This document shows, piece by piece, positions 1-64,000 of a stretch of DNA of 64,000 bases. The position numbers and the translations under genes are program-made. How positions within the stretch are numbered: the stretch's first letter is position 1; each line of letters begins with the position of its first letter. The notes beneath the pieces are model-generated. The model saw only the letters and a list, made by a program, of their open reading frames with translations, ran no database searches and had not been told where the DNA came from. The stretch is from Candidatus Gallimonas merdigallinarum (GTDB taxonomy: Bacteria > Bacillota > Clostridia > Christensenellales > Borkfalkiaceae), in contig CAJFFP010000002.1 in assembly GCA_904373325.1 (NCBI GenBank), forward strand, positions 83,840 through 147,839, read 5' to 3'.

Positions 1-1525
1 GCTCGCCCGAAAGCCATTCATGTTCATCCATCGGAGCCTGATACCCGGGTTGCCCGGCAAACCAGCTCAATCCCACGATCTTGCCGTTATATGCGCTGTT
101 TTCGTTCTTGATGTAAAACGTCTGCGTCGCATAGGAACCGTTCGCGTTATCCAGATCAAAAATCCTCACCTGCCCGGGCGTTGTGCTCGGATCGGTCAGC
201 GTTACCCCGAACTGATCGATAAAGGATATCTGCTTGCTCTGTTCGTCGTATGTAAGATCCCCTACGATATATCCGATACCGCCGACATTGATGACCCATT
301 TCCATTTATCCTCTGTGTCCGCAGAAAGCTTGTAGATGTCGGGACATTCCGCATAAATCGGCATATCGCCTGCAAAAGTCCAATCGGTCAGATTCGTTGA
401 AACGTAGAAACGGAACTGTCCTCCGCCGACAAGGATCCCCCAGACGCCGTCCTCAACTTCGAAAACCTTCGGATCGCGGAACGTTTTGCCGTCTTTCACA
501 GAGTCGCCGTCGATTATAAGCTCATGTTTTATAAAGGAAATGCCGCCGTCGAGACTATAAGCCATCCACTGATCCTGATCCGGTCCGCCGTCCACGGTAT
601 AGTAGATAAGGATGTTTCCCCTGTCGATCAACGCTGAGCCGCTCCACATAAAATTACCGTCCGTAGGCAGAAGCGCGAGAGGCAGATTTTCCCAAGAGAT
701 CAGATCCTTTGAACGGGCATGGCCCCAATACATATCCCCCCATGTTTTTTGGAACGGTTGATGCTGATAATATAAATGGTAGTATTCCCCGTCAAAAACA
801 AGACCGTTCGGATCATTGTTCCATCCGCTGAAAGGAGAATAATGATATTGATTTCTGTAAAGTTCGGTATATCGTGTAAAATCGCTCTCGCCATAGTAGA
901 TCTCACCAAACTGTACGTCGGCGTTATACACATTTACGCCGATCGCTCCTCCCGTATAGGACGCCGTCTCTCCGCTTACGAGCGAAATATCCTTTAATGA
1001 GATCGCATGGTCGTAATCAAAACGCAGAATATCGTCAATGTAACATTTGACAGAAGGTTCGCTCCCGCCCGTTAAAGCGATTTTAATATAAAATTCCTCT
1101 TTGTCCGCAACGCGGCTCTGTACGCGTGACAATTCCTCCTGTGTACTACTGTTCGCGTTGCCGATATAGTAATCCTCAAGCAAAACATCTGCAGAAAGCT
1201 GCCCATCCTCCGATGTTGTAAAATGCATCAGTTTTGTTTTGTTTGCTTCGCGGTCAATATTCAAAACGAAGGCATTTCCGTCCCGGATGCCGAACGCTAT
1301 TCCGGCTGCCTGACCATTTGTAAAACGTGCACGAACCGTATAGACGAAGGACTCGTCCTCCCCGTAAGCAGTTTCAAACGATTGGATTTTATCGCCCTCG
1401 GCACTGAGTGTAAGGTTGTCATTTGTGCCGGCGTAGGCGTTGATCGTAAATGCAAAACCACATACACAAATCATCAATGCAACAAGGCACAAAACGATTA
1501 TTGTTTTTCTGATTCTATCGGTCAT
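1..1525 (-). CDS. Secreted GH32 fructan hydrolase (levanase/inulinase type), 3' end outside window
   Basis: Read from ATG at 1525 (AAGGAGG at 1531-1537); the frame runs off the left edge after about 508 codons. Residues 1-31 form a Sec signal peptide with an AYA cleavage site, so the enzyme is exported. Residues about 32-215 look like a beta-sandwich accessory module. The GH32 five-bladed propeller follows, with the nucleophile motif WNNDPNG near residue 233, FRDP near 349 and the acid/base motif ECPD near 393. All three are intact, so an active beta-fructosidase on levan, inulin or sucrose is expected. It starts 26 bp after the fructokinase stop and shares its promoter. The family is clear; exo or endo action and substrate are not. 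Confidence 0.88.
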   Translation of the reverse strand, partial: MTDRIRKTIIVLCLVALMICVCGFAFTINAYAGTNDNLTLSAEGDKIQSFETAYGEDESFVYTVRARFTNGQAAGIAFGIRDGNAFVLNIDREANKTKLMHFTTSEDGQLSADVLLEDYYIGNANSSTQEELSRVQSRVADKEEFYIKIALTGGSEPSVKCYIDDILRFDYDHAISLKDISLVSGETASYTGGAIGVNVYNADVQFGEIYYGESDFTRYTELYRNQYHYSPFSGWNNDPNGLVFDGEYYHLYYQHQPFQKTWGDMYWGHARSKDLISWENLPLALLPTDGNFMWSGSALIDRGNILIYYTVDGGPDQDQWMAYSLDGGISFIKHELIIDGDSVKDGKTFRDPKVFEVEDGVWGILVGGGQFRFYVSTNLTDWTFAGDMPIYAECPDIYKLSADTEDKWKWVINVGGIGYIVGDLTYDEQSKQISFIDQFGVTLTDPSTTPGQVRIFDLDNANGSYATQTFYIKNENSAYNGKIVGLSWFAGQPGYQAPMDEHEWLSGE

Positions 1526-1551
1526 CACTTCCTCCTTATCAACGGGCATAT

Positions 1552-2457
1552 TCACGACCGAAACAGTTTTTCGACTTCGTTCATCGAAGGAAGCGCTTCG
1601 GTTGCCCCATGTTTCGATGTCGTTAACGCTCCGCAAACATTTGCAAAATCCAAAATCGTTTCAGGACATTTTTCTCCTTTCTCGATTTGGTACAAAACAC
1701 CCGCATAGAATGCATCGCCCGCTCCGTTGGTATCAACGACCTTTACATCTGCCGTCGGGCGGCTCGTTTTTACTCCATCTGCATACATCGCCGCTCCTGC
1801 TTTCCCCAAAGTCACAAATACGATTCTTTGAGCAGAAAGACGTTTCAGAGATTCGTCAATATTTTCCCCGAAGAACATCGTTGCTTCATCTTCACTCAGT
1901 TTCAAGATGTCTGCACGGGACAGCCACTCCGTATAAATGTGTTTTGCAGTTTCCTCGTTGTCAAATATATCTTCCCGATAATTTACATCAAAACTGATTT
2001 TTTTCCCGCATGTCTTTGCCTTGTGAAACACCTCATCTGCAAAACAACGTCCTTGCTCTTCGCTCAGCATCAAAGACCCCAAGTGAATGATATCGGCTTC
2101 CTCCCACAATTTTTCTAACATGGAAAGACTGAGCGCATAATCGGCAGTATTTTTCCGAAAGAATGAGAAACTGCGTTCTCCTTCCTCGTTTAATGTAACA
2201 AAAGCTATCGTCGTGTTGCGCGTAGGATCTGTCGAGATGACACTCTTCAGGTTTGCGACCCCTGCAGCATAATTCTTTAAAAAACTGCCAATTTCATCAT
2301 CTCCGACGCATCCGGCAAAAGCAACATTTCCGCCGAGTTTTGCAATTCCACACGCTACATTAAACGGGGCACCGCCGGCAAAACATTCAAATCGGATACT
2401 GCGCCCCCTCTTTGTGCCGATCATATCCGCAAGAATTTCCCCGATGCAAAATATCAC
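1552..2457 (-). CDS. PfkB-family carbohydrate kinase, probable fructokinase
   Basis: 301 residues, the usual length for ribokinase/PfkB kinases. The start is GTG at 2457, set by AGGAG at 2466-2470 with 8 nt spacing. The N-terminal part has the substrate-binding glycine-rich stretch (FAGGAPFNVA near residue 25). The C-terminal PfkB signature DTNGAGDAF (near 240) holds the catalytic Asp. It should phosphorylate fructose released by the downstream GH32 enzyme, using ATP in the cytoplasm. It is the first gene of the operon, behind a consensus promoter and two LacI-type operators. Fructose specificity is inferred from the GH32 neighbour. Confidence 0.87.
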   Translation of the reverse strand: MIFCIGEILADMIGTKRGRSIRFECFAGGAPFNVACGIAKLGGNVAFAGCVGDDEIGSFLKNYAAGVANLKSVISTDPTRNTTIAFVTLNEEGERSFSFFRKNTADYALSLSMLEKLWEEADIIHLGSLMLSEEQGRCFADEVFHKAKTCGKKISFDVNYREDIFDNEETAKHIYTEWLSRADILKLSEDEATMFFGENIDESLKRLSAQRIVFVTLGKAGAAMYADGVKTSRPTADVKVVDTNGAGDAFYAGVLYQIEKGEKCPETILDFANVCGALTTSKHGATEALPSMNEVEKLFRS

Positions 2458-2498
2458 TTCTAATACTCCTTATAATATTGCATTAATTTCCCCTCTCA

Positions 2499-2514
2499 GT
2501 GGAAACGTTTCCAC
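2499..2514. promoter_or_regulatory. LacI-family operator, promoter-distal copy
   Basis: A 16-bp perfect palindrome (GTGGAAACGTTTCCAC). Its centre is 33 bp from the centre of the second operator, about three helical turns, so both sites face the same side of the DNA. The CG-centred AAACGTTT core is typical of LacI/GalR repressors. No LacI gene is in the window. Confidence 0.8.
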
Positions 2515-2527
2515 ATATCCCGAAAAA

Positions 2528-2551
2528 ACAAGTGGAAACGTTTCCACTTGT
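2528..2551. promoter_or_regulatory. LacI-family operator over the start of transcription
   Basis: A 24-bp perfect palindrome around the same GTGGAAACGTTTCCAC core. It begins just downstream of the -10 box (2556-2561) and covers the predicted +1, so a bound repressor would block the fructokinase-GH32 promoter. Confidence 0.83.
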
Positions 2552-2555
2552 CCTC

Positions 2556-2584
2556 ATTATACTACCTATTATTTGTTTTGTCAA
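2556..2584 (-). promoter_or_regulatory. Consensus sigma-A promoter of the fructan operon
   Basis: On the minus strand TTGACA (2579-2584) and TATAAT (2556-2561) are separated by exactly 17 bp. Such a perfect promoter needs tight repression, which fits the two operators next to it. Confidence 0.85.
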
Positions 2585-2741
2585 CACTTTTCAGAAAAAA
2601 AATTTACACAAGCCAAAAAATATATGGGATTTTCGATTATTCTTCTAATCTTGTATAGCAATCTTGGCACCGTGGCGTGTGTTAGGCATAGACGAGTTTA
2701 AGGTTTATGCTATGCGAAAAAATCGAAGGAGGAACAAAACA

Positions 2742-2957
2742 ATGCCGTACAGAGCAGCCAAAATCTCGTTTGACGGGAGTCATTACATCGCTACCCCAAA
2801 GGAAAACTTCCCGCAGGGAAGAAAACGACGACGGGCAGCTATTCCGCCAACACCAAAAGAGGTCGAACAAAAGGAACAATTTGAAGCCGCATATCGGGAG
2901 AGCCAACAGCTTCCGAAAAAGGAGCGCAAGAACTCGAAAGACAGCTTACGGAAATAG
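2742..2957 (+). pseudogene. Small mobile-element accessory ORF, probably a remnant
   Basis: A 71-codon frame from ATG 2742 with a GGAGGA ribosome site at 2728-2734. The N-terminus (MPYRAAKISFDGSHYI) resembles small proteins found beside serine recombinases in clostridial integrative elements; this is from memory and should be searched. The C-terminal half is Glu/Lys-rich. It runs, in another frame, straight into the tail of a recombinase (2910-3256). That suggests an internal deletion joined the two, leaving an inert remnant. Nothing else of the element is present. Confidence 0.5.
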
Positions 2958-3256
2958 AAGATAAAATAACGATTGAAGGATGCAAAGCGAAAAACCAAAT
3001 TACCCGCGAACAGGTCATTGAGTACCTAACGCAAGCAATCAAAAAATCACCAAGACAAATGATTTATTCTCTCATACAGAAGATAATTGCGTTTGACAAT
3101 CGAATTGAAATCTATTATAATTATATTGATGGCAATTATCCGTCGCCACCCACTGACGAAAGCGGAGAAAAGGGACTGATTGAGTGTTCGGCTTTGGTAA
3201 AATCGTGCTCACCAAAATGGAACGGAGCGGATTTTCCGCTCCGTTTTTTGCTGTAA
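2910..3256 (+). pseudogene. C-terminal remnant of a serine recombinase
   Basis: In the frame of codon 2921 the sequence reads about 110 residues, including QELERQLTEIEDKI, NQITREQVIEYL and MIYSLIQKIIAFDNRIEIYY. This is the coiled-coil and beta-strand end typical of resolvase/invertase-type large serine recombinases. The catalytic N-terminal domain, the recombinase domain and the zinc ribbon are absent, so the gene is dead. The final codons run through a terminator hairpin, so the native stop is probably lost too. Confidence 0.68.
3221..3249 (+). terminator. Intrinsic terminator after the recombinase remnant
   Basis: An 11-bp stem (AACGGAGCGGA / TCCGCTCCGTT) with a TTT loop, leading into six T on the plus strand. 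Confidence 0.75.
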
Positions 3257-3308
3257 AAGAGAGTTTTCGCGGCAATCGTCAGGACGATTCCCGCCGCCCT
3301 CACGACGG

Positions 3309-4262
3309 TCATTTTTCGCAGGGATAGACCAGCCCGAGCTGACGGCGGCATTCGTCGAGCAGTTTCATCGTGTCGAGCGTCGCCTGCGGCGGACAGAACG
3401 CGCTCTGCGCGCATCCCGCGGCGATCTCCTCCGCAACGCGGCGGAATTCCACGCCGTATTTCGGAGAATCATCCTCAAAATGCTCGTTTTCGCCGCCCGT
3501 CAGATACGCTTCGCGCGCCATGTGGAAGTACGGAACGCGGATCGCGCCCTTCGTTCCCTCGATGACGAACTCCTCTCCCTGCGGGTCTTCGATCGAAACG
3601 AAGATCTCCGCCCGAAAATCGCCGTAATCGAGAACAATATCCTCCGTGACGTCCACGCCGCCGCGCAGCTCTCCGCGGCAGACGACGCCGCGGGGCATTC
3701 CGAACAGTTCATAGGCATAGCGGAGCGGATACACCCCGATATCGACCAGCGCGCCGCCCAACAGTTCGGGCGAAAGAAAGCGCGGAATATCGATATACCG
3801 CTCGGCATATTTTGCCGTCACGCGGACCACCTTTCCGATTTTTCCCGACCGTACCCAATCGCGCACCGTGCGCGCGGGCGCGTTATACCACGTCCACATG
3901 GCTTCGGCAAGATATATCCCCCTCTCTTTTGCGAGCGCGAACGCCTCCTCCGCCTCGGACGTATTGACCGTAAACGGCTTCTCGCACAGGACGGGAACGC
4001 CGCGGGAAAGACACAGACGGATATAGTCCGCATGCTTATCCGCCGTGACGGCGATATAGGCGGCGTTTACCCCGTCGGCGAGCACGGCTTCCTCCGCCGA
4101 AGCGCACGCGCTGCCGCCGAACCGACCTGCAAACTTCCGCGCCCGTTCAGGCGTTCTGTTCCAGCAGGAGACGATCCGCATTCCCCGCTCCCCGAAAAGC
4201 TGCTCCGCAACCTGTTCCGCGATATTTCCGCAGCCGAGAAACGCCCAGCCGAAATCCGCCAT
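3309..4262 (-). CDS. Gfo/Idh/MocA-family NAD(P)-dependent oxidoreductase
   Basis: 317 residues, normal for the family. The N-terminus carries a Rossmann fold with the dinucleotide motif GCGNIAEQVAEQ (residues 10-21). The family motif CEKPFT is near residue 92, with the catalytic-site Lys. The C-terminal half is the mixed alpha/beta substrate domain. It oxidises or reduces a sugar or cyclitol derivative in the cytoplasm; the substrate cannot be read from sequence. A strong ribosome site (AAGGAGGAAAGG) precedes ATG 4262. It follows the YitT gene with an 84-bp gap and no terminator, so one transcript is likely. Confidence 0.85.
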   Translation of the reverse strand: MADFGWAFLGCGNIAEQVAEQLFGERGMRIVSCWNRTPERARKFAGRFGGSACASAEEAVLADGVNAAYIAVTADKHADYIRLCLSRGVPVLCEKPFTVNTSEAEEAFALAKERGIYLAEAMWTWYNAPARTVRDWVRSGKIGKVVRVTAKYAERYIDIPRFLSPELLGGALVDIGVYPLRYAYELFGMPRGVVCRGELRGGVDVTEDIVLDYGDFRAEIFVSIEDPQGEEFVIEGTKGAIRVPYFHMAREAYLTGGENEHFEDDSPKYGVEFRRVAEEIAAGCAQSAFCPPQATLDTMKLLDECRRQLGLVYPCEK

Positions 4263-4346
4263 ATTCCTTTCCTCCTTTTCTGTCCGACTGCGATTTTCCG
4301 CGCCGAAGCTCCCGACGCAGCGCCGCGCGGCACGTTTTCCGCGATA

Positions 4347-5273
4347 TTATTTCACGAACTTCCCGTATACTTCGGACGCCGACGTGAATGAAGCGAACGT
4401 CTCGGGATAGCGTTTCAGGATCCGCTGCAATTCGCCGATCTGCCGTTTGCGGATAATGCAGACGAGCAGCGCCTTATCCTCGTGCGAATACATCCCCGTG
4501 GCGTTGACTTCCGTTACGCCATGATGCAGGCGTTCCATGATCTCCGCCGCGATCTCCTCGGGATGGTTGGTGATGATCTCGAACCGATACGCCGCTTTGA
4601 ATCCCTGCAAGATGACGTCGCAAACCTTACTCGTCACGAAGAGCGAGACGAGCGCGAGCAGAACGGGTTCGAGCTTCGCCGTAAACCCCATTCCCTGATT
4701 GTAGACGAAGAACGAGGCGACCACGACGCACGCGTCGAACACGGCGGTCAAGCCGCTCACGCTGAGATTGCGGAATTTTTTATTGACGAGAGACGCCAGC
4801 ACGGTTGTGCCGCCGCTCGTTCCGCAGCTTTTGAGCGTGATCGCGAGCGCGACGCCCAACAGGACGCCGCCCGCGATCGCCGCCAGAATATGATTGTTCT
4901 CCGGCCGGTAACAGATCTGTTCCATCGATGGGATATATCCGAACACGATCAGAAGTCCGGAAGTCAGCAGCATGGAAAGCGTGGATATGACCGCGCCGTA
5001 CTTCCCCAACAGGAAGAACGCCACGAAAAAGAGCGGCACGTTGAGCATGATGAGGAAGATACCCGAGTTCCATCCCGTCCCCTCTTCCAGCAGCACGGCA
5101 ATGCCGTTGACGCCGCCCGGCGCGAAATCGTTCGGCGTGACGAAGATATAGATCGCCAGCGCACGCACTATGCCCGACACCAGAACGGGCAGAACCGAAG
5201 CCCAGATCAGCCGCCGGATTTTCCGCCAGACCGTATTTTCCCCCCGCGCGGGGGCTTCCGTTTGCTCTCTCAT
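4347..5273 (-). CDS. YitT-family membrane protein (DUF161 plus DUF2179)
   Basis: 308 residues. The N-terminal two thirds hold five or six hydrophobic segments with the repeated family signature (near GGVNGIAVLL and SCGTSGGTTVLA). The last 80 residues form the soluble DUF2179 domain (residues about 215-300). YitT proteins are inner-membrane proteins of uncertain, possibly transport, function. ATG 5273 is preceded by GGGGAGAGGAAAAG. The gene has its own promoter at 5304-5332 and probably continues into the Gfo/Idh/MocA oxidoreductase gene. Confidence 0.85.
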   Translation of the reverse strand: MREQTEAPARGENTVWRKIRRLIWASVLPVLVSGIVRALAIYIFVTPNDFAPGGVNGIAVLLEEGTGWNSGIFLIMLNVPLFFVAFFLLGKYGAVISTLSMLLTSGLLIVFGYIPSMEQICYRPENNHILAAIAGGVLLGVALAITLKSCGTSGGTTVLASLVNKKFRNLSVSGLTAVFDACVVVASFFVYNQGMGFTAKLEPVLLALVSLFVTSKVCDVILQGFKAAYRFEIITNHPEEIAAEIMERLHHGVTEVNATGMYSHEDKALLVCIIRKRQIGELQRILKRYPETFASFTSASEVYGKFVK

Positions 5274-5303
5274 TCTTTTCCTCTCCCCGTTTGTTATAAA
5301 ATC

Positions 5304-5332
5304 ATCCTACCATATTTTACGGTAAATTTCAA
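5304..5332 (-). promoter_or_regulatory. Sigma-A promoter of the YitT gene
   Basis: TTGAAA (5327-5332) and TAGGAT (5304-5309) on the minus strand, 17-bp spacer. Confidence 0.6.
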
Positions 5333-5364
5333 GAGGAAACGGAAAATTTGCCCTCAATGAACGC

Positions 5365-5390
5365 AAAAGCCCCGTCCGGAAGGACGGGGC
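5365..5390 (-). terminator. Intrinsic terminator of the small membrane protein gene
   Basis: A 9-bp GC-rich stem (GCCCCGTCC / GGACGGGGC) at 5369-5390, followed on the minus strand by TTTT. Confidence 0.75.
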
Positions 5391-5408
5391 AAGATTCACG
5401 CAATCAGT

Positions 5409-5735
5409 TCAGGACGCGAACCCGAGCAGGTTGGCATAGGTATCGGGGAAGAAGGTGAAAATCACGCAAACCGCAAGCAGAACCGCAAAGATGAGGAAGA
5501 ACAGGAAGTTGCGTTTTACCATTGCCTCCAACCCGACGATCGCCGCAATGACGAACCCGCCGTACATCCAGATGACCTTGAACGTGTTATACAGCCATTC
5601 CACGTTGCTGATAAACGGCCACTGCGCGTCGATGAGGAGCAGAGCGAATACGACAACGTAGATCACTGCAAGGATCTCGCCGATAATATCGAACACGCCC
5701 GAGAGTTTTTGTTTCCAACCCGAATTGTTACCCAT
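5409..5735 (-). CDS. Small integral membrane protein, unknown function
   Basis: 108 residues from ATG 5735, chosen because GGAGGT lies at 5741-5746; an upstream in-frame ATG has no ribosome site. Three hydrophobic segments are visible (residues about 13-35, 47-65 and 72-95), with few charged residues between. I recognise no family. It is monocistronic, between a perfect promoter (5763-5791) and a terminator (5365-5390). Confidence 0.72.
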   Translation of the reverse strand: MGNNSGWKQKLSGVFDIIGEILAVIYVVVFALLLIDAQWPFISNVEWLYNTFKVIWMYGGFVIAAIVGLEAMVKRNFLFFLIFAVLLAVCVIFTFFPDTYANLLGFAS

Positions 5736-5762
5736 ACATGACCTCCATATTTTTGTGTCACC

Positions 5763-5791
5763 ATTATAGCCCGTATGGAAGGAAATGTCAA
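5763..5791 (-). promoter_or_regulatory. Consensus sigma-A promoter
   Basis: TTGACA (5786-5791), 17-bp spacer, TATAAT (5763-5768) on the minus strand. Drives the 108-residue membrane protein. Confidence 0.82.
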
Positions 5792-5800
5792 TACTCCGCA

Positions 5801-5834
5801 AAAAATTTCACGCCGCATTCTTCTGAATGCGGCG
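5801..5834 (-). terminator. Terminator of the citrate/isopropylmalate synthase-like gene
   Basis: A 10-bp stem (CGCCGCATTC / GAATGCGGCG) with a TTCT loop at 5811-5834. On the minus strand it is followed by GAAA and a run of six T. Confidence 0.6.
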
Positions 5835-5857
5835 CGAACGGCATTGCAATCTGTCGA

Positions 5858-7249
5858 TTATTGGCTGAACGCTTCCAGCTCGCGGATCCGGTGGGAATCG
5901 ATGGCGTAGATGAGATTGACGAGCTCGTCGTCGCCGAACGAACTGTTGCGCCCCTCTTCGTATTCCGCGTCGATGCGCTCTTTCATCTTCACGACGAGCG
6001 GATCGTTCTTGGAAATGCGGTGCTCTTCGGGGAGCTTATAATAATCGTTGATCCAGAAGGCGATCCCCGCAAGCCCGCTCGTCTTATTGACGGAGACGCG
6101 CGCGGGACGGTTGAGAATTTTCGCCGTATCGAAAATGTTATAGATCTCTTCGTCCTTCAAAAGTCCGTCCGCATGGATCCCGGCGCGGGTGGAGTTGAAC
6201 GCGCGCCCCACGAACGGCGTCTTGGGCGGAATGTTATAATTGATCTCCTTTTCAAAGTAATCGGCGATCTCGGTGATGGCGGTGAAATCCATGCCGTCCA
6301 TCGTACCGCGGAAGCCCGCGTACTCGACCGCCATCGCTTCGAGCGGGCAGTTGCCCGTGCGCTCGCCGATGCCGAGCAGAGAGCAGTTGACGGCGGAAGC
6401 CCCGTACAGCCACGCCGTGGAGGCGTTGGAGACGACCTTGTAAAAATCGTTGTGTCCGTGCCACTCCAACAGTTCGTGCGGCACGCCCGCATAGTGGTGC
6501 AGTCCGTAGACGATCCCCTGCACGCTGCGGGGGAGCGACGCCCCGGGGAAGGATACGCCGAACCCCATCGTATCGCACATACGGATCTTGACGGGAATGC
6601 CGCTCTCCTCCGAAAGGCGCATCAGCTCCATTGCGAACGGCACGACGAACCCGTAGAAATCTGCGCGCGTGATGTCCTCGAAATGGCAGCGCGGGCGGAT
6701 CCCGATCGAGAGCGCACTCTTGACGATGCCGAGGTACTGGTCGAGCGCCTGACGGCGCGTTAAGTGCATTTTTTTGAAGATATGATAGTCCGAGCAGCTG
6801 ACGAGAATGCCGGTTTCGGCAACGCCCGCCTCTTTTACGAGTTCGAAGTCCTTTGTGTTGGCGCGGATCCAGGTGGTGATCTCTGGGAATTTCAGCCCCG
6901 TATCCTGACAGGCGTGCAGCGCGTCTTTATCCTTTTTGGAGTAGATGAAGAACTCGGACTGACGGACAAGTCCCTTCGGACCGCCGAGACGGGACATGAG
7001 CTTGTATAAATCGACGATCTGCTTCACCGTAAAGGGCGAGGTCGACTGCTGTCCGTCGCGGAAGGTCGTATCCGTCATCCAGATCTCGTCGGGCATATTG
7101 ATCGGCACATGGCGGTTGTTGAACGCGATCTTGGGGATGGATTCATAATCGTACAGTTCGCGGTAGAGCTCGGGCTCCGCCACGTCCTGCAATTCGTAAT
7201 GATACTTGATGTCTTCCAAGAGATTGGATTTGTTGTTGTAATAGATCAT
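5858..7249 (-). CDS. HMGL-like acyl transferase: Re-citrate synthase / 2-isopropylmalate synthase-like
   Basis: 463 residues from ATG 7249, supported by AAGGA at 7253-7257. It is an alpha-isopropylmalate/homocitrate-synthase TIM barrel. Visible motifs are the metal and active-site TDTTFRDGQQ (near residue 60), the HGHND metal motif and GIGERTGN. The C-terminal leucine-binding LeuA dimer domain is absent. In Clostridia such short relatives include Re-citrate synthase, which condenses oxaloacetate with acetyl-CoA, so that role is as likely as leucine synthesis. No leuB, leuC or leuD is nearby, which leans toward citrate. It is monocistronic, with its own promoter and terminator. Confidence 0.8.
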   Translation of the reverse strand: MIYYNNKSNLLEDIKYHYELQDVAEPELYRELYDYESIPKIAFNNRHVPINMPDEIWMTDTTFRDGQQSTSPFTVKQIVDLYKLMSRLGGPKGLVRQSEFFIYSKKDKDALHACQDTGLKFPEITTWIRANTKDFELVKEAGVAETGILVSCSDYHIFKKMHLTRRQALDQYLGIVKSALSIGIRPRCHFEDITRADFYGFVVPFAMELMRLSEESGIPVKIRMCDTMGFGVSFPGASLPRSVQGIVYGLHHYAGVPHELLEWHGHNDFYKVVSNASTAWLYGASAVNCSLLGIGERTGNCPLEAMAVEYAGFRGTMDGMDFTAITEIADYFEKEINYNIPPKTPFVGRAFNSTRAGIHADGLLKDEEIYNIFDTAKILNRPARVSVNKTSGLAGIAFWINDYYKLPEEHRISKNDPLVVKMKERIDAEYEEGRNSSFGDDELVNLIYAIDSHRIRELEAFSQ

Positions 7250-7288
7250 GTTTCCTTCTTCGGCAAAGCCTGACAAAATATATTTTAT

Positions 7289-7318
7289 ATTATAGCAAAC
7301 GACGCCGCGGAATGTCAA
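7289..7318 (-). promoter_or_regulatory. Sigma-A promoter of the synthase gene
   Basis: TTGACA (7313-7318), 18-bp spacer, TATAAT (7289-7294) on the minus strand; leader about 33 nt. Confidence 0.78.
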
Positions 7319-7332
7319 GCGATCGTCCGCCG

Positions 7333-7364
7333 TTGGAATATTATTCATTTGGAATATTATTCAT
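7333..7364. repeat. Two tandem 16-bp repeats with small palindromes upstream of the promoter
   Basis: TTGGAATATTATTCAT occurs twice head to tail (7333-7348 and 7349-7364). Each copy holds the palindrome GAATA-T-TATTC. They lie about 15-45 bp upstream of the -35 box of the synthase gene, where an activator could bind. Confidence 0.7.
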
Positions 7365-7459
7365 GTAAAAACGGGTTTTCGCCCCTTTTTCGCGCCGACC
7401 TGTGTATTTTTATGCAGTTTTTGTTTGGCGCGTTCATCCATTCCGCATTCCGCGGCGCG

Positions 7460-7486
7460 AAAAAGAGGAATCCGCACGGGATTCCC
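7460..7486 (-). terminator. Terminator of the feo operon
   Basis: A 7-bp stem GGAATCC / GGATTCC (7467-7485) followed by TCTTTTT on the minus strand, just past the last feo gene. Confidence 0.68.
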
Positions 7487-7499
7487 CTTTTCCGAAGAT

Positions 7500-7715
7500 T
7501 TATGGAGATTGTCGTGTAGGCTGTTTTTGTTTTTCATCATGCGGGGCTTCTTTCTTTTCCGAAGCGCACGCGGAGCAGCCGGAACATCCCGAACAGCCGC
7601 CGCAGTCGCACCCGCAGCCCGTCTTGCCCTGTTTCTTGCGGATCACCGACGCCGCGATGACCCCGACGACGAACGCGCATGCCGCGATGATGATGAGGAT
7701 CTCCCACCAGCTCAT
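7500..7715 (-). CDS. FeoB-associated Cys-rich membrane protein
   Basis: 71 residues: one N-terminal transmembrane helix (residues 4-24), a basic stretch, then a Cys/Gly cluster (CGCDCGGCSGCSGCSAC, residues 33-50) and a hydrophilic tail. This is the layout of the small protein that follows feoB in many Firmicutes. The cysteines may pass or hold ferrous iron at the FeoB cytoplasmic face; that role is inferred from family context. Its ATG overlaps the feoB stop by 4 bp, so translation is coupled. Confidence 0.85.
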   Translation of the reverse strand: MSWWEILIIIAACAFVVGVIAASVIRKKQGKTGCGCDCGGCSGCSGCSACASEKKEAPHDEKQKQPTRQSP

Positions 7716-10060
7716 TTCTTCTCCTCTCGGGTGACCGCCGCTTCATCGAGCGCGGCTTCATCCAACCCGACCGTCGCGGAGACCGTCTCTTTCTTCATGG
7801 GGTGCTTCTTATTCCAGAGCACGATGAGCGCAACGGCTGCCGCCGCGGCTGCAATGAAGATGAAACACGTCCACCACCACGAACCGATGAGATAGATCGC
7901 CATGGAGACGACGTAGCTTGTTGCCAGCCAGAACAGGAGCGTCCATTTGAACTTGCCCTTGGGAAGTTCCGCCCTTGCCGTCGCGCACGCCGCGAAGCAG
8001 GGAATGGTGAGCATATTGAACGCGATGAAGGAGATAAGCCCCGGGATCCCGATCCCCGTCCCTTGGATCATGGCGGTGACTTCCGAGACGCCGTCCTCCG
8101 TGGCGATGAGCGAACCCACAATGACCGCCGCAAGCGAACCGAACGTTGCAATGACGTTCTCCTTCGCCACAAGTCCCGTGATGGCGGCGACGGCGAACAC
8201 CCACCCGAATTCAACGCCGAGCTGCGAGCCGAAGCCGAGCGGCGTGAAGAGCGGCTGAATGAGCATACCGATCGAACCGAGGATACTCTCGTTCATGCGG
8301 AGATTGTCGCCGTCCTCATTGATGAGGAACTGCCAGCTCCAATTAAAGCTCGAAAGGAACCAGATGACGATGGTCGAGGCGAGGATGATGGTGAACGCCT
8401 TCTTGACATAGTGCTTCGTCTTATCCCACAGGTGCACCATCAGGCTCTGGAAGCGGGGCGCGTGATATGCGGGAAGCTCCATGATGAAGGGAGGCACTTC
8501 GCCGCGCATCGTCGTCGAGCGCATGAGAATGACGGTGACGATCGCCGTGCAGATACCCAACAGGTACATGCACATGGTGATGACGTCCGCGTTCCCCACG
8601 CCGAAGTATGCGACGATCGCGCCCGCGACAGCGGTCAGAATGGGCAGTTTGGCGCCGCACGAGAAGAATGGAATGACGCGTACGGTGGAGGTGCGCTCCT
8701 TGTCGTCGGCAAGCGTACGGGTGTTGATCATCGCGGGCAGCGAGCAGCCGAAGCCCATGACCATGGGCATGAACGCTCTGCCGGAGAGACCGAACTTGCG
8801 GAAGATGCGGTCGAGAATGAACGCGATACGCGCCATGTAACCGGTATCTTCGAGAATGGAGAAGAACAGGAAGAGCGTGAGGATCTGGGGAATAAACCCG
8901 AGCACCGCGAACACGCCGCCCAGAATGCCGTCGATCACAAAGCTGCCGACCCATGCGGGCGCGTTGGCGCAAGCCATTTCCGCAAGCACGTTGATCCATT
9001 CGAGCAGCCAGTTCAAGAGATTCGTCAGTATGACGCCCGGTGAGAATACCGCCCCGTCGTAGAAGCACGCAAGGAGCATAACGCCCGCGTTCTCCGTGTC
9101 CATGCCGAGCTCTTCCAGCGAGGGAAGTCCGCCCGCGATCGCACTGATATAGAGGAAATCCTCCGAGAACGTCAGGTGGAAGATGGCGAAGAGAATAACA
9201 ATGAAGATGGGAATGCCCCAGATGCGGTGCGTGAGCACCTTATCCGCCTTGTCGCTCTTGGTGAGCTTCTCCCCCTTCGCGCCCTTATGCGTATACGCGG
9301 TGGAATAGTTCGCCGAGATATACTTGTAGCGCGCGTCCGCGACGACCGCTTCGAGATCGTTCCCGAACGTGTCGTCTTTGAACGTGGATTTGAATTCGTC
9401 CACCATCTTGACGAGTTCGGGGTGCATCTGCGTTTCGATCTCGTCCATTTCGGAGAGCTTCACCGCGTGGAAGAGCGGCGCTTCGACGTTCTGCGCGCGC
9501 AGCGCGATGTTCACGTCCTGCACGAGGTGCGCGATGGCAGAATCTCTGAGGACGGTGACCCCCTCTCTCGGTTTCTGAGAGATGGAGATGGCTCTGTCCA
9601 TCAGTTCCTTGATGCCCGTGCCTTTGAGCGCCGAGATCTTGACGACGGGAAGCCCGATCTTCTCTTCCAGCAGTTTTGCGTCGATGACGTCGCCCGACTT
9701 TTCCACCGCGTCCATCATGTTGAGCGCGATGATGAGCGGAACGTCGATCTCCATGAGCTGCGTGGTAAGGTAGAGATTGCGTTCGAGGTTGGTCGCGTCC
9801 ACGATGTTGATGACGCACGCGGGCTTTTCTTCGAGAATGAAGTTCCGCGAGATGACCTCTTCGGGCGTGTAGGGCGACAGCGAATAGATGCCGGGCAGAT
9901 CGACGATCTGCACGGGCTCCGCGCCCTTTTTGTACGTGCCGACCTTTTTATCGACGGTGACCCCGGGCCAGTTCCCGACGTACGCCGTAGACCCCGTAAG
10001 GAGATTGAAGAGCGTGGTTTTCCCGCAGTTGGGGTTCCCCGCTAAGGCAAACTGCTTCAT
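7712..10060 (-). CDS. feoB: Ferrous iron transporter FeoB
   Basis: 782 residues, full length. The N-terminal GTPase domain shows G1 GNPNCGKTT (residues 8-16), G3 DLPG near 54 and G4 NMMD near 114. A cytoplasmic helical linker follows to about residue 280. The membrane part has about ten helices with two Gate repeats carrying conserved Cys (FFSCGAKLP and CFAACATA). It imports Fe2+ across the cytoplasmic membrane under GTP control. Start ATG overlaps the feoA stop (ATGA) and the stop overlaps the Cys-rich gene. No break is seen. Confidence 0.96.
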   Translation of the reverse strand: MKQFALAGNPNCGKTTLFNLLTGSTAYVGNWPGVTVDKKVGTYKKGAEPVQIVDLPGIYSLSPYTPEEVISRNFILEEKPACVINIVDATNLERNLYLTTQLMEIDVPLIIALNMMDAVEKSGDVIDAKLLEEKIGLPVVKISALKGTGIKELMDRAISISQKPREGVTVLRDSAIAHLVQDVNIALRAQNVEAPLFHAVKLSEMDEIETQMHPELVKMVDEFKSTFKDDTFGNDLEAVVADARYKYISANYSTAYTHKGAKGEKLTKSDKADKVLTHRIWGIPIFIVILFAIFHLTFSEDFLYISAIAGGLPSLEELGMDTENAGVMLLACFYDGAVFSPGVILTNLLNWLLEWINVLAEMACANAPAWVGSFVIDGILGGVFAVLGFIPQILTLFLFFSILEDTGYMARIAFILDRIFRKFGLSGRAFMPMVMGFGCSLPAMINTRTLADDKERTSTVRVIPFFSCGAKLPILTAVAGAIVAYFGVGNADVITMCMYLLGICTAIVTVILMRSTTMRGEVPPFIMELPAYHAPRFQSLMVHLWDKTKHYVKKAFTIILASTIVIWFLSSFNWSWQFLINEDGDNLRMNESILGSIGMLIQPLFTPLGFGSQLGVEFGWVFAVAAITGLVAKENVIATFGSLAAVIVGSLIATEDGVSEVTAMIQGTGIGIPGLISFIAFNMLTIPCFAACATARAELPKGKFKWTLLFWLATSYVVSMAIYLIGSWWWTCFIFIAAAAAAVALIVLWNKKHPMKKETVSATVGLDEAALDEAAVTREEKK

Positions 10061-10293
10061 TTCTTCTTCACCTCCATGGTCACGCAGGCGGCTTCCGTCT
10101 TGCGGAGCGTCAGCTCATAGCCGCGCAGGGTGATCTCGATCGGATCGCCGAGCGGCGCTTTCTTGCGCATGATGACTTCCGCCCCGGGCGTCACGCCCAT
10201 ATCGAACAGGCGGCGTCTCACGCGCCCCTCCCCCGCGACGGCGACGATGACGCCCTTTTCGCCGGGGACGAACTCCTCCAACAACTTTTGCAT
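10057..10293 (-). CDS. feoA: FeoA-type SH3-like protein, second of two
   Basis: 78 residues with the FeoA beta-barrel pattern, including RRRLFDMGVTPGAEV and the C-terminal GYELTLRKTEA strand. FeoA is a cytoplasmic partner that modulates the FeoB GTPase. AAGGA precedes ATG 10293. Its last 4 bp overlap the feoB start, so it is tightly coupled to the transporter. Confidence 0.92.
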   Translation of the reverse strand: MQKLLEEFVPGEKGVIVAVAGEGRVRRRLFDMGVTPGAEVIMRKKAPLGDPIEITLRGYELTLRKTEAACVTMEVKKK

Positions 10294-10338
10294 AATATCC
10301 TTATGTACCTCCGAGAAAATAGATACCGTTTTTACCCG

Positions 10339-10551
10339 TTACGCGACGTAAATGTGCGCGGCAACGTTCCTGTCGAGGGCGAGCCTGCCCTCCTTCACGC
10401 GACAGACGGTGCTTCCTCCCGCAGAGGACAGCACGGTCACCGTTGCGTCGACCAGAATCCCGAGGTTTGCAAGGTGCTTTTTCGTCTTGTCGTCCGCAAC
10501 GATCTTCACGATCCTGACTTCCCGCCCGATGGGCGCAAGTACCAACGGCAT
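10339..10551 (-). CDS. feoA: FeoA-type SH3-like protein, first of two
   Basis: 70 residues from ATG 10551, which has AAGGAG at the right distance; an upstream TTG at 10557 would sit on the ribosome site. The FeoA signature KKHLANLGILVDATVTVL is clear. Two feoA genes before feoB are common in Clostridia. This one is first in the operon, 45 bp before the second. Confidence 0.88.
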   Translation of the reverse strand: MPLVLAPIGREVRIVKIVADDKTKKHLANLGILVDATVTVLSSAGGSTVCRVKEGRLALDRNVAAHIYVA

Positions 10552-10586
10552 ACGCAATCTCCTTTTACGCCGCCTTCCGCGACGCT

Positions 10587-10602
10587 GTTCGCATATGCGA
10601 AC
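10587..10602. promoter_or_regulatory. Operator-like palindrome GTTCG-N6-CGAAC, copy 1
   Basis: GTTCGCATATGCGAAC, a perfect 16-bp palindrome at about +37 to +52 of the feo transcript. One of three copies near this promoter, probably the site of a metal-responsive repressor. Confidence 0.7.
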
Positions 10603-10620
10603 TTATCTTCTGAAAAAATT

Positions 10621-10636
10621 GTTCGTCTTTGCGAAC
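10621..10636. promoter_or_regulatory. Operator-like palindrome GTTCG-N6-CGAAC, copy 2
   Basis: GTTCGTCTTTGCGAAC; both half-sites are identical to copy 1, only the middle differs. It lies directly after the predicted +1, 34 bp centre to centre from copy 1. Confidence 0.72.
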
Positions 10637-10645
10637 TACGGTCAT

Positions 10646-10674
10646 ATTCTATCACGAAATTTTCATGCTGTCAA
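10646..10674 (-). promoter_or_regulatory. Sigma-A promoter of the feo operon
   Basis: TTGACA (10669-10674), 17-bp spacer, TAGAAT (10646-10651) on the minus strand, flanked by the three palindromes. Confidence 0.8.
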
Positions 10675-10702
10675 CTGTTTGAGCGGCATTTTTTCAAAAA
10701 AA

Positions 10703-10718
10703 GTTCGGGGCGGCGAAC
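10703..10718. promoter_or_regulatory. Operator-like palindrome GTTCG-N6-CGAAC, copy 3
   Basis: GTTCGGGGCGGCGAAC, the same half-sites, about 30 bp upstream of the -35 box. Centre 82 bp from copy 2, so looping is possible. Confidence 0.6.
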
Positions 10719-10731
10719 AACTTTCTTCCGA

Positions 10732-10760
10732 CAAAAAAAAGGGGCGGCAGACGCCGCCCC
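10732..10760 (-). terminator. Terminator of the esterase/ATP-grasp operon
   Basis: An 8-bp stem GGGGCGGC / GCCGCCCC (10741-10760), followed on the minus strand by nine T. Confidence 0.82.
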
Positions 10761-10766
10761 GCGCGC

Positions 10767-11942
10767 TCAGCGCGAAAGATCATTGAAAAACGCGTACACT
10801 TCGGATTCGGTCGCAAAGCAGGCGATATAGCGGTAATCCCCCATCGCGGGCGCGAGTGCCGCGTCCACTTCGCCGTATTCGCGCAGATGCGCGCCGTACT
10901 TTTTCAGAATTTCCTCGTGCGAAAGCGCATAGGCGCGCCCGTTCCGCCGCCCGATGAACGCGCAGAAGGATTTTTCCGCGTTGCCGCTCTGCGACTGTAC
11001 GCCCGCGATCATATCCGCCCAGATCTCGTACACGTCCGCACTGTTGGCGTAGTTCATCATATCGGGAGAACAGCCGCCCGACGGGCGCATATTCACTTCG
11101 AGCGCGACGATCGCGCCCTTCTTCCCGAGATGACAGTCCGCATTCAGGCGGAAAAATTCAAAGTGCACGAAACGGCTCTTCACGCCGAAGGACTTCACCG
11201 CCGCCCTGCCCTTTGCGCGCACCTCGTCGGGCAGTTCTTTCACGATATAGAAGCAGCTTTCCTCGCGCTCGTTGACGACGTCCATCAGCGACCCGGGGGT
11301 CACGTTACCCGTCTCGAAAACGGGCTGTCCCGCGCCGTCGATGATCGCGTCGTAAGAGCAGATCGTCCCGTCGATAAATTCCTCCATGATATAGCCCGTA
11401 TGCCCCTCGGCAAAAAACGCTCTGAGCGCGGCTTCGCTCTCGATGCGGTAGGTCGCGTTCGCCCCAACGCCGTTATCCGGCTTGACGACGGCGCGCCCGA
11501 CCTCCTTCAAAAAGGCAAGGCAGGCGGGAAGATCGTCCGCCATTCGGTAGCGCGCCACGGGAATGCCCGCAGCCTCGTAGCGCGCCTTCATTTTTGATTT
11601 GAACTTGACGGGCGGCATATCTGCGGAGCGGAACCCCGTGGATATGTTGAAGTCGTCGCGCAGCCGCGCGTTCTGTTCCAGCCAATACTCGTTGTTGCTC
11701 TCCAACCAGTCGATCCTGCCGTATCTGAACGTGAAAAAGGCGACGGCGCGGTAGACTTCGTCGTAATTTTCCAGCGAGTTTACTTTATAATACTCTGTGA
11801 GCGCGGCTTTCAGTTCCCCTCTCAGTTCGTCGTAAGGGCAGTCGCCGATGCCGAGCACGTTCATTCCGCGCTTTTTGAGCGCGGCACAGAACCGCCAATA
11901 GCTCTCCGGAAAGTTCGGAGAAAGAAAGATAAAGTTTTTCAT
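10767..11942 (-). CDS. ATP-grasp family carboxylate-amine ligase
   Basis: 391 residues from ATG 11942; the open frame upstream is an out-of-frame shadow of the esterase. The N-terminus (MKNFIFLSPNFPESYW) is a pre-ATP-grasp fold. The ATP-grasp core follows, with the lysine strand AVVKPDNGVGANATY, the EEFIDGTICSYDAI strand and the metal-binding ALEVNMRPSGG. Such enzymes activate a carboxylate with ATP and join it to an amine or thiol; the substrate is unknown. The ribosome site is weak (GGGGG). It lies 56 bp after the esterase in the same transcript and ends in a strong terminator. Confidence 0.83.
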   Translation of the reverse strand: MKNFIFLSPNFPESYWRFCAALKKRGMNVLGIGDCPYDELRGELKAALTEYYKVNSLENYDEVYRAVAFFTFRYGRIDWLESNNEYWLEQNARLRDDFNISTGFRSADMPPVKFKSKMKARYEAAGIPVARYRMADDLPACLAFLKEVGRAVVKPDNGVGANATYRIESEAALRAFFAEGHTGYIMEEFIDGTICSYDAIIDGAGQPVFETGNVTPGSLMDVVNEREESCFYIVKELPDEVRAKGRAAVKSFGVKSRFVHFEFFRLNADCHLGKKGAIVALEVNMRPSGGCSPDMMNYANSADVYEIWADMIAGVQSQSGNAEKSFCAFIGRRNGRAYALSHEEILKKYGAHLREYGEVDAALAPAMGDYRYIACFATESEVYAFFNDLSR

Positions 11943-11998
11943 ATCATACCCCCGCGCGGACGTCCGTCCGCCGCAATTTTCATCTCTGTATCCCGCTC

Positions 11999-12739
11999 TC
12001 AGCGCACATCGAACCCGAGAAAGGAGAACGCTGCGGGAAGGCGTCTGCGCCATGCGGATTCGGTGTGTTTCGCGCCCCTGATCATTTGAAATTCGTATCC
12101 GCCGCCCCAATCTTCGAGCGCGTCTTTCAGCGCGCCGAGCGCGCGCCGCTGGTTGGGAAAGACCGCGCTGAACTCCCCCGTGCCGTAATCGAGATAGATC
12201 TTCGCGTCGGCGGGAAAGCGGCGGACGAGCGCGGCGCTCTTTTCCGCGTCCACCCACACGGCGGGCGACATTGCGACCCCGCGCGAAAACACCTGCGCGT
12301 AGTCGGCGAGGGCGTACATGGTCATCAGTCCGCCCATCGAACTGCCCATAATATAGGTGTGCGCGCGGTCGGAAAGCGTATGGAACCGACCGTCGATCAT
12401 CGGTTTGAACGTTCCCGTCAGCCAATCCATATAGACCTTCCCCTTCCCTTCGGAGGCGAACTTCCCGCCGATGGAAAAGGCAAAGGGAGAATACTCCGTC
12501 AGGCGGTTGCGCATATCGCAGGCGACCGCCGCGACGATGACGGGAACGGAATGCTCATCGAGAAATTCCCCGAGGCGCAGACTTCCGCCGTAGGGAGAAC
12601 GCTCGTCGAAAAACGCCGTCTGCCCGTCGAACAGATACACGACGGGGCAGGGCGCGGACGTCTTGGGCACATAGACGGAGGCGACGCGCGCCTCCTCTCC
12701 CGCAGGGGCGGGAACGGTTACGGTAAACTCTTCAATCAT
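11999..12739 (-). CDS. Alpha/beta-hydrolase, putative esterase (Fes/EstD-like)
   Basis: 246 residues. The nucleophile elbow is GSSMGG (near residue 131), preceded by a VVYLFDGQ strand and followed by a C-terminal AKHTE segment likely to carry the catalytic His. No signal peptide, so cytoplasmic. The family covers enterobactin/acyl esterases and carbohydrate esterases; the substrate is not evident. The -10 box ends 9 nt before the ATG and there is no ribosome-binding sequence, so the mRNA should be almost leaderless. It is first in an operon with the ATP-grasp enzyme. Confidence 0.82.
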   Translation of the reverse strand: MIEEFTVTVPAPAGEEARVASVYVPKTSAPCPVVYLFDGQTAFFDERSPYGGSLRLGEFLDEHSVPVIVAAVACDMRNRLTEYSPFAFSIGGKFASEGKGKVYMDWLTGTFKPMIDGRFHTLSDRAHTYIMGSSMGGLMTMYALADYAQVFSRGVAMSPAVWVDAEKSAALVRRFPADAKIYLDYGTGEFSAVFPNQRRALGALKDALEDWGGGYEFQMIRGAKHTESAWRRRLPAAFSFLGFDVR

Positions 12740-12747
12740 TTGAAATT

Positions 12748-12776
12748 ATTATAATACGCGCGCCGCGAAATGTCAA
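12748..12776 (-). promoter_or_regulatory. Consensus promoter giving a near-leaderless mRNA
   Basis: TTGACA (12771-12776), 17-bp spacer, TATAAT (12748-12753) on the minus strand. Predicted +1 is at about 12741, 2 nt before the esterase ATG. Confidence 0.82.
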
Positions 12777-12826
12777 CGCCGGACCGACAAAAACAAATTT
12801 CATCCGACAAATTCCGTTTCGTTTTC

Positions 12827-12855
12827 TTGACAATTTTCCCGCTTTCCACTATACT
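12827..12855 (+). promoter_or_regulatory. Sigma-A promoter of the GNAT-like gene
   Basis: TTGACA (12827-12832), 17-bp spacer, TATACT (12850-12855). Leader about 28 nt, with GGAGAGAAAGGA before ATG 12890. Confidence 0.82.
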
Positions 12856-12889
12856 GAACAATGAACAAGTATTGGAGAGAAAGGAAAAA

Positions 12890-14002
12890 ATGATTGAAAT
12901 CAAAGAGGTTGCCACGCGCAGGCAGCGCAAGGCATTCGTGGAATTTCCGCTGAAACTCTATAAGGGAAATCCATACTTCGTTCCGCCGCTGTATGCCGAC
13001 GAAATGAAGATCTTCCGCGCCGATTACCACTATTACGACGATTCCGAGGCGGTCTACTACCTCGCCTACCGCGGCGAAAAAATCGTCGGGCGCATCTCGG
13101 GCATTCTGCACTACAAGAGCAACGAAAAATGGAAACAAAAGCGCGTCCGCTTTACGCGGTTTGACTGCATCGACGATCAGGAAGTCGCAAACGCCCTCTT
13201 CGGCGCGGTCGAGGCGTGGGCAAAGGGCAAGGGCATGGAGGAGGTCGTCGGTCCGCTCGGATTTTCCGACCTCGAACGCGAAGGGCTACTCATCGAAGGA
13301 TTTGAGGAGCTTTCCACCTTCGAGGAGCAGTACAACTATCCCTATTATCAGAGGCTCATCGAAAACCTCGGCTACGAGAAGGAAGTGGATTGGATCGAGC
13401 ACAAGCTCTATCCCCCCAAAACGCCCGACACCCGCATCAAAGAACTGCGCGAGAAGGTGCTCAAACGCTACGACCTGCACATGAGCGACGCCAAAAACTC
13501 CCGCGAGTTCATCAAACGGTATCAAGACGATTTCTTCCGCCTGCTCGACGACACTTACGCCGAAATTTACGGCACCGTTCCCTTTACGGAGAAGATGAAA
13601 AAGGAACTCATCAAAAATTTCCGCATCATCATCGACGTGAAGCATATCGCCATGCTGCTCGACAAGGACGAGCACCCCGTCTGTTTCGGACTGTGCTTCC
13701 CCTCCATCGCCATGGCGGTCAAGAAATCGGACGGACACCTGACGCTGCCCACGATCATCCGCATTCTCAAATCGGTGAAAAAGCCGAAAATCATCGATCT
13801 TGCGCTTGTCGGCGTCGTTCCCGCATACCGCGGCGCGAGCCTCGTGATGATCGACGAGATCATGCGGATGCTCACCGAGGGCACGGCGGAATATCTGGAA
13901 ACAAACCTCAACCTCGAAGAAAATTACAGCATTCACAATATGTGGAAGAGTTTCGAGTGCGTCCAGCACAAGCGCAGAAGAGCGTTCGTGAAAAAGATCT
14001 GA
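12890..14002 (+). CDS. GNAT-fold acyltransferase-like protein, about 370 residues
   Basis: 370 residues from ATG 12890, chosen for its ribosome site and promoter. The N-terminus (RKAFVEFPLKLYKGNPYFVPPL) is typical of a clostridial family annotated as GNAT acetyltransferase. The middle has REGLLIEGFEE, and a second GNAT-like half ends in VVPAYRGASL and the LETNLNLEENYSIHNMW stretch. Such proteins probably transfer an acyl group from CoA, but no substrate is known. No membrane segment. It stands alone, facing the GH13 gene with a shared terminator between them. Confidence 0.75.
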   Translation: MIEIKEVATRRQRKAFVEFPLKLYKGNPYFVPPLYADEMKIFRADYHYYDDSEAVYYLAYRGEKIVGRISGILHYKSNEKWKQKRVRFTRFDCIDDQEVANALFGAVEAWAKGKGMEEVVGPLGFSDLEREGLLIEGFEELSTFEEQYNYPYYQRLIENLGYEKEVDWIEHKLYPPKTPDTRIKELREKVLKRYDLHMSDAKNSREFIKRYQDDFFRLLDDTYAEIYGTVPFTEKMKKELIKNFRIIIDVKHIAMLLDKDEHPVCFGLCFPSIAMAVKKSDGHLTLPTIIRILKSVKKPKIIDLALVGVVPAYRGASLVMIDEIMRMLTEGTAEYLETNLNLEENYSIHNMWKSFECVQHKRRRAFVKKI

Positions 14003-14035
14003 CGCTTTCCGTCCGATCATTTATCCGTACAAAAC

Positions 14036-14077
14036 GCCGCGCGGCGTCCGTTTCCGGACGCCGCGCGGCTTGCTTTT
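14036..14077. terminator. Bidirectional terminator between convergent genes
   Basis: A perfect 15-bp stem (14036-14050 / 14055-14069) with a TTTC loop and T-rich flanks on the plus side; four A precede it, giving TTTT on the minus side. Confidence 0.8.
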
Positions 14078-14085
14078 TATCGCGG

Positions 14086-15399
14086 TTAGTTCTTTTTGTA
14101 CACGCACGCCGTGTGCGGCGGCAGATAAATATCGTTGAGGTTGCGCACCTGCCCGTCGAGCAGGTTGACCCCTTCCGCCTCCTCCACGCGCACGGTGCAG
14201 TCGCCGTCGCCGATATTGACGGCGACGATAATCCTCTCCCCGTTCCACTCCCGCACGAAGGAAAAATTCGTGTTCATGCAGGTCGCCTTCGCGTACGAAC
14301 CGTAACTGAGCGCGGGGCAATCCTTCCTGATCTGAGCAAGCCTGCGGATATGCGCGACAAGTTCGGGGTGCGCCGTCTTGTCCACGTCGTCGATGCAGGG
14401 GCGGAGCTTATAGTCGAGGTCGGATTTATCCCCCTCGATGCCAAACTCCGAACCGTAATAAATGCACGGAATACCCGGCATGGTCATGAGCAGCGTATAG
14501 AGGTTGAGAAGATTCGCCTTGTTTTTCAGCGCGGTGCAGGCGCGCTCGACGTCGTGATTGTCCGCAAAGTTCAGAAGATGTTTGCCCTTGAAGAGCGCCC
14601 ACGGCGTATCGGCGAAGAGACGGCTCATCGAATGTTCGATCTCGAAGAGGTTGCCCGAGTTGAACGCCGAGATCATGCTGCGGAAGCCCTCGTAATTGGT
14701 GATGGAGTCCAACCGCTCGGGGCAGACGTTCTGCTGAAAATTGTTGTTGTGAATGACCTCGCCGACGAGGAAGAACTCGCTCTTGCACGCGTTGACCGTG
14801 CGGCGCAGAAGTTCCATGAACCACGGAGGAAGCAGATAGCTTACGTCCAGACGAAGCCCGTCGATGCCGAATTCGCCGATCCAGAAGCGCACCGCGTCCA
14901 TGAGGTAATTCTGCACGTCCTGATTGTCCAGCCGCAGTTTGACGAGTTCGGGATGCCCCTCCCAATTCTCGTAGTCCAGCCCGTCGTTGTAACGGGAATT
15001 GCCCCAGAAGTTGATGTTGAACCAGAAACGGTAGTCCGTCCCCTCCCGCTTTTCAAGCACTTCGCGGAAGGGCGGGAACGCCCGCCCGACATGATTGAAC
15101 ACGCCGTCCAGAACGACGCGGATCCCCGCCTCGTGAAACTTTCCGACGAGCGCTTTGAACTCCTCGTTCGTGCCGAGACGGCGGTCGATTCTATAAAAAT
15201 CCACCGTGTCGTAACCGTGCCGCTCGCTCTCGAAGAGCGGATTGAACAGCACCGCCCCCACGCCGAGATCTTTCAGGCGCGGGATCTCTGCCTCGATTTT
15301 TGCAAGGCGGTGGCGGGTCTCGCCGAAGTCGTTTTCGCGCTCCGCGCCGCAGAATCCGAGCGGATAAATCTGATAAAATACGCTTTCGTCAAACCACAT
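14086..15399 (-). CDS. GH13 alpha-amylase-family enzyme, cyclomaltodextrinase/neopullulanase-like
   Basis: 437 residues with a complete (beta/alpha)8 barrel. Conserved regions are DGVFNHVGRAF, GLRLDVSY (nucleophile Asp), FFLVGEVIH (acid/base Glu) and FADNHDVER (third acid). No signal peptide, so it acts on imported malto-oligosaccharides in the cytoplasm. The N-terminal starch-binding domain of classical neopullulanases is lacking and the C-terminal beta domain is short. GGAGATG precedes ATG 15399; promoter at 15431-15459. Confidence 0.88.
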   Translation of the reverse strand: MWFDESVFYQIYPLGFCGAERENDFGETRHRLAKIEAEIPRLKDLGVGAVLFNPLFESERHGYDTVDFYRIDRRLGTNEEFKALVGKFHEAGIRVVLDGVFNHVGRAFPPFREVLEKREGTDYRFWFNINFWGNSRYNDGLDYENWEGHPELVKLRLDNQDVQNYLMDAVRFWIGEFGIDGLRLDVSYLLPPWFMELLRRTVNACKSEFFLVGEVIHNNNFQQNVCPERLDSITNYEGFRSMISAFNSGNLFEIEHSMSRLFADTPWALFKGKHLLNFADNHDVERACTALKNKANLLNLYTLLMTMPGIPCIYYGSEFGIEGDKSDLDYKLRPCIDDVDKTAHPELVAHIRRLAQIRKDCPALSYGSYAKATCMNTNFSFVREWNGERIIVAVNIGDGDCTVRVEEAEGVNLLDGQVRNLNDIYLPPHTACVYKKN

Positions 15400-15430
15400 C
15401 TTGTGTCATCTCCTTTTAACAAGCCAACCC

Positions 15431-15459
15431 ATTGTACCACATGAAAACGGCTTTTGCAA
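15431..15459 (-). promoter_or_regulatory. Sigma-A promoter of the GH13 gene
   Basis: TTGCAA (15454-15459), 17-bp spacer, TACAAT (15431-15436) on the minus strand. Confidence 0.68.
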
Positions 15460-15509
15460 GGGGTATTTTTAAATTTTTCCGTGCGGACGGCGGGGCGGCG
15501 TGTTTTCTC

Positions 15510-15538
15510 TTGCCTTTTTTCCGCCGCCGCGCTATACT
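15510..15538 (+). promoter_or_regulatory. Sigma-A promoter of the aminopeptidase gene
   Basis: TTGCCT (15510-15515), 17-bp spacer, TATACT (15533-15538). Confidence 0.68.
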
Positions 15539-15572
15539 GTATACTGTAAATAAAAACAGCACGGGGACTTCC

Positions 15573-16820
15573 ATGAACGATTTTTTACGTTTTCTCGAAA
15601 CCTCATACACGGCGTACCAAGCCGCGGAAAACGCGCGCACGCTGCTGCAAGCGCACGGATTCCGCGAGCTTGACGAAAGCGCGCCGTGGGACTTGCAGCC
15701 GCAGGGCAAATACTTCGTCGTGCGCGGCGGCAGCGCGGTCATCGCGTTCGTATGCGGAGACGCGAAAAAGGGATTCAAGATTGCGGCGAGCCACCTCGAT
15801 TCGCCCTGTCTGAAACTCAAAGAGAACCCCGCCCTTTCGGACGGTCACTGCACGCGGCTCAACGCCGAACCGTACGGCGGCGGCATCTGGCATACCTTTT
15901 TCGACCGCCCGCTCCGCCTTGCGGGGCGCGTCGTGCGCGAGGAAAACGGCGCGCTCCGCGCCCTTCCGTTCACGAGCGATTTTCTCGTTTCGCTCCCCTC
16001 GCTCGCCATTCACCTCGACCGCGACGTGAACGAAAAATTCGCGCCCAACTTGCAGGAAAACCTGCCCCTGCTCACGCTCGGGCAGAAGGATTTTTACGAT
16101 TTGCTCCGCGGTCCCGTCTCGTACGATCTGTACGCCGCCTGCGCGGAAAAACCCTATTTCTGGGGCGCGGACGGAGAGTTCCTCTCCTCGCCGCGGCTGG
16201 ACGATCTGGCGAGCGCGTACGCCTCCCTGCACACGCTCGCGGAAACGCCCTGCGACGGCGTTTGCGTCGCCGCCTGCCTTGACGCGGAGGAGATCGGGAG
16301 CCGCACGCGGCAGGGCGCGGGCGGAGATTTCCTGCGCGCCGTACTCGCGCGCATTGCGCAGGCGCAGTCGCTGACGCAGGCGGATTACTACGCCGCGCTC
16401 GCAGCCTCCTTCTGCATTTCCATCGATAACGCGCAGGGATTTCACCCCAACTATCCCGCCAAGTTCGACCCCTCCGACCGCGCGTATCTCGGCAAGGGCG
16501 TTGCGCTGAAATCGCACGCGGGCGGCGCATACGCCACGGACGCGCTCGCCGCCGCCGTGGTCAAAACGGTATTCTCGCGCGCGGGCGCGCCCTTGCAGGT
16601 TTTCTATAACCGCTCGGATATGCGCAGCGGCGGAACGCTCGGCACGATCAGCATCGGGCAGGCAAGTATCCTCACTGCGGATATCGGCATTCCGCAGCTC
16701 GCGATGCACTCCGCCGTGGAGACGATCGCCTGCGCCGACTTCGCCGCCCTCGAAACGGGGCTTTCCGCCTTCTGGAAGAGCCGTATCCGCATCTCTTCGG
16801 ACGGCGCGGAAATACTGTAA
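15573..16820 (+). CDS. M18-family aminopeptidase
   Basis: 415 residues from ATG 15573, the start that fits the promoter and family alignment; a longer upstream frame crosses the promoter. Zinc ligands sit in ASHLDSP (near 78), LDAEEIGS (near 230), SIDNAQ and AMHSAVET (near 385). These are the M18 signatures. The enzyme removes N-terminal residues, often acidic ones, from peptides in the cytoplasm. It is monocistronic and ends at a hairpin terminator (16838-16861). Confidence 0.92.
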   Translation: MNDFLRFLETSYTAYQAAENARTLLQAHGFRELDESAPWDLQPQGKYFVVRGGSAVIAFVCGDAKKGFKIAASHLDSPCLKLKENPALSDGHCTRLNAEPYGGGIWHTFFDRPLRLAGRVVREENGALRALPFTSDFLVSLPSLAIHLDRDVNEKFAPNLQENLPLLTLGQKDFYDLLRGPVSYDLYAACAEKPYFWGADGEFLSSPRLDDLASAYASLHTLAETPCDGVCVAACLDAEEIGSRTRQGAGGDFLRAVLARIAQAQSLTQADYYAALAASFCISIDNAQGFHPNYPAKFDPSDRAYLGKGVALKSHAGGAYATDALAAAVVKTVFSRAGAPLQVFYNRSDMRSGGTLGTISIGQASILTADIGIPQLAMHSAVETIACADFAALETGLSAFWKSRIRISSDGAEIL

Positions 16821-16837
16821 ACCGCATATTGTTTCAG

Positions 16838-16861
16838 GCGGAGGCGAGAGCCTCCGCTTTT
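16838..16861 (+). terminator. Terminator of the aminopeptidase gene
   Basis: Stem GCGGAGGC / GCCTCCGC with a GAGA tetraloop (16838-16857), then TTTT. Confidence 0.8.
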
Positions 16862-16906
16862 GCGTGAAAAATTCAGAATCTTTTCAGAATTGCGCCCCGC
16901 CGCCGC

Positions 16907-16935
16907 TTGCTTTTTCCGATGAGCAGTACTATACT
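16907..16935 (+). promoter_or_regulatory. Hybrid promoter: -35 in flank, -10 in the mobile element
   Basis: TTGCTT (16907-16912), 17-bp spacer, TATACT (16930-16935). The -10 is the terminal sequence of the palindromic element at 16930-17212. It would transcribe through the element into the permease gene. Confidence 0.62.
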
Positions 16936-17212
16936 GTAAGGGAAAAATACGAACCACGCCTTTGGCGGAATCTTTTCGGCATCTTTTTGCTCATCTTCCT
17001 TGCAATACGCTTGTATAACTTCGTCATCTTCACAAAAATCTGACGCGAAAATCTTCACGCCAAAGGTGCAAAGCAATCAAAAGCGGCAAGATGGGCGGGC
17101 AGACAAGGCGAAGCCCGCAGCGCGTGCCGTGCGGCACGGGCAAGGGCTTCAACAATGTATGAGCGCACAGTTTCCGCTTTTGATCGGGTTCGTATTACTC
17201 CCTTACAGTATA
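16930..17212 (+). mobile_element. Palindromic leader element, copy 1 (283 bp, MITE-like)
   Basis: Ends are inverted repeats: the first 27 bases and the reverse complement of the last 27 agree at 25 positions, beginning TATACTGTAAGGGA and including AATACGAACC. Inside are an 11-bp inverted pair ATCAAAAGCGG / CCGCTTTTGAT, a 9-bp pair CCTTTGGCG / CGCCAAAGG and a hairpin CGTGCC-GTGC-GGCACG (17123-17138). No transposase frame. A same-length copy lies at 29378-29660 and a shortened one at 30259-30399. The whole element sits between the -10 box and the ribosome site of the permease gene. Confidence 0.85.
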
Positions 17213-17242
17213 CTCTCCGTTGTCATTTGAGAGGAAGATATT

Positions 17243-18391
17243 ATGGAAGGCACGAAACTGCGCGGAAGGCGCATATTACATACGGCGGAGCAATTCGCCA
17301 AAAGCAACGTCGTACTCCTCGTGGCGATCGCCGCCGCGGCGGCGACCTGCATCTTCGTCCCGTTCGACAGGGAGTATGCGGGCTATTTCGATTGGAGCAC
17401 CCTTGCCTGCTTGTTCTGTACGATGGCGGTCGTCGCCGCATTCAAAAACATCCGTTTTTTCATATGGCTCGCGGACGTCATCGTGCGCCGCTTCAAAAAT
17501 ATGCGCAACATCGCGCTTGCGCTCGTGTTCGTCACCTTCTTCGGGTCGATGGTCATGGCGAACGATATGGCGCTCGTCACCTTCCTCCCGCTGGGATATT
17601 TCGTCCTTGAATCGTGCGGGAATAAAAAACAGACCGCCTTTATCTTCATCATGCAGAACATCGCCGCAAACCTCGGCGGAATGCTCACGCCGTTCGGGAA
17701 TCCGCAGAACCTCTACCTCTATTCCTATTACGCAATTCCGACGGGAGAATTCTTTGCCATTATGGCGCTCCCGTTCGCCGCGGCGTTTCTGATGATCCTC
17801 GGCGTATGCCTGTTCGTGAAACCCGAACCCGCGGTTTTGCAGGGCGTTCCCAAAAAGACGCCGTGCGTATGGCGGTCCGTCGTGTATGCGCTGCTGTTCG
17901 CGCTCTCCCTGCTCATTGTGTTCCGCGTGTTCCCCTACTATTGGGGACTTCTGGCAGTCGTCGTCGCCCTGCTCGCGCTCGACTTCCGCGCGCTCCTGCA
18001 CGTCGACTATTCCCTGCTCCTCACCTTCTGCGCCTTCTTCATTTTCTCCGGAAACCTTGCGCGCATACCCGCCGTGGCGGAGACGCTCAGCGCGTTCGTT
18101 GCGTTCGATCCGCTCGCCGTCGGCGTACTCTCCTGTCAGGTCATCTCCAACGTGCCGACGTCCGTTCTCCTTTCCAAATTTACCGAAAACTATCCCGCGC
18201 TGCTCATTGCCGTCAACGCGGGCGGGCTGGGAACGCCCATCGCCTCGCTGGCAAGCCTGATCACGCTGAACACCTTCCGCCGTATGTGCCCCGGCGAAAC
18301 GGGACGCTATCTGATCAGATTTCTGCTGTACAATTTTTCATTCCTCGCCGTTCTCATCGGCACAGGCTACCTGACCCTGCTGTTTTTCTGA
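17243..18391 (+). CDS. SLC13/ArsB-type anion permease
   Basis: 382 residues with about ten transmembrane segments. The family hallmark is the two-fold pseudo-repeat with NMRNIALAL and the motif GGMLTPFGNPQNLYLYSY in the first half, and GTPIASLASLITLN in the second. These line the substrate site in sodium-coupled dicarboxylate/anion carriers. The exact ion or acid is not evident. Start ATG 17243 with GAGAGGAAG before it. Its 5' leader is the palindromic element. The 3' end overlaps the convergent DUF1667 gene by 54 bp. Confidence 0.83.
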   Translation: MEGTKLRGRRILHTAEQFAKSNVVLLVAIAAAAATCIFVPFDREYAGYFDWSTLACLFCTMAVVAAFKNIRFFIWLADVIVRRFKNMRNIALALVFVTFFGSMVMANDMALVTFLPLGYFVLESCGNKKQTAFIFIMQNIAANLGGMLTPFGNPQNLYLYSYYAIPTGEFFAIMALPFAAAFLMILGVCLFVKPEPAVLQGVPKKTPCVWRSVVYALLFALSLLIVFRVFPYYWGLLAVVVALLALDFRALLHVDYSLLLTFCAFFIFSGNLARIPAVAETLSAFVAFDPLAVGVLSCQVISNVPTSVLLSKFTENYPALLIAVNAGGLGTPIASLASLITLNTFRRMCPGETGRYLIRFLLYNFSFLAVLIGTGYLTLLFF

Positions 18392-18742
18392 ATCCTCGTT
18401 CCGATACGCCGCCGCGGCGATGAGAGGCGTTCCCTCGCCGTCGATATCGGCGATAAGCGTCTCGCCCTGCTTTACGTCGCGGTCGATCCGCAGCGCGCGG
18501 ACACGCGCCATCACGCCGAAGATCTTCTCCTTCTTCACCTCTCCGTCCGTCTTGACGGGGATCATGCCGTGCGCGGCGCGCACGGTGCTCGTGACGATGC
18601 GCCGCGGGCAGGTCAGCTCCGCCTCGGCATACTTCTTCCCGCGCGGACAGAAATTCCCCGTGACAAAAACACCCTTTTCCGTTGTCTCCGCCGTCAGTTC
18701 GCAGCCGCGCGGACATTCGATACACACAAAATTTTGTTTCAT
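18338..18742 (-). CDS. DUF1667 protein of the glycerol-3-phosphate dehydrogenase cluster
   Basis: 134 residues from ATG 18742 (GGGAGG upstream). Cys residues lie in CIECPRGCEL, NFCPRGKKY and LTCPRR, giving a likely metal or Fe-S site. DUF1667 proteins follow GlpA-like and FAD/NAD oxidoreductase genes in many anaerobes, and probably pass electrons from glycerol-3-phosphate oxidation (family context, not proven). The start is adjacent to the stop of the preceding gene. The last 54 bp overlap the end of the opposing permease gene. Confidence 0.85.
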   Translation of the reverse strand: MKQNFVCIECPRGCELTAETTEKGVFVTGNFCPRGKKYAEAELTCPRRIVTSTVRAAHGMIPVKTDGEVKKEKIFGVMARVRALRIDRDVKQGETLIADIDGEGTPLIAAAAYRNEDSEKQQGQVACADENGEE

Positions 18743-18743
18743 G

Positions 18744-19979
18744 TTATGCCTCCCGCACGACGCTGATTTTAATATCGTGCGCATCCGCAAGATCGGCGGC
18801 TTTTACGGTGACGTTCTCCATTTCGCCCGGGGCGACCGCAATGCGCTTGTACGTTTTCACCGCGCTGCCCGTCTCCACGCGGACAACTGCGCCGCGGAAT
18901 GCGCTCCGCACGCGGAAGTACAGCTTGACGTCCTTCCCCTGTTCCGCGCGCTGCGGCAGAACGTACGTCACGTTCTCGCCCGACACGGTCGGGAGATACG
19001 CACGCTCTCCTTCGCCGCGAATAAGATACTCCGCCGCAGCCCTGCCCGCGACTTCCGCCTCTTCCGAGACAAAGTCCACGAGATCGTGCACGTGCAGCAC
19101 GTTTCCGCAGGCGAAAATGCCCGAAATATCCGTCTCCCTGTTCCCGTCTACAACGCAGCCCTTCGTGCGCGGATCGAGCGAAAGCCCCGCGCGCTTGGTA
19201 AGTTCGTTCTCGGGGATCAGCCCCACCGAGAAGAGCACCGTGTCGCAGGCGATCTCGCGCTCCGTTCCCGCAACGGGCTTCTTTGCCTTATCCACCTGCG
19301 CGATGACAACGCTCTCCACGCGCTCTTTGCCCCTGATCTCCACGATCGTATGTTCCAAGTAGAGCGGAATGCCGAAGTCGTCGAGGCACTGCGCAATGTT
19401 GCGCCTCAGTCCGCTCGAATGCTCCATGATCTCGCACACGCATTCCACCTTCGCGCCCTCCAACGTCATGCGGCGCGCCATGATCAGACCGATGTCGCCC
19501 GAACCGAGAATGACCACCCGCTTCCCGGGCAGATGCCCGTAAATGTTCACGTATTTCTGCGCTGTACCCGCGGAGTACAGTCCCGCGGGGCGGGTCCCCG
19601 CAATGTTCAGCGCGCCCTTGCTGCGTTCGCGGCAGCCCATGGCGAGGATGACCGCCTGCGCCTTTATCGTGAACACGCCGCTCTCGTTCATGCAGGTGAC
19701 CTGTTTGTCCCCCGTAAGATCTGTGACGAACGTGTTCGTCATGATCTCAATGCCGCGCGCGTTCGCTTCATTCAAAAACCGCTGTGCGTATTCAGGGCCC
19801 GTCATGCTCTCGTGAAAGCGCGTCAGCCCGAACCCGTTGTGGATACACTGTTTCAGGATGCCGCCCGCACGCTCCTCGCGTTCGACGACGACCATATCCC
19901 GCACGCCCGCATCGTAGGCGGCGACTGCGGCGGCTAGCCCCGCGGGACCGCCCCCGATGATGACAAGTTGTTTTTTCAT
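18744..19979 (-). CDS. FAD/NAD(P)-binding oxidoreductase (GlpB-like partner)
   Basis: 411 residues from ATG 19979, which shares one base with the stop of the gene before. The FAD site is IIGGGPAGLAAAV at residues 6-18, and a second Rossmann motif VVILGSGDIGLIMARR lies near 165. ATG or GDG-type motif IFACGNVL is near 290. It is a pyridine nucleotide-disulphide-type reductase without the redox Cys pair. With its neighbours it should link glycerol-3-phosphate oxidation to a pyridine nucleotide or Fe-S carrier. Confidence 0.86.
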   Translation of the reverse strand: MKKQLVIIGGGPAGLAAAVAAYDAGVRDMVVVEREERAGGILKQCIHNGFGLTRFHESMTGPEYAQRFLNEANARGIEIMTNTFVTDLTGDKQVTCMNESGVFTIKAQAVILAMGCRERSKGALNIAGTRPAGLYSAGTAQKYVNIYGHLPGKRVVILGSGDIGLIMARRMTLEGAKVECVCEIMEHSSGLRRNIAQCLDDFGIPLYLEHTIVEIRGKERVESVVIAQVDKAKKPVAGTEREIACDTVLFSVGLIPENELTKRAGLSLDPRTKGCVVDGNRETDISGIFACGNVLHVHDLVDFVSEEAEVAGRAAAEYLIRGEGERAYLPTVSGENVTYVLPQRAEQGKDVKLYFRVRSAFRGAVVRVETGSAVKTYKRIAVAPGEMENVTVKAADLADAHDIKISVVREA

Positions 19980-21409
19980 CACAATTCGCCTCCCATGATG
20001 AGATAGGATTTTCCGCCGTTTTTCGTGACCTCTTCCGCCTTCATGCCGAACTCCTTCATGAGTTCGTTGAATACGCTCGGCTGACAGAACCCGCTTTGAC
20101 ACCTGCCCATGCCCGCGCGCGTGCGAAGTTTCACCCCGTCCAGCGTCCTTGCGGGCGGATTGCTGCGCGTGGCCTCGAGAATTTCGCCCAGCGTCACCTC
20201 CTCGCAGCGGCACACGATCCTGCCGTATGCGGGATCGCGGGCGATGACCGCGTTCTTTTCCTCAGGCGGAAGCTCTCTGAACCAATGCGCACTGCGGCGG
20301 ACGGGATCGAACTTTTCGTTCTTCTTCGCCCCGAGCGCGTCCGAGACCTCTTTCGCGATTTCCGCGGCGATGGCGGGCGAGGACGTAAGTCCCGGCGATT
20401 CGATGCCCGCCGCGTGATATACGCCCTCCGCACCCCATTCGAGAATAAAGTCGTGGCGATCGCTGTAAGCGCGTTCGCCCGCAAAGGACGTGATGACCTG
20501 CCCGAAGGGAATATCCGCGATCATGGAGAGCGCCTTCCCCCTGATCTCGTCGTATGCGGGACGGCGGACGGCGGTGGAGTACATTTCGTCCTCCACGGAA
20601 GTCGGTCCCACAAGCAGATTTCCGTCTGCCGTGGGTGTGACGAGCACGCCCTTGCCCGCCTTTGTCGGAACGGTGAACACCGTGTGCGAAACGTGTCCGC
20701 CCGCAGTCTTATCCAGCAGCATATATTCGCCGCGCCGCAGTCCGATACGGAAGGACGCGCCTCCAAGGAGGTCGGCGACGTATTCCGCCCCCGCGCCCGC
20801 GCAGTTGACGACGACGCGCGCCGTCACCTGCCTGCCGTCCGAGGAGAAAAGCGTCCAGCCCGCCTCCTCCTTTTGCGCGCCGCACACTTCAAACCCGCAG
20901 AGAAGCTCCGCGCCGTTGTCCATGGCGTTGCCCATGGCGGCGATCGTCAGTCCGTACGGGCAGACGATTCCGCCCGTCGGCGCATACAGCGCAGCCGTTA
21001 CGTCGCCCGCCGAGTGCGGTTCTTTCTCCAAGACCTGTTCCCGCGTGAGAAGTTCCAGCCCGTCCACGCCGTTTTCGCGCCCGCGCGCAAGAAGCGTTTG
21101 AAGCTGCGCCTCTTCCTCCGCGCCATGCGCGACGACCAGCGAGCCGTTGCGCCTGAACGTCACACCAAGCTCGCGGCAGACGGTCTCCATCATGGCGTTC
21201 CCCAAAACATTGTACTTCGCTTTCAGCGTTCCCGAAACGGCGTCAAAGCCCGCGTGTACAATGCCGCTGTTCGCCTTGGACGCCCCCGCAGCAACGTCGT
21301 CCGCAGCTTCCAGAACGACCGCGGACAATTCATACTTTTTCAGTTCGCGCGCCGCAAGCGCGCCGATCACCCCGCCGCCGATAACGGCGACGTCATATTT
21401 TGCTCTCAT
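19979..21409 (-). CDS. FAD-dependent glycerol-3-phosphate dehydrogenase-like protein with BFD domain
   Basis: 476 residues. The N-terminal DAO fold has the FAD motif VAVIGGGVIGALAAREL (residues 7-23). The C-terminal bacterioferritin-associated-ferredoxin-like domain carries IVCRCEEVT and GMGRCQSGFC, four Cys for a 2Fe-2S cluster. This is the GlpA layout of anaerobes: oxidation of glycerol-3-phosphate to dihydroxyacetone phosphate. First gene of a three-gene operon with a promoter at 21468-21496. Other substrates such as 2-hydroxyglutarate are possible in this family. Confidence 0.88.
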   Translation of the reverse strand: MRAKYDVAVIGGGVIGALAARELKKYELSAVVLEAADDVAAGASKANSGIVHAGFDAVSGTLKAKYNVLGNAMMETVCRELGVTFRRNGSLVVAHGAEEEAQLQTLLARGRENGVDGLELLTREQVLEKEPHSAGDVTAALYAPTGGIVCPYGLTIAAMGNAMDNGAELLCGFEVCGAQKEEAGWTLFSSDGRQVTARVVVNCAGAGAEYVADLLGGASFRIGLRRGEYMLLDKTAGGHVSHTVFTVPTKAGKGVLVTPTADGNLLVGPTSVEDEMYSTAVRRPAYDEIRGKALSMIADIPFGQVITSFAGERAYSDRHDFILEWGAEGVYHAAGIESPGLTSSPAIAAEIAKEVSDALGAKKNEKFDPVRRSAHWFRELPPEEKNAVIARDPAYGRIVCRCEEVTLGEILEATRSNPPARTLDGVKLRTRAGMGRCQSGFCQPSVFNELMKEFGMKAEEVTKNGGKSYLIMGGEL

Positions 21410-21467
21410 TTGTTCCCCTTCCCGATCATATCTTTCAAAAAACCCTTTTGAATTTGAGACCGATAAT

Positions 21468-21496
21468 ATTATAGCATATCTTCACGGAAAAGGCAA
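21468..21496 (-). promoter_or_regulatory. Sigma-A promoter of the glycerol-3-phosphate operon
   Basis: TTGCCT (21491-21496), 17-bp spacer, TATAAT (21468-21473) on the minus strand. Confidence 0.72.
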
Positions 21497-21599
21497 GGAT
21501 GACCGGAATCGCGGCAGAATCCGAATGACTTCCGTCCGATATTTTCCGCGTTCGCAACGGCTGCCGCGCCGCACGAGCCTCCCCGTCGCCGCACGACAG

Positions 21600-21653
21600 A
21601 AAAACACGGCAGGACAACAGTCCTGCCGTGTTTTTGGTGCACCGTAAGAGATT
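21600..21653. repeat. 54-bp direct repeat, copy A (terminator plus tRNA 3' tip)
   Basis: Identical to 21778-21831. It holds a terminator hairpin (ACACGGCAGGAC / GTCCTGCCGTGT, T-run on both sides) and then the last 18 bases of tRNA-Arg in reverse. After the shared 54 bp the copies diverge. The 124 bp between the copies contain no gene. Confidence 0.85.
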
Positions 21654-21777
21654 TTCTTCGGCGGCGCCTCGAAAGCTTCGTCGGCGGAAATGCCCCCAAC
21701 CCTCGCCTGCGCCGCGCTCCGCCGCCTCCTCGCGCGAACTCCTGTGAATGCAGGGGTTTGAACTGCTTACCGTACGC

Positions 21778-21831
21778 AAAAACACGGCAGGACAACAGTC
21801 CTGCCGTGTTTTTGGTGCACCGTAAGAGATT
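21778..21831. repeat. 54-bp direct repeat, copy B, overlapping the tRNA remnant
   Basis: Second copy of the repeat at 21600-21653, 178 bp away. Here the tRNA sequence continues to 21875. A tRNA 3' end duplicated with its terminator is what site-specific integration or slippage at a tRNA leaves behind. Confidence 0.85.
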
Positions 21832-21875
21832 CGAACTCCTGGCCTTCGGTTCCGTAGACCGACGCTATATCCAGC
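21813..21875 (-). pseudogene. Truncated tRNA-Arg(ACG), 5' end missing
   Basis: On the minus strand the D-loop side (GCTGGATATAGC), anticodon arm TCGGT-CTACGGA-ACCGA (anticodon ACG), T-arm AGGAG-TTCGAAT-CTCTT, acceptor 3' strand ACGGTGC and an encoded ACCA are all present. The 5' acceptor strand expected as GCACCGT and the first half of the D-stem are not found upstream. The molecule cannot form its acceptor stem, so it is probably not functional. It is followed by the terminator hairpin in the 54-bp repeat. Confidence 0.7.
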
Positions 21876-22124
21876 CATGATATTATACCTGTTCAAATGC
21901 CGTTTGTCAACGGATTTTAAGGGGAATTTTTCGTTTCCACAGAAAAAATCTCATTGTGGAAAAGTTGTATGGATTTACCCCCGTTTATGCGGGGTCAGGC
22001 GTGTCGAATTGTGGAAAAACAGGTCGAAACGGCAAAAAAATGTGGATAACTTTTTTCAAAACTTTCGTTCGGATTTGCAATTTTGTGTGGAAAACCGCCA
22101 AATGTGGACAATTTTACCCACATA
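21876..22124. other. Gene-free AT-rich stretch with a cluster of DnaA boxes
   Basis: TGTGGATAA at 22041-22049 is a perfect DnaA box (TTATCCACA reversed). One-mismatch boxes TGTGGAAAA lie at 21955-21963, 22010-22018 and 22086-22094, and TGTGGACAA at 22103-22111, all in one direction. TTACCCACA (22114-22122) and GTTTCCACA (21933-21941) point the other way. Seven boxes within 190 bp is far denser than chance. No dnaA or dnaN gene is near and gene strand does not flip here, so a full origin is unproven. Confidence 0.6.
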
Positions 22125-22592
22125 TCAACCGACGGACGGACGGGAAAAATCCTCCTCCGAAAGCGGCAGAATGCGCAGTCCGTGCGGAATACATACGATG
22201 ACGCCGCCGCCTTCGCCGACGGGCTGCATGGCGCAGCAATCCTTGCGGCGGCTGCAATTCGCGTCGCGCATGGAGGCGGATTTCGCACCGTCGTCTATGA
22301 CGATCTCGTTCCATTCCCCTTCCGAAACCTGAACGGTGACGAGGAGCAGCTCTTCCTCCTCGCGCTCGGTAACGCGCTCCGCCCATTCGGACGAAACTTC
22401 TCCGCCCGCGCCGAACCGATAGGTGTAGACGGTCTCTCCGTTCACCTCCACACGGAACCCCTCCGCCTGCCCGCCGCCGATGAGCGCGGCAGCCAGAAAG
22501 AGCGCGCCAATCAGCAGGACTGCCGCCCCGTAGACGAGCAGATCGGCAAGACGAAAGAACTTCCCTCCGCGCACCAGACGGGCGTATTTCAT
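22125..22592 (-). CDS. NusG domain II-containing membrane-anchored protein
   Basis: 155 residues: a basic N-terminus, one transmembrane helix (residues about 17-40), then an extracytoplasmic NusG domain-II fold. The family Cys/His pattern appears as NCSRRKDCCAMQPV and VCIPHGLRI. The partner function is unknown, but in Clostridia these genes are often next to ApbE flavinyl transferases and electron-transfer membrane proteins. Its ATG overlaps the apbE stop by 4 bp, so the two are translated together. Confidence 0.8.
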   Translation of the reverse strand: MKYARLVRGGKFFRLADLLVYGAAVLLIGALFLAAALIGGGQAEGFRVEVNGETVYTYRFGAGGEVSSEWAERVTEREEEELLLVTVQVSEGEWNEIVIDDGAKSASMRDANCSRRKDCCAMQPVGEGGGVIVCIPHGLRILPLSEEDFSRPSVG

Positions 22593-23749
22593 GCGAACGC
22601 CTCCACGCCGTCGAAAGACGCGGTGACGGTATACTGCGATTGGTCAAGGTTGGTATAGAGAACGTATTCGTCGGATTCCGCGTCGTACCAGACGAACATG
22701 ACGCGGAACGTATCGGAATGCGCCGAAGCGTATTCCTGCGCCTCCGCCGCGGACATGGTGACGAGCGCGGTCGCGCGGGCGTCCCCTTCCGCCGCCGATC
22801 CGCCCACGACGGTCGCGCACAGGATATGGCTTCCCGCGCCGACGGGCTGACCGTTCCTGCCGATAATGTGGCTGTAACGCGTTCCGCCGATCTCGTAATA
22901 CTGCTCGTAGTCGCCGCTCGTGGAGACCGTCGTATTTTTGACGGAGAGCGTTGCATACGACGTGCCGAGTTCCTCGCGCGGGGAATTGACGGTGATCTCC
23001 CAGATCCCGTCCTGCCGCGAGGGATTTTCCAGAACGCACAGACTGCTCCCGCCCGCGTTATAGTAGCCGTATTTCACGCCCGCCGTGCGGAGAATTTCCG
23101 CCGCAGCGTCCACGCTTGCGCCCTTGCCGATGCCGTCAAGGCTGATCCGCATGGAATAATCCGTTCCGTCCACGGAAGCGACTGCGGCGGGTTTTGCAAT
23201 CGAATAGCCGCCGTCCGTCTCCGACAAAATCACCGAGGAGAAGTCCGCCATTGCGGGAGCGGAAAACGCGTCGATAAACTTCTGCTCGGGGAGCGTTTCC
23301 TCGAAATTCTGTCTGTCGTATGGAAGCGAGGGCTGATAGTCGACGACGCGGTGACGGGGAGAAAAGCCCCAGAGATCGACAAGAAGCCCCGTGGCGGGAT
23401 TGTACGCGCCGCCCGTCTCCGCATACATTGCCGCCGCCGTCTGCAAGATGCCGTACGCCGTTTCATCGACCGCGATCTCCGTTCCTGCCGCCGCCTCGCT
23501 GAACCGCGCCGCCGCGCTGCCCGAAACGGATACGGAAATGCCCGATTCGATTTCCGCCGTGCGGGCGGTCATCTGCACCCAGAGCGCGTCCGCGTCAAGC
23601 TCCTCCGCCGTAGAATACACCCAGCGGATCTGCGAACCGAAGCGATTGTATTCGTCTTTGGCGCGAAGCGTTTCCCCTCCCGTACAGGCGGAAAGCGCAA
23701 AAACGCCCGTCAGGAGCACTGCCGCGGCGATACAGGCAAGTTTTTTCAT
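22589..23749 (-). CDS. apbE: ApbE-family FAD:protein FMN transferase, lipoprotein
   Basis: 386 residues with a lipoprotein signal (lipobox LSAC, Cys 21), so it is anchored outside the membrane. The flavin-binding signature ISLDGIGKGASVD, the SSLCVL strand and the metal-site DARATAL are present. It should attach FMN to Thr or Ser of an extracytoplasmic partner. The usual H-I-x-D-P-x-T-G loop reads SHIIGRNGQPVG, without the Asp-Pro and Thr. ATG 23749; promoter 23825-23853. First of two genes with the NusG-II protein. Confidence 0.86.
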   Translation of the reverse strand: MKKLACIAAAVLLTGVFALSACTGGETLRAKDEYNRFGSQIRWVYSTAEELDADALWVQMTARTAEIESGISVSVSGSAAARFSEAAAGTEIAVDETAYGILQTAAAMYAETGGAYNPATGLLVDLWGFSPRHRVVDYQPSLPYDRQNFEETLPEQKFIDAFSAPAMADFSSVILSETDGGYSIAKPAAVASVDGTDYSMRISLDGIGKGASVDAAAEILRTAGVKYGYYNAGGSSLCVLENPSRQDGIWEITVNSPREELGTSYATLSVKNTTVSTSGDYEQYYEIGGTRYSHIIGRNGQPVGAGSHILCATVVGGSAAEGDARATALVTMSAAEAQEYASAHSDTFRVMFVWYDAESDEYVLYTNLDQSQYTVTASFDGVEAFA

Positions 23750-23824
23750 GAACGCTTCCTCCCCGTTCCGCAGGCGGACGCGCAGAGATTTGCAACCCCG
23801 TTCCGATGCGGAAGAATATGTTCA

Positions 23825-23853
23825 AGTATAGCGCATTTCACGCAAAAAGGCAA
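23825..23853 (-). promoter_or_regulatory. Sigma-A promoter of apbE
   Basis: TTGCCT (23848-23853), 17-bp spacer, TATACT (23825-23830) on the minus strand. Confidence 0.68.
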
Positions 23854-23881
23854 GAAAAAGCGGCGCACGCGCGCCGCAATC

Positions 23882-24259
23882 TCAGTTATGTTTGGTATGC
23901 GATTTAAATACGAGCGAGGCGAGGAAGGAAAAGACGACCGCCGCGCTCACGCCCGCGCTTGCCGCCGCGAGCGCGCCCGTGAGCGCCTCGAACAGTCCCT
24001 CCTGCGCGCCCTTCATCGCGCCGTTCGCGAGCAGATAGCCGAACCCCGAAATAGGTACTGTCGCACCCGCGCCCGCCCACTCGACGAGGGGCTGATAGAT
24101 CCCGAGCGCCGTGAGCGCGATGCCCGCGAGCATGAAGATGACGAGAATTTTTCCCGCCGTGAGATCGGTAAAATTGATGACGAGCTGCGCGATCGCGCAG
24201 ATCAGTCCGCCGACCGCGAACGCCTTTAAAAACGCAAGAAATATTTCCAATGCTTCCAT
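23882..24259 (-). CDS. spoVAE: Stage V sporulation protein AE (SpoVAE)
   Basis: 125 residues from ATG 24259 (AAGGAG upstream). Four hydrophobic segments, with family motifs FAVGGLICAIAQ near residue 14 and GAGATVPISGFG near 62. SpoVAE is an inner-membrane part of the spore channel that moves calcium-dipicolinate into and out of the core. It normally follows spoVAD directly. Here 442 bp of tandem repeat lie between them, and spoVAC is not in the window. Confidence 0.92.
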   Translation of the reverse strand: MEALEIFLAFLKAFAVGGLICAIAQLVINFTDLTAGKILVIFMLAGIALTALGIYQPLVEWAGAGATVPISGFGYLLANGAMKGAQEGLFEALTGALAAASAGVSAAVVFSFLASLVFKSHTKHN

Positions 24260-24309
24260 ATTCAGTCTCCTTAGATGCATTATGACAACAGAAGATACAC
24301 TCCGACAAC

Positions 24310-24691
24310 GGATCGCGCAGAAGATCAGCCCATTTTTTGGCAGAAGATTCAAGCCAGCCGAGGAGCGCGAGGAAAAGCCGAGGGAGCTTACTAAAACGTA
24401 AGTGACCGAGGCTTGCCGCAGCGCGACAAAGGATCGCGCAGAAGAGCCATTCCACTTTTTGGCAGAAGCTTCAAGCCAGCCGAGGAGCGCGAGGAAAAGC
24501 CGAGGGAGCTTACTAAACGGTAAGTGACCGAGGCTTGCCGCAGCGCGACAAAGGATCGCGCAGAAGATCAGTCCCCTTTTTTGGCAGAAGATTCAAGCCA
24601 GCCGAGGAGCGCGAGGAAAAGCCGAGGGAGCTTACGAAATGGTAAGTGACCGAGGCTTGCCGCAGCGCGACAAAGGATTGCGCAGAAGATC
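24310..24691. repeat. 122-bp tandem repeat, three copies plus a tail
   Basis: The phrase GGATCGCGCAGAAG starts at 24310, 24431 and 24553, and its variant at 24675, a period of 121-122 bp. Each unit contains an imperfect hairpin with a fixed apical stem CTTAC / GTAAG and changing loops (TAAAAC, TAAACG, GAAATG), and a second hairpin GCGCGA / TCGCGC around CAAAGGA. It fills the gap between spoVAD and spoVAE. No gene is seen in it; open frames there are the repeat read through. Confidence 0.9.
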
Positions 24692-24701
24692 CTGCCAAAA
24701 A

Positions 24702-25694
24702 CTACCGTTCCAGCGTGACCGCGTGGGCTATACACGGAATGCTTTCGCCCTGCCCCGAGGATACGGTGGATAACAGCGCGCCCGTCGCAACGAAGAGAAT
24801 GCGCCTGAGCGCGCCCGCCGTCATCTTGTTATACAGATAGGAATTGAGCACAACCGCCGAACAGCCTGCGCCGCTCCCGCCCTGAAACTCGTCCTCGATC
24901 ACGTTATAGATGATCTCTCCGCAGTCGACGTGGTTTTCGGCGATGTCCAGCCCCTTTTCCCAAGTGAGATCTTTGAGAATGCGGCTGCCCAGCGCGCCGA
25001 GATCGCCCGTGACGATGAGGTCGTAGGCGTCAGGCTCTTCGCCCGTCGTACGGAAGTGCGTCAGAATGGTATCCGCCGCCGCAGGCGCCATTGCCGCGCC
25101 CATGTTGTTCACGTCCGTCACGCCGAAATCCACCACCTTCCCAAGCGTTGCCGAGGTGATGCGGATCCCCTCGCCCTCCGCCGCGACGAGCGACGCGCCC
25201 GCGCCCGTGACCGTCCACTGCGACTGCGGCGGGCGGGTCGTGCCGAGTTCGAGCGGATAGCGGTACTGCCGTTCGGCGGAAGCGAAGTGGCTTCCCGTCG
25301 CCGCGACGACGTTGCGGCAATACCCCGCGTTGACGAACGCCGCCGCCACCGCAAGACTCTCCGCCATCGTCGAACAGGCGCCGTACACGCCGAGGAAGGG
25401 CACGGAGAAGTCGCGCGCGGCAAAGCTCGCGGAAATGATCTGGTTGAGAAGATCGCCCGAGACGATCATATCCACCTGATCGCGTCTGAGTTTTGCGTTC
25501 GCGATCGCGCCGTCGATGGCGCGCGAAAGCATTTTGCACTCCGCCTTTTCGTACGTGCTTTCGCCGAACATATCGTCCGAAAGCGGCGTCTCCACATATC
25601 TGCCGACGATGCCCTCGCATTCCTTCGACCCCGCCACCGTGCTTGCGGCGATGATGCGCGGCTGACGTTCAAAAATTATTCTCTGCCCGTTCAT
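24702..25694 (-). CDS. spoVAD: Stage V sporulation protein AD (SpoVAD)
   Basis: 330 residues with a thiolase-like fold. Conserved stretches are RIIFERQPRIIAAST, YGACSTMAESLAVAA (the family Cys position) and EFQGGSGAGCSAVVL. SpoVAD binds dipicolinic acid and works with the membrane SpoVA proteins when the spore core is loaded. No clear Shine-Dalgarno precedes ATG 25694, though the N-terminus aligns with the family. The preceding gene is a methyltransferase, not spoVAC. I could not find a clear sigma-G promoter. Confidence 0.93.
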   Translation of the reverse strand: MNGQRIIFERQPRIIAASTVAGSKECEGIVGRYVETPLSDDMFGESTYEKAECKMLSRAIDGAIANAKLRRDQVDMIVSGDLLNQIISASFAARDFSVPFLGVYGACSTMAESLAVAAAFVNAGYCRNVVAATGSHFASAERQYRYPLELGTTRPPQSQWTVTGAGASLVAAEGEGIRITSATLGKVVDFGVTDVNNMGAAMAPAAADTILTHFRTTGEEPDAYDLIVTGDLGALGSRILKDLTWEKGLDIAENHVDCGEIIYNVIEDEFQGGSGAGCSAVVLNSYLYNKMTAGALRRILFVATGALLSTVSSGQGESIPCIAHAVTLER

Positions 25695-25730
25695 CGCTTG
25701 CAGTTTGCGTAACTTTCCGCGGGATATGCA

Positions 25731-25760
25731 GCGCCGCCGCTCCGAACGGAGCGGCGGCGC
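25731..25760 (-). terminator. Strong hairpin between methyltransferase and spoVAD
   Basis: A 13-bp GC-rich stem at 25731-25743 / 25748-25760 with a four-base loop. There is no T-run on the minus strand, so termination is uncertain; it may protect the 3' end of the methyltransferase mRNA. Confidence 0.4.
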
Positions 25761-25786
25761 ACAGGAGAATCATGAATGAGAGCCGT

Positions 25787-26791
25787 TTAGTCCCGATAGT
25801 ACTCTTTGGCGCCGTGGAAGAACGCGTCAATGTTCTTCCACGGCGTGCGGGGCGGAATATCGCACCCCGAGGAAAGCACGAAGTTGTGGTACTTTCCGCA
25901 GTCGCGCAGCAGCGCGGAAGTGACGTCGTACACCGACTGCTCGGTGCCGTTCAAAAACTCGCCCGCGGGATCGACGTTGCCCATGGCGATGCAGTCCGAC
26001 GGCATATGCGGCATTAGATCGCGCATATCGATGGCGTTGCCGAAGTGGTACGCCTTGCAGCCCGTGCCGACGATGCCGTCCAGCATACGAATCGTGCCGT
26101 TGCCGCAGTTGTGATAGACGATGATGAAGTTCTCGTCCTGACAGGCGTCGACGATGCGTTTGACGTACGGGTGCGAGAACTCCGCCGCAAGATCGGGCGA
26201 GAGCATGCCCGCGAGCGGCTCGGCGATGACGACGCCGTCCGCGCCAACTTCCTTGTACTTTTTGATATAATCGACAAGGAACTGCGTGCATTTTTCCAGC
26301 ACCGTTCTGAGCATATCGGGGTCTTCAAAGCACAGGATCATCGCCTCGGTCACGTCGACGAGCCGCCCCGCAAGGGAGAACGGTCCGATGACGCCCGCAA
26401 ACACGGGGCGGTCGGTGATGAGCTTTTTCGCCTCGGCGATCGCGTCGAGGTAGATCCCCGTGCGCCCGCTCCCGACGGCGGGAACTTGAAGCGCCTCCGC
26501 CTCTTCGGGCGTCGTGACGATCGCGCCAACGACGGTGGGAACTTCGTCCTCCGTCATTCTGACCTGCGAACCGAAGCACTCCGCCTCGACGGAAAGATCC
26601 ATCAGACTGACCGAAGCGAGCGCGTCCGTGCGGTCCGCGACGAGTTTCATGCCGCGCGCCTGCGCCTCCGCCGAGAAGCTCAGCTCCCTGACGTTGACGC
26701 CCGTCATCTGAATGGCGGGATAGGAAAGCACGGGCATGGGCTTCTTTTTGGGATTGTTTCTGACTGCTTCCAGCCATTTGTACATATTCAC
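25787..26791 (-). CDS. Uroporphyrinogen decarboxylase-family methyltransferase (MtaA/CmuA-like)
   Basis: 334 residues from GTG 26791, placed by AGGAGG eight bases upstream. The UroD-type TIM barrel shows the zinc ligand motif YHNCGNG (near 230) and the C-terminal SSGCDIPPRTPW. These His/Cys positions are those of corrinoid-dependent methyltransferases, not of heme synthesis enzymes. It should move a methyl group to or from the corrinoid protein three genes upstream. The methyl donor is not evident. It starts 3 bp after the GH13 stop. Confidence 0.84.
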   Translation of the reverse strand: MNMYKWLEAVRNNPKKKPMPVLSYPAIQMTGVNVRELSFSAEAQARGMKLVADRTDALASVSLMDLSVEAECFGSQVRMTEDEVPTVVGAIVTTPEEAEALQVPAVGSGRTGIYLDAIAEAKKLITDRPVFAGVIGPFSLAGRLVDVTEAMILCFEDPDMLRTVLEKCTQFLVDYIKKYKEVGADGVVIAEPLAGMLSPDLAAEFSHPYVKRIVDACQDENFIIVYHNCGNGTIRMLDGIVGTGCKAYHFGNAIDMRDLMPHMPSDCIAMGNVDPAGEFLNGTEQSVYDVTSALLRDCGKYHNFVLSSGCDIPPRTPWKNIDAFFHGAKEYYRD

Positions 26792-26794
26792 GAT

Positions 26795-28360
26795 TTATAC
26801 CTCCTCGAATACGGCGAGCGAAAGCCCGTCCATCGTCAGTTCTCCGTTCTCTAAATGCGCCGTGCCGACGCTCTCGCGGAGACGATAGTTCCCCTTCGCG
26901 GCGATCTGCGCGGACGCGCCTTCCGAGCGGGGATTGACGGCGATCAGGAACTTGCCGCGGCGGAACACGAAGGGATATTCCCCCTCTTCCGCATACACGA
27001 GATCGAGATTGTCCACCGCCTGCAACTCCTCTTCCGCGGCGCGCAGGTGCGCAAATTTTCTGACGGTGTTCAGCAGGGAATTTGCGTCCGCCTGCCGGCT
27101 CTCCACGTCGGGAGACTTCGGCGAAGGATCGACGGGCAGGTAGAGCGCGCCGTTCGCCTGCGAGAAGCCTCTGTTCTTTCCGCCGTTCCACTGCATGGGC
27201 GTGCGCGAGCCGGTACGGAAGAATCCGCCCTCTTTGGAGGTCAGCCCCTCCATGTAGGGAAGCCCGATCTCGTCGCCGTAATACACGAAGGGAATGGAGG
27301 GCATGAGCATGATAAACGCCGATGCGACCTTCATCTCCTCCTGCGTGCGGCGGTGGGAATAGCGGATCATATCGTGATTACCCGTCGGCATACACATATG
27401 CCCGCGCCCCGAGATGTAGGCGAGATTTTCCATAAATTCGTCGGTAAAGGCGCGGATATTGCCGCCGCCCTCGCGGTTGAAGAAGCACTTCACCTCTTCC
27501 CCGCGGTCGACGTAATCGTAACTGTCCGTCTGGAAGAGCGCGTTATAGCCCTTGGAACGGAAATGAATGTAGAAGTCGAGGTGGAAGCCCGCGTCGATCG
27601 CGTCCTTCGCGTACGACCACTCGGAGAGGATCGCCGCGTCGGGATACTCTTTATCGAGCATGGCGCGCACGTTCTGCCACAGACGCTTGATGCCCGTGCG
27701 GTTATCGTCGTTCTTGACGAGGGAGTACGCCATATCCACGCGGAAGCCGTCGCAGCCCATATCCAGCCAGAAACGCATCACGCTCTTCATCTCTTCGAGC
27801 GTCGCGACGCAGGCGGGATGATCGGGCGGGAGCTGCCAAGGGTAATCCTGACGCTCGAACCCGTAGTTGAGCGCGGGCTGCGAGCTGAAAAAGTTGACGA
27901 CGTAGTTTCCGTTGCGGTCGGAAAGTCCGCTTTGCAGGCGGAAGCCTTCGGGGTAGTCGAACACGTCGTTCGTCCAGATATAGCGGTCGGAATATTTGTT
28001 GCGGTCGGGTCTGCGCGACGCGCGGAACCACTTGTGCTTATCCGACGTGTGCCCGGGAACGAGATCGAGCAGGACGCGGATCCCGCGCTTGTGCGCCTCT
28101 TCAAAGAGCACGCGCGCGTCGTCGTTCGTCCCGTAGCGGGGCGCGATCTTGTAGTAATCTTTTACGTCGTACCCCGCGTCCATGAACGGGGAATCGAAAC
28201 AGGGATTGATCCAGAGCGCGTTGAAGCCGAGATCTTTGATATAGTCGAGCTTTTCCACGATGCCGGGCAGATCGCCGATGCCGTCGCCGTTGGAATCGTA
28301 AAAGCTCTGCGGATAGATCTCGTAAAAGATCGCCTCTTTCAGCCATGCAGGCATATTCAT
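26795..28360 (-). CDS. GH13 alpha-glucosidase (oligo-1,6-glucosidase/trehalose-6-P hydrolase type)
   Basis: 521 residues, near the family length. Catalytic motifs are GFRVDMAYSL (nucleophile Asp), ILSEWSYAKDA (acid/base Glu) and PTGNHDMIRYS. The N-terminus (FYEIYPQSFYDSNGDGIGDL) is diagnostic of the subfamily. Cytoplasmic. It is oddly placed between a ferredoxin and a methyltransferase, with 18- and 3-bp spacers, so one transcript carries both carbohydrate and one-carbon functions. Release of a methylated or glycosylated substrate is one speculative link. Confidence 0.9.
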   Translation of the reverse strand: MNMPAWLKEAIFYEIYPQSFYDSNGDGIGDLPGIVEKLDYIKDLGFNALWINPCFDSPFMDAGYDVKDYYKIAPRYGTNDDARVLFEEAHKRGIRVLLDLVPGHTSDKHKWFRASRRPDRNKYSDRYIWTNDVFDYPEGFRLQSGLSDRNGNYVVNFFSSQPALNYGFERQDYPWQLPPDHPACVATLEEMKSVMRFWLDMGCDGFRVDMAYSLVKNDDNRTGIKRLWQNVRAMLDKEYPDAAILSEWSYAKDAIDAGFHLDFYIHFRSKGYNALFQTDSYDYVDRGEEVKCFFNREGGGNIRAFTDEFMENLAYISGRGHMCMPTGNHDMIRYSHRRTQEEMKVASAFIMLMPSIPFVYYGDEIGLPYMEGLTSKEGGFFRTGSRTPMQWNGGKNRGFSQANGALYLPVDPSPKSPDVESRQADANSLLNTVRKFAHLRAAEEELQAVDNLDLVYAEEGEYPFVFRRGKFLIAVNPRSEGASAQIAAKGNYRLRESVGTAHLENGELTMDGLSLAVFEEV

Positions 28361-28378
28361 ATTCTTTCTCCTTTCCGC

Positions 28379-28702
28379 TTAATTTGCGCCTTCCTCTTTG
28401 AGCGCGTCCGCCACTGCCAGAAGGTTTTCGGGCGGCGTGTCGCGCGGGACTTCGCACCCTGCCGACGAGATATAGTTGGTCGGAACGGCGGCGCGGCAGG
28501 CAAGCACTAATCCGCCCTCATCGGGCTGCGCGCCCGAAACGCGCCCCTCCAAAAGCTTCACCTTGCACTTTCCGCAGGTGCCGTTTCCGCCGCAACGCAT
28601 GGGGATATGGATTCCGTGCATGGAAAAGAGGCGTCCCAGACTCTTCCCCCGTTCCGCCTCGAACACAACCGTCCTTTCACCCGTCAGAACCGTGAGTTTC
28701 AT
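28379..28702 (-). CDS. 2Fe-2S ferredoxin resembling the N-terminal domain of corrinoid activation proteins
   Basis: 107 residues. The plant-type 2Fe-2S pattern is CGGNGTCGKCKV (residues 37-48) plus a later Cys in LACRAAV. Corrinoid-activating proteins (RACo/RamA-like) begin with this domain, followed by a large ATPase part; here only the ferredoxin exists. It may supply electrons to reduce the inactive Co(II) corrinoid, with the ATPase coded elsewhere. It lies 25 bp after the corrinoid protein gene. Confidence 0.83.
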   Translation of the reverse strand: MKLTVLTGERTVVFEAERGKSLGRLFSMHGIHIPMRCGGNGTCGKCKVKLLEGRVSGAQPDEGGLVLACRAAVPTNYISSAGCEVPRDTPPENLLAVADALKEEGAN

Positions 28703-28727
28703 CTATACGCCTCTCTCTTGATTATTT

Positions 28728-29360
28728 TCAGTTGAAGTACGATCTCGCGACCTCCGCCGCCGTCGCCGCGTCGGGCGTGTAAGCGTCCGCGCCGATTTCG
28801 TCGGCAAACGCCTGCGTCACGGGCGCGCCGCCGACCATGACTTTGACCTGATCGCGCAGCCCCGCTTCTTTGAGCGCGTCGATCGTCGCCTTCTGGTTGA
28901 CCATCGTCGTCGTGAGGAGCGCGGAAAGGCAGACGATGTCGGGCTTATACTCCTTCACCGCCTCCACAACGCGCTCGGGCGGGCAGTCGATGCCGAGATC
29001 GATCACGCTGATGCCCGTGCCTTCAATCATCATTTTTACGAGGTTTTTGCCGATGTCGTGCAGATCGCCCTTCACCGTGCAGATGACCGCCTTCCCGATC
29101 GACTCCACGCCCGCCTGCGCGAGCACGGGTTTGAGGATATTCAGCGCGGCGTTCATGGCGCGCGCTGTGATCAGCACTTCCGAAACGAAGATCTCGTTCT
29201 TTTTAAAACGTTCGCCGACGGCGCTCATGCCCGGGATCAACGCCTTCGTGAGAATGTCGTTCGCGGCGGTACCGTCTGCAAGCTCTTCCTGAACAAGCGC
29301 GGAAAGCTCGCGCGGTCTCCCCTTTTGCAACAATGCGGAAATTTCATCAAAACGATTCAT
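28728..29360 (-). CDS. Corrinoid-binding methyl carrier protein (MttC/MtbC-like)
   Basis: 210 residues from ATG 29360 with GGAGG before it. An N-terminal four-helix cap (residues 1-90) is followed by a B12-binding Rossmann domain with the cobalamin motif GDLHDIGKNLV, whose His binds cobalt, and the later SALLTTTMVNQ and VMVGGAPV stretches. It carries methyl groups between methyltransferases in the cytoplasm. First gene of a four-gene operon with the ferredoxin, GH13 and UroD-type methyltransferase. The element at 29378-29660 forms its leader. Confidence 0.92.
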   Translation of the reverse strand: MNRFDEISALLQKGRPRELSALVQEELADGTAANDILTKALIPGMSAVGERFKKNEIFVSEVLITARAMNAALNILKPVLAQAGVESIGKAVICTVKGDLHDIGKNLVKMMIEGTGISVIDLGIDCPPERVVEAVKEYKPDIVCLSALLTTTMVNQKATIDALKEAGLRDQVKVMVGGAPVTQAFADEIGADAYTPDAATAAEVARSYFN

Positions 29361-29377
29361 GGAATTCCTCCTTCTGT

Positions 29378-29660
29378 TATACTGTAAGGGAGTAATACGA
29401 ACCCGATCAAAAGCGGAAACTGTGCGCTCATACTTTGTTGAAGCCCTTGCCCGTGCCACACGGCACGCGCGGCGTCCTTCGCCTCGCCTGAGACGCTCAT
29501 CTTGCCGCTTTTGATTGCTTCGCACCTTTGGCGTGAAGATTTTCGCGTCAGATTTTTGGGAAGATGACGCCGCTATACAAGCGTATTGCAAGGAAGATGA
29601 GCAAAAAGATGCCGAAAAGATTCCGCCAAAGGCGTGCTTCGTATTGTTCCCTTACAGTAT
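29378..29660 (-). mobile_element. Palindromic leader element, copy 2 (283 bp)
   Basis: Same length and order of internal motifs as the 16930-17212 copy, read on the minus strand, i.e. in the direction of the corrinoid operon. Terminal repeats, the hairpin CGTGCC-GTGT-GGCACG (stem kept, loop changed) and the ATCAAAAGCGG / CCGCTTTTGAT pair are present. A -10-like TATAAT (29665-29670) abuts its 5' end, and the ribosome site of the corrinoid gene starts just past its 3' end. Confidence 0.85.
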
Positions 29661-29664
29661 CCCT

Positions 29665-29670
29665 ATTATA
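29665..29670 (-). promoter_or_regulatory. -10 box at the edge of leader element copy 2
   Basis: TATAAT on the minus strand, predicting +1 at about 29658 inside the element end. The -35 at 17-bp spacing (TTTCCC, 29688-29693) is poor, so activator help may be needed. Confidence 0.45.
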
Positions 29671-29782
29671 CATGACGCGCAAGGTTCGGGAAAGCCACCG
29701 CATTGCCAACTTATAGCACGATTTTGCCATGCAAAAGAGTGCAAAACCGCCCCCGCAGGGGAAATTTTGCGCTCTTTTCGGC

Positions 29783-30226
29783 TTATTCCGTCTGTTCAGG
29801 CGCGTCGTTCAGCTCCGCCTGCGCGCCGCCCTCTTCCGCGGACGCGCCGCCCGCCGTCTTTTCCGTCGGGAGAGTCTTCTCCGAACGCTTTTCGGCTTTG
29901 GATTCGTCCTTGCCCTCGAAGAAGGAAAGAATGGCGAAGCAGGCGAACACGACGATCTTGCCGATCACCACAATCAGGTGATACACGCTGAGGAAACCGC
30001 TCATGCCGCCGCCCACAGAATTTATCGCGGAAAACAGCAGCGAGATCGCTTCCAGCGCCGTGAAAATGAGAACGACGATAAACGCGCGCTTGGAAGTTTC
30101 CTTCAATTCGCGGTCGTCGCACTTGACGATGGTATAGCCGCCGACGATCGCATACGCGACGATGCTCAGATACCCGCATACCCAGATCAGCAGTTTTTTC
30201 CATCTCTTGGACCAGAGTTCTTTCAT
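29783..30226 (-). CDS. Membrane protein of unknown function with acidic tail
   Basis: 147 residues from ATG 30226 (AAGGAGG upstream). Three hydrophobic segments are clear (residues about 12-32, 45-66 and 73-95). The last 45 residues are hydrophilic and rich in Glu, Lys and Ala. No family recognised. Its promoter and leader come from the third palindromic element (30259-30399). A short hairpin near 29745 may end the transcript. Confidence 0.7.
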   Translation of the reverse strand: MKELWSKRWKKLLIWVCGYLSIVAYAIVGGYTIVKCDDRELKETSKRAFIVVLIFTALEAISLLFSAINSVGGGMSGFLSVYHLIVVIGKIVVFACFAILSFFEGKDESKAEKRSEKTLPTEKTAGGASAEEGGAQAELNDAPEQTE

Positions 30227-30258
30227 ATGATGACCTCCTTTTATCATACGCCTTACAT

Positions 30259-30399
30259 TATACTGTAAGGGAGTAATACGAACCCGATCAAAAGCGGAAA
30301 CTGTGCGTTCATACTTTGTTGAACCCCTTGCCCGTGCCACACGGCACGCGCTGAAAGATTCCGCCAAAGGCGTGGTTCGTATTTTTCCCTTACAGTATA
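30259..30399 (-). mobile_element. Palindromic leader element, copy 3 (141 bp, internally deleted)
   Basis: Both terminal repeats and the central hairpin (CGTGCC-GTGT-GGCACG) match the 283-bp copies, but 142 internal bases are missing between GGAATCTTT and AGCGCGTGCCG. The deletion removes one arm of each long inner helix. Orientation to the downstream gene is the same as in the other copies. Confidence 0.83.
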
Positions 30400-30422
30400 T
30401 GAAATCAACGGCGCGCCGTCAA
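30394..30422 (-). promoter_or_regulatory. Hybrid promoter at leader element copy 3
   Basis: TTGACG (30417-30422) in the flank, 17-bp spacer, TATACT (30394-30399) from the element end, on the minus strand. Same design as at 16907-16935. Confidence 0.62.
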
Positions 30423-30464
30423 TACCCATTCGGTAAATTTCGGAAAATTTTTTGCAATCGGCGT

Positions 30465-30500
30465 AAAAAAATCCGCTGCAAACGCAGCGGATCTTTTTTT
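30465..30500 (-). terminator. Terminator of the giant repeat protein gene
   Basis: Stem ATCCGCTGC / GCAGCGGAT (30471-30492) with an AAAC loop, runs of A and T on both sides. Confidence 0.82.
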
Positions 30501-33500
30501 ATTCATCCTCTTTGATCTCGTTCAGAGGGTTTTCTTTGTGCTTCTTTTCCTTCTTCGGCTTCGCCTCGTGGAAACCCTCCGCCGCCGCTGCCGCAGCTTC
30601 GGCGCGCGCACGGTCGCGTGCGGCGCGCTCCTCCTCCGTCATCTTGCGCCACTTGGCGAACAGAATGAGGTTCTGCTTGGGCATAGAGGTCAGCGTTGCG
30701 CGGTCGCGGAACATTTCATCGTAGTACCAGCCGTCAAAAACTTCCTCTTCGCGCTCGGGCAGAGGCAGATCGACCAACGCGCTCTCTTTGAGCTTCTGCG
30801 CAGGCACGCCGCCGTTCACGTAGTTAAGCTCATAGCGGCGCATACTCCGCGCAAGCAGGACGAGAATGACCGCAATCGCCGCGCAGCCGGCAACCGCAAC
30901 GAGGATCCACCACCATGCAAAGCCGCCCGTGGGCGCGATGTCGAGAACGTCAACCACCGCGTAGAAGCTGAAATGCTCCACAAAGAAGTACATTCTTCCG
31001 TCCTCGCCGATATGCGTTGCGATCTCCTCGATCGTGCCGCCGCCGTCGGGAACGTACACCACCGCGTATCTGCCGACCGCGTCTGCAAGTCCCTGTACGG
31101 AGATGCCGACCGAGAGCGGCTTATCGATGGAGATGGGCGTGCCGTCCGCCGCGATCAGCTCGATATCGAAGAGCCGCGCGAGCGTCATGTTCTCGGCAAG
31201 GCTGCCCGCCGCTTCGGAGAGCGTCGTTTCGTCCGTCACTTCCGTAAAGCGGATGGTCGTGCCGTCGTCGAAGCCGTCGTCCGAAGTGATCGTGACGATC
31301 GTTCCGTCCGAAGCCGTTCCCGAAATGACGGAGAGCCTCCACTTCGCATACAGCGTGAGATCGCCCGTCACGGGTGTGCTGAAATCGTACCGCTGCGTGC
31401 AAGCCGCGTCGGTGAACCAGCCCATGAAAAGATAGTTCTCGCGCGTCGGCTCTTCAAACGCGACCGTGCCGCCCGCAACAACGATCTGTTCCGTGTTCTT
31501 CATCGTTCCGCCGTTAAGTACGAAATCCACCGTATAGGTGTTCGCCTGCCAGCGCGCGTACAGCGTGATCCTGCCCGTGCTGCCCGCCTTGATTTCGGTA
31601 ACGCGGTTGCCGTTCTGCTCGGCGTCGTACCAGCCGAGGAAGATGAACCCTTCCCGCGTGGGATTGGCAAGCACGATCATTCCGCTCTCAATGTTGTAGG
31701 AAGCGGGATTGCTGCTTGCGTTCACGCCGCCGCCCAACACGTAATCGATCGAATACGTGCGGGGCAGCCACTTCGCAGTCAGAGTGATGTTATCCCTCAC
31801 AGGCGTGCCGAAATCGTATTCGCTTTCGTCCAGCATCCAGCCGCCGAAGATATATCCGCTTCTTACGGGGTCGGTCGGCTTGGTCGCCGTAAATTCGAAA
31901 TAGATCTTCTGATCGGCGACGCCCGTCGCGCCGTCCCCGACGGAGAAGCTCACCGTGTACGAATTCAGTGTCCACATTGCCACAAGCGTGATATTTTCCG
32001 CCGGCATGGCAGTCCCGGACACCCACTTCTTGCCGTTGTAGTACCAGCCCGCAAAGGTGTAGCCGTCGCGCTCGGGAGCGTCAATCAATGCGACTACCTT
32101 ATCGTATTGATACTTCACCGTCGTCGGCTCCCCCGATTCATGGTTGGGATTGAACGTAACGGTATAGTCGATTGCATTCCACTGTGCGGTAAGCGCCAAT
32201 TTACTCGTTACGATGCTGCCGCCCGTCATACGCACATCGCCGTTGTACCACCCGCCGAACTCGTACCCGATGCGAGCGGGCGTCTCCTCCCAGCCCCCCG
32301 CGCTGTCGAGCGGCTGTCCGTATCCCACAGTCAGCGCAACTTCTTTGCCGTCTCCGTAGTTCAGGGTTATGTTGTAAGTAATGTGTTCTGCGTTCGCCAC
32401 ATAGAGGGTCATATCGTTGGTGATCTCTTGCCCGAAGCCGAACCCTGCTCCGCCAACGCTTCCGATATGGTATGTGGCGTTCTTATAATCATACCCCTCG
32501 GGTACAAGAATGTCTTTTTGGGAGAGACTTTCGCCCGACGTCACACCGATTGTCTGCTGCGAGCCGTCCGCATGGACGATCGTGACCGTGAGCGCGCCCT
32601 CCGCCGCCTGCCATTTGGCATTCAGCGTAATCTCAGCTTTGTCTTGATCTTCGACCCCTGCCGCAGACGCGAGCATTCCGACCGACACGCTGCCGCGGTA
32701 ACGCGTTCCTTCATCGTCACCGATATACCAGCCGAGGAAGATAAACCCTGGACGCGTAGGGTCTTTCAGCGTGATTGCGCTGCCGAACGTACCGCTCTCA
32801 CTTGCAATATTCACACCGTTGCCCTCATATGCAATGGTGTAAGTATTTGCCGCCGCGTTCGCGATAATGGCAATATCTCCCGTAACGGGCGAGCTGATCG
32901 TGAGCACGCCGTCCGCGTAAGTGAACTGCACGGACTCCGTGCCGTTCATCTCGACGGAAATCCCATCTTTCGTCAGGGTGTAACCCGTATCGACGGTAAG
33001 GTTTGCCGAATACGTATTGCCGTCCACGGCGGACGCCGCGCCGTTGCTACGGACGTGCTCGCCGTCGAATGTGACTTCGTAGACGTTTTCCGTCCACACG
33101 GCATAGAGCGTGCCGACAGGCTCTTCCGCTGCCTTCAATCCGTCTGTAAACAACTTTACGGGAACGCTCGCGCCGCCGGTATAGAGAACGCTCTCCCCGC
33201 TTGCAGACGTGGACCAGCCGAGGAAGGTATAGCCCGCGCGCTCCAACTTCTCGGGAAGTACGAAATTCCCGCCGTACGTTCCACTGACGGAGGACGAATC
33301 CCCGCCAACAAAGCTGCCGCCGTTCGCTTCAAGTTTTAGCGTATATTCGATTGGCGACCAAACGGCATGGAGCGTTATGGTTTTATCCTGTATATCGCCT
33401 GCAAAGCTCTCATTGATCGTGATCAAGCCGCCGTCCGCGATGGCAACTTTCGCGCCATCCGAATACGCCCAACCGAGGAACTCATAGCCGAGCCGTACGA

Positions 33501-36500
33501 AGCCGTTTTTCGTCAGGGTCGTCTCGCGATTGTACAACACGGTCTGGTTATTCATCGCGCCCGTTGCAGATGTTCCGCCGACAAACACGACGGTGTAAGC
33601 ATTCGCCACGCCGACCGCCGTTACCTTAATGTCGCCCGTCATGTACACAGGCGGGATGACGACTGTGCCGCCCGTCCCGACAGCCACGCGATAGGTCTGC
33701 GCGCCGACGGTCACAGTGACCGTTGCGGGGAGCGAATAACCGCTCTTCGCTGTCAGCGTAAAGGTATAACTTTGCCCGAACGTTGCCTCGGCATCGCCAT
33801 CTGTTTTTTCAAGTCCGTCACCCAACTCGAACGTTACGCTGACGGAGTTCGCCTTCCAGCATGCGGTAAGCGTAAGATTGCCGTAGCTTCCCGCGGGAAT
33901 TGCCGTCACTTTATCCTCGCCGTTATACCAACCGTCGAACGTATAACCCGTGGGCACGGAGGTCGGAGCTTGCAGCACAATCTCGTTACTTTCTATCGTG
34001 TACGAAGTCGGATTGCTGTGTTTCGTACCGCGCAAACCGTTATACACGATCGTGTATTCGATTGCAGTCCAATGCGCAGTAAGGGTGTGATTGTCTGCCG
34101 TGGTCACCTGCGTGGCGGCATTGACGAGTTCGTCATTCAGATACCACCCGTCGAAGGTGTAGCCGACGCGCGTCGGAACGGGAAGAATGCCGTATACGGA
34201 ATCGTATATTACCTCTTTATCCGATTCCGCACCGCCTTCGTAATTCGGATCAAACGTAACGGTATAGGTATTCGCGCGCCATACGGCGTACAGCGTGACT
34301 TTGCCGCCGTCTGCCGCCGTCAGGTTGATGACGCTTGCGCCGTCCGCAAACTCAATTTCCGTTGCGCCTGCCTTCCTTGCCCAGCCTGCAAACGTATAGC
34401 CCGCACGCGTAAAGGCATTTGCAGACAGATTCTGCGCCGTGCCGTACGTGAAGGTCATACCGTCCATTGTGCCTTCGCCGCCGTTCTTGTCAAACGTTAC
34501 GGTGTAGGCGTTTGCCTCCCATACGGCATAGAGCGTGACTTCGCCCGTGATCGCGTAGTCATCATTCAGCGCGGAAGAAGCGTTGCGATCGGTATTCCAG
34601 CCGATAAACTGATAGCCGTCCCGTTTCGGCTCGTCGGGTGCGATAGTGCCAAGCGTGCTGCCGTGCGCAATATCTTCCTTCACACCGCCGCCCGTGCCGC
34701 CGTTTGCGTCAAACGTAACGGTGTAGGTGTTCTGCTGCGCGCTCGCCGTAATGGTAATTTCTCCCGTGACGGAAGATTGAATGGTAATCACGCCGTTGTC
34801 GTAGGTAAAATCCACCGACTGCGTGCCGCTCATCGTAACGGTAACCGGATCGAGCAAATGGTAGCCCTCTTCCGTAACGCTGAGACGAATTACAACATTT
34901 TCCTGCCCGTGGAGAACGCTCTGAACGTCTGCGGAAATTCCACTTCCGCTCACGGAAACGCCGTATGTGTTCGGCTTATATTGCGCGATGAGCGTAATAT
35001 CACCCATGCTGCCCGCCGTGATTTCGTCGACACGTTTACCCGTCGCCGCATTCATCCAATACAGGAATGTGTACCCCGTGGGCGCGTCCGTCGGCTTATT
35101 AAGCTGAACAGTCTGTTCAATCGTATACGTCGTCGGGTTCGGATTTCCGCTGCCGCCGTTCAGGTTGTAGATAATATTGTACTTGATTGCAGTCCAATGC
35201 GCGGTCAGCGCAAGGGTGAATACGCCGTTCTGCTCCTCAACTCCGTTTTCCGTGGTAAGAACGTCGTCTTCCCACTTCTTATCGCCGACATACCAGCCGT
35301 CGAAAGTATAACCGGGCTTTGTCGGAACAGGCAACTCTGTAAGGACAGAATCATAATCGCCGCCAAAGTCTCCTTCCGCGCCGCTACCGCCCTGTGAATC
35401 CAACGTAACGCTGACATGCATTGCCGTATATGCCGCGGTGAGATCGAGCGAGAAGCCTTCGGTGAAGCGAACGAAATACCCGTCTGCACTGACCTCATCG
35501 GAATACAGATATACGCCCCATTCGCCGCCGTTTTCGCCTACCATATAGTAGTTATACGCCGCCGTATCGTCCGCGGAGAGTTTCCAGCCTGCGAAATCGT
35601 AACCCGTCTTGCCGTCAAGTTGCGCAAACTCCGTCTTTTCCGACGAGGCGTTCTTCACCGTCACGGTTACAGGGGCTGCCCCTTCGAGCGTGATCTCGTA
35701 TCCGATCGCCGTATATGCCGCCTGAACGGTAATGGCGACGCGGCCGTCCGCATCGGACGTATAGCCCGCGTATTCCGCCGAGAGGTTGGGCATGGTGCGG
35801 AAATCGTCCAGCGTGACCGGGAGCTTATTCTCGCCTTTAACAACCTGCCAGACAAAGGTGTAGTGCGGAACTGCGCCGCCGACCGAAGAGAGATCGAGCG
35901 CGCTGTTATATGCGCCGTCGATTGTAACGGTTGTTTTTTCGCTCTCCAAGCCCCACTCGAATACGATGCTGTACTCGGTCGCCTCCCACTTGGCGTACAG
36001 CGTAATACCGTATGCGGGCATGAAAGTCCCTTTCGCCGTAGTGGAGAAGTCGGCGTCAAGATACCACCCCTCGAAGGTATAGCCGCCGCGCGCGGGAACG
36101 GGAAGCGGCGCGTTCTCCGTACCCCACAAGAGTTCTGTTCCGAATGCAACTTCAATCGGATTCGGATCAAGGTTCACGCCCTCGCCGCGCAGCGTGACCG
36201 TATATTCATTGGCTTTCCAATGCGCGTAGAGGGTTGTATCTTCGTCGATCTGCGTTGTGAACTCAAATTTTTCGCCTTCCGCCGTGCGCCATTCGATAAA
36301 CGTATACCCCGTGCGGGTAGGCGGGGGCAGATTATTATTATCGATAGCCGTGCCCGAAGTAACCGTCGTGCTGTAATATACCGTGTCGTCGGTCAGATAG
36401 AAGGTGACGGTAACGCTTTCCGAGGGTTTCTCGGGCGTGGTGAACGTACCAGAAACCTCGTAATTGTCTGCGGGCATGAACGTGAGAAAAACTTTGCCGT

Positions 36501-39500
36501 CCGTCTTATGCGTCCACGTTCCGCTCAGGCGATAGCCGCCGAACGCGATCGTATTGAGCGCGGAAAGATTGGTTTCGTAAGGTACAGTGATCTTTACCGT
36601 GTAGCCGCCCTCGGCAGACTCAACGCGAACAGCGGTCACGTTAAGTTTGAGCGCGTCCGCAATCGTTTGGGCGTCCACCGTGCCGCCGTTGATCGCGATA
36701 TTCAGCGTGAGCGTGTAGGAATTCACTTCCCACTTCGCGTACAGCACAAGGTCTTTGGAGGGCATGGTGTCGCCGACGGGCTGCTCGCATTTGCTGTCGG
36801 TATACCACCCCGTGAAGCGATAGCCCGTGCGTGTGGGGATCTTCTTTGCAAGCAGCTCGGACAAATTTGCACCATAGGAGATTCCCGTAATGTCGTCGAT
36901 CGTCGTGCCGCCGTTCGGTACAAAGGTGATCGAATATTTCCCCTCCGTCCAATACGCCTGAATGGGAGATTTCTGGGAATACTGCCCTTCCGACGTTACC
37001 TCCGTCAGAATCATGTTCTGGGAGGTACGCCAGCCCAAGAAGATATAGCCGATCTGCTGCGGCGCGTCGAGCGCAACGGGCGGATTGGGCACCGTGCCGT
37101 ACTGCACTTCCATGGTGAAGTACACGGCGGTATGATTTGCTTCCGTGACTTCGGTTTTGTCCGCCGCGTAGAATTTAATGCCGACGATCCCCCCCTCGGG
37201 AACGGTGAACGTACCGCCGTTCGCGGAGAACCAGACGGTGTACACTTCCGCAGTCCATGCGGCGATGAGCGAAAGATCGCCCGCATAGCCCTCATCATTC
37301 AACAGTTTGATCAGCCCTGCGGCGTCCGTGACCGTCCCGTCGCCGAGGCGCGATCCGTTCGCATCGTAGACGTTCCAAGCAAGATCATGCCCTGCGCGCT
37401 GAGGAACGGGAAGTCCATCTTTCCACTCCCCACTGCCCGCATGGTATTGTACGGAATCAGCGTTGCCAAACTGATATTCGCCGACGGGCGTAACGCCTTG
37501 GAAGCTGCCGCCGTTCGCGTTGAAGTTGATCGAATAAGTCGCCTTCGTCAGCTCCGCATGCAGTTCGATCGTCAACGTGTCGCTGCCTTCCACCATCTCT
37601 TGCGTGATGACGGTGTTCGTGTTGACGGCGCTGCCGTTGACCGACCAGCGGGAAATCTGATAGCCGAGGTATTTTTTGGCAACTTCATCGCTCAGCTGAT
37701 CGAGCAGGTCGCTAAGCGTGGGAAACTGCCCGAACGCCGCGCCGAAATCGTAAGTATAACCGTCGAGCGGCACCTCCTGTTGTGCGCCGTCAATGGTAAG
37801 AACAAACTGCGGCGTGATCTTTTTCGCCTGCAAATCGGCGTACACGACCATGGACTCGGAAACGGTGTCGCCTTCGTTATTGTCGTCTGCGATAATAAAG
37901 TCCTTCCTACCCGAAGCGTCGGTGTAATACCAACCTTTAAAGTCGTAGCCGAAATAACTTCCTGCCTTCGTCGCAATCGCCTCGTACGCCTCGTTCTCTT
38001 CCCCGATGGCGGTATTCTGCCCGATCGTGACCGACCCGAGCAGTTCGCCGTTGAGTCCGACGAAGTTGACGGCGACCTGAGTCTGCGAATACTGCGCCGT
38101 AATCGTAAGATTGGAAGTCACGTTGTAGATGGACGCAGATCCGTTGCTTTCCGTAACGTCCCAGCCGAGGAAGTTCCAGCCGCTTGTTACGTTGATTGCG
38201 GAGACAAGGAGTTCAAGCGCTTCGGAAGCGCTCGACCCGTGCAGAACGTCTGCAAGCGTAAACTCCGTCGCCGTGGCAAAATCGCCTTCCCAATCAAAGC
38301 CCGCTTCGCGAAGCTCCGTCTCCATATCGGGATTGACAGGTTTGTCGGGATCGGCGTGCTCTCCGAGCGAAATCGTAATTGTGTATGTCGAAGTCCGATA
38401 GCCCGCGTAAATCGTCTGTGAACCCGTACCCGAAGCGTCGCCCGTCACGGTGAAGTCCTTGGTGATCGCGGAATTGCCCTCCGACGGATTGACGACGGTG
38501 TACCAGCCGTTAAATGTTCTGCCCGAGTTTGCGGGCGGCGTCGCCGTCACATTGAACGTTCCGTCCGCGCCAAACAGGAAGGCAAGCGCATCGTTCCCGT
38601 TGCTGTAATACGGTACGGAGATAAAATATCTGCCCGATTCGTCTTGCCCCAAACCGGTATCGTTTTCAATCGTGCCGCCGCGCGCGTCGAGATACAGCGT
38701 AACATTATTACGCGTCCACTGCGCTTCCAGCACGATGTCGCCGACGGTGCCGCTGACAATGCCCGTGAGAATATCTCCGATCGTGTAATGTTCTCTGTTG
38801 ATACTGTCAAGCTCTTCCGTTACCCTCTTGCCGTCCAGCTCGACGAGCAACCAGTCGTTGAACGTATACCCCTTCTTCTGCGGTTTTGCAAACGTGAACG
38901 AATCGGTGATGGTGTAGTTTTCTTTCGCGCCGTTCAGCGTTGCATTCTCGCGGTCAACGAATTTGTCGGCGGTAAGTCCGTTATAGGTAATCGTATAAGG
39001 CTCCGCTTCCCACACGGCGGTAAGATAGAGCTGCTGATTGACGATCGTGTTGAAGGAAACCGTTTCCACAGCGGTCCCGCCGCTGTAAAACTCAATATAC
39101 GGAGTCCCGCTGCTCGGCGCAATTACCCGATAGCTGTCTACCGCCTTGTTGTTGTAGAGCCATCCGCTGAGCGTATATCCGCGGCGGGTCACATTTTCAG
39201 CCGTCGGAAGATCCACGCGACTGCCCTCGTCGAGAATACTGAACGTCGCGTCGTGCTCGCCCACGAAGGACGCGCCGCGGCTGGAAAACTCTTCATAAAC
39301 GAAGGTATAGGTGACCGCCTCCCAGCCCGCGTACACCGTCTTATCGGAAGCGGGAATGCTGCCGAAGGAGAACGGCTCGCGGCACGCCGCGTCCGAATAC
39401 CAACCCGTAAACCGATAGCCGACGCGCGCGGGATCGCCCGGCTGTTCAAGCTGCGCAAGCTCTTCATGCGCCTCTCCGCCGCCGATCTTGTATTCGACCT

Positions 39501-42500
39501 CCGTCTGCCACAATCCGCCAACCTGTTTATAGAGATAGCCGTTCTCCGCAAAGTAATAGCCGCTTTCGTCCGATCCTCCTGCGAACGTGAACGCGCCGTC
39601 GCCGAGGGAATAGGAAATCGTCACCGTATCGGTATCGGTGATCGGCTTATCGTTCTCGCCCTCGTTTGCGGGAACGGTGACGAGCGTGCTGTCTTTACTG
39701 TATGTGCCGAGCTCAAAACTCCGCCCGCCGATCGTCACGGTGTTCCCGTCGCCCGCAAAGGCGTTGAGCTGCGGGTAGTGATAGGTCTGCCCCGACTGAC
39801 CTTCTTCCGCCTGCCCTGCTTCGCCCGTCGTCTGATCGGCGTAGTAGAGGAAGGACCAATACGTCCCCGAGAAGTCCGTACCGAAGCCGCTCGGGCGGTT
39901 GTTCTCGGCAATGACGCTCATCTGCGAAGCCGTTCTGCCGCGGTCGGAGGAGAAGGTGCTTTCCGCAAAGCCGAGCGTCTCCGCCGTATATTCATAGTCG
40001 CCGATCTGGCGGAGCGTTTCGTCCGTGAAATGCTCGTAACGCTTATCGGTGTTGTAATATACGTCGCTGAGGCTCGAACCGATGCTCATACCCACAATCG
40101 ACCCGAGGAAGGCGTGATAGGTGCCGTCCGTCGTCTTCATTCCGCCCGCGACCTGATCGCTGCCCACATAATGGAAGCCTGTCGCCAGCACGTTGCCGCC
40201 GTTATAGGCGCGGCTGACGGTGGAATAGGCGAAATAGCCCGCAATGCCGCCGACGCTCGCCCACGCCGAGATCGTGCCCGTGTTGTACACGTTGGCGATG
40301 GATTTGAGGTCGCCCTCGTTCGCGCTCTTATTGTAGGAAGTGAATCCGACGATGCCGCCCGCGCCGCGCGCGCCGATATATTCGGAGCCTTCGGAGGGAG
40401 GCGTCACGGAAAGATCGGCATAAACGTACTTGCCCGCGTGCTCGCCCGACGTGTTTTTAACGCCCGTCCACGACGCGGTCACTCTGCCCGAATTGAACGC
40501 CGTATCGATGGCGCTCGCGCCGACCGCTCTGCCGACAAGTCCGCCGACGTACGCGTTTACGGCTTTCGCATTCACGCCGCCGTCTGCCGAATTCACCGTG
40601 GCGTAAAGTCCCGCCGTCGCCGTCACCGCGCCCGTATTGAAGGAGTTCGTGAGCGTGGTATCCGATGTCGTGTTGTTGTTGAGCGAATGCAGGATACCCA
40701 CAACGCCGCCGACGGCGTAACGCCCCGTAACATCGCCCGTATTGTACCCGCCCGTCAGGCGCATGGTAATGCCGTAGCCGACGATACCGCCGAAGCGGAT
40801 GCCCTGTACGTCGCTGAGTTTTTTCGTTTCCGACCAGTATGGCTGCGTGGAAAGCGCCGTCGTCTTGTCGTCGAGGCGCGGCGCGTAGGAAATCGCACCC
40901 GTGTTCACGACGTTGGTAATGACATACTGCGTTTCGCTCTCGTCCGTGACGAAGTATGTACCGACGATACCGCCGACGTCATGCCCGCCCGACGACACCG
41001 CCGCCTCGTTATAAATCGAGGAGATCGCAGTATTCACCGCATACCCGACAAGCCCGCCGACGTGCGAATAGCCGTGCACCGAGCCCGTCAGCGTGAGGTT
41101 GGAAATCGTCGCCCCCACCGTGTAGCCGAAGAGACCCGCGCCGAGGAGCGTTTCGTCGCCGTTTACCCAAGCGAGCGTGCCGCCCGCAGCCTCCGCTGCT
41201 TTCTTTGCCTCCTCATACTGCGTTTCCGTAACCTGCTGTTTGTTGATTGCAAGCCCGATCAACTTCCCGTCGCCGTTGAACGTACCCGCAAACGGCGTGC
41301 CGTGATCCGTAAGACCGTCGGCATTGCCGTCCGAAACGGTCTGGGGAAGCGATGCCGTGATTTCCTCATCCTGTGTTGCGGCAGCTACGTCTTTGCTGCT
41401 CGTTCTGCCGATAACGCCCTTGAAGCCCTCTGTCAAATTCGCCGTCAGAAGGAAGTAATATCCCTCATAATTTTCCGCAGCGTAATCAACTTTCGCGCCG
41501 CCATCGGTATGCGTGTTGAAATACGTTTTGGAAACGCTCACACCGCTGTCGGAGGATTCGGTCTTACCCATGGTGGTCGCTTCGAGGATATAAAGATCTT
41601 TAATTTTGCCGATTTCAAAGGGATTTGCCGACGTACCGACGCCGCCCGAGAACAGGTTCTCCCACACGGCATAGAGCGTAATGGAATACTCCACATAGCC
41701 CGCCTCCGTTTCCGTGGCTTCATGCTCGACGCCGATCACGCCGCCGATCATCGTATCCCAATCATCGGCGCTGAGCTTCTGCTTATCTGTAAACTGCGTG
41801 GATGCGTCCGTACCGCGCGTCAGGCTCCAACCCTTAAAGAGGAATCCGACCGCCGTATAGTTGTTGACCGTGAGGCGTGCCTCTTGGTTGCTCGTTTCCA
41901 GATCGCTGTAATCGACGATCTGCGACTCCATTGTCCCTTCAATGAGCGAAGGCTGCGCGCCGCTTCCAAGCCCCGTGTAGTTGGAATCGAACGTGATATT
42001 AAATTGGTTCGGCGTCCAGACCGAGCGCAGCTCGATGGGCGCGCTCGAATTGGTATAGGCGAGCGAAGCAGAATCGCCGATGGCGGAAAGCACGTTGTTT
42101 TTACTCGTCTGATGCCATGTGGAGAGCGTCCAGCCCGTTTTCTGCGCAACGCCGTTCAACCAGCTAAGCTGGAACGCCTCGCTGCTGCCCGAGAACACCG
42201 AAACGACGAGCGCGCCGTCACGCACGGCATAACGCTCTGCACCGAATCCGCCGCGTTCTGCCGTCTCGTTGACAAGCTCATCGATCACATCTTGCGAAAG
42301 AGACGTCGTGCCGTCCGAATAGGTCATGCCGTTTTCCAGCATATCGTTGGAAGTGCCGTCCCCATAGCCGTTGGAATAACGGAAATCAAAGATATATTTG
42401 ACCGCTTTCTGCACGACGAGCGCGTCTTTGCTGTCTCCTCCGTCGCCGGAACCGCGCCGTCCGAACGCATACGAGGAGAGATCCATAGCATACAGCTTGA

Positions 42501-45500
42501 ATGCCTGCTCGGCTTTCTGCGGCGTGTCCGTATATTTGTTCTTAATATTGACGATGAGATCGCCCGCATTGAGTACGGTATTATATGTAATGCCGATGGG
42601 CGACGACGTGGCAAAATTTTCGTCGACATTTATGACCGCGCCCAGCGTGGCAAGGCGGATCGCGTCCGACATTGTCACCGCGCCTTTGAGCGTGACCGTG
42701 CCGCCCGCCTCGGCATAAATCCCGTACGCGTTGTAAGATTCGTCGTCAAGGCTTACCTTGTTGGTTGCGGTATTTCCGGAAATCGTACCGCCGATGACGA
42801 TCATCTCGGCGCCGTTGCCCACGTAGACAGCGCCCCATGCGCCTTGCGTGCTTTCAACATTACCGCCGTTCATGGTTGCTTTCGCGCCCGAGCCGAGCAG
42901 CATAACCGCGCCCGCATTCGCGGACGTGCTGTTGTTATACAGCGTAACGCCGTCGTTCAGCACGAACGAACCGCCGTTTGCTACCGTGACGAGCGAAATA
43001 TTGCCGACATTGGTATTGCCCGTAATATAAAGCTCGCCCTGCGCATAATTCCCGCCGCCCAGCGTGAGCGTCGCCCCGTTCATGACATAGAAGAGCGCGG
43101 GATCGTTGGAAGTCGTCGTATTGAAGTTATTTACGATGCCGAGCGTAACGCCGCCCGTCTCCGGTTCGGCAGTTTCGCTCGTAACATACGGCACGATCGT
43201 AATATTTTTGTCGACGATGATCGGTTCAGAAAGCGTAGCAGACCGCAAAATCTGAATGGTGTCGTTTTCATTCGCATTGGCGACGGCTTCCGCAAGCGAG
43301 GAATATGTAGGCTTGGTTCCATCAGTATGCAAGACGCGCGCAACGCCGTTGTCCTCCCCTTCCGCCGCGGCAATCTGCAATGCGTTGCTTGTTTCCGTAA
43401 AGGTGTATGTTGCGCTGTCGAGCAAGAACTTATTGCGGTTGACGGTTGCACTTTGGGAGAATACAACAACATCGCTGTTCGTCCAGCCTGCCGTGGCATT
43501 TTCATCGCCGAGATATACGAGCGCGGCAAGCGCACTGCCGCTTAATTCATCGGATACCTCGATCGGAGCAAGCGAAACTGTCCACGATGCTGATTCAGCG
43601 GGAGTAACGTTATCTGCATTTTCACCAGTCCCTGCTCCCGGAACCCCAAAAAAACTATCCCAGTTGCAATATACGGAATTAAAATTCGTTGCGTGGTTTT
43701 GAAACGCTGAAAACAGTTCGGCAGTAATTCTTCCATTAATAAAATTATCGTAATATGTATAAAAGTCATTCGTAGAATTCGTATGAGCGCTTATAAAATA
43801 TACATTATAGTTGATATTATTGCTGCCGCTACTACTATTCCATACGGGAGTATTCACTTTTTGGGCTACTGTGCCACTCCAATGATCTCCAAGTTGATCG
43901 ACATTCAATACCCGAACATTATAAGTAATTTGAGTCGGAGACGCAGATTTATCGTAATTGAAAGAGATGTCGTTAGAAGTATCGATAGACGCTGTACCGG
44001 AAACGGAAAGCATGGGCTTTTCAATCCCGCTGGGATTGATTCCGTCCGAAGTACTGAAAATGTAAACGCCATTCCCGTTGTCCGCAGTATTCCCCGTGAT
44101 CGTGCCGCCCTTCATAATAAGCATATTGGAATCTGCGCTCTTGGTAGTATAGACTGCCAGACCTCCGCCGTAAACAGCGCGGTTGTATGCGACGCTCGCC
44201 GTGCCGCTGAACGTTGCGGTCAATCCCGTCAGATATCCGGCTGCCCCCACGCAAATCGCACCGCCGTAGCCGCCGCGCCCCGTTGCGCTGTTGACGTAGG
44301 CGACGTTGTAAGAAAAATCTCCGCCCGAAACGTCAACGGAAGAGTTCTGCGTCATATTGACGCCGCCGCCATACGCCGCGTAGTTGCCGCTGACAGAGCC
44401 GCCCGTCATGGTGAGTTTCGATCCGTCGTAAAGCAGCATTGCACCCCCGAACCCGCCCGTGCGGTTGTTGGAGATGCTTCCGCCGCTCATTTCAATTGTC
44501 GCGCCGACGCGCCCGATAATTCCACCGCCGTCCGACCCCTCCTCAGCAGAATGTCCCGTCGTACCGTTATTGAAAGAAATCTCGCCGCCGCGCATTACGA
44601 TCGTTCCGCCGTTCGTTGCAATCCCTGCACCGTCAGCTGAACGTTGACTGTTTACCTCGCCGCCATAATCGGCAAGCGCGTTTCGGGTGATTTTGCCGCC
44701 GCCAATCTCGATCTTCCCGCGCTCAGCTATATAAATCCCGCCGCCTGCACTGTTATTAAGACACTGCGTAACGGCATTGTACGAAATTTCGCCGCCATAC
44801 ATATACACAACGGCATCGGAATTGATCTTCAAACCGCCGCCGACGCTCTCGCCCGAGCGCGACTCGTTGCGCATGATTTTTACGCCGTCGTACATATAGT
44901 TTGCCGTACCCGAAACTGTTACAAGCGGGTAGCCAGAAGTGTGCTTCCCCGTATTGTGATAGTACTTGCTGACGCTGTTTTCCGAAGCGTCATCGCTGAT
45001 CAAAAAGCGTAATTGATAATCTTTCGTTTCTTCCTGCGTCCACACTGCGCCGCCGTCGAAGATGAGTTCGTTCGCGCCCTGCGTGAAATCCCCCGACGCA
45101 CCGCCGCCGAGGTTGACGTTCGTAAAGCTATAATATACGTTATCCTCGCTGTTTTTCAGCGTCGTTCTGCCGAACGAAAGCAGCGTAACGTTGCTCCAAC
45201 TGCGCGTATCGCCGTTCAAGAGCGTAAACGCCGTGCCGTCGTCCGCAGGAAGAGCTGTTCCCTCGCCCGTGTCTGGCTTTTCAGGATAGAATACGTATCT
45301 GCCGTCGTCGTCTCCTGAAAGCGAGAGAGAGGAAATAAACGTTGCGGGGATCGCTGTTTTGCTATTTTCTCCCAACGAAAAGTTCACTGTGGCAGCGCGC
45401 TGATAAATCACGCTGCCCTTGTTGGTAATCGTACCCTCAACGCCGAGCGCGTTATTTTTATCCGCTTTCAGAAAGAGCGCGCCGCCCGCGTTCACCGTGA

Positions 45501-46164
45501 GTGCGGAACCGTCCGATACCGTAATCGTACCGTTGCGCTCGCCGTCGTTGTTGAGCGAACCGTTTACGATCACGCCTTCGCTTTTGATCTCCGAATAGTT
45601 GTTCAACGTATTGGAAACGGTCATCACGCCGTTGTTCTCGTGAGTCCCTTTTCCTTTCTGATTGAACGCCATGCCGTTGATTTCGAGCGTGCCGTACACC
45701 GTAACGCCCGCGCGGAACACGACGTCCGCATTCAGCGTAAGTTTTGCCTCGCTCTGTACCGTGACGGGAACGTCAAACACGACCAGCGAATAAACTTCCT
45801 TTCCCTCCAATTCGTGTTGTGCGGAGGGCAGCGTTTCATTGACGACCGCCTGCGCGCCCGTCTTTAAGACGATTTCCTTTAATACGATTCCGTTTTCATC
45901 CACCGCATCCGACTCGCCGATGGTCACGACAACGCCGTTATCGCCCGCCCCGTTGCCAACGGTCACGGACGAAACGTCCCCCCACGGTTTCGCTCCATTG
46001 ATCGTAGCGGCAATATCCGCAGCTTGCGTATCGGCATAGGCTTCCCGCGTGCCGTCGCGCGTGCGGAGGACGCTCCACAGCGCGGCGGAAACCGTCACCG
46101 CCAGAATCAGCAGTAAAATTACAAGCGTTCTGAATTTATTCTTAGCCGTAATCCTCATATCCAT
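30499..46164 (-). CDS. Giant (5221-residue) membrane-anchored surface protein with InlB-type repeats
   Basis: One uninterrupted frame. The second ATG (46158) fits the GGAAGGG ribosome site better than 46164. Residues 13-30 are a signal/anchor helix. About 420-710 and 990-1220 are right-handed beta-helix of Pmp type (GG-x-I-x-x-N-x-A repeats). About 1510-2150 hold GLUG-like repeats. About 2200-4940 hold some 30 InlB B (Listeria-Bacteroides, Flg_new) repeats, each with a GYTFxGW core. A ZU5-like region follows, then a transmembrane helix (about 5080-5108). The cytoplasmic tail has one more InlB-like unit, an Ala-rich coil and a Lys-rich end. No LPXTG motif. Likely an adhesin or surface fibre; the partner is unknown. 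Confidence 0.9.
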   Translation of the reverse strand: MDMRITAKNKFRTLVILLLILAVTVSAALWSVLRTRDGTREAYADTQAADIAATINGAKPWGDVSSVTVGNGAGDNGVVVTIGESDAVDENGIVLKEIVLKTGAQAVVNETLPSAQHELEGKEVYSLVVFDVPVTVQSEAKLTLNADVVFRAGVTVYGTLEINGMAFNQKGKGTHENNGVMTVSNTLNNYSEIKSEGVIVNGSLNNDGERNGTITVSDGSALTVNAGGALFLKADKNNALGVEGTITNKGSVIYQRAATVNFSLGENSKTAIPATFISSLSLSGDDDGRYVFYPEKPDTGEGTALPADDGTAFTLLNGDTRSWSNVTLLSFGRTTLKNSEDNVYYSFTNVNLGGGASGDFTQGANELIFDGGAVWTQEETKDYQLRFLISDDASENSVSKYYHNTGKHTSGYPLVTVSGTANYMYDGVKIMRNESRSGESVGGGLKINSDAVVYMYGGEISYNAVTQCLNNSAGGGIYIAERGKIEIGGGKITRNALADYGGEVNSQRSADGAGIATNGGTIVMRGGEISFNNGTTGHSAEEGSDGGGIIGRVGATIEMSGGSISNNRTGGFGGAMLLYDGSKLTMTGGSVSGNYAAYGGGVNMTQNSSVDVSGGDFSYNVAYVNSATGRGGYGGAICVGAAGYLTGLTATFSGTASVAYNRAVYGGGLAVYTTKSADSNMLIMKGGTITGNTADNGNGVYIFSTSDGINPSGIEKPMLSVSGTASIDTSNDISFNYDKSASPTQITYNVRVLNVDQLGDHWSGTVAQKVNTPVWNSSSGSNNINYNVYFISAHTNSTNDFYTYYDNFINGRITAELFSAFQNHATNFNSVYCNWDSFFGVPGAGTGENADNVTPAESASWTVSLAPIEVSDELSGSALAALVYLGDENATAGWTNSDVVVFSQSATVNRNKFLLDSATYTFTETSNALQIAAAEGEDNGVARVLHTDGTKPTYSSLAEAVANANENDTIQILRSATLSEPIIVDKNITIVPYVTSETAEPETGGVTLGIVNNFNTTTSNDPALFYVMNGATLTLGGGNYAQGELYITGNTNVGNISLVTVANGGSFVLNDGVTLYNNSTSANAGAVMLLGSGAKATMNGGNVESTQGAWGAVYVGNGAEMIVIGGTISGNTATNKVSLDDESYNAYGIYAEAGGTVTLKGAVTMSDAIRLATLGAVINVDENFATSSPIGITYNTVLNAGDLIVNIKNKYTDTPQKAEQAFKLYAMDLSSYAFGRRGSGDGGDSKDALVVQKAVKYIFDFRYSNGYGDGTSNDMLENGMTYSDGTTSLSQDVIDELVNETAERGGFGAERYAVRDGALVVSVFSGSSEAFQLSWLNGVAQKTGWTLSTWHQTSKNNVLSAIGDSASLAYTNSSAPIELRSVWTPNQFNITFDSNYTGLGSGAQPSLIEGTMESQIVDYSDLETSNQEARLTVNNYTAVGFLFKGWSLTRGTDASTQFTDKQKLSADDWDTMIGGVIGVEHEATETEAGYVEYSITLYAVWENLFSGGVGTSANPFEIGKIKDLYILEATTMGKTESSDSGVSVSKTYFNTHTDGGAKVDYAAENYEGYYFLLTANLTEGFKGVIGRTSSKDVAAATQDEEITASLPQTVSDGNADGLTDHGTPFAGTFNGDGKLIGLAINKQQVTETQYEEAKKAAEAAGGTLAWVNGDETLLGAGLFGYTVGATISNLTLTGSVHGYSHVGGLVGYAVNTAISSIYNEAAVSSGGHDVGGIVGTYFVTDESETQYVITNVVNTGAISYAPRLDDKTTALSTQPYWSETKKLSDVQGIRFGGIVGYGITMRLTGGYNTGDVTGRYAVGGVVGILHSLNNNTTSDTTLTNSFNTGAVTATAGLYATVNSADGGVNAKAVNAYVGGLVGRAVGASAIDTAFNSGRVTASWTGVKNTSGEHAGKYVYADLSVTPPSEGSEYIGARGAGGIVGFTSYNKSANEGDLKSIANVYNTGTISAWASVGGIAGYFAYSTVSRAYNGGNVLATGFHYVGSDQVAGGMKTTDGTYHAFLGSIVGMSIGSSLSDVYYNTDKRYEHFTDETLRQIGDYEYTAETLGFAESTFSSDRGRTASQMSVIAENNRPSGFGTDFSGTYWSFLYYADQTTGEAGQAEEGQSGQTYHYPQLNAFAGDGNTVTIGGRSFELGTYSKDSTLVTVPANEGENDKPITDTDTVTISYSLGDGAFTFAGGSDESGYYFAENGYLYKQVGGLWQTEVEYKIGGGEAHEELAQLEQPGDPARVGYRFTGWYSDAACREPFSFGSIPASDKTVYAGWEAVTYTFVYEEFSSRGASFVGEHDATFSILDEGSRVDLPTAENVTRRGYTLSGWLYNNKAVDSYRVIAPSSGTPYIEFYSGGTAVETVSFNTIVNQQLYLTAVWEAEPYTITYNGLTADKFVDRENATLNGAKENYTITDSFTFAKPQKKGYTFNDWLLVELDGKRVTEELDSINREHYTIGDILTGIVSGTVGDIVLEAQWTRNNVTLYLDARGGTIENDTGLGQDESGRYFISVPYYSNGNDALAFLFGADGTFNVTATPPANSGRTFNGWYTVVNPSEGNSAITKDFTVTGDASGTGSQTIYAGYRTSTYTITISLGEHADPDKPVNPDMETELREAGFDWEGDFATATEFTLADVLHGSSASEALELLVSAINVTSGWNFLGWDVTESNGSASIYNVTSNLTITAQYSQTQVAVNFVGLNGELLGSVTIGQNTAIGEENEAYEAIATKAGSYFGYDFKGWYYTDASGRKDFIIADDNNEGDTVSESMVVYADLQAKKITPQFVLTIDGAQQEVPLDGYTYDFGAAFGQFPTLSDLLDQLSDEVAKKYLGYQISRWSVNGSAVNTNTVITQEMVEGSDTLTIELHAELTKATYSINFNANGGSFQGVTPVGEYQFGNADSVQYHAGSGEWKDGLPVPQRAGHDLAWNVYDANGSRLGDGTVTDAAGLIKLLNDEGYAGDLSLIAAWTAEVYTVWFSANGGTFTVPEGGIVGIKFYAADKTEVTEANHTAVYFTMEVQYGTVPNPPVALDAPQQIGYIFLGWRTSQNMILTEVTSEGQYSQKSPIQAYWTEGKYSITFVPNGGTTIDDITGISYGANLSELLAKKIPTRTGYRFTGWYTDSKCEQPVGDTMPSKDLVLYAKWEVNSYTLTLNIAINGGTVDAQTIADALKLNVTAVRVESAEGGYTVKITVPYETNLSALNTIAFGGYRLSGTWTHKTDGKVFLTFMPADNYEVSGTFTTPEKPSESVTVTFYLTDDTVYYSTTVTSGTAIDNNNLPPPTRTGYTFIEWRTAEGEKFEFTTQIDEDTTLYAHWKANEYTVTLRGEGVNLDPNPIEVAFGTELLWGTENAPLPVPARGGYTFEGWYLDADFSTTAKGTFMPAYGITLYAKWEATEYSIVFEWGLESEKTTVTIDGAYNSALDLSSVGGAVPHYTFVWQVVKGENKLPVTLDDFRTMPNLSAEYAGYTSDADGRVAITVQAAYTAIGYEITLEGAAPVTVTVKNASSEKTEFAQLDGKTGYDFAGWKLSADDTAAYNYYMVGENGGEWGVYLYSDEVSADGYFVRFTEGFSLDLTAAYTAMHVSVTLDSQGGSGAEGDFGGDYDSVLTELPVPTKPGYTFDGWYVGDKKWEDDVLTTENGVEEQNGVFTLALTAHWTAIKYNIIYNLNGGSGNPNPTTYTIEQTVQLNKPTDAPTGYTFLYWMNAATGKRVDEITAGSMGDITLIAQYKPNTYGVSVSGSGISADVQSVLHGQENVVIRLSVTEEGYHLLDPVTVTMSGTQSVDFTYDNGVITIQSSVTGEITITASAQQNTYTVTFDANGGTGGGVKEDIAHGSTLGTIAPDEPKRDGYQFIGWNTDRNASSALNDDYAITGEVTLYAVWEANAYTVTFDKNGGEGTMDGMTFTYGTAQNLSANAFTRAGYTFAGWARKAGATEIEFADGASVINLTAADGGKVTLYAVWRANTYTVTFDPNYEGGAESDKEVIYDSVYGILPVPTRVGYTFDGWYLNDELVNAATQVTTADNHTLTAHWTAIEYTIVYNGLRGTKHSNPTSYTIESNEIVLQAPTSVPTGYTFDGWYNGEDKVTAIPAGSYGNLTLTACWKANSVSVTFELGDGLEKTDGDAEATFGQSYTFTLTAKSGYSLPATVTVTVGAQTYRVAVGTGGTVVIPPVYMTGDIKVTAVGVANAYTVVFVGGTSATGAMNNQTVLYNRETTLTKNGFVRLGYEFLGWAYSDGAKVAIADGGLITINESFAGDIQDKTITLHAVWSPIEYTLKLEANGGSFVGGDSSSVSGTYGGNFVLPEKLERAGYTFLGWSTSASGESVLYTGGASVPVKLFTDGLKAAEEPVGTLYAVWTENVYEVTFDGEHVRSNGAASAVDGNTYSANLTVDTGYTLTKDGISVEMNGTESVQFTYADGVLTISSPVTGDIAIIANAAANTYTIAYEGNGVNIASESGTFGSAITLKDPTRPGFIFLGWYIGDDEGTRYRGSVSVGMLASAAGVEDQDKAEITLNAKWQAAEGALTVTIVHADGSQQTIGVTSGESLSQKDILVPEGYDYKNATYHIGSVGGAGFGFGQEITNDMTLYVANAEHITYNITLNYGDGKEVALTVGYGQPLDSAGGWEETPARIGYEFGGWYNGDVRMTGGSIVTSKLALTAQWNAIDYTVTFNPNHESGEPTTVKYQYDKVVALIDAPERDGYTFAGWYYNGKKWVSGTAMPAENITLVAMWTLNSYTVSFSVGDGATGVADQKIYFEFTATKPTDPVRSGYIFGGWMLDESEYDFGTPVRDNITLTAKWLPRTYSIDYVLGGGVNASSNPASYNIESGMIVLANPTREGFIFLGWYDAEQNGNRVTEIKAGSTGRITLYARWQANTYTVDFVLNGGTMKNTEQIVVAGGTVAFEEPTRENYLFMGWFTDAACTQRYDFSTPVTGDLTLYAKWRLSVISGTASDGTIVTITSDDGFDDGTTIRFTEVTDETTLSEAAGSLAENMTLARLFDIELIAADGTPISIDKPLSVGISVQGLADAVGRYAVVYVPDGGGTIEEIATHIGEDGRMYFFVEHFSFYAVVDVLDIAPTGGFAWWWILVAVAGCAAIAVILVLLARSMRRYELNYVNGGVPAQKLKESALVDLPLPEREEEVFDGWYYDEMFRDRATLTSMPKQNLILFAKWRKMTEEERAARDRARAEAAAAAAEGFHEAKPKKEKKHKENPLNEIKEDE

Positions 46165-46262
46165 TTCCCTTCCGATGTTCTGTTTTATGCGGCGCGCCGC
46201 AGAATATGCGCCTTCTCCGCCGTGCGGAGTTTTTCGGCTGCGCCGCCTCGATTGGAGCCAAA

Positions 46263-46288
46263 CACCTTCTCACGGACATGAGAAGGTG
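46263..46288 (-). terminator. Hairpin after the InlB/L15-like gene
   Basis: A 10-bp stem CACCTTCTCA / TGAGAAGGTG with a CGGACA loop. On the minus strand only TTTGG follows, so it may be a weak terminator or a processing site between the two genes. Confidence 0.4.
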
Positions 46289-46300
46289 ATACTTTCTTTC

Positions 46301-47410
46301 TTATTCTTTCGGAGCGAGCGATTCGTCTTCCTGCAAGACGATCGCCCTGCCGCCCGTGAGCAGGATCATTTTCAGCGCGTTTGCGTTGAAAGCGTTCGCC
46401 GTGACGACGAGACTGCGTTCCAGCGTATTCTTGCCGACCACGCGGAATCCCGTTGCGTCCTCCGCGACGAGATTTTTGCGTCTGAGCGCCGCGAGGTTGA
46501 CGCGCACGCCGTCAGCAAAGTGTTCGGAGAGCGTGCTGACCGAAACGGATACGATCTTGCTTTCGCCCTCCTGCGGGGGAACGCGCTTGATCTCCGCCAT
46601 GGAACGCGCTTCCCCGTCGGTGAGCACGCCCACGTCCTGCACGTTGATGCGTTCGACGATCAGCTCGCCCTTTCCCGCCTTCGTGAGCGCGTTTCCGCCG
46701 CGGGCAAGCACGTAAGTGCGGTAATCGAGCGGCGTATAGCTGCGCTTGGGTTCGATCTCCGCCTTCCGCATGACGTCCTCCGCGAGCCGCATTGCATATT
46801 TCCGGCTGCGGTTGCTGCGTACGACAAGTTCAAACGGCGTTTTGACCGCCCATCTCTTTTCGGTGCGGCGGTGATGATATGTAGCCTGTTCGTATGCGTC
46901 GGGATCGAGATTGAAATAAATCCTCAGCGTATTGCCGCGGACGATCGCGCGGAGCAGCTCCTGCTTCTTGTGGCGGAAGAGCGCCTCGCGCCGCGTATAG
47001 CGCACGCGCACCCCCCTGAACCCGAGCATATACCCGCAAAGTTCGGTGAACGTCTCTTTATTGGCGTTCGAGCCCTCTTTGAGCTGTTTTAAAAAGCTCT
47101 TCGGGTGCGGCACGGACGCCGCCTCGGCAGGCAGGAACACCTGCGGACGCTTCTCCGCCTCCGGCGTGAAGGGAAGCGGCACGTTCCACTTTGCGTATAC
47201 CTTCACGTTCTCGCGCGGCATCGTGGAGATGACCGCCGGACGGGTACACGCCTTATCGAAATACCAGCCGCCGAACAGACACCCCGGTTTTTCCGCCTTC
47301 GGCATGATCACGAGCTGACTGCGCTTTTTGTGCATCGGTTTGACGGGCGCGCCGCCCTGCGTATCGAATGTGATCGTGTGATAGCCGAATAGATTGACGA
47401 TATGCGCCAT
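46301..47410 (-). CDS. Cytoplasmic protein: InlB-type repeat, basic middle domain, ribosomal L15-like C-terminus
   Basis: 369 residues from ATG 47410 (AGGA eight bases upstream; an upstream TTG is less likely). No signal peptide. Residues about 10-75 form one InlB/Flg_new repeat ending STMPRENVKVYAKW. Residues about 105-240 are a basic domain (FRHKKQELLRAIVRG, RIYFNLDPDAY) that I recall from unnamed clostridial proteins. The last 110 residues (VRVNLAALRRKNLV, SLVVTANAFNANAL, ILLTGGRAIVL) resemble the ribosomal L15/L18e fold. The role may involve RNA or ribosome binding; this is a guess. The next gene downstream is the giant InlB protein. Confidence 0.72.
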   Translation of the reverse strand: MAHIVNLFGYHTITFDTQGGAPVKPMHKKRSQLVIMPKAEKPGCLFGGWYFDKACTRPAVISTMPRENVKVYAKWNVPLPFTPEAEKRPQVFLPAEAASVPHPKSFLKQLKEGSNANKETFTELCGYMLGFRGVRVRYTRREALFRHKKQELLRAIVRGNTLRIYFNLDPDAYEQATYHHRRTEKRWAVKTPFELVVRSNRSRKYAMRLAEDVMRKAEIEPKRSYTPLDYRTYVLARGGNALTKAGKGELIVERINVQDVGVLTDGEARSMAEIKRVPPQEGESKIVSVSVSTLSEHFADGVRVNLAALRRKNLVAEDATGFRVVGKNTLERSLVVTANAFNANALKMILLTGGRAIVLQEDESLAPKE

Positions 47411-47595
47411 GATTGTTTCCTGCCCCCGCAATATAGATTTCCCGCTTGTGTTCCGTTGGCGCTTTTACGCGTACGGACGCGCAGAACGCGCGCGCGTGAA
47501 AGGCTCCGCCCTCCGCGCGGCGCATTCGCTGCCTGACGGGATATGCTCCGATCGCCGTAAAATAACTGAACTTTTTAACGGCTTAATCTCATAAG

Positions 47596-47727
47596 CATAC
47601 GCCCCCCCCCCGACAAAATGTTAATACCATGATAGAAAAGATTTTGCACAAAAATCACGAAATCTGATCGCCGACGGAACTATTTCCCGCCTTACACGAT
47701 ATACATTTGTTGGGGGGAGGAGCGTAT
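47596..47727. repeat. 132-bp inverted-repeat element with C10/G6 arms
   Basis: The left arm (ATACG then ten C, then GACAAAATGT) pairs with the right arm (ACATTTGTTG, six G, AGGAGCGTAT) over about 25 bp when G-U pairs are allowed. The loop is about 75 bp with no gene. It lies inside the long leader of the InlB/L15-like gene. It could be a small transposon-like unit or a long RNA helix. Confidence 0.65.
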
Positions 47728-47769
47728 CCCTCTGCCCGATTTTGCGTACTTTGCTTACAACGCAATTAC

Positions 47770-47798
47770 ATTATAGCAACAAAATTACTCGTTGTGAA
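47770..47798 (-). promoter_or_regulatory. Promoter of the InlB/L15-like gene, long leader
   Basis: TTCACA (47793-47798), 17-bp spacer, TATAAT (47770-47775) on the minus strand. It leaves a 5' leader of about 350 nt, with the inverted repeat inside. I recognise no known riboswitch in it. Confidence 0.65.
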
Positions 47799-47940
47799 GT
47801 GCTTCGCGCATTTTTTCGACAATCGTAACCAATTCGTAACCATTGTGAAATATTTTTATTTGTAAATTATTTAAAATGATCGCCGCGCCGCCCTTTTTCC
47901 CCGTCAATTCAATTTTTTTGACAATTCAGGAGCGAACGTA

Positions 47941-47969
47941 TTGCAATTTCCGCAGAGATATGCTATACT
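47941..47969 (+). promoter_or_regulatory. Promoter of the two-component operon
   Basis: TTGCAA (47941-47946), 17-bp spacer, TATACT (47964-47969). The region 47411-48012 otherwise holds only the opposing promoter and the inverted repeat. Confidence 0.65.
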
Positions 47970-48012
47970 GTAAACAAAATATTTCCACACATTTTCAGGC
48001 AAGAGGATCACC

Positions 48013-48696
48013 GTGCACGAAGTTACAAACAAGACGATTATCTTTATTGAGGACGACGCCGTTTTACTCGATCGGATGACGGCGTATTTTGCCGAAAAAA
48101 ACAATACGGTACACGCGGCGTCCACGCTTGCCGACGCGCGCAGCCTGCTGACGGAGATCAGACGCGCCGACGCCGTGGTGCTCGACATTATCCTTCCCGA
48201 CGGGTCGGGGCTGGATCTGCTGCGCGAGTTCGGCCATCTTCCGCCTGTCATTATCCTCTCCGATCTCTCCACAGAGGAATACCTGCTCACGGGATTTGAC
48301 TCGGGCGCGGTGGATTACATTGTAAAACCCTGTTCCCCGCGTCTTCTGGAAGCGCGCATCGCGCTCCGTCTCCTCCCCGCGCGTCAGGCGGTTTTATCCT
48401 CCTCGGGGCTGGAAATCGATTCCGGAAAGCGCACCGTGAACTACTGCCGGAAGTCCGTGCTTCTGACCGCGAGCGAATTCAATATCCTGCACTTTCTCGT
48501 CTCCAACGCGGGGAAATATTTCACGGCGCAGGAGATCTATGAAAAAGTCTGGGGCGCGCCGAGCATGCAGACGACGACCATCAAACGCCACCTCTCCACG
48601 CTGCGTCAGAAGCTGAAAAGCGTCGCGCCCGATAAAACGCTCATCGTGACCGAATTCGGAAGAGGTTACTCCTTCCCTGCGGAGGAGACGCCTTGA
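48013..48696 (+). CDS. OmpR-family response regulator
   Basis: 227 residues from GTG 48013 (AGAGGA upstream). The receiver domain has the acidic triad E13-D14-D15, phospho-acceptor D58 in VVLDIILPDGSG, and K105 in VKPCSP. The winged-helix DNA-binding domain (about 128-223) ends with FGRGYSF, typical of OmpR/PhoB. It binds DNA when phosphorylated by the kinase coded next, whose start overlaps by 4 bp. Targets are unknown; the divergent InlB/L15-like gene is the nearest candidate. Confidence 0.93.
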   Translation: MHEVTNKTIIFIEDDAVLLDRMTAYFAEKNNTVHAASTLADARSLLTEIRRADAVVLDIILPDGSGLDLLREFGHLPPVIILSDLSTEEYLLTGFDSGAVDYIVKPCSPRLLEARIALRLLPARQAVLSSSGLEIDSGKRTVNYCRKSVLLTASEFNILHFLVSNAGKYFTAQEIYEKVWGAPSMQTTTIKRHLSTLRQKLKSVAPDKTLIVTEFGRGYSFPAEETP

Positions 48697-50726
48697 ATAA
48701 GTCGCACCTGATCCGTTTTTTCGCCGTTTTGCTGACTGCGTTTCTTGCGCTTGTCCTCGGGCTGAGCTTGCGGTTCTGGGTGCGCGGCGTGGCGCACGCC
48801 CCGCTTGCCGAGAACGTGACGGGAACGGACGGCAGCGAGCTTGCCGCGGTCTCCATTCTCGACCTCACAGCCTGCTCCGCGATCACGACGGCAAACTATA
48901 CGCCCGATGAATTTCTTCTGCCCAACGTCGAAATTTCGGGTACGCCCGTATCGTTCAGCGACGGGCATCAGGAAGCGGAGCGCGGCACATATATTTTTGT
49001 TCTGCTCAGTCCCGACCCCTTCTCCGAGACGTTCACCGAGGACGCGGAAACGCTCGACAGGTTTCTGCTCGGCGACAGCTGGCAGTTCACGCTGCACATC
49101 CCTACCGTCTGGACGTCGTGCGTGGTATATATCGACGACCACGTCGTTGCGCGCGTCGGGGAAATTTCCGATTACAATTTCGTGGAATACAGCGATTACG
49201 TCGGCTATACCGAAAGCCACGTTTCCCGCTCCGAATCGCTCTTTCTCGATCTCTCTTTTTACGCGAGACGCGAAGCAATCCCGACCGATCCCCTCGCGGC
49301 CGCGCAGGTGATCACCATCCATTTTGAGACCAATTCTTCTTTTTCCGGCATCAGCCGCCCTCCCGTCATCGGCAGAGACACGCTGGTCCGCAGCACGGTC
49401 ACGCGGGACAGTTCCCTGCTCGCGTCCTTTGCGGCGATCGCAGCCGTCTCCGTCTGTCTGTGTCTCTTTTTCTGCGTCATCAAACACACCGCGGAATTTG
49501 TGCCCGAGGCGCTCGTCTCGCTCGGCATCTTCGGCATCATGATTTTCAACTTCGCGCTTGCGGGACAAGCCGCCCTGCCCGCGCTGCTGCAAGGGCTGTC
49601 TCTGGCGGCGTTTTCCTTCATTGCCGCGGCCTCGCTCCTGCCGCTCGGTTTCAGGGTGAAAAAGTTCCCCGTCGCGCTCCCCTTTATCGCGCTCGGGCTA
49701 TGCGGCTGCGTTGCGGGGCTTGTCACGCCGTACGTCTCCATTCCCGCGGCTGCCGTGCTCAACCGGTTCCGTTCGGCGGCGACCGTCATCGACGCAGCCG
49801 TCATCCTCGTCCTTGCGCTCCTCTGCCCGCGCTTTTCTTCCTGCCGCCTGCGCAAACTCCTGACGCCGACGGTTGCGGGCGTAACGTCGCTGTGCGGCAT
49901 CTACTTTACGAACACCGTGCTCGTTCTCGAATCCGCCGTATTCTGGTTGCTTGCCGCCGTTCTTCTGACCGCCTTTTTCGTCAACCTCGGCACGTTCATC
50001 GAGATCGAGCGGCGCAACGAATATCTGACGCAGAATCTTGCGACGGAAGTCTCGCGCCAGACGGAAGATCTGAGCGCCGTGCTCGACGAGCGGAACACCA
50101 TTCTGCGGTTTGTCTCGCACGATATGAAAAAGCCCGTCATCAGCATGGAACAGTTTTTAAACACGCTGCGCGAACGGGAAAAGGACGGCGAGCAGATCAA
50201 GACGATCGACATCGTCCGCAGGAAAAACGCCGACCTGAAAAACGCCTTCGACGAACTCAATAAATACGCGAAAAACAACTACGTTGCGGAACAGTCCGCC
50301 GTGTTCGATGTGCGCGAGGCGATTGACGCCGCGTACGAAAGTCTTTCGCCCGACTGCGAGGCAAACGGCATTCTGCTCGTCCGCGAAGACGAGTATCCCG
50401 TATATGTATATGCCAAAAAAATGTGTCTGATCAACGTCCTCAACAATCTCGTGATGAACGCGATCGAGCACGCGGAATGCACGCAGATCCGTCTTTCCGC
50501 CGTGCGCCGCCGCGGGCGGTGTCTGCTCGCCGTTTCCGACAACGGGAAAGGCATCCGTGCGGAGGACGACCCCTTCGCCGCGTATGTGACGGAGGGCGTC
50601 AACGGCGAAAACCTCGGGCTCGGGCTGTATATCTGCCGCAGCCTCGTCGGCTCCATGAGCGGCACGCTCGACTACGACTACCGCGACGGCAACCTCACGT
50701 TCACCATCTCCCTCCCCATCTCGTGA
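48693..50726 (+). CDS. Membrane sensor histidine kinase (7TM-type sensor)
   Basis: 677 residues from TTG 48693 inside the TTGA overlap. One N-terminal helix (6-28), an extracytoplasmic beta domain (about 35-240), then about seven helices (245-455), a layout like 7TMR-DISM sensors. The HisKA box is FVSHDMKKPV (His near 476); the ATPase domain has NLVMNAIEHA, SDNGKGI and GLGLYICRSLV. It should autophosphorylate and pass phosphate to the response regulator before it. The signal is unknown. It ends before the degenerate repeats at 50758. Confidence 0.92.
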   Translation: MNKSHLIRFFAVLLTAFLALVLGLSLRFWVRGVAHAPLAENVTGTDGSELAAVSILDLTACSAITTANYTPDEFLLPNVEISGTPVSFSDGHQEAERGTYIFVLLSPDPFSETFTEDAETLDRFLLGDSWQFTLHIPTVWTSCVVYIDDHVVARVGEISDYNFVEYSDYVGYTESHVSRSESLFLDLSFYARREAIPTDPLAAAQVITIHFETNSSFSGISRPPVIGRDTLVRSTVTRDSSLLASFAAIAAVSVCLCLFFCVIKHTAEFVPEALVSLGIFGIMIFNFALAGQAALPALLQGLSLAAFSFIAAASLLPLGFRVKKFPVALPFIALGLCGCVAGLVTPYVSIPAAAVLNRFRSAATVIDAAVILVLALLCPRFSSCRLRKLLTPTVAGVTSLCGIYFTNTVLVLESAVFWLLAAVLLTAFFVNLGTFIEIERRNEYLTQNLATEVSRQTEDLSAVLDERNTILRFVSHDMKKPVISMEQFLNTLREREKDGEQIKTIDIVRRKNADLKNAFDELNKYAKNNYVAEQSAVFDVREAIDAAYESLSPDCEANGILLVREDEYPVYVYAKKMCLINVLNNLVMNAIEHAECTQIRLSAVRRRGRCLLAVSDNGKGIRAEDDPFAAYVTEGVNGENLGLGLYICRSLVGSMSGTLDYDYRDGNLTFTISLPIS

Positions 50727-50757
50727 CCCGCCGCCATGTCTGCGGCATTGCGGGGCG

Positions 50758-50925
50758 GACATGGTACAGATATGCGCGCCGCTTTCAGACATGGTGCGCA
50801 AAAATGCGCCGCTTTCGGGCATGGCGGGCGGGAACGCGCCCCTTCCCGTGACACGGTGCGCGCAGATATACCGCGCTCCGAGACATGGTACGCATCAATA
50901 TGCTGCGCCACGAGACACGGTATCT
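50758..50925. repeat. Degenerate 30-32 bp tandem repeat, six units
   Basis: Units begin GACATGGT or GACACGGT (one GGCATGGC) at 50758, 50788, 50818, 50850, 50882 and 50914, with periods of 30, 30, 32, 32 and 32 bp. They are followed by a gcgc-rich body. The units are diverged, have no unique spacers and lie between convergent transcripts. No gene is seen. Confidence 0.7.
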
Positions 50926-50938
50926 GAAAAAAAAATAC

Positions 50939-50969
50939 GGGCTTCGGAAAATTCCGAAGCCCTTTTTTT
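50939..50969. terminator. Bidirectional terminator between kinase and head cassette
   Basis: An 11-bp stem (50939-50949 / 50952-50962, core GGGCTTCGGAA) flanked by nine A on the left and seven T on the right. Confidence 0.82.
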
Positions 50970-50980
50970 GTTGCCGTCCG

Positions 50981-51472
50981 TCAGCAGTACGCCGCGAGCA
51001 GGTCGTACAATGTAACGTAAAATTCGCCGAGATACTGCCGCGCGAGCGTATCCTTCGCATACGCCGCGAGGCGCGCGTCGGGGTCCTCCGTGGACTGCAT
51101 ATAATAGTTGCGCACCACCAGAAACCGCTGCGACGGCGTGAGGTTGTAATTGGGGTTCTCGGGGTAGCGGTACGGTCCGTTTTCGTCCCCCTCCGACCCC
51201 AGCGCCTCATACGCGAGCTGATAGTCGAGGTCGTCCTTGACGGCGGCGATCTGCTCCTCCGCGTCCGCGTCGAGCCGCGCCTTCGTGAGCGCGTAGAAGG
51301 TGTTGTGCGCCGTATTGTTGGAAACGAGCATGGAGAGGTACTCCTCCTTCTGCTGCTCCGTCTCCGCAAGGATCTTGTTCTTCTTCTCCTGCGCCTCGCG
51401 CACCATCGCCATCTGCACGGCGGAGAGATCGCTGTACTCCGCGTCGGTCAGATCGATAATATCGATGATCAT
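50981..51472 (-). CDS. Last protein of the phage head cassette, unknown function
   Basis: 163 residues from ATG 51472 (AGGAGG upstream). The first 70 residues are a helical, charged coiled-coil-like region (MAMVREAQEKKNKILAETEQ); the rest is mixed. No family recognised. By position it is where P22-like phages code small virion or ejection proteins. The start overlaps the preceding stop by 4 bp and a terminator follows, so it closes the operon. Confidence 0.68.
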   Translation of the reverse strand: MIIDIIDLTDAEYSDLSAVQMAMVREAQEKKNKILAETEQQKEEYLSMLVSNNTAHNTFYALTKARLDADAEEQIAAVKDDLDYQLAYEALGSEGDENGPYRYPENPNYNLTPSQRFLVVRNYYMQSTEDPDARLAAYAKDTLARQYLGEFYVTLYDLLAAYC

Positions 51473-52755
51473 AATCTGTCCTCCTTCCGCACGCACAGCG
51501 AGAACGCGTCGATGCGGAATGCAACGTCGTCCGACGAGATTTCGAGCGAGACCGTTTCGCCCCGCACCGCGGCGGGGAGAACGATGCGCCCGCCCGCGCC
51601 GCCCTCTGCGGAAACGGCAATCCCGTCCGCACCCGACGCGCGGATACGGAACGCGCCCTGCCCCTCCACAACGACGCTTTCCAGCCGCTTTTCCCCCTCG
51701 CACAGATCGGAGAGCGAGAGCCTGAGTTCAAGCGCGCAGCGCTTCCCTTCGGGAATCCCCTTTCCGCCCAGCTCGTACACGTCGCCGTCCCTGAGCAGAT
51801 ACGCCCCTTCCCGCGCCGAGATGAGGGAAAACCCGTTCAGCAGATACCGCCCGCGTTTGCAGGCAGGCTCGTACGCGTAGAGCGCCTTCGCGCCGTCCTT
51901 TTTGGTGACGGAGGCGTACAGCGTATTTCCGCGCACGCTCACGCGGATCGGCGACGAAAGATCGATCTCGCCGTCCGCCGCGCCCTCGGCGCGCGCCGCC
52001 TTCGTGCCGTCGAACACGCACAGACCGCGCTCGGTGAAAAAGTAGCCGTCGCCGCAGCAGACCGCGCCCGTGCCGCCGATCGCCTTGCCGCAGTCGTACG
52101 GCGCGTCCGCAAGGCGGAAATTGTACACGTCGGCGTAGGCGGTCAGAAGGGTCATGCCGTACTCGCGCAGAAAGCACAGTTTTTCGTGCGCGACGAACGC
52201 GTCGACGACGTTCCCGCAGGACGGATACAGATCGAACGTGCTCATGCCCTGTTCGGATTCGTCCGCCGTCCAGCCCTCGGCGGTAAAGTCGAGCAGCGCG
52301 GAAAAATGCACGGTCAGCCCCTTGGGCGCGTACAGCCGCTCGTGATAGGCGACGACGGCGCAGTCGGAGATAAGTCCGCAATAGACGGATTGCTCCTGCG
52401 CGAACGTATGCGCGTGAACGAGCGAGCCGCTGAACACATACACATAGTCCGTGCCGTCCGCCGCCCGCGCGCACATGACTTTCTCCGTCTGCAAGGGAAC
52501 GGCGCAGTGCGCGGGCTTGTTCAGGTAGCGCAGTTCGCTACTCTCCGGCAGATAGGACGCGAGATTGCCGCCGAACCCGAAGAGATCGGTAGAGCCGAGC
52601 ATGGGCGTATAGACGTCCGTATCCCCCTCCGCGCAGACGAGCGCGTTTCTTTCCTCGCGCATATGCGCGAGCATACAGCCGAGCACCCTGCCGCCCTCCC
52701 GCAGCTCCGAAGCGGGCAGGCGGAGCACGCGGCAGGCGTATGCGGGGGCAGTCAT
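51469..52755 (-). CDS. Packaged-DNA stabilisation-like virion protein (P22 gp10 position)
   Basis: 428 residues from ATG 52755 (GGAGGTGGG upstream). The sequence is beta-rich, with repeated blade-like strands (DYVYVFSGSLV, GYFFTERGLCVFDGTK, ALYAYEP), suggesting a beta-propeller followed by a beta-sandwich end. In P22-like phages the gene after the connector is gp10, which plugs the portal with such a fold. The assignment is by order and predicted fold only. Both ends overlap neighbours by 4 bp. Confidence 0.6.
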   Translation of the reverse strand: MTAPAYACRVLRLPASELREGGRVLGCMLAHMREERNALVCAEGDTDVYTPMLGSTDLFGFGGNLASYLPESSELRYLNKPAHCAVPLQTEKVMCARAADGTDYVYVFSGSLVHAHTFAQEQSVYCGLISDCAVVAYHERLYAPKGLTVHFSALLDFTAEGWTADESEQGMSTFDLYPSCGNVVDAFVAHEKLCFLREYGMTLLTAYADVYNFRLADAPYDCGKAIGGTGAVCCGDGYFFTERGLCVFDGTKAARAEGAADGEIDLSSPIRVSVRGNTLYASVTKKDGAKALYAYEPACKRGRYLLNGFSLISAREGAYLLRDGDVYELGGKGIPEGKRCALELRLSLSDLCEGEKRLESVVVEGQGAFRIRASGADGIAVSAEGGAGGRIVLPAAVRGETVSLEISSDDVAFRIDAFSLCVRKEDRL

Positions 52756-53330
52756 ACCCACCTCCTCGAACGGATGGCGCACAGTTTTCTGCGGAACACG
52801 CCCGCAGCGCGCAGTCCTTCGCGGAACTTCCCTTCCCACACCTCCGCTTCGGCGTACCGCCCGCAGGTGAGCAGGAACTCGGCGCACACGCCCATGGAGA
52901 GCAGCCGCGCCGAAATGCGCGCGGGGAATGCGACGTCGTCCGTCAGCTCCGCCTGCGGCGGGGCGTAGGAATAGGTCACGTTCACCGCGCCGTCCGCGTC
53001 GGGAACGGAGAGATAGGAGGCGTACACGGTAAAATTCAGCCGCCTGCCGCCCTCGTCCGCCACGTCGAGAATGTTCACGGGCGTTTCGGTCAGCGTCGTG
53101 TACTGTATTCTGCCCGCAAGCGGGAACACGCGATCCGTCTTTTCAAGCGGGCAGTAATCGAGCGCGACTTCGCTCTCCACGAGGCGATAACAGCGCAGGA
53201 GCGACAGAACGCCGTCGGAGGGCGAAACCGCCTCTTCGCCGTCCGCCGCCGCGAGCGCAGCAAGCTCTGCGGCGAGGTCCTCCCGCGCAATGTTTTCCGC
53301 CGAAAGCATGAGAACGTCCCTTACGAGCAT
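52752..53330 (-). CDS. Phage head-tail connector / tail accessory-like protein
   Basis: 192 residues, helical at the N-terminus (residues 1-45), a beta-rich centre, then a long C-terminal helix region. It sits directly after the capsid gene, where head-completion proteins (P22 gp4, HK97 gp6 type) are coded. No catalytic motif. AGGAG precedes ATG 53330; the stop overlaps the next start. Confidence 0.6.
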   Translation of the reverse strand: MLVRDVLMLSAENIAREDLAAELAALAAADGEEAVSPSDGVLSLLRCYRLVESEVALDYCPLEKTDRVFPLAGRIQYTTLTETPVNILDVADEGGRRLNFTVYASYLSVPDADGAVNVTYSYAPPQAELTDDVAFPARISARLLSMGVCAEFLLTCGRYAEAEVWEGKFREGLRAAGVFRRKLCAIRSRRWV

Positions 53331-53342
53331 AGTCAGAACTCC

Positions 53343-54494
53343 TTACTTTTCCGTGATTCCCGTGAGCGCCGCCTGCCCGCAGGGGCGGTAGCACATAAGC
53401 TCCGCATACTTGACGAGCGTCGCCGTGTAGCTCGCCTTGGAAGCCGACTGATGAAGCACCCTGCCGCTCTCCGCTTCCAGCCACTGCCAGTCGCAGAGCT
53501 GATGCAGGCGGAAATCGTCGGTATTGAGCAGGTACATCGTCTTTTCGGGGCAGAATCGGTCCGCCACCACGGGAATGCCGTTGTAGGACATCGCCTTGAA
53601 CCCGCCCGTAAGCTCCACGGACTCCATCGACCGCTTGTCGGCAAGAAGCTCGAAGAGCGCGCGGCGCACGCCCCACGAACACACGATGAAGTTGACTCTT
53701 CCGCCGCCGTTCGCCTCCACCATGTCGATCGCCTTCTGAATGGCGTTCTCGGTGAGCGTGCCCACGTTCGTGACGGTGTGCGGTTTGAGCCAGCCGTGCG
53801 TCGCGCGGTCAAGCCCGTAGAGGGTCTCCGAGTCGGAGAAGATCGCGCCGAGTCCCGTCAGTTCCAGCCCCTTCGAGCCCTGCACGTACAGCTTGCACTC
53901 CGCAATGGAGAGGTTGGAGCCGGAGAGCGTGATGGTATTTTCCGCTCTGTCCACGCCCGTGACCGTGCGCCCGAACGCGACCGTCGTTCCCTCCGCACTG
54001 ACGATATCCAGCACCTGCCCGACGGCGAGGTTGCGCACCGAATCCACCGTATAGACGCCGTTCGTCGCCGCGGAGACGGTGGCAAGCAGTCCCGAGCCGT
54101 CGCCGTAGAGCATTCTGCCGAGGTTGAAGGACGCGCTCCTGACAAGTCCGTCAAGCTCCGTGCCGAGAAGGTCGATGAACGCCCCCTCGTTGGACTGCGA
54201 CGCGCGCAGCGCTTTATCGGTGATCTCGATCTGCCCGTAGAGGTTTTTCAGCGTGGCGGTGAGCTGCGCATAGCCGCCGTCCGACGCCGTGGGAAGATTG
54301 CCGTCCTCCTTGCCCGCGCCGATGCCGCCGCGCACCCCGTACACGACGGGCTTTTTGACGTCCTTGCCCCAGACGTCCGAAGTCGTGCGTTCGATCGCCG
54401 CGAGCAAGGGGTTTGCCGAGAGATTGAGCTGTTCGGTGATCGCTTCCAGATAGTAACTTTTGAGTACGCCGTCCGCACTTTGCGTTGTGATCAT
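53343..54494 (-). CDS. Phage major capsid protein
   Basis: 383 residues, normal for HK97-fold capsids without a delta domain. The N-terminal arm and E-loop region (residues about 55-100, YGQIEITDKALRASQSNEG) and the C-terminal domain with the NFIVCSWGVRRALFELL and GIPVVADRFCPEKTMYLLN strands fit the P22/HK97-type pattern. An Ig-like or beta-barrel insert may lie at about 150-205. It is preceded by a scaffold-like gene. No prohead protease is present, as in P22-type heads. Confidence 0.83.
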   Translation of the reverse strand: MITTQSADGVLKSYYLEAITEQLNLSANPLLAAIERTTSDVWGKDVKKPVVYGVRGGIGAGKEDGNLPTASDGGYAQLTATLKNLYGQIEITDKALRASQSNEGAFIDLLGTELDGLVRSASFNLGRMLYGDGSGLLATVSAATNGVYTVDSVRNLAVGQVLDIVSAEGTTVAFGRTVTGVDRAENTITLSGSNLSIAECKLYVQGSKGLELTGLGAIFSDSETLYGLDRATHGWLKPHTVTNVGTLTENAIQKAIDMVEANGGGRVNFIVCSWGVRRALFELLADKRSMESVELTGGFKAMSYNGIPVVADRFCPEKTMYLLNTDDFRLHQLCDWQWLEAESGRVLHQSASKASYTATLVKYAELMCYRPCGQAALTGITEK

Positions 54495-54510
54495 ATTTTT
54501 TCTCCTTTCT

Positions 54511-54954
54511 TTAAAGTTTCTGATTGCGCAGGTAACCGAGCGCGAGCTTTCCCGCTTCGCCGATCGATGAAACGCGGCGCGCGGGGGCGCGCACGGGCGC
54601 GCCGCCTCCCGCCATCAGCGGAACGCCGCGGACGCGGTCCAGATACTCTCCCACAATGCGCTTACGCACCTCTTCGTGCTGCATTGCGGCGGTATAGATC
54701 GCCTCATCGTCGTTCAAAACGCTGTCCTGCGGCGGGATTTCGCTCTCGCTCGCTTCCGAAGAAGGCGGCTGCGACTGCGTTTCCGTCCCGCCCGCGCGGG
54801 ACGCCTCTTCGAGCGCTTTCAGGCGTTGACTGCGACGGGTAAATTCCGCTTCCAGCTCCCGATAGGCACGCGCGAGGGCTTCCACGTTTTTGAATTTTCC
54901 CAGATCGGGCGCGCCCGACGCGGGGTCCGTATGTCTGTTCTCCTCTTCCGTCAT
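54511..54954 (-). CDS. Phage scaffold-like protein
   Basis: 147 residues, acidic and helical: DLGKFKNVEALARAYRELEAEF, then a low-complexity Ser/Glu/Pro linker (60-90) and a basic C-terminal helix. This charge layout and the position between portal and capsid fit an internal scaffold. The start overlaps the portal stop by 4 bp. Confidence 0.7.
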   Translation of the reverse strand: MTEEENRHTDPASGAPDLGKFKNVEALARAYRELEAEFTRRSQRLKALEEASRAGGTETQSQPPSSEASESEIPPQDSVLNDDEAIYTAAMQHEEVRKRIVGEYLDRVRGVPLMAGGGAPVRAPARRVSSIGEAGKLALGYLRNQKL

Positions 54955-56831
54955 GCTTCCTTCTCCTTTCCGCTTATTCCGGAGGACGGGTTCCGCATTT
55001 CAAATTCGCGGTGAGAGGCAATGTGGCGCGCGATCCTCTCCCGCACTTCCCCGTCCTCCTCCCCGCCCGAGAGCAGGGCGCGGACGTGTTCGGCGATGTG
55101 CAATCTGTGGTCATCGTAGACCGCCGCTTCCACGTCCGTATGCGCCAGCCGGACGTTTTCCCGCTCCGCCTTTTTCAGGTGCAGATGCGAAACGTCCCGC
55201 GCGTTTTCAAACGAGCCGTACCCGAGCGCGTCAAGCACGCGGGCGCGCGTCTCGTCCGAGAGCTTCCCCTCTTCGTCTTGCAGCAGTCCGAGGGAGAGAA
55301 GATTGAAGATCTCCTCCCGCCGCTCCGCCGCCGTGCGCTCGTATGCGGGAACGAACTCCACGTCGTCCGCCGAAATGTCGCTCGCGCCGAAGGAGAAAAG
55401 CTCCGCTTCCCCGCCCACGCCCGTCATGCGCAGAATGCGCTTTTCGCCCGCGAACTGACGGTAGAGGTGCAGGATCTGTTTCCCCGCCTCCCTGACCGCC
55501 CGTTCCACGCTCTCCGCGCTCATCTGCATACGGTTCGTGTCCTGATCGATGAGGAGCTGCAACCCGATCGCGGAAGTCACGTTGGTCGGATTCGCCGAGT
55601 TGCGCGAAACTTCGCTCATTCCCGAAACGAGGACGAACTCGTTTTCGATGCGCTCCTCCTCCTTTTCAAACTCGGCGGGAAGCGTCCCGCAGGGGAGGAA
55701 TTCCGGCTTTGCCGCGCCTTGGCGGTAGACGAGCACTTTCCCGGGGTACAGCCCCTCCTCCGCCAATTCCTCGGCGTCCACCGAGCCGTCCTCCACCGCG
55801 ACGACGCCCATCGTCAGGCGATTGAGAAATTCGTGTTTGCGGTTCCTGACGGCGTTGTACGCGCGCTGCAACGGGATCATTCTGTCCACAACCGAAGTCC
55901 CGAAGAACGCTCCCGCAAGCGGAATGCACGTCTGCCGCACGAAGGGCAGCGTCCGCTCGCCGCGGTCGCCGTTCTCGTAGGGCAGCTCGCCCTCGTACAA
56001 AAGCCTGTCAGCCGCAACGATCTCCAACCGTCCGCGCGGATACGCTCCGCTCGGGCGGGTATAGCGCTCAATGAGCACGACCGCGTTCTCCATCGCGGGG
56101 CGGTCGCCTCCGTCCGTCGGGCGTTTCCAGCCGCCCGCGGCGGAATAGGGCAGGAAGGCGAAGTCGTCGATCCTGCCGCCCGCAAGCTGCACGCCGAACT
56201 TTTCGGCGATCTCGCTCACGGGAACCGCCTTGGCGTGAATGAGGCTCGTCACCTCGTCCATGCCCTCGGCGGCAATGTTGTCGGGATAGATCTCGAAGGG
56301 CGAGAGCGCGACAACGTTCGCGTCCCCCTCGCGGACGGGATGCCCCGTCTCGTCCGTGCCGATGACCGTTCCCTCCGCAAAATTCCATACGATCTTGTAA
56401 AACGCCGTGCCGCACGTCTCCGACCACTGCGTGGCGCGGGCGATCACGCCGTCCAGATCGACGCGGTTTTTCACCGATTTCAAAATGTTCGAGCACAGCC
56501 GCGCCGTGCGCACGTCGTCGTCCGCGTCGGAGAACGCGCGCACTTCCAGCGTAGGGCGCACCTTCGCGAGCCGCGCCAGACGCGTCTCCACGGTGGGCGC
56601 AATGTGATTGAAACACCTGCGCGACTGCCAATAGAACGCCGCGTCCTCTTCGGTCAGCTCGCCCGCGCCGTCGATGTCGCAGTACTGATTGCCGCCGATA
56701 AAGTTCATGTTGAGCTGCCAGCCGCGTTCAAGGTTCCTGCGCGCCGCGCGGCGCGCCTCGAAATCCTCCGTCACCTCGCGCACGACCGCCGCGCGGCGCG
56801 CGTCCTCTGCCCGTCTCTCTTTTTCCGTCAT
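54951..56831 (-). CDS. Phage portal protein
   Basis: 626 residues, close to P22-type portals (about 720). Clear family stretches are GWQLNMNFIGGNQYCDID, CFNHIAPTVETRLARLAK and SEVSRNSANPTNVTSAIG. It forms the dodecameric ring at one head vertex where DNA enters. The end (after about 530) is helical, as expected for the barrel. Overlaps both neighbours by 4 bp. Confidence 0.88.
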   Translation of the reverse strand: MTEKERRAEDARRAAVVREVTEDFEARRAARRNLERGWQLNMNFIGGNQYCDIDGAGELTEEDAAFYWQSRRCFNHIAPTVETRLARLAKVRPTLEVRAFSDADDDVRTARLCSNILKSVKNRVDLDGVIARATQWSETCGTAFYKIVWNFAEGTVIGTDETGHPVREGDANVVALSPFEIYPDNIAAEGMDEVTSLIHAKAVPVSEIAEKFGVQLAGGRIDDFAFLPYSAAGGWKRPTDGGDRPAMENAVVLIERYTRPSGAYPRGRLEIVAADRLLYEGELPYENGDRGERTLPFVRQTCIPLAGAFFGTSVVDRMIPLQRAYNAVRNRKHEFLNRLTMGVVAVEDGSVDAEELAEEGLYPGKVLVYRQGAAKPEFLPCGTLPAEFEKEEERIENEFVLVSGMSEVSRNSANPTNVTSAIGLQLLIDQDTNRMQMSAESVERAVREAGKQILHLYRQFAGEKRILRMTGVGGEAELFSFGASDISADDVEFVPAYERTAAERREEIFNLLSLGLLQDEEGKLSDETRARVLDALGYGSFENARDVSHLHLKKAERENVRLAHTDVEAAVYDDHRLHIAEHVRALLSGGEEDGEVRERIARHIASHREFEMRNPSSGISGKEKEA

Positions 56832-57097
56832 ATATCCTCCCTGTCTGCGCCCGTCTTTGCAAGTTCGCGGAGCAGGCGCTCTTTCTCCGCCATGAGTTCT
56901 TCGTCCGAAAGTTCGGAAACCTCCGTGCCTTCCATGAGGAGCCTGACCGCCCGCAGATCGGGCGGCACGTCCTTGCGCGTCTCCTTTCGTTTGACGAGTT
57001 TCAGCTCGCCGTCCTCCACGCCGTACTCCTCCGTCACCTCCTCCACCGAAAACCCGAGCGCGACTTTGAGCACGGCGTTGCGAATATCATCCTGCAT
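56828..57097 (-). CDS. Small protein between terminase and portal, unknown
   Basis: 89 residues, charged. The N-terminus (AVLKVALGFSVEEVTEEYGV) has the look of a helix-turn-helix followed by a helical C-terminus. Small terminase subunits carry such a fold but usually precede the large subunit, so the assignment is open. GAGGGG lies before ATG 57097. Confidence 0.6.
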   Translation of the reverse strand: MQDDIRNAVLKVALGFSVEEVTEEYGVEDGELKLVKRKETRKDVPPDLRAVRLLMEGTEVSELSDEELMAEKERLLRELAKTGADREDI

Positions 57098-57153
57098 ATT
57101 TTCCCCTCACCATGTCCGCGTTTGCGGCGTAATTTCACCCCCTTCCCCGCCGC

Positions 57154-58638
57154 TCATCGGGGAAGCCTCCCCGCCCGCCGCGCCTGCGAAAGCCGCCTGA
57201 TGCGCCGCTCCTTGTCCCGCGCGATCGCGCTCTTTTCCTCCTGCCGCACCGCGGGTTTGGGGCGGCTCATCAGAAAATAACGCAGCTCGTCCATCGCGTG
57301 GTCGTCCCGCTTGACGGGGCTGTCTCCGCTGCCCCAGAAATAGCTCTTGAATTCGCGGATCATATTCACGCAGCCCGAAAAAATGTACAGGTCGGGCAGC
57401 CCGTTTTCGCGGTTGAGGTACAGTTTCACGCGCTCGATTCCCGCAAAAACGTCCTTGTCGACGCGGGTGTCGGCGAGGATCCCGCGCTCGTAAAAAAGTT
57501 CCGCCACGGACTTGGACGAAGCGAGCGTACGGCAGCCCGCCGCCGAATCGATGAGCGCGGAGACCCGCCCCTTACCATCCCGCTTCCAGCCGATTTTTTC
57601 GCTGATTTCGTGAATGGCGCGCGCATGGAAGTCCACGTCCTGCCCCGCGGCATAGTGTTCCGCCATCACGTAGACGTTGCCGTCGTAGTCCACGGCGTAC
57701 CAATGCGCCGAAAGCGGGTTTTTCAGCCCGGGGTCGATGGAGATGCTCTCCTGCCATTCGGGCGGCACGGAGAACGGCTCTATCACGTGTACGCGCTCGT
57801 CGAACTCGGGATAGACAAGCCCTTCCCGCGAGGCGAACCGCCCGTATCGGCGCGATTGCAGCGTTGCGTCGTCCATCGTCGCCGTGAGCGCGGCGATCTC
57901 CTTTTTGGAGAGAAAGGGATTGTCCGCCCATTCCATGAACTCGTACCAGATCTCGGGATCGCCGCTGCGGTTGAGGTAAATTTCCTCGTACGCGAAGGTC
58001 AGCCCCTTCAAGGGGGTCATCGTGCCGAAAATCTCCCCGCGGCGGTCGAGAACGCGCATACGGCACTCCTCGTAGATGTCCCGCGGCGGCTCTTCGTCAA
58101 ACCAGACGAAGTCGAGCGAACTTCCCTGAAAGCGTTCCCTGCCCTGATCGCAGCTCTTGAACCCGATGACGCTCGTCCCCCCGAACACGTTTTTCACGAT
58201 GATCTGATCGACAATGCCCGCGGCGGGGTTGTCCTTTCTGCCGCTCACCATGATGACGTCCGCGATCTGATCGGGGCGCAGATAGTGCAGAATTTTTTTC
58301 TGCGCGACGTCGCGCTGGACCTGCTGCGTCAGCGAGACCACCCACCCGAACACGCCCCGCTTGTTCTTTTTATACGGATGATTGCCCCGCGCCAGCCAGA
58401 CCGCCTCCACCGCGCCGCACTCCGTCTTGCCCGAGCGGTTGCCGCCGAACACCCATCGGTTGCGCTTTTTGCACTTGTGAAAGGCGATCTGCTTTTTGTG
58501 CCTCTTCCTGCCCGTGTTGTAGCGGGCGAGCGTATCCGCCTCCCGCCGCCGCGCAAGTTCCCGCTCGACCGCCCTGAGCCGCGTCACGAGCGCCGCCGCT
58601 TCATCGGCGTTCCCCCTTACTTCGCTCTGATTCGTCAA
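57154..58638 (-). CDS. Phage terminase large subunit
   Basis: 494 residues from TTG 58638 (weak ribosome site). The ATPase has Walker A GGNRSGKT (residues 65-72) and Walker B VWFDEEPP. The RNase H-like nuclease follows, with Asp in ISIDPGLK and ALIDSAAG, and DDHAMDELRYF at the end. It cuts and pumps DNA into the prohead through the portal. All key residues are intact. It heads the minus-strand head operon. Confidence 0.93.
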   Translation of the reverse strand: MTNQSEVRGNADEAAALVTRLRAVERELARRREADTLARYNTGRKRHKKQIAFHKCKKRNRWVFGGNRSGKTECGAVEAVWLARGNHPYKKNKRGVFGWVVSLTQQVQRDVAQKKILHYLRPDQIADVIMVSGRKDNPAAGIVDQIIVKNVFGGTSVIGFKSCDQGRERFQGSSLDFVWFDEEPPRDIYEECRMRVLDRRGEIFGTMTPLKGLTFAYEEIYLNRSGDPEIWYEFMEWADNPFLSKKEIAALTATMDDATLQSRRYGRFASREGLVYPEFDERVHVIEPFSVPPEWQESISIDPGLKNPLSAHWYAVDYDGNVYVMAEHYAAGQDVDFHARAIHEISEKIGWKRDGKGRVSALIDSAAGCRTLASSKSVAELFYERGILADTRVDKDVFAGIERVKLYLNRENGLPDLYIFSGCVNMIREFKSYFWGSGDSPVKRDDHAMDELRYFLMSRPKPAVRQEEKSAIARDKERRIRRLSQARRAGRLPR

Positions 58639-58682
58639 AATCGTCCCGTCCCCGCCTGAAAATTCACGCTATGATAGCGCGT

Positions 58683-59378
58683 ATGAAAGTATTTCTCATC
58701 GCTGTGTGTCTGTTTCTTTCCGCCGCGCTCGCGCTGCCCGCGCCCGTCGCCGCCTCCGCCGACGAGGAAAAGCCGTACGCCGTCGCCGCCACGGAGGACG
58801 TCTGGTTCTACTCTGCCGAAAACGAGGAGACCCGTCTCTTCCTCATTCCCTGCACCTACTATGTGCGCGTGCTCGACGAGGGCGAAGTGTACAGCACCGT
58901 GGAGTATCTGACGGACGACGCGCCCTACAAAAAACTCCTCGGCTACTGCCGCACCGAACAGCTCCTCGCCGTCGATTTCGTTCCCGCGCGCCCCTATCTG
59001 CGCAAGCAGGTCACGCTCACCTATACCCTGCCCGATGCGGGCGGACTCGGCGACGACGCCCTCTCGAAGGTCGAGCGCACCTTCGTCTACTACGGCGAGC
59101 GCACCGAAGGCGGTCAGCTCTACTACTACGTGTTCGACGGCGAAACGTTCGGCTACGTTCCCGCCGACGAACATATTGCCTACGAGCGCAACGACGATTA
59201 CCTCGCCGCGCTCGCGGGCGAGAGCGAACCGCAGCCTGCGCCCGAAGAGGAAGGCGGATCGTCCGTGAACGCGGTGCAGATCGCCGTCATCTGCATTCTC
59301 TGCGCCGTAGCGGTCGCGGTCGCCGTGCTGGTGCTGCGCGGCAGGAAATCCTCCGCGCACGAATCTTCCGATTTCTGA
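58683..59378 (+). CDS. Exported SH3-like protein with C-terminal membrane anchor
   Basis: 231 residues from ATG 58683 (an in-frame ATG at 58671 is also possible). Signal peptide residues 1-25, cleavage after AASA. Then a beta-rich SH3-like region (VAATEDVWFYSAENEETRL, YYVRVLDEGEVYSTVEYL), an acidic linker and a transmembrane helix near 195-218 with a short cytoplasmic tail. No ribosome site; TATGAT at 58670-58675 would give a nearly leaderless mRNA. It resembles in layout the protein at 60172. The 3' end overlaps the opposing gene by 181 bp. Confidence 0.75.
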   Translation: MKVFLIAVCLFLSAALALPAPVAASADEEKPYAVAATEDVWFYSAENEETRLFLIPCTYYVRVLDEGEVYSTVEYLTDDAPYKKLLGYCRTEQLLAVDFVPARPYLRKQVTLTYTLPDAGGLGDDALSKVERTFVYYGERTEGGQLYYYVFDGETFGYVPADEHIAYERNDDYLAALAGESEPQPAPEEEGGSSVNAVQIAVICILCAVAVAVAVLVLRGRKSSAHESSDF

Positions 59379-59890
59379 TCGGAACGGAACGCGATCTCCC
59401 GCTTACAGCGGTGCGCAATGAGCCGCTTCTCCTTTCCCCCGGCGAGCGCGGCAAGGGCGCGGCGGAAGGGCGGGAACGCGCCGAACGCCTGCATAAACCG
59501 TTCCTCCGTCCAGCCGCGCATACACAGCCGCGCCGCGATCTTCCGAAGGAGCGCGCTCTGACGGCGGAAATAGTTGCGCTCCGAACAGGAAACGCACACC
59601 GCCGCAAACCGCTCGCGCAGCACCTTTCTGCGGCGGAAATACTTGTATTCGAGCAACAGAAGCTCCTCCTCCGTACAGCAGTCCAACGCTTCGTCCGCCG
59701 CCTCCTTCAACCGCAGGAGGCGGTCTTTGAGCGCAAGCTCTTCCGCGATCCTCTCCGCAAGCGCGAGCGTGTTCTCCGTACCGCGGAAAGAAAGCAAAGC
59801 CTTGTTCTCCGCACCGACCCCGACCGCCTCGGCAAGTGCTGAGAGGTGCGGATAGGCGTATAAAATTACCTTCGCATATTCGTATGCCAT
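59198..59890 (-). CDS. Sigma-70 region-4-like regulatory protein
   Basis: 230 residues from ATG 59890 with a strong GGAGGT. After a helical N-terminus, residues about 70-120 (CTEEELLLLEYKYFRRRKVL, SERNYFRRQSALLRKI) look like a sigma-4/ArpU-type helix-turn-helix. Such proteins switch on late genes in Firmicutes phages, and here it precedes the terminase in the same direction. The last 60 residues read through the opposite gene and are low-complexity, so the true functional end is probably near residue 165. Confidence 0.68.
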   Translation of the reverse strand: MAYEYAKVILYAYPHLSALAEAVGVGAENKALLSFRGTENTLALAERIAEELALKDRLLRLKEAADEALDCCTEEELLLLEYKYFRRRKVLRERFAAVCVSCSERNYFRRQSALLRKIAARLCMRGWTEERFMQAFGAFPPFRRALAALAGGKEKRLIAHRCKREIAFRSDQKSEDSCAEDFLPRSTSTATATATAQRMQMTAICTAFTDDPPSSSGAGCGSLSPASAAR

Positions 59891-59929
59891 CGATACCTCC
59901 TCACGCCTCCCGCCGGCGTTTTAAAAATA

Positions 59930-59943
59930 CAAACATTTGTTTG
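59930..59943. promoter_or_regulatory. LexA-box-like palindrome upstream of the sigma-4-like gene
   Basis: CAAACATTTGTTTG, close to the Gram-positive SOS box CGAAC-N4-GTTCG with one change in each half. Placed 40 bp before ATG 59890. A possible damage-responsive switch; weak evidence. Confidence 0.35.
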
Positions 59944-60064
59944 CCTTTTTATCTTATCACTGAAATATGACAGACGGGTGCCTGTATGCCAAAAAAATTT
60001 CAGGATTTTTTATAATTTTTTCATGCCGCCGCACGCGGCTGTGCAGATAAAAGCAGATAAAAAA

Positions 60065-60092
60065 AGCGGGAGTGAGCTCTCTCAGCCCTCCC
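60065..60092. terminator. Hairpin with T-runs on both sides
   Basis: Stem CGGGAG / CTCCCG closes a 15-base loop that can pair further inside (GTGAG / CTCAG-like). Seven T follow on the minus strand and a T-rich stretch on the plus strand. No gene ends here, so it may insulate the two promoters or attenuate the minus transcript. The rest of 59891-60171 holds only promoters. Confidence 0.5.
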
Positions 60093-60136
60093 GTTTGTTG
60101 TTTTTTTCGTAGCGACGCGGATTTTTTGGAAAAGGC

Positions 60137-60165
60137 TTGAATTTTTTGCGCGCGCGTGTTATAAT
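60137..60165 (+). promoter_or_regulatory. Promoter giving a leaderless mRNA
   Basis: TTGAAT (60137-60142), 17-bp spacer, TATAAT (60160-60165). The predicted +1 (7 bases on) is position 60172, the A of the ATG. Confidence 0.8.
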
Positions 60166-60171
60166 GGATAC

Positions 60172-62721
60172 ATGGTAATACGAAAGCGCGCGGGAGTCGC
60201 GCTTGCCGCCCTGCTCGCGCTGAGCGCGGCGGGCGCCGCATTCCCGCTGTATGAAAATACTTCCGCCTCGGCGGACGAATCCGCGGTCCGCGTCTCCTCC
60301 GTCGCTCTGACGACCGACAACGCCTCACTCTTCCTGCCTGCGAGCTACGAAGAATATCTGCCCTTGGAGAATCCGTCGGACGTCGCCTTTTCCGAAAATT
60401 ACATTGCCATTGCGGACGGAAGTTATCTCTACGTTTTTTCGCGCGCAAGCGGAACGTATTCCCGCTACCAACAGCCCGACGGCACCATCGCTAAGCTCGG
60501 CTTTCACGGCGACAATCTCTATTTTGTCGTACTCGGCGCAATCAACACTTTTTATCGGTTCGACTGCGCGGAAAACAGAGCGACGATCATTGACAGAATC
60601 AATTGCGCGACTTTCCTCATCGAAGGCGACACGCTCTATACCGCCACGAGCGCGGGAACGGGCGTAGGAAGAACGACGCTCGCCTCCTATGCTCTGAACA
60701 ACCTTGAAGGCGGCGCGCGCACGCTCGGAACGCTTACGAACAGCACAACGCCCTATCTCGCTTACGCGGGCGGCACGCTGTACTGCTGCGTGAACGGATA
60801 TCTGTACTATCCCGTCAACGGCTCGTTCAGCGATACGCAGCGTTATAATCTCTGCGCGGACGCGTCGCTCAGCGCAAACGTCACTTCCGTCTGTTCGGAC
60901 GGGACTTCCCTCTACTTCTCCTCCGCGGCGGGACTGTTCCGCAGGGGAACGGGGTCGGACGGCACGGTCACGCGGCTCTCGGACGCAAGCGGACTTTCCG
61001 CCATGAGTTTCCACGACAGCACGCTCTGGTGCATCGAAGGAAACTCGGTGCGCGAGATCACCGTTGCGGGCGACAGCGCGGCGTTCACCTCCTACGAGAT
61101 CACGTCCGCTTCCGACTCTGAAAACCGCCTTTCGGGCGCGATCGACATGGCGCGCGCGGGAAACCTGCTCGTCACGGCGGACGCGGGCAACAGCCGCGTT
61201 TCCGTCTATAATTTCCAGACGCAGAGCTATTCCGTGATCCCCTGCGCCGAGGCTCCGTCCATCGTCGCGACGGACGGCGAGACGATCGCCTACGCCTCGG
61301 GTACGAACATTTACACCTGCGCCCACGGCGATACGCAGTTCACGCAGGCAGATCTGTCCTCTTCGCTCTTGCAGGATATTTCGGGGCTGGCGTGCGTTTA
61401 CGGAACGGTGTACTACGTTACGGAAAACGGAATGCGCGGAAGCGTCGGCGGGACGATGGTCTCCTCGACGGGTGCGCCCACGGGACTTGCGACCGACCTG
61501 TACGGCAACCTCTACGTAACCTATTCGGGCGGCACGGAAGCGCGCAAATTCACGGAAGCGGAATTTACAGCCGCGGGTGCGCAAGGCACGGGAACGGGCG
61601 TCACCGTTCCGGGCGGCGCGACCTCGCTCGAAGCGGATTATCAGGGCAATCTGTACTACCTCTCGGGCGGCGTCCTCTACCGGAACGGCGAACCGTTTGC
61701 GCCCGTCCGCGGCAGCGACTTCATCTGGACGCAGGACGGGAGCGCGCAGAACGCCGTCTCCTTCGCCCTCGGCTTTGAGGACGACGAAGTTTACTTCAAT
61801 TTCGGAAACTATCTTGTCAAAAGCAACGCGGGCACACTTGCGGATATTCCCACGCTCAGCGAGATCGCCGTGGGCGGCGCGCGGGACGAGACGTTCGCGC
61901 ACCACGCGGAGGACAGGCTCCTCGTCACCGTTCCCGCGGGCACGGTCGGCATTTCGACCGATCTCACGGCATTGCGCGACGAAGGCGGCGAAACGTTCCC
62001 CTACCGCAGCTATGCGCGCGCGGAGGAGGAGCGGCAGGGCGTCTTTCTTGCAGAGACGGACGGCTGGTCTCTCGTCCTCTTTGCGGAGGGCGACGGAACG
62101 TATACCGCAGGACTGTACCCGTCCTCCTCGCTCGCGTTTACGGACGCGTCGGAATACTACACGGCAAGCGAACCGACGCTCACGCGCTATGTGAGCAGTT
62201 CCGTTTCGGTCTACTACGCGCCCTGTTTGGAGAGCGCGCTTGCACAGCGGCAGCTTCCGCGCGGAACGCAGGTCACGCTCATCGGCACGGTACAGACGGC
62301 AGAATTTACCTATGCGCTCGTGGAATTTTCCGACGACGCGCGCACGACGGCGCGCGGATACGTTCCCGCCTCTTACCTGACGTCCATTCCCGCCGATCTT
62401 TCTTCGGGTGAAAATTATACGCTCGCTTACCTGAAATCGAGCGACGAAGGCATTCTGTTCACTGCGGCGGACGGCTCGGAACGGCTCGTCACAGAGCGGG
62501 TACAGGTTCGGCTGTACGATAACGGCGACGGCACCTATACCGCCCGCCTTGCGGACGATCTCTCGTACAGCGCGACCATCACGGACGACATGATCGACGA
62601 CGGAAACGCCGAAGTCATCCGCATCGTTCTCATCGTCATCTTAACGGTGCTTGCGCTCGTCATTCTGGGCGTGTACCTCTATCTCCTGCCGTGGGAAAAA
62701 TATCGGAAAAACAAAAAATAA
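60172..62721 (+). CDS. Exported beta-propeller protein with SH3-like domain and membrane anchor
   Basis: 849 residues. Signal peptide 1-36 (SASA cleavage). Residues about 50-600 are NHL/propeller-like repeats (GDNLYFVVLGAINTFYRFD, GNLLVTADAGNSRVSVYNF, DLYGNLYVTYSGGTEARKF). An SH3-like segment follows (SSVSVYYAPCLESALAQR, RGYVPASYL; about 675-740). A transmembrane helix lies at about 820-840 with a basic tail. It sits on the outer face of the membrane; the ligand is unknown. No ribosome site and a promoter ending at the ATG point to leaderless translation. Confidence 0.8.
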   Translation: MVIRKRAGVALAALLALSAAGAAFPLYENTSASADESAVRVSSVALTTDNASLFLPASYEEYLPLENPSDVAFSENYIAIADGSYLYVFSRASGTYSRYQQPDGTIAKLGFHGDNLYFVVLGAINTFYRFDCAENRATIIDRINCATFLIEGDTLYTATSAGTGVGRTTLASYALNNLEGGARTLGTLTNSTTPYLAYAGGTLYCCVNGYLYYPVNGSFSDTQRYNLCADASLSANVTSVCSDGTSLYFSSAAGLFRRGTGSDGTVTRLSDASGLSAMSFHDSTLWCIEGNSVREITVAGDSAAFTSYEITSASDSENRLSGAIDMARAGNLLVTADAGNSRVSVYNFQTQSYSVIPCAEAPSIVATDGETIAYASGTNIYTCAHGDTQFTQADLSSSLLQDISGLACVYGTVYYVTENGMRGSVGGTMVSSTGAPTGLATDLYGNLYVTYSGGTEARKFTEAEFTAAGAQGTGTGVTVPGGATSLEADYQGNLYYLSGGVLYRNGEPFAPVRGSDFIWTQDGSAQNAVSFALGFEDDEVYFNFGNYLVKSNAGTLADIPTLSEIAVGGARDETFAHHAEDRLLVTVPAGTVGISTDLTALRDEGGETFPYRSYARAEEERQGVFLAETDGWSLVLFAEGDGTYTAGLYPSSSLAFTDASEYYTASEPTLTRYVSSSVSVYYAPCLESALAQRQLPRGTQVTLIGTVQTAEFTYALVEFSDDARTTARGYVPASYLTSIPADLSSGENYTLAYLKSSDEGILFTAADGSERLVTERVQVRLYDNGDGTYTARLADDLSYSATITDDMIDDGNAEVIRIVLIVILTVLALVILGVYLYLLPWEKYRKNKK

Positions 62722-62735
62722 CCTGCTCTCCGCCG

Positions 62736-62764
62736 TTGACTTTCGGCGGCGAATATAGTAGAAT
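62736..62764 (+). promoter_or_regulatory. Sigma-A promoter of the GH43 gene
   Basis: TTGACT (62736-62741), 17-bp spacer, TAGAAT (62759-62764). Confidence 0.75.
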
Positions 62765-62833
62765 AGGCAGGCGCGAAAACGCGCGCGATCAAAGAAATTT
62801 CTTTAAAAAACTATTATAGAAGAGGAATGAAAT

Positions 62834-63856
62834 ATGGCTACTTATCTCTCTCCCTTAGCACCCCAACGCGCAGATCCCTATCTGTACAAGCACACGGACG
62901 GGAAGTACTATTTTACGGCGACCTGCCCGAAGTACGACCACCTCGAAATCCGCTGTGCAGACACGGTAAACGGCATTGCGAACGCGCCCGCGCGCACGGT
63001 CTGGAAAAAACACGCGTTCGGCGCGCTGGCATGCCATATCTGGGCGCCCGAGCTGCACTACATCATGGGCAAATGGGTCATCTACTTTGCCGCGGGGCAT
63101 AAGCCGCACATCTGGGATATCCGCCCCTACGCGCTCATCTGCAAGGGCAGCGACCCCATGAAGGACGAATGGGAGGCGGAACCCGTCCCCATGCAGCCCG
63201 CAAAAAACGACCCCTATCCTTTCACCGACTTTTCGCTGGATATGACGGTGTTCGAGCATAAGGGCAGATGGTATGCCGTCTGGGCGCAGAAATTCGGCTG
63301 CGAACGCGCCGAGAAACCCATCTCCGATCTGCTCATCGCAGAACTTGAAACGCCCACCAGACTCAAAACGGTGTTTACGCGCATCACCTCGCCCGACTAC
63401 GATTGGGAGCGCGACGGCGGTTTCTGGGTCAACGAAGGACCCGCCGTTCTGAAAGGACCCGAAACGAAGGGCAAGATCTACCTCACCTACTCCGCCTCGG
63501 CAACGGGCGCGTGCTACTGCATGGGAATGCTCCGCGCCGACGAGGACAGCGACCTTCTCGATCCCCGTTCGTGGCAGAAAGACCGCTGGCCCGTTCTGAA
63601 AACGGACGAAAAGCTCAAAGTGTTCGGACCGGGACACAACTGTTTTGTCCGCGGCGACGAGAACGAGGTTCTGACCCTTCTCCACTTCCGCGATTACGAG
63701 AAGATCCACGGCGATCCGCTCAACGACCATAACCGCCACGCGCACGTGATGAAGGTCAGATTTGCAGAAGACGGCTGCCCGATCTTCGAGCTGAACCCCG
63801 ACGAGCTTTACAACACGCCCTATGTGAACGAAAAGCAGAAGAACATCAACGCATAA
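62834..63856 (+). CDS. GH43-family glycoside hydrolase
   Basis: 340 residues from ATG 62834 (AGAGGAATG upstream), a single five-bladed propeller without extra modules. GH43 features are ADPYLYKHTDGKYYFTAT (catalytic-base Asp near 13), HIWAPELHYI, and the proton-donor Glu in WVNEGPAVLK (near 200). Members act on arabinosides and xylosides. No signal peptide, so the enzyme works on imported oligosaccharides. Monocistronic. Confidence 0.88.
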   Translation: MATYLSPLAPQRADPYLYKHTDGKYYFTATCPKYDHLEIRCADTVNGIANAPARTVWKKHAFGALACHIWAPELHYIMGKWVIYFAAGHKPHIWDIRPYALICKGSDPMKDEWEAEPVPMQPAKNDPYPFTDFSLDMTVFEHKGRWYAVWAQKFGCERAEKPISDLLIAELETPTRLKTVFTRITSPDYDWERDGGFWVNEGPAVLKGPETKGKIYLTYSASATGACYCMGMLRADEDSDLLDPRSWQKDRWPVLKTDEKLKVFGPGHNCFVRGDENEVLTLLHFRDYEKIHGDPLNDHNRHAHVMKVRFAEDGCPIFELNPDELYNTPYVNEKQKNINA

Positions 63857-63860
63857 AGCG

Positions 63861-63897
63861 ATTCCCCGCCGCGCAGAAGCGCGGCGGGGAATTTTTG
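63861..63897 (+). terminator. Terminator of the GH43 gene
   Basis: A 14-bp stem at 63861-63874 / 63879-63892 with an AGAA loop, then TTTTT. Confidence 0.85.
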
Positions 63898-63907
63898 TAT
63901 AAGAAAA

Positions 63908-64000
63908 GGAACCCACCAGCTTAGCTGGTGGTTCTTCATTATACTTCGCCTGCGGCTCGTGCCGCCAAAGGCGGGGCGGGCATAGCCCTTGACTACTAGC
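63908..64000. mobile_element. Possible end of an IS200/IS605-type element
   Basis: A hairpin CCACCAGC-TTA-GCTGGTGG (63913-63931) with GAAC/GTTC flanks, then a GC-rich second fold (GCCGCCAAAGGCGG) up to the window edge. Such subterminal hairpins mark ends of IS200/IS605 elements. No transposase is visible, so this is tentative. Confidence 0.35.

Follow-up and report, generated by a model that had tools for sequence, protein, structure and literature searches.

What raises the question at this locus is one palindromic element standing directly upstream of three unrelated genes: how does it come to lie in such places, and does it act there as a structured RNA leader?

Copies of the element at putative promoters

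The initial annotation of the window (the whole 64,000-nucleotide stretch that was analyzed) listed three copies, and all three were confirmed, at 16930-17212 (copy 1, forward strand, 283 bp), 29378-29660 (copy 2, reverse strand, 283 bp) and 30259-30399 (copy 3, reverse strand, 141 bp, an internal-deletion form of the copy 1/2 element). As annotated, the three had one orientation relative to the next gene, and the CGTGCC/GGCACG hairpin was present in each. The inverted ends were also found, but they were shorter than the 27 bp first given: 26 nt and 92% complementary in copy 1 (left repeat 16930-16955, forward; right repeat 17187-17212, reverse) and copy 3 (30259-30284 and 30374-30399), and 23 nt and 91% complementary in copy 2. 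With up to two mismatches, TACTGTAAGGGA matched seven times in the window (the six element ends and one other site) in comparison with 1.44 matches expected, and none of 100 shuffles reached seven.

Copy 1 lies before a CitMHS-type permease gene (PF03600; 17243-18391, forward). Its left end, TATACT, occupies the -10 position, 17 bp after TTGCTT (16907-16912, forward), the native -35 of the interrupted promoter. Copy 3 lies before a gene for a small predicted protein without a Pfam match (29783-30226, reverse), and its left end (30394-30399) is likewise at the -10 position, 17 bp after a native -35, TTGACG (30417-30422, reverse); the element-free locus L403 reads TTGACA, 17 bp, TATAAT. Copy 2 (C2b in the genome-wide table) is the leader of a B12-binding protein gene (PF02310 and PF02607; 28728-29360, reverse). 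A native TATAAT, the -10, is found immediately upstream of it (29665-29670, reverse) and was also present in the element-free site of L402. The annotated placement between -10 box and ribosome site therefore held for copy 2 but not for copies 1 and 3, in which the first six bases of the element itself take the -10 position.

A consensus promoter scan gave the copy 3 promoter 10 of 12 points, with 1.1 such sites expected by chance there. The same scan of 16880-17250 found none, the copy 1 promoter being too weak to register and the element containing no internal promoter-like site, and upstream of the native TATAAT of copy 2 there was no -35 strong enough for the scan. Because the scan catches copy 3 but misses copy 1, the case for these promoters rests on position and on relatives and not on consensus strength.

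The family and its insertion sites

A search of the genome containing the window (G000; 1.56 Mb, 38 contigs) with copy 1 found full-length, shortened and lengthened copies. The table came to 27 entries, copies and fragments together; one is a remnant of 24 bp, and several break off at contig ends. A longer end pattern with up to three mismatches was found 45 times in the whole genome, and its reversed control 0 times. Copies with paired ends were mostly 282-289 bp long, and the rest were 141, 228, 233, 351, 377 and 494 bp. The ends read CTGTAAGGG...CCCTTACAG, with TATA at both outer edges, and most copies kept a 2-nt mismatch between the two ends (AA/AC at the left, GT/GC at the right), C4b, C8 and C36 being the exceptions.

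The occurrence of the element outside G000 was also investigated. A scan for the exact end in one genome for each of 84,980 species gave 86 stretches, and the titles of the 80 loci listed were uncultured Clostridia, Candidatus Coproplasma or Candidatus Gallimonas. In the family sample, 35 of 301 genomes matched copy 1, G000 included, and the full copies in two of the relatives, G180 and G309, were 88-96% identical to it. The plasmid and phage collections held no match to copy 1, and the exact end was not found in viral contigs. In these searches the element was found, outside G000, only in related Clostridia.

The annotated MITE-like mobile element was borne out by element-free sites in genomes of the same genus. 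Sixteen sites were compared with 40 aligned stretches from seven of these genomes (eight were searched), and the permease site was compared as well. Of the 40 stretches, 39 had no end motif at up to two mismatches, and L401 had one. With insertion thus demonstrated, and with many short copies (141-494 bp among the paired G000 copies), terminal inverted repeats and no transposase, the family is very probably one of non-autonomous, MITE-like DNA transposable elements with a standard form of about 283 bp that insert at TATA; this judgment is made jointly with the account of promoter survival given below.

The element-free relatives had a -10 at the insertion point in 10 of the 17 sites (C1, C2a, C2c, C5, C7b, C8, C19, C22, C36 and C37a), the assignment of C19 being less sure on account of a gap in the alignment. 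One of the four relatives compared at C7b (L404) had an unrelated upstream region. At the permease locus, at least 8 of 18 relatives' loci (L200-L203 and L205-L208) read TTGCnT, 17 bp, and then a -10 hexamer, which was TATAGT, TATACT, TATATT, TATGCT or TATCCT, where the window has TTGCTT, 17 bp and the element. The favoured site in G000 was thus shown to be the TATA of predicted host -10 boxes, often with an extended TGn.

The other 7 of the 17 sites were away from a -10 TATA. In C2b, C11 and C25 the insertion was a few bases downstream of the native -10. C3 and C34 lay between genes that run against the direction of the element, and inspection showed no promoter in that direction; at C12, again with no promoter by inspection, a stop codon directly precedes the copy and a terminator-like hairpin stands ahead of the next gene. 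The C21 copy was left-truncated.

Six sites (C34, C36, C7b, C5, C8 and C25) had a single TATA when empty and TATA on both sides when filled; at C34, for example, the site is CGCCG-TATA-AAAA, and the element-free relative L366 reads CGCCGTATAAAAATGC. The flanks of C3, AATA and TATC, do not fit a strict 4-bp duplication. Because TATA is self-complementary, the TATA flanks agree equally well with a 4-bp duplication, a 2-bp duplication, and longer ends without any duplication.

The mobilizing enzyme was looked for in the same material. Among the fetched loci, seven pairs of ends lay 0.7-4 kb apart and were judged to be chance ends or neighbouring copies, and the stretches with isolated ends contained no convincing autonomous partner. 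A Y1 transposase match was found in 25 of 103 genus genomes; G000 was among them, but G180 and G309, which carry many copies each, were not. The Y1 transposase of G000, about 1 kb from the C21 copy, was rejected as a candidate, being part of a distinct IS200-like element next to a tRNA repeat and lying outside any copy.

Probable promoter survival, and orientation

Each element end, its outer TA included, begins TATACTGT, and an insertion into the TATA of a -10 box therefore sets a new -10 hexamer, TATACT, just as far from the host -35 as the old one was. The promoter would thus survive the insertion. With a -10 kept at the right spacing, transcription would start from within the element, about 7 nt after TATACT and around AAGGG if judged by spacing, and the element would become the 5' leader of the gene, with its stem beginning nearly at the first nucleotide and the native ribosome site downstream left intact. 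The element probably now forms the start of the messages of those genes. By avoiding damage to promoters in this way, it could reside in them.

The flanks of the copies in G000 were examined for these promoter parts; the -35 counts took in ends that had at least 40-45 bases of flank. Of the 22 left ends, 14 had TTG 16-18 bp before the terminal TATACT and 13 had TG at the extended -10 position. Of the 22 right ends, 1 had the TTG (Fisher P = 6e-5) and 1 had the TG. C16 shows the opposite arrangement, with TTG at the 17-bp spacing from its right end, and G180 shares this insertion. The neighbouring gene read away from the element at 20 of 22 right ends and at 11 of 22 left ends.

Orientation was counted for each of the three genomes G000, G180 and G309. 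At the right ends in G180 and G309, the gene read away in 6 and 8 cases and into the element in 3 and 8, respectively. TTG was found at 2 of 12 left and 4 of 10 right ends in G180 and at 2 of 13 left and 3 of 16 right ends in G309, which together is 11 of 51 left- and right-type ends, and four ends in these two genomes were inside predicted genes. The ratio of left to right among TTG-bearing ends was 14:1 in G000 and 4:7 in G180 and G309 together (Fisher P = 0.003), so that the one-way pattern separates G000 from these relatives. The annotated rule that copies are always gene leaders in one orientation is thus close to what was seen in G000 but fails in G180 and G309.

Two explanations of the link with -10 boxes were considered beside promoter rescue itself. 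One is survivor bias, in which the element inserts at random at any TATA and only promoter-sparing insertions are retained, so that both the link and the orientation come from later selection. A -10 can come from either end. The 80 loci listed by the exact-end scan (the G180 and G309 records included) had TTG at -35 at both end types: 6 of 33 left-type ends carried it, as did 12 of 53 right-type ends and 8 of 35 unclassified ones. However, a count of 158 TATA sites outside predicted genes (simple codon-based gene calls), drawn from the window and 22 further stretches of G000, gave 42 with a TTG at this spacing on either strand; many of the other 116 should be neutral, yet the copies favour -10 boxes. 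Copies 1 and 2 also have a terminator-like hairpin on their antisense strand, which would agree with selection on orientation. However, the scan found one such hairpin where 0.7 was expected, and the stretch recurs in a G180 copy and a G309 copy (L213), that is, in genomes without the bias, and an antisense terminator was therefore rejected as the cause. Survivor bias may well have contributed, although we lean somewhat against it. The other explanation is a directional reading of host -10 boxes by the mobilizing machinery, which might recognize, for example, the single-stranded -10 region when RNA polymerase has opened the promoter, and place a folded single-stranded element there in one direction; we regard this as unlikely.

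The best reading is that of a selfish element that would tolerate promoters through re-supply of the -10, its role as a leader being a consequence. The suggestion of a mobile leader element is kept in part: the element is mobile, it lies one way upstream of genes in G000, and its place in the leader is probable; what finds no support is the structured RNA leader, for the reasons that follow.

The fold of the element

We collected 68 distinct paired elements (46 of 260-290 nt, 10 shorter and 12 longer), with identity to copy 1 as low as 68%, and aligned 33 copies less than about 95.5% alike, picked from the 46 of 260-290 nt. In the consensus fold there is a single terminal stem with two long arms whose tips are hairpins, 11 helices altogether. 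Pairing was kept in 94.6% of 3049 cells, a figure that is not independent on its own because the structure was derived from the same sequences. Both sides of a pair were changed in 226 cells; shuffles gave 67 such cells, and slid controls gave 10-56. The covariation proposed as a check on the helices was thus strong. The gain in further pair types was less striking (79 in comparison with 74, reached by 23 of 500 shuffles).

The kinds of non-Watson-Crick pair were also counted. The 91 pairs that occur in both the sense and the antisense fold had 51 G-U and 70 A-C, the 93 pairs of the sense fold had 67 G-U and 71 A-C, and the 11 G000 copies within the 46-row set had 14 G-U and 17 A-C. The tRNA stems of 15 of 16 distinct tRNAs in the fetched loci gave 22 G-U and 2 A-C, a small control in which anticodon stems were placed approximately and one tRNA was lost to a filter for which G-U is a pair. 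A mixture of sense and antisense insertions could blur this test in the relatives, and less so in the G000 copies. As G-U was not in excess over A-C, the fold looks as if it is maintained at the level of DNA, or through correction of one arm by the other, and not as sense RNA.

These counts bear on the portable structured RNA leader that was annotated, in which a riboswitch-like or stabilizing RNA fold would be under selection. Genes reading away from 20 of 22 right ends in G000, strong covariation across 11 helices, and a predicted start that places a long stem at the 5' end would all agree with it. However, G-U was no commoner than A-C in any of the three element sets, unlike in the tRNAs, and relatives carry copies in both orientations. 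Among the copies of G000 itself, C36 is without the CGTGCC hairpin, and the middle part is missing from C2c; an Rfam search at the gathering threshold matched the window's copies to no described RNA family. The adjacent genes are unrelated as well. Twenty further neighbours were scanned, 18 reading away from the right end and 2 (C3 and C34) towards it, and they comprised SIR2, haemolysin-III-like, histidyl-tRNA-synthetase-like, DUF3737, M18 peptidase, adenine deaminase, nucleotidyltransferase, PemK-like, DnaB_2, fucose isomerase, abhydrolase, DeoR-type regulator, MscS, DegV, YicC, helix-turn-helix, DXP reductoisomerase and BacA genes and two ABC transporters; together with the three window neighbours they suggested no common function or regulon. 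The signs named beforehand as speaking against such a leader were random orientation, ends inside genes and no conserved fold; the relatives showed both orientations, and 5 of 123 ends were in predicted genes, yet the fold was conserved. Taken together, an RNA leader of this kind is improbable.

Covariation could also arise as a side effect when imperfect inverted repeats serve as templates for each other by template switching (quasipalindrome correction), in which case the fold itself would have no function. Template switching has been reported to create and maintain hairpins (PMC8794818). The missing G-U excess agrees with this, and within single rows of the alignment several adjacent pairs change jointly, as where CCTTTGGCG becomes CCTTTAAATG together with its partner. 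At the C16 site, moreover, the G000 copy (494 bp) and the G180 copy (283 bp) have private end variants in common but differ in whole arm tips, which shows that arms change in place. On the other hand, 46 of the 68 paired elements keep a length of 267-285 nt despite identity down to 68%, although 10 are shorter and 12 longer, and free correction should erase the 2-nt end mismatch, which persists. We hold this to be a serious possibility, a little short of an even chance; it is compatible with the preferred explanation of the effect on promoters.

That explanation, which we hold with considerable confidence, is that a MITE-like element enters the -10 TATA, restores the -10 and becomes the leader, its fold being kept as DNA and not as regulatory RNA. 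Its nested arms would be paired as DNA, as a folded single strand, as a cruciform or in arm-to-arm correction, perhaps for mobility.

Known elements and the meaning of the finding

Folds conserved as DNA hairpins are known from the palindromic elements derived from IS200/IS605 and from REP elements, which are not known to have long terminal inverted repeats. In the present family, the Y1 transposase of G000 lies outside any element, and the copy-rich G180 and G309 have no Y1 match.

The closest precedent is the Correia elements (CREE) of Neisseria with Snyder promoters. As described in the relevant parts of PMC2649163, a Snyder promoter has a native -35 and a -10 inside the first six bases of the element, and CREE are short, have inverted ends, often use a TA target and can form part of mRNA. 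The present element, judged by position, has the same arrangement of a native -35 and a putative -10 made of its first 6 bases. It differs in host, a relative within the Clostridia (the comparison being made by description), in its ends, which are unlike the CREE core ends quoted in PMC2649163, and in its size and shape, about 283 bp and multi-branched in comparison with the 69-157 bp given there for CREE. TTG stands at the -35 of 14 of 22 left ends in G000, while that source counts 15 potential Snyder promoters and 113 CREE in strain FA1090, by different criteria. Unlike CREE as that text presents them, the element appears to have entered an existing -10, most left ends in G000 being alike in this, and one orientation prevails.

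The sections of PMC10969869 on prokaryotic MITEs describe non-autonomous, intergenic elements with stem-loop transcripts and promoter effects on neighbours, a likeness to the present family, and name MITEAba12, BrickBuilt, QMITE1 and SonMITE_1 as carrying sigma-70-like promoter sequences. Unlike these promoter-carrying MITEs, as they are described there, the element would let the host promoter regain its -10; the scan of copy 1 showed no internal promoter-like site. A literature search, mostly of papers outside subscription, gave no report of these elements or of a transposon aimed at the -10, and neither the search nor the same sections of PMC10969869 gave a report of insertion into an existing -10 with a prevailing orientation.

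The finding suggests how a mobile element that has a spare -10 at either end can inhabit the promoters of bacteria and yet leave them active. If transcribed as proposed, the element would add a leader of 140 to 490 nt to unrelated genes. Strong base-pair covariation here does not point to a functional RNA, which is relevant to searches for structured RNAs that use covariation only. If one-way insertion reflects target choice, there would be a transposition mechanism that reads promoters, and if directional recognition of the -10 were true, the element would be a promoter-seeking bacterial transposon that mends its own damage.

Ends and length variants of the element

The left and right ends of the MITE-like element form an inverted repeat apart from positions 13-14, counted from TACTGT. 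At these two positions, most copies in the genome that holds the window differed between the ends, with AA or AC at the left end and GT or GC at the right end. Back-to-back element ends were observed at positions 5572-5615 of locus L129, and likewise in loci L174, L182, and L190, an arrangement resembling insertion of one copy at a second copy's outer TATA.

One insertion was common to this genome (locus L070, 4520-5013) and the related genome G180 (locus L298, C57), with a length of 494 bp in the former versus 283 bp in the latter. The private variants in the element ends were identical between the two copies, and their arm tips were wholly unlike. A minimal form of 52 bp, composed of the element ends and one short hairpin, was present at positions 4796-4847 of locus L115, in a record of Candidatus Coproplasma stercoravium.

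tRNA-like sequences

In locus L073 (2280-2565), a tRNA-Arg-like partial repeat lies upstream of a fuller tRNA-Arg-like sequence and adjoins an IS200-like element that carries a Y1 transposase. A weak tRNA match was found in Rfam at window positions 21824-21877 on the minus strand (31.3 bits, E 0.014), and ARAGORN called no tRNA at this site.

A probable giant repeat-protein frame in the window

Window positions 30499-46164 on the minus strand hold one open reading frame that runs for 5,221 codons. The Listeria-Bacteroides repeat (PF09479) matched 17 stretches in its C-terminal half and one stretch in its N-terminal half. Because of these repeat matches, the frame probably encodes a giant surface-type repeat protein.
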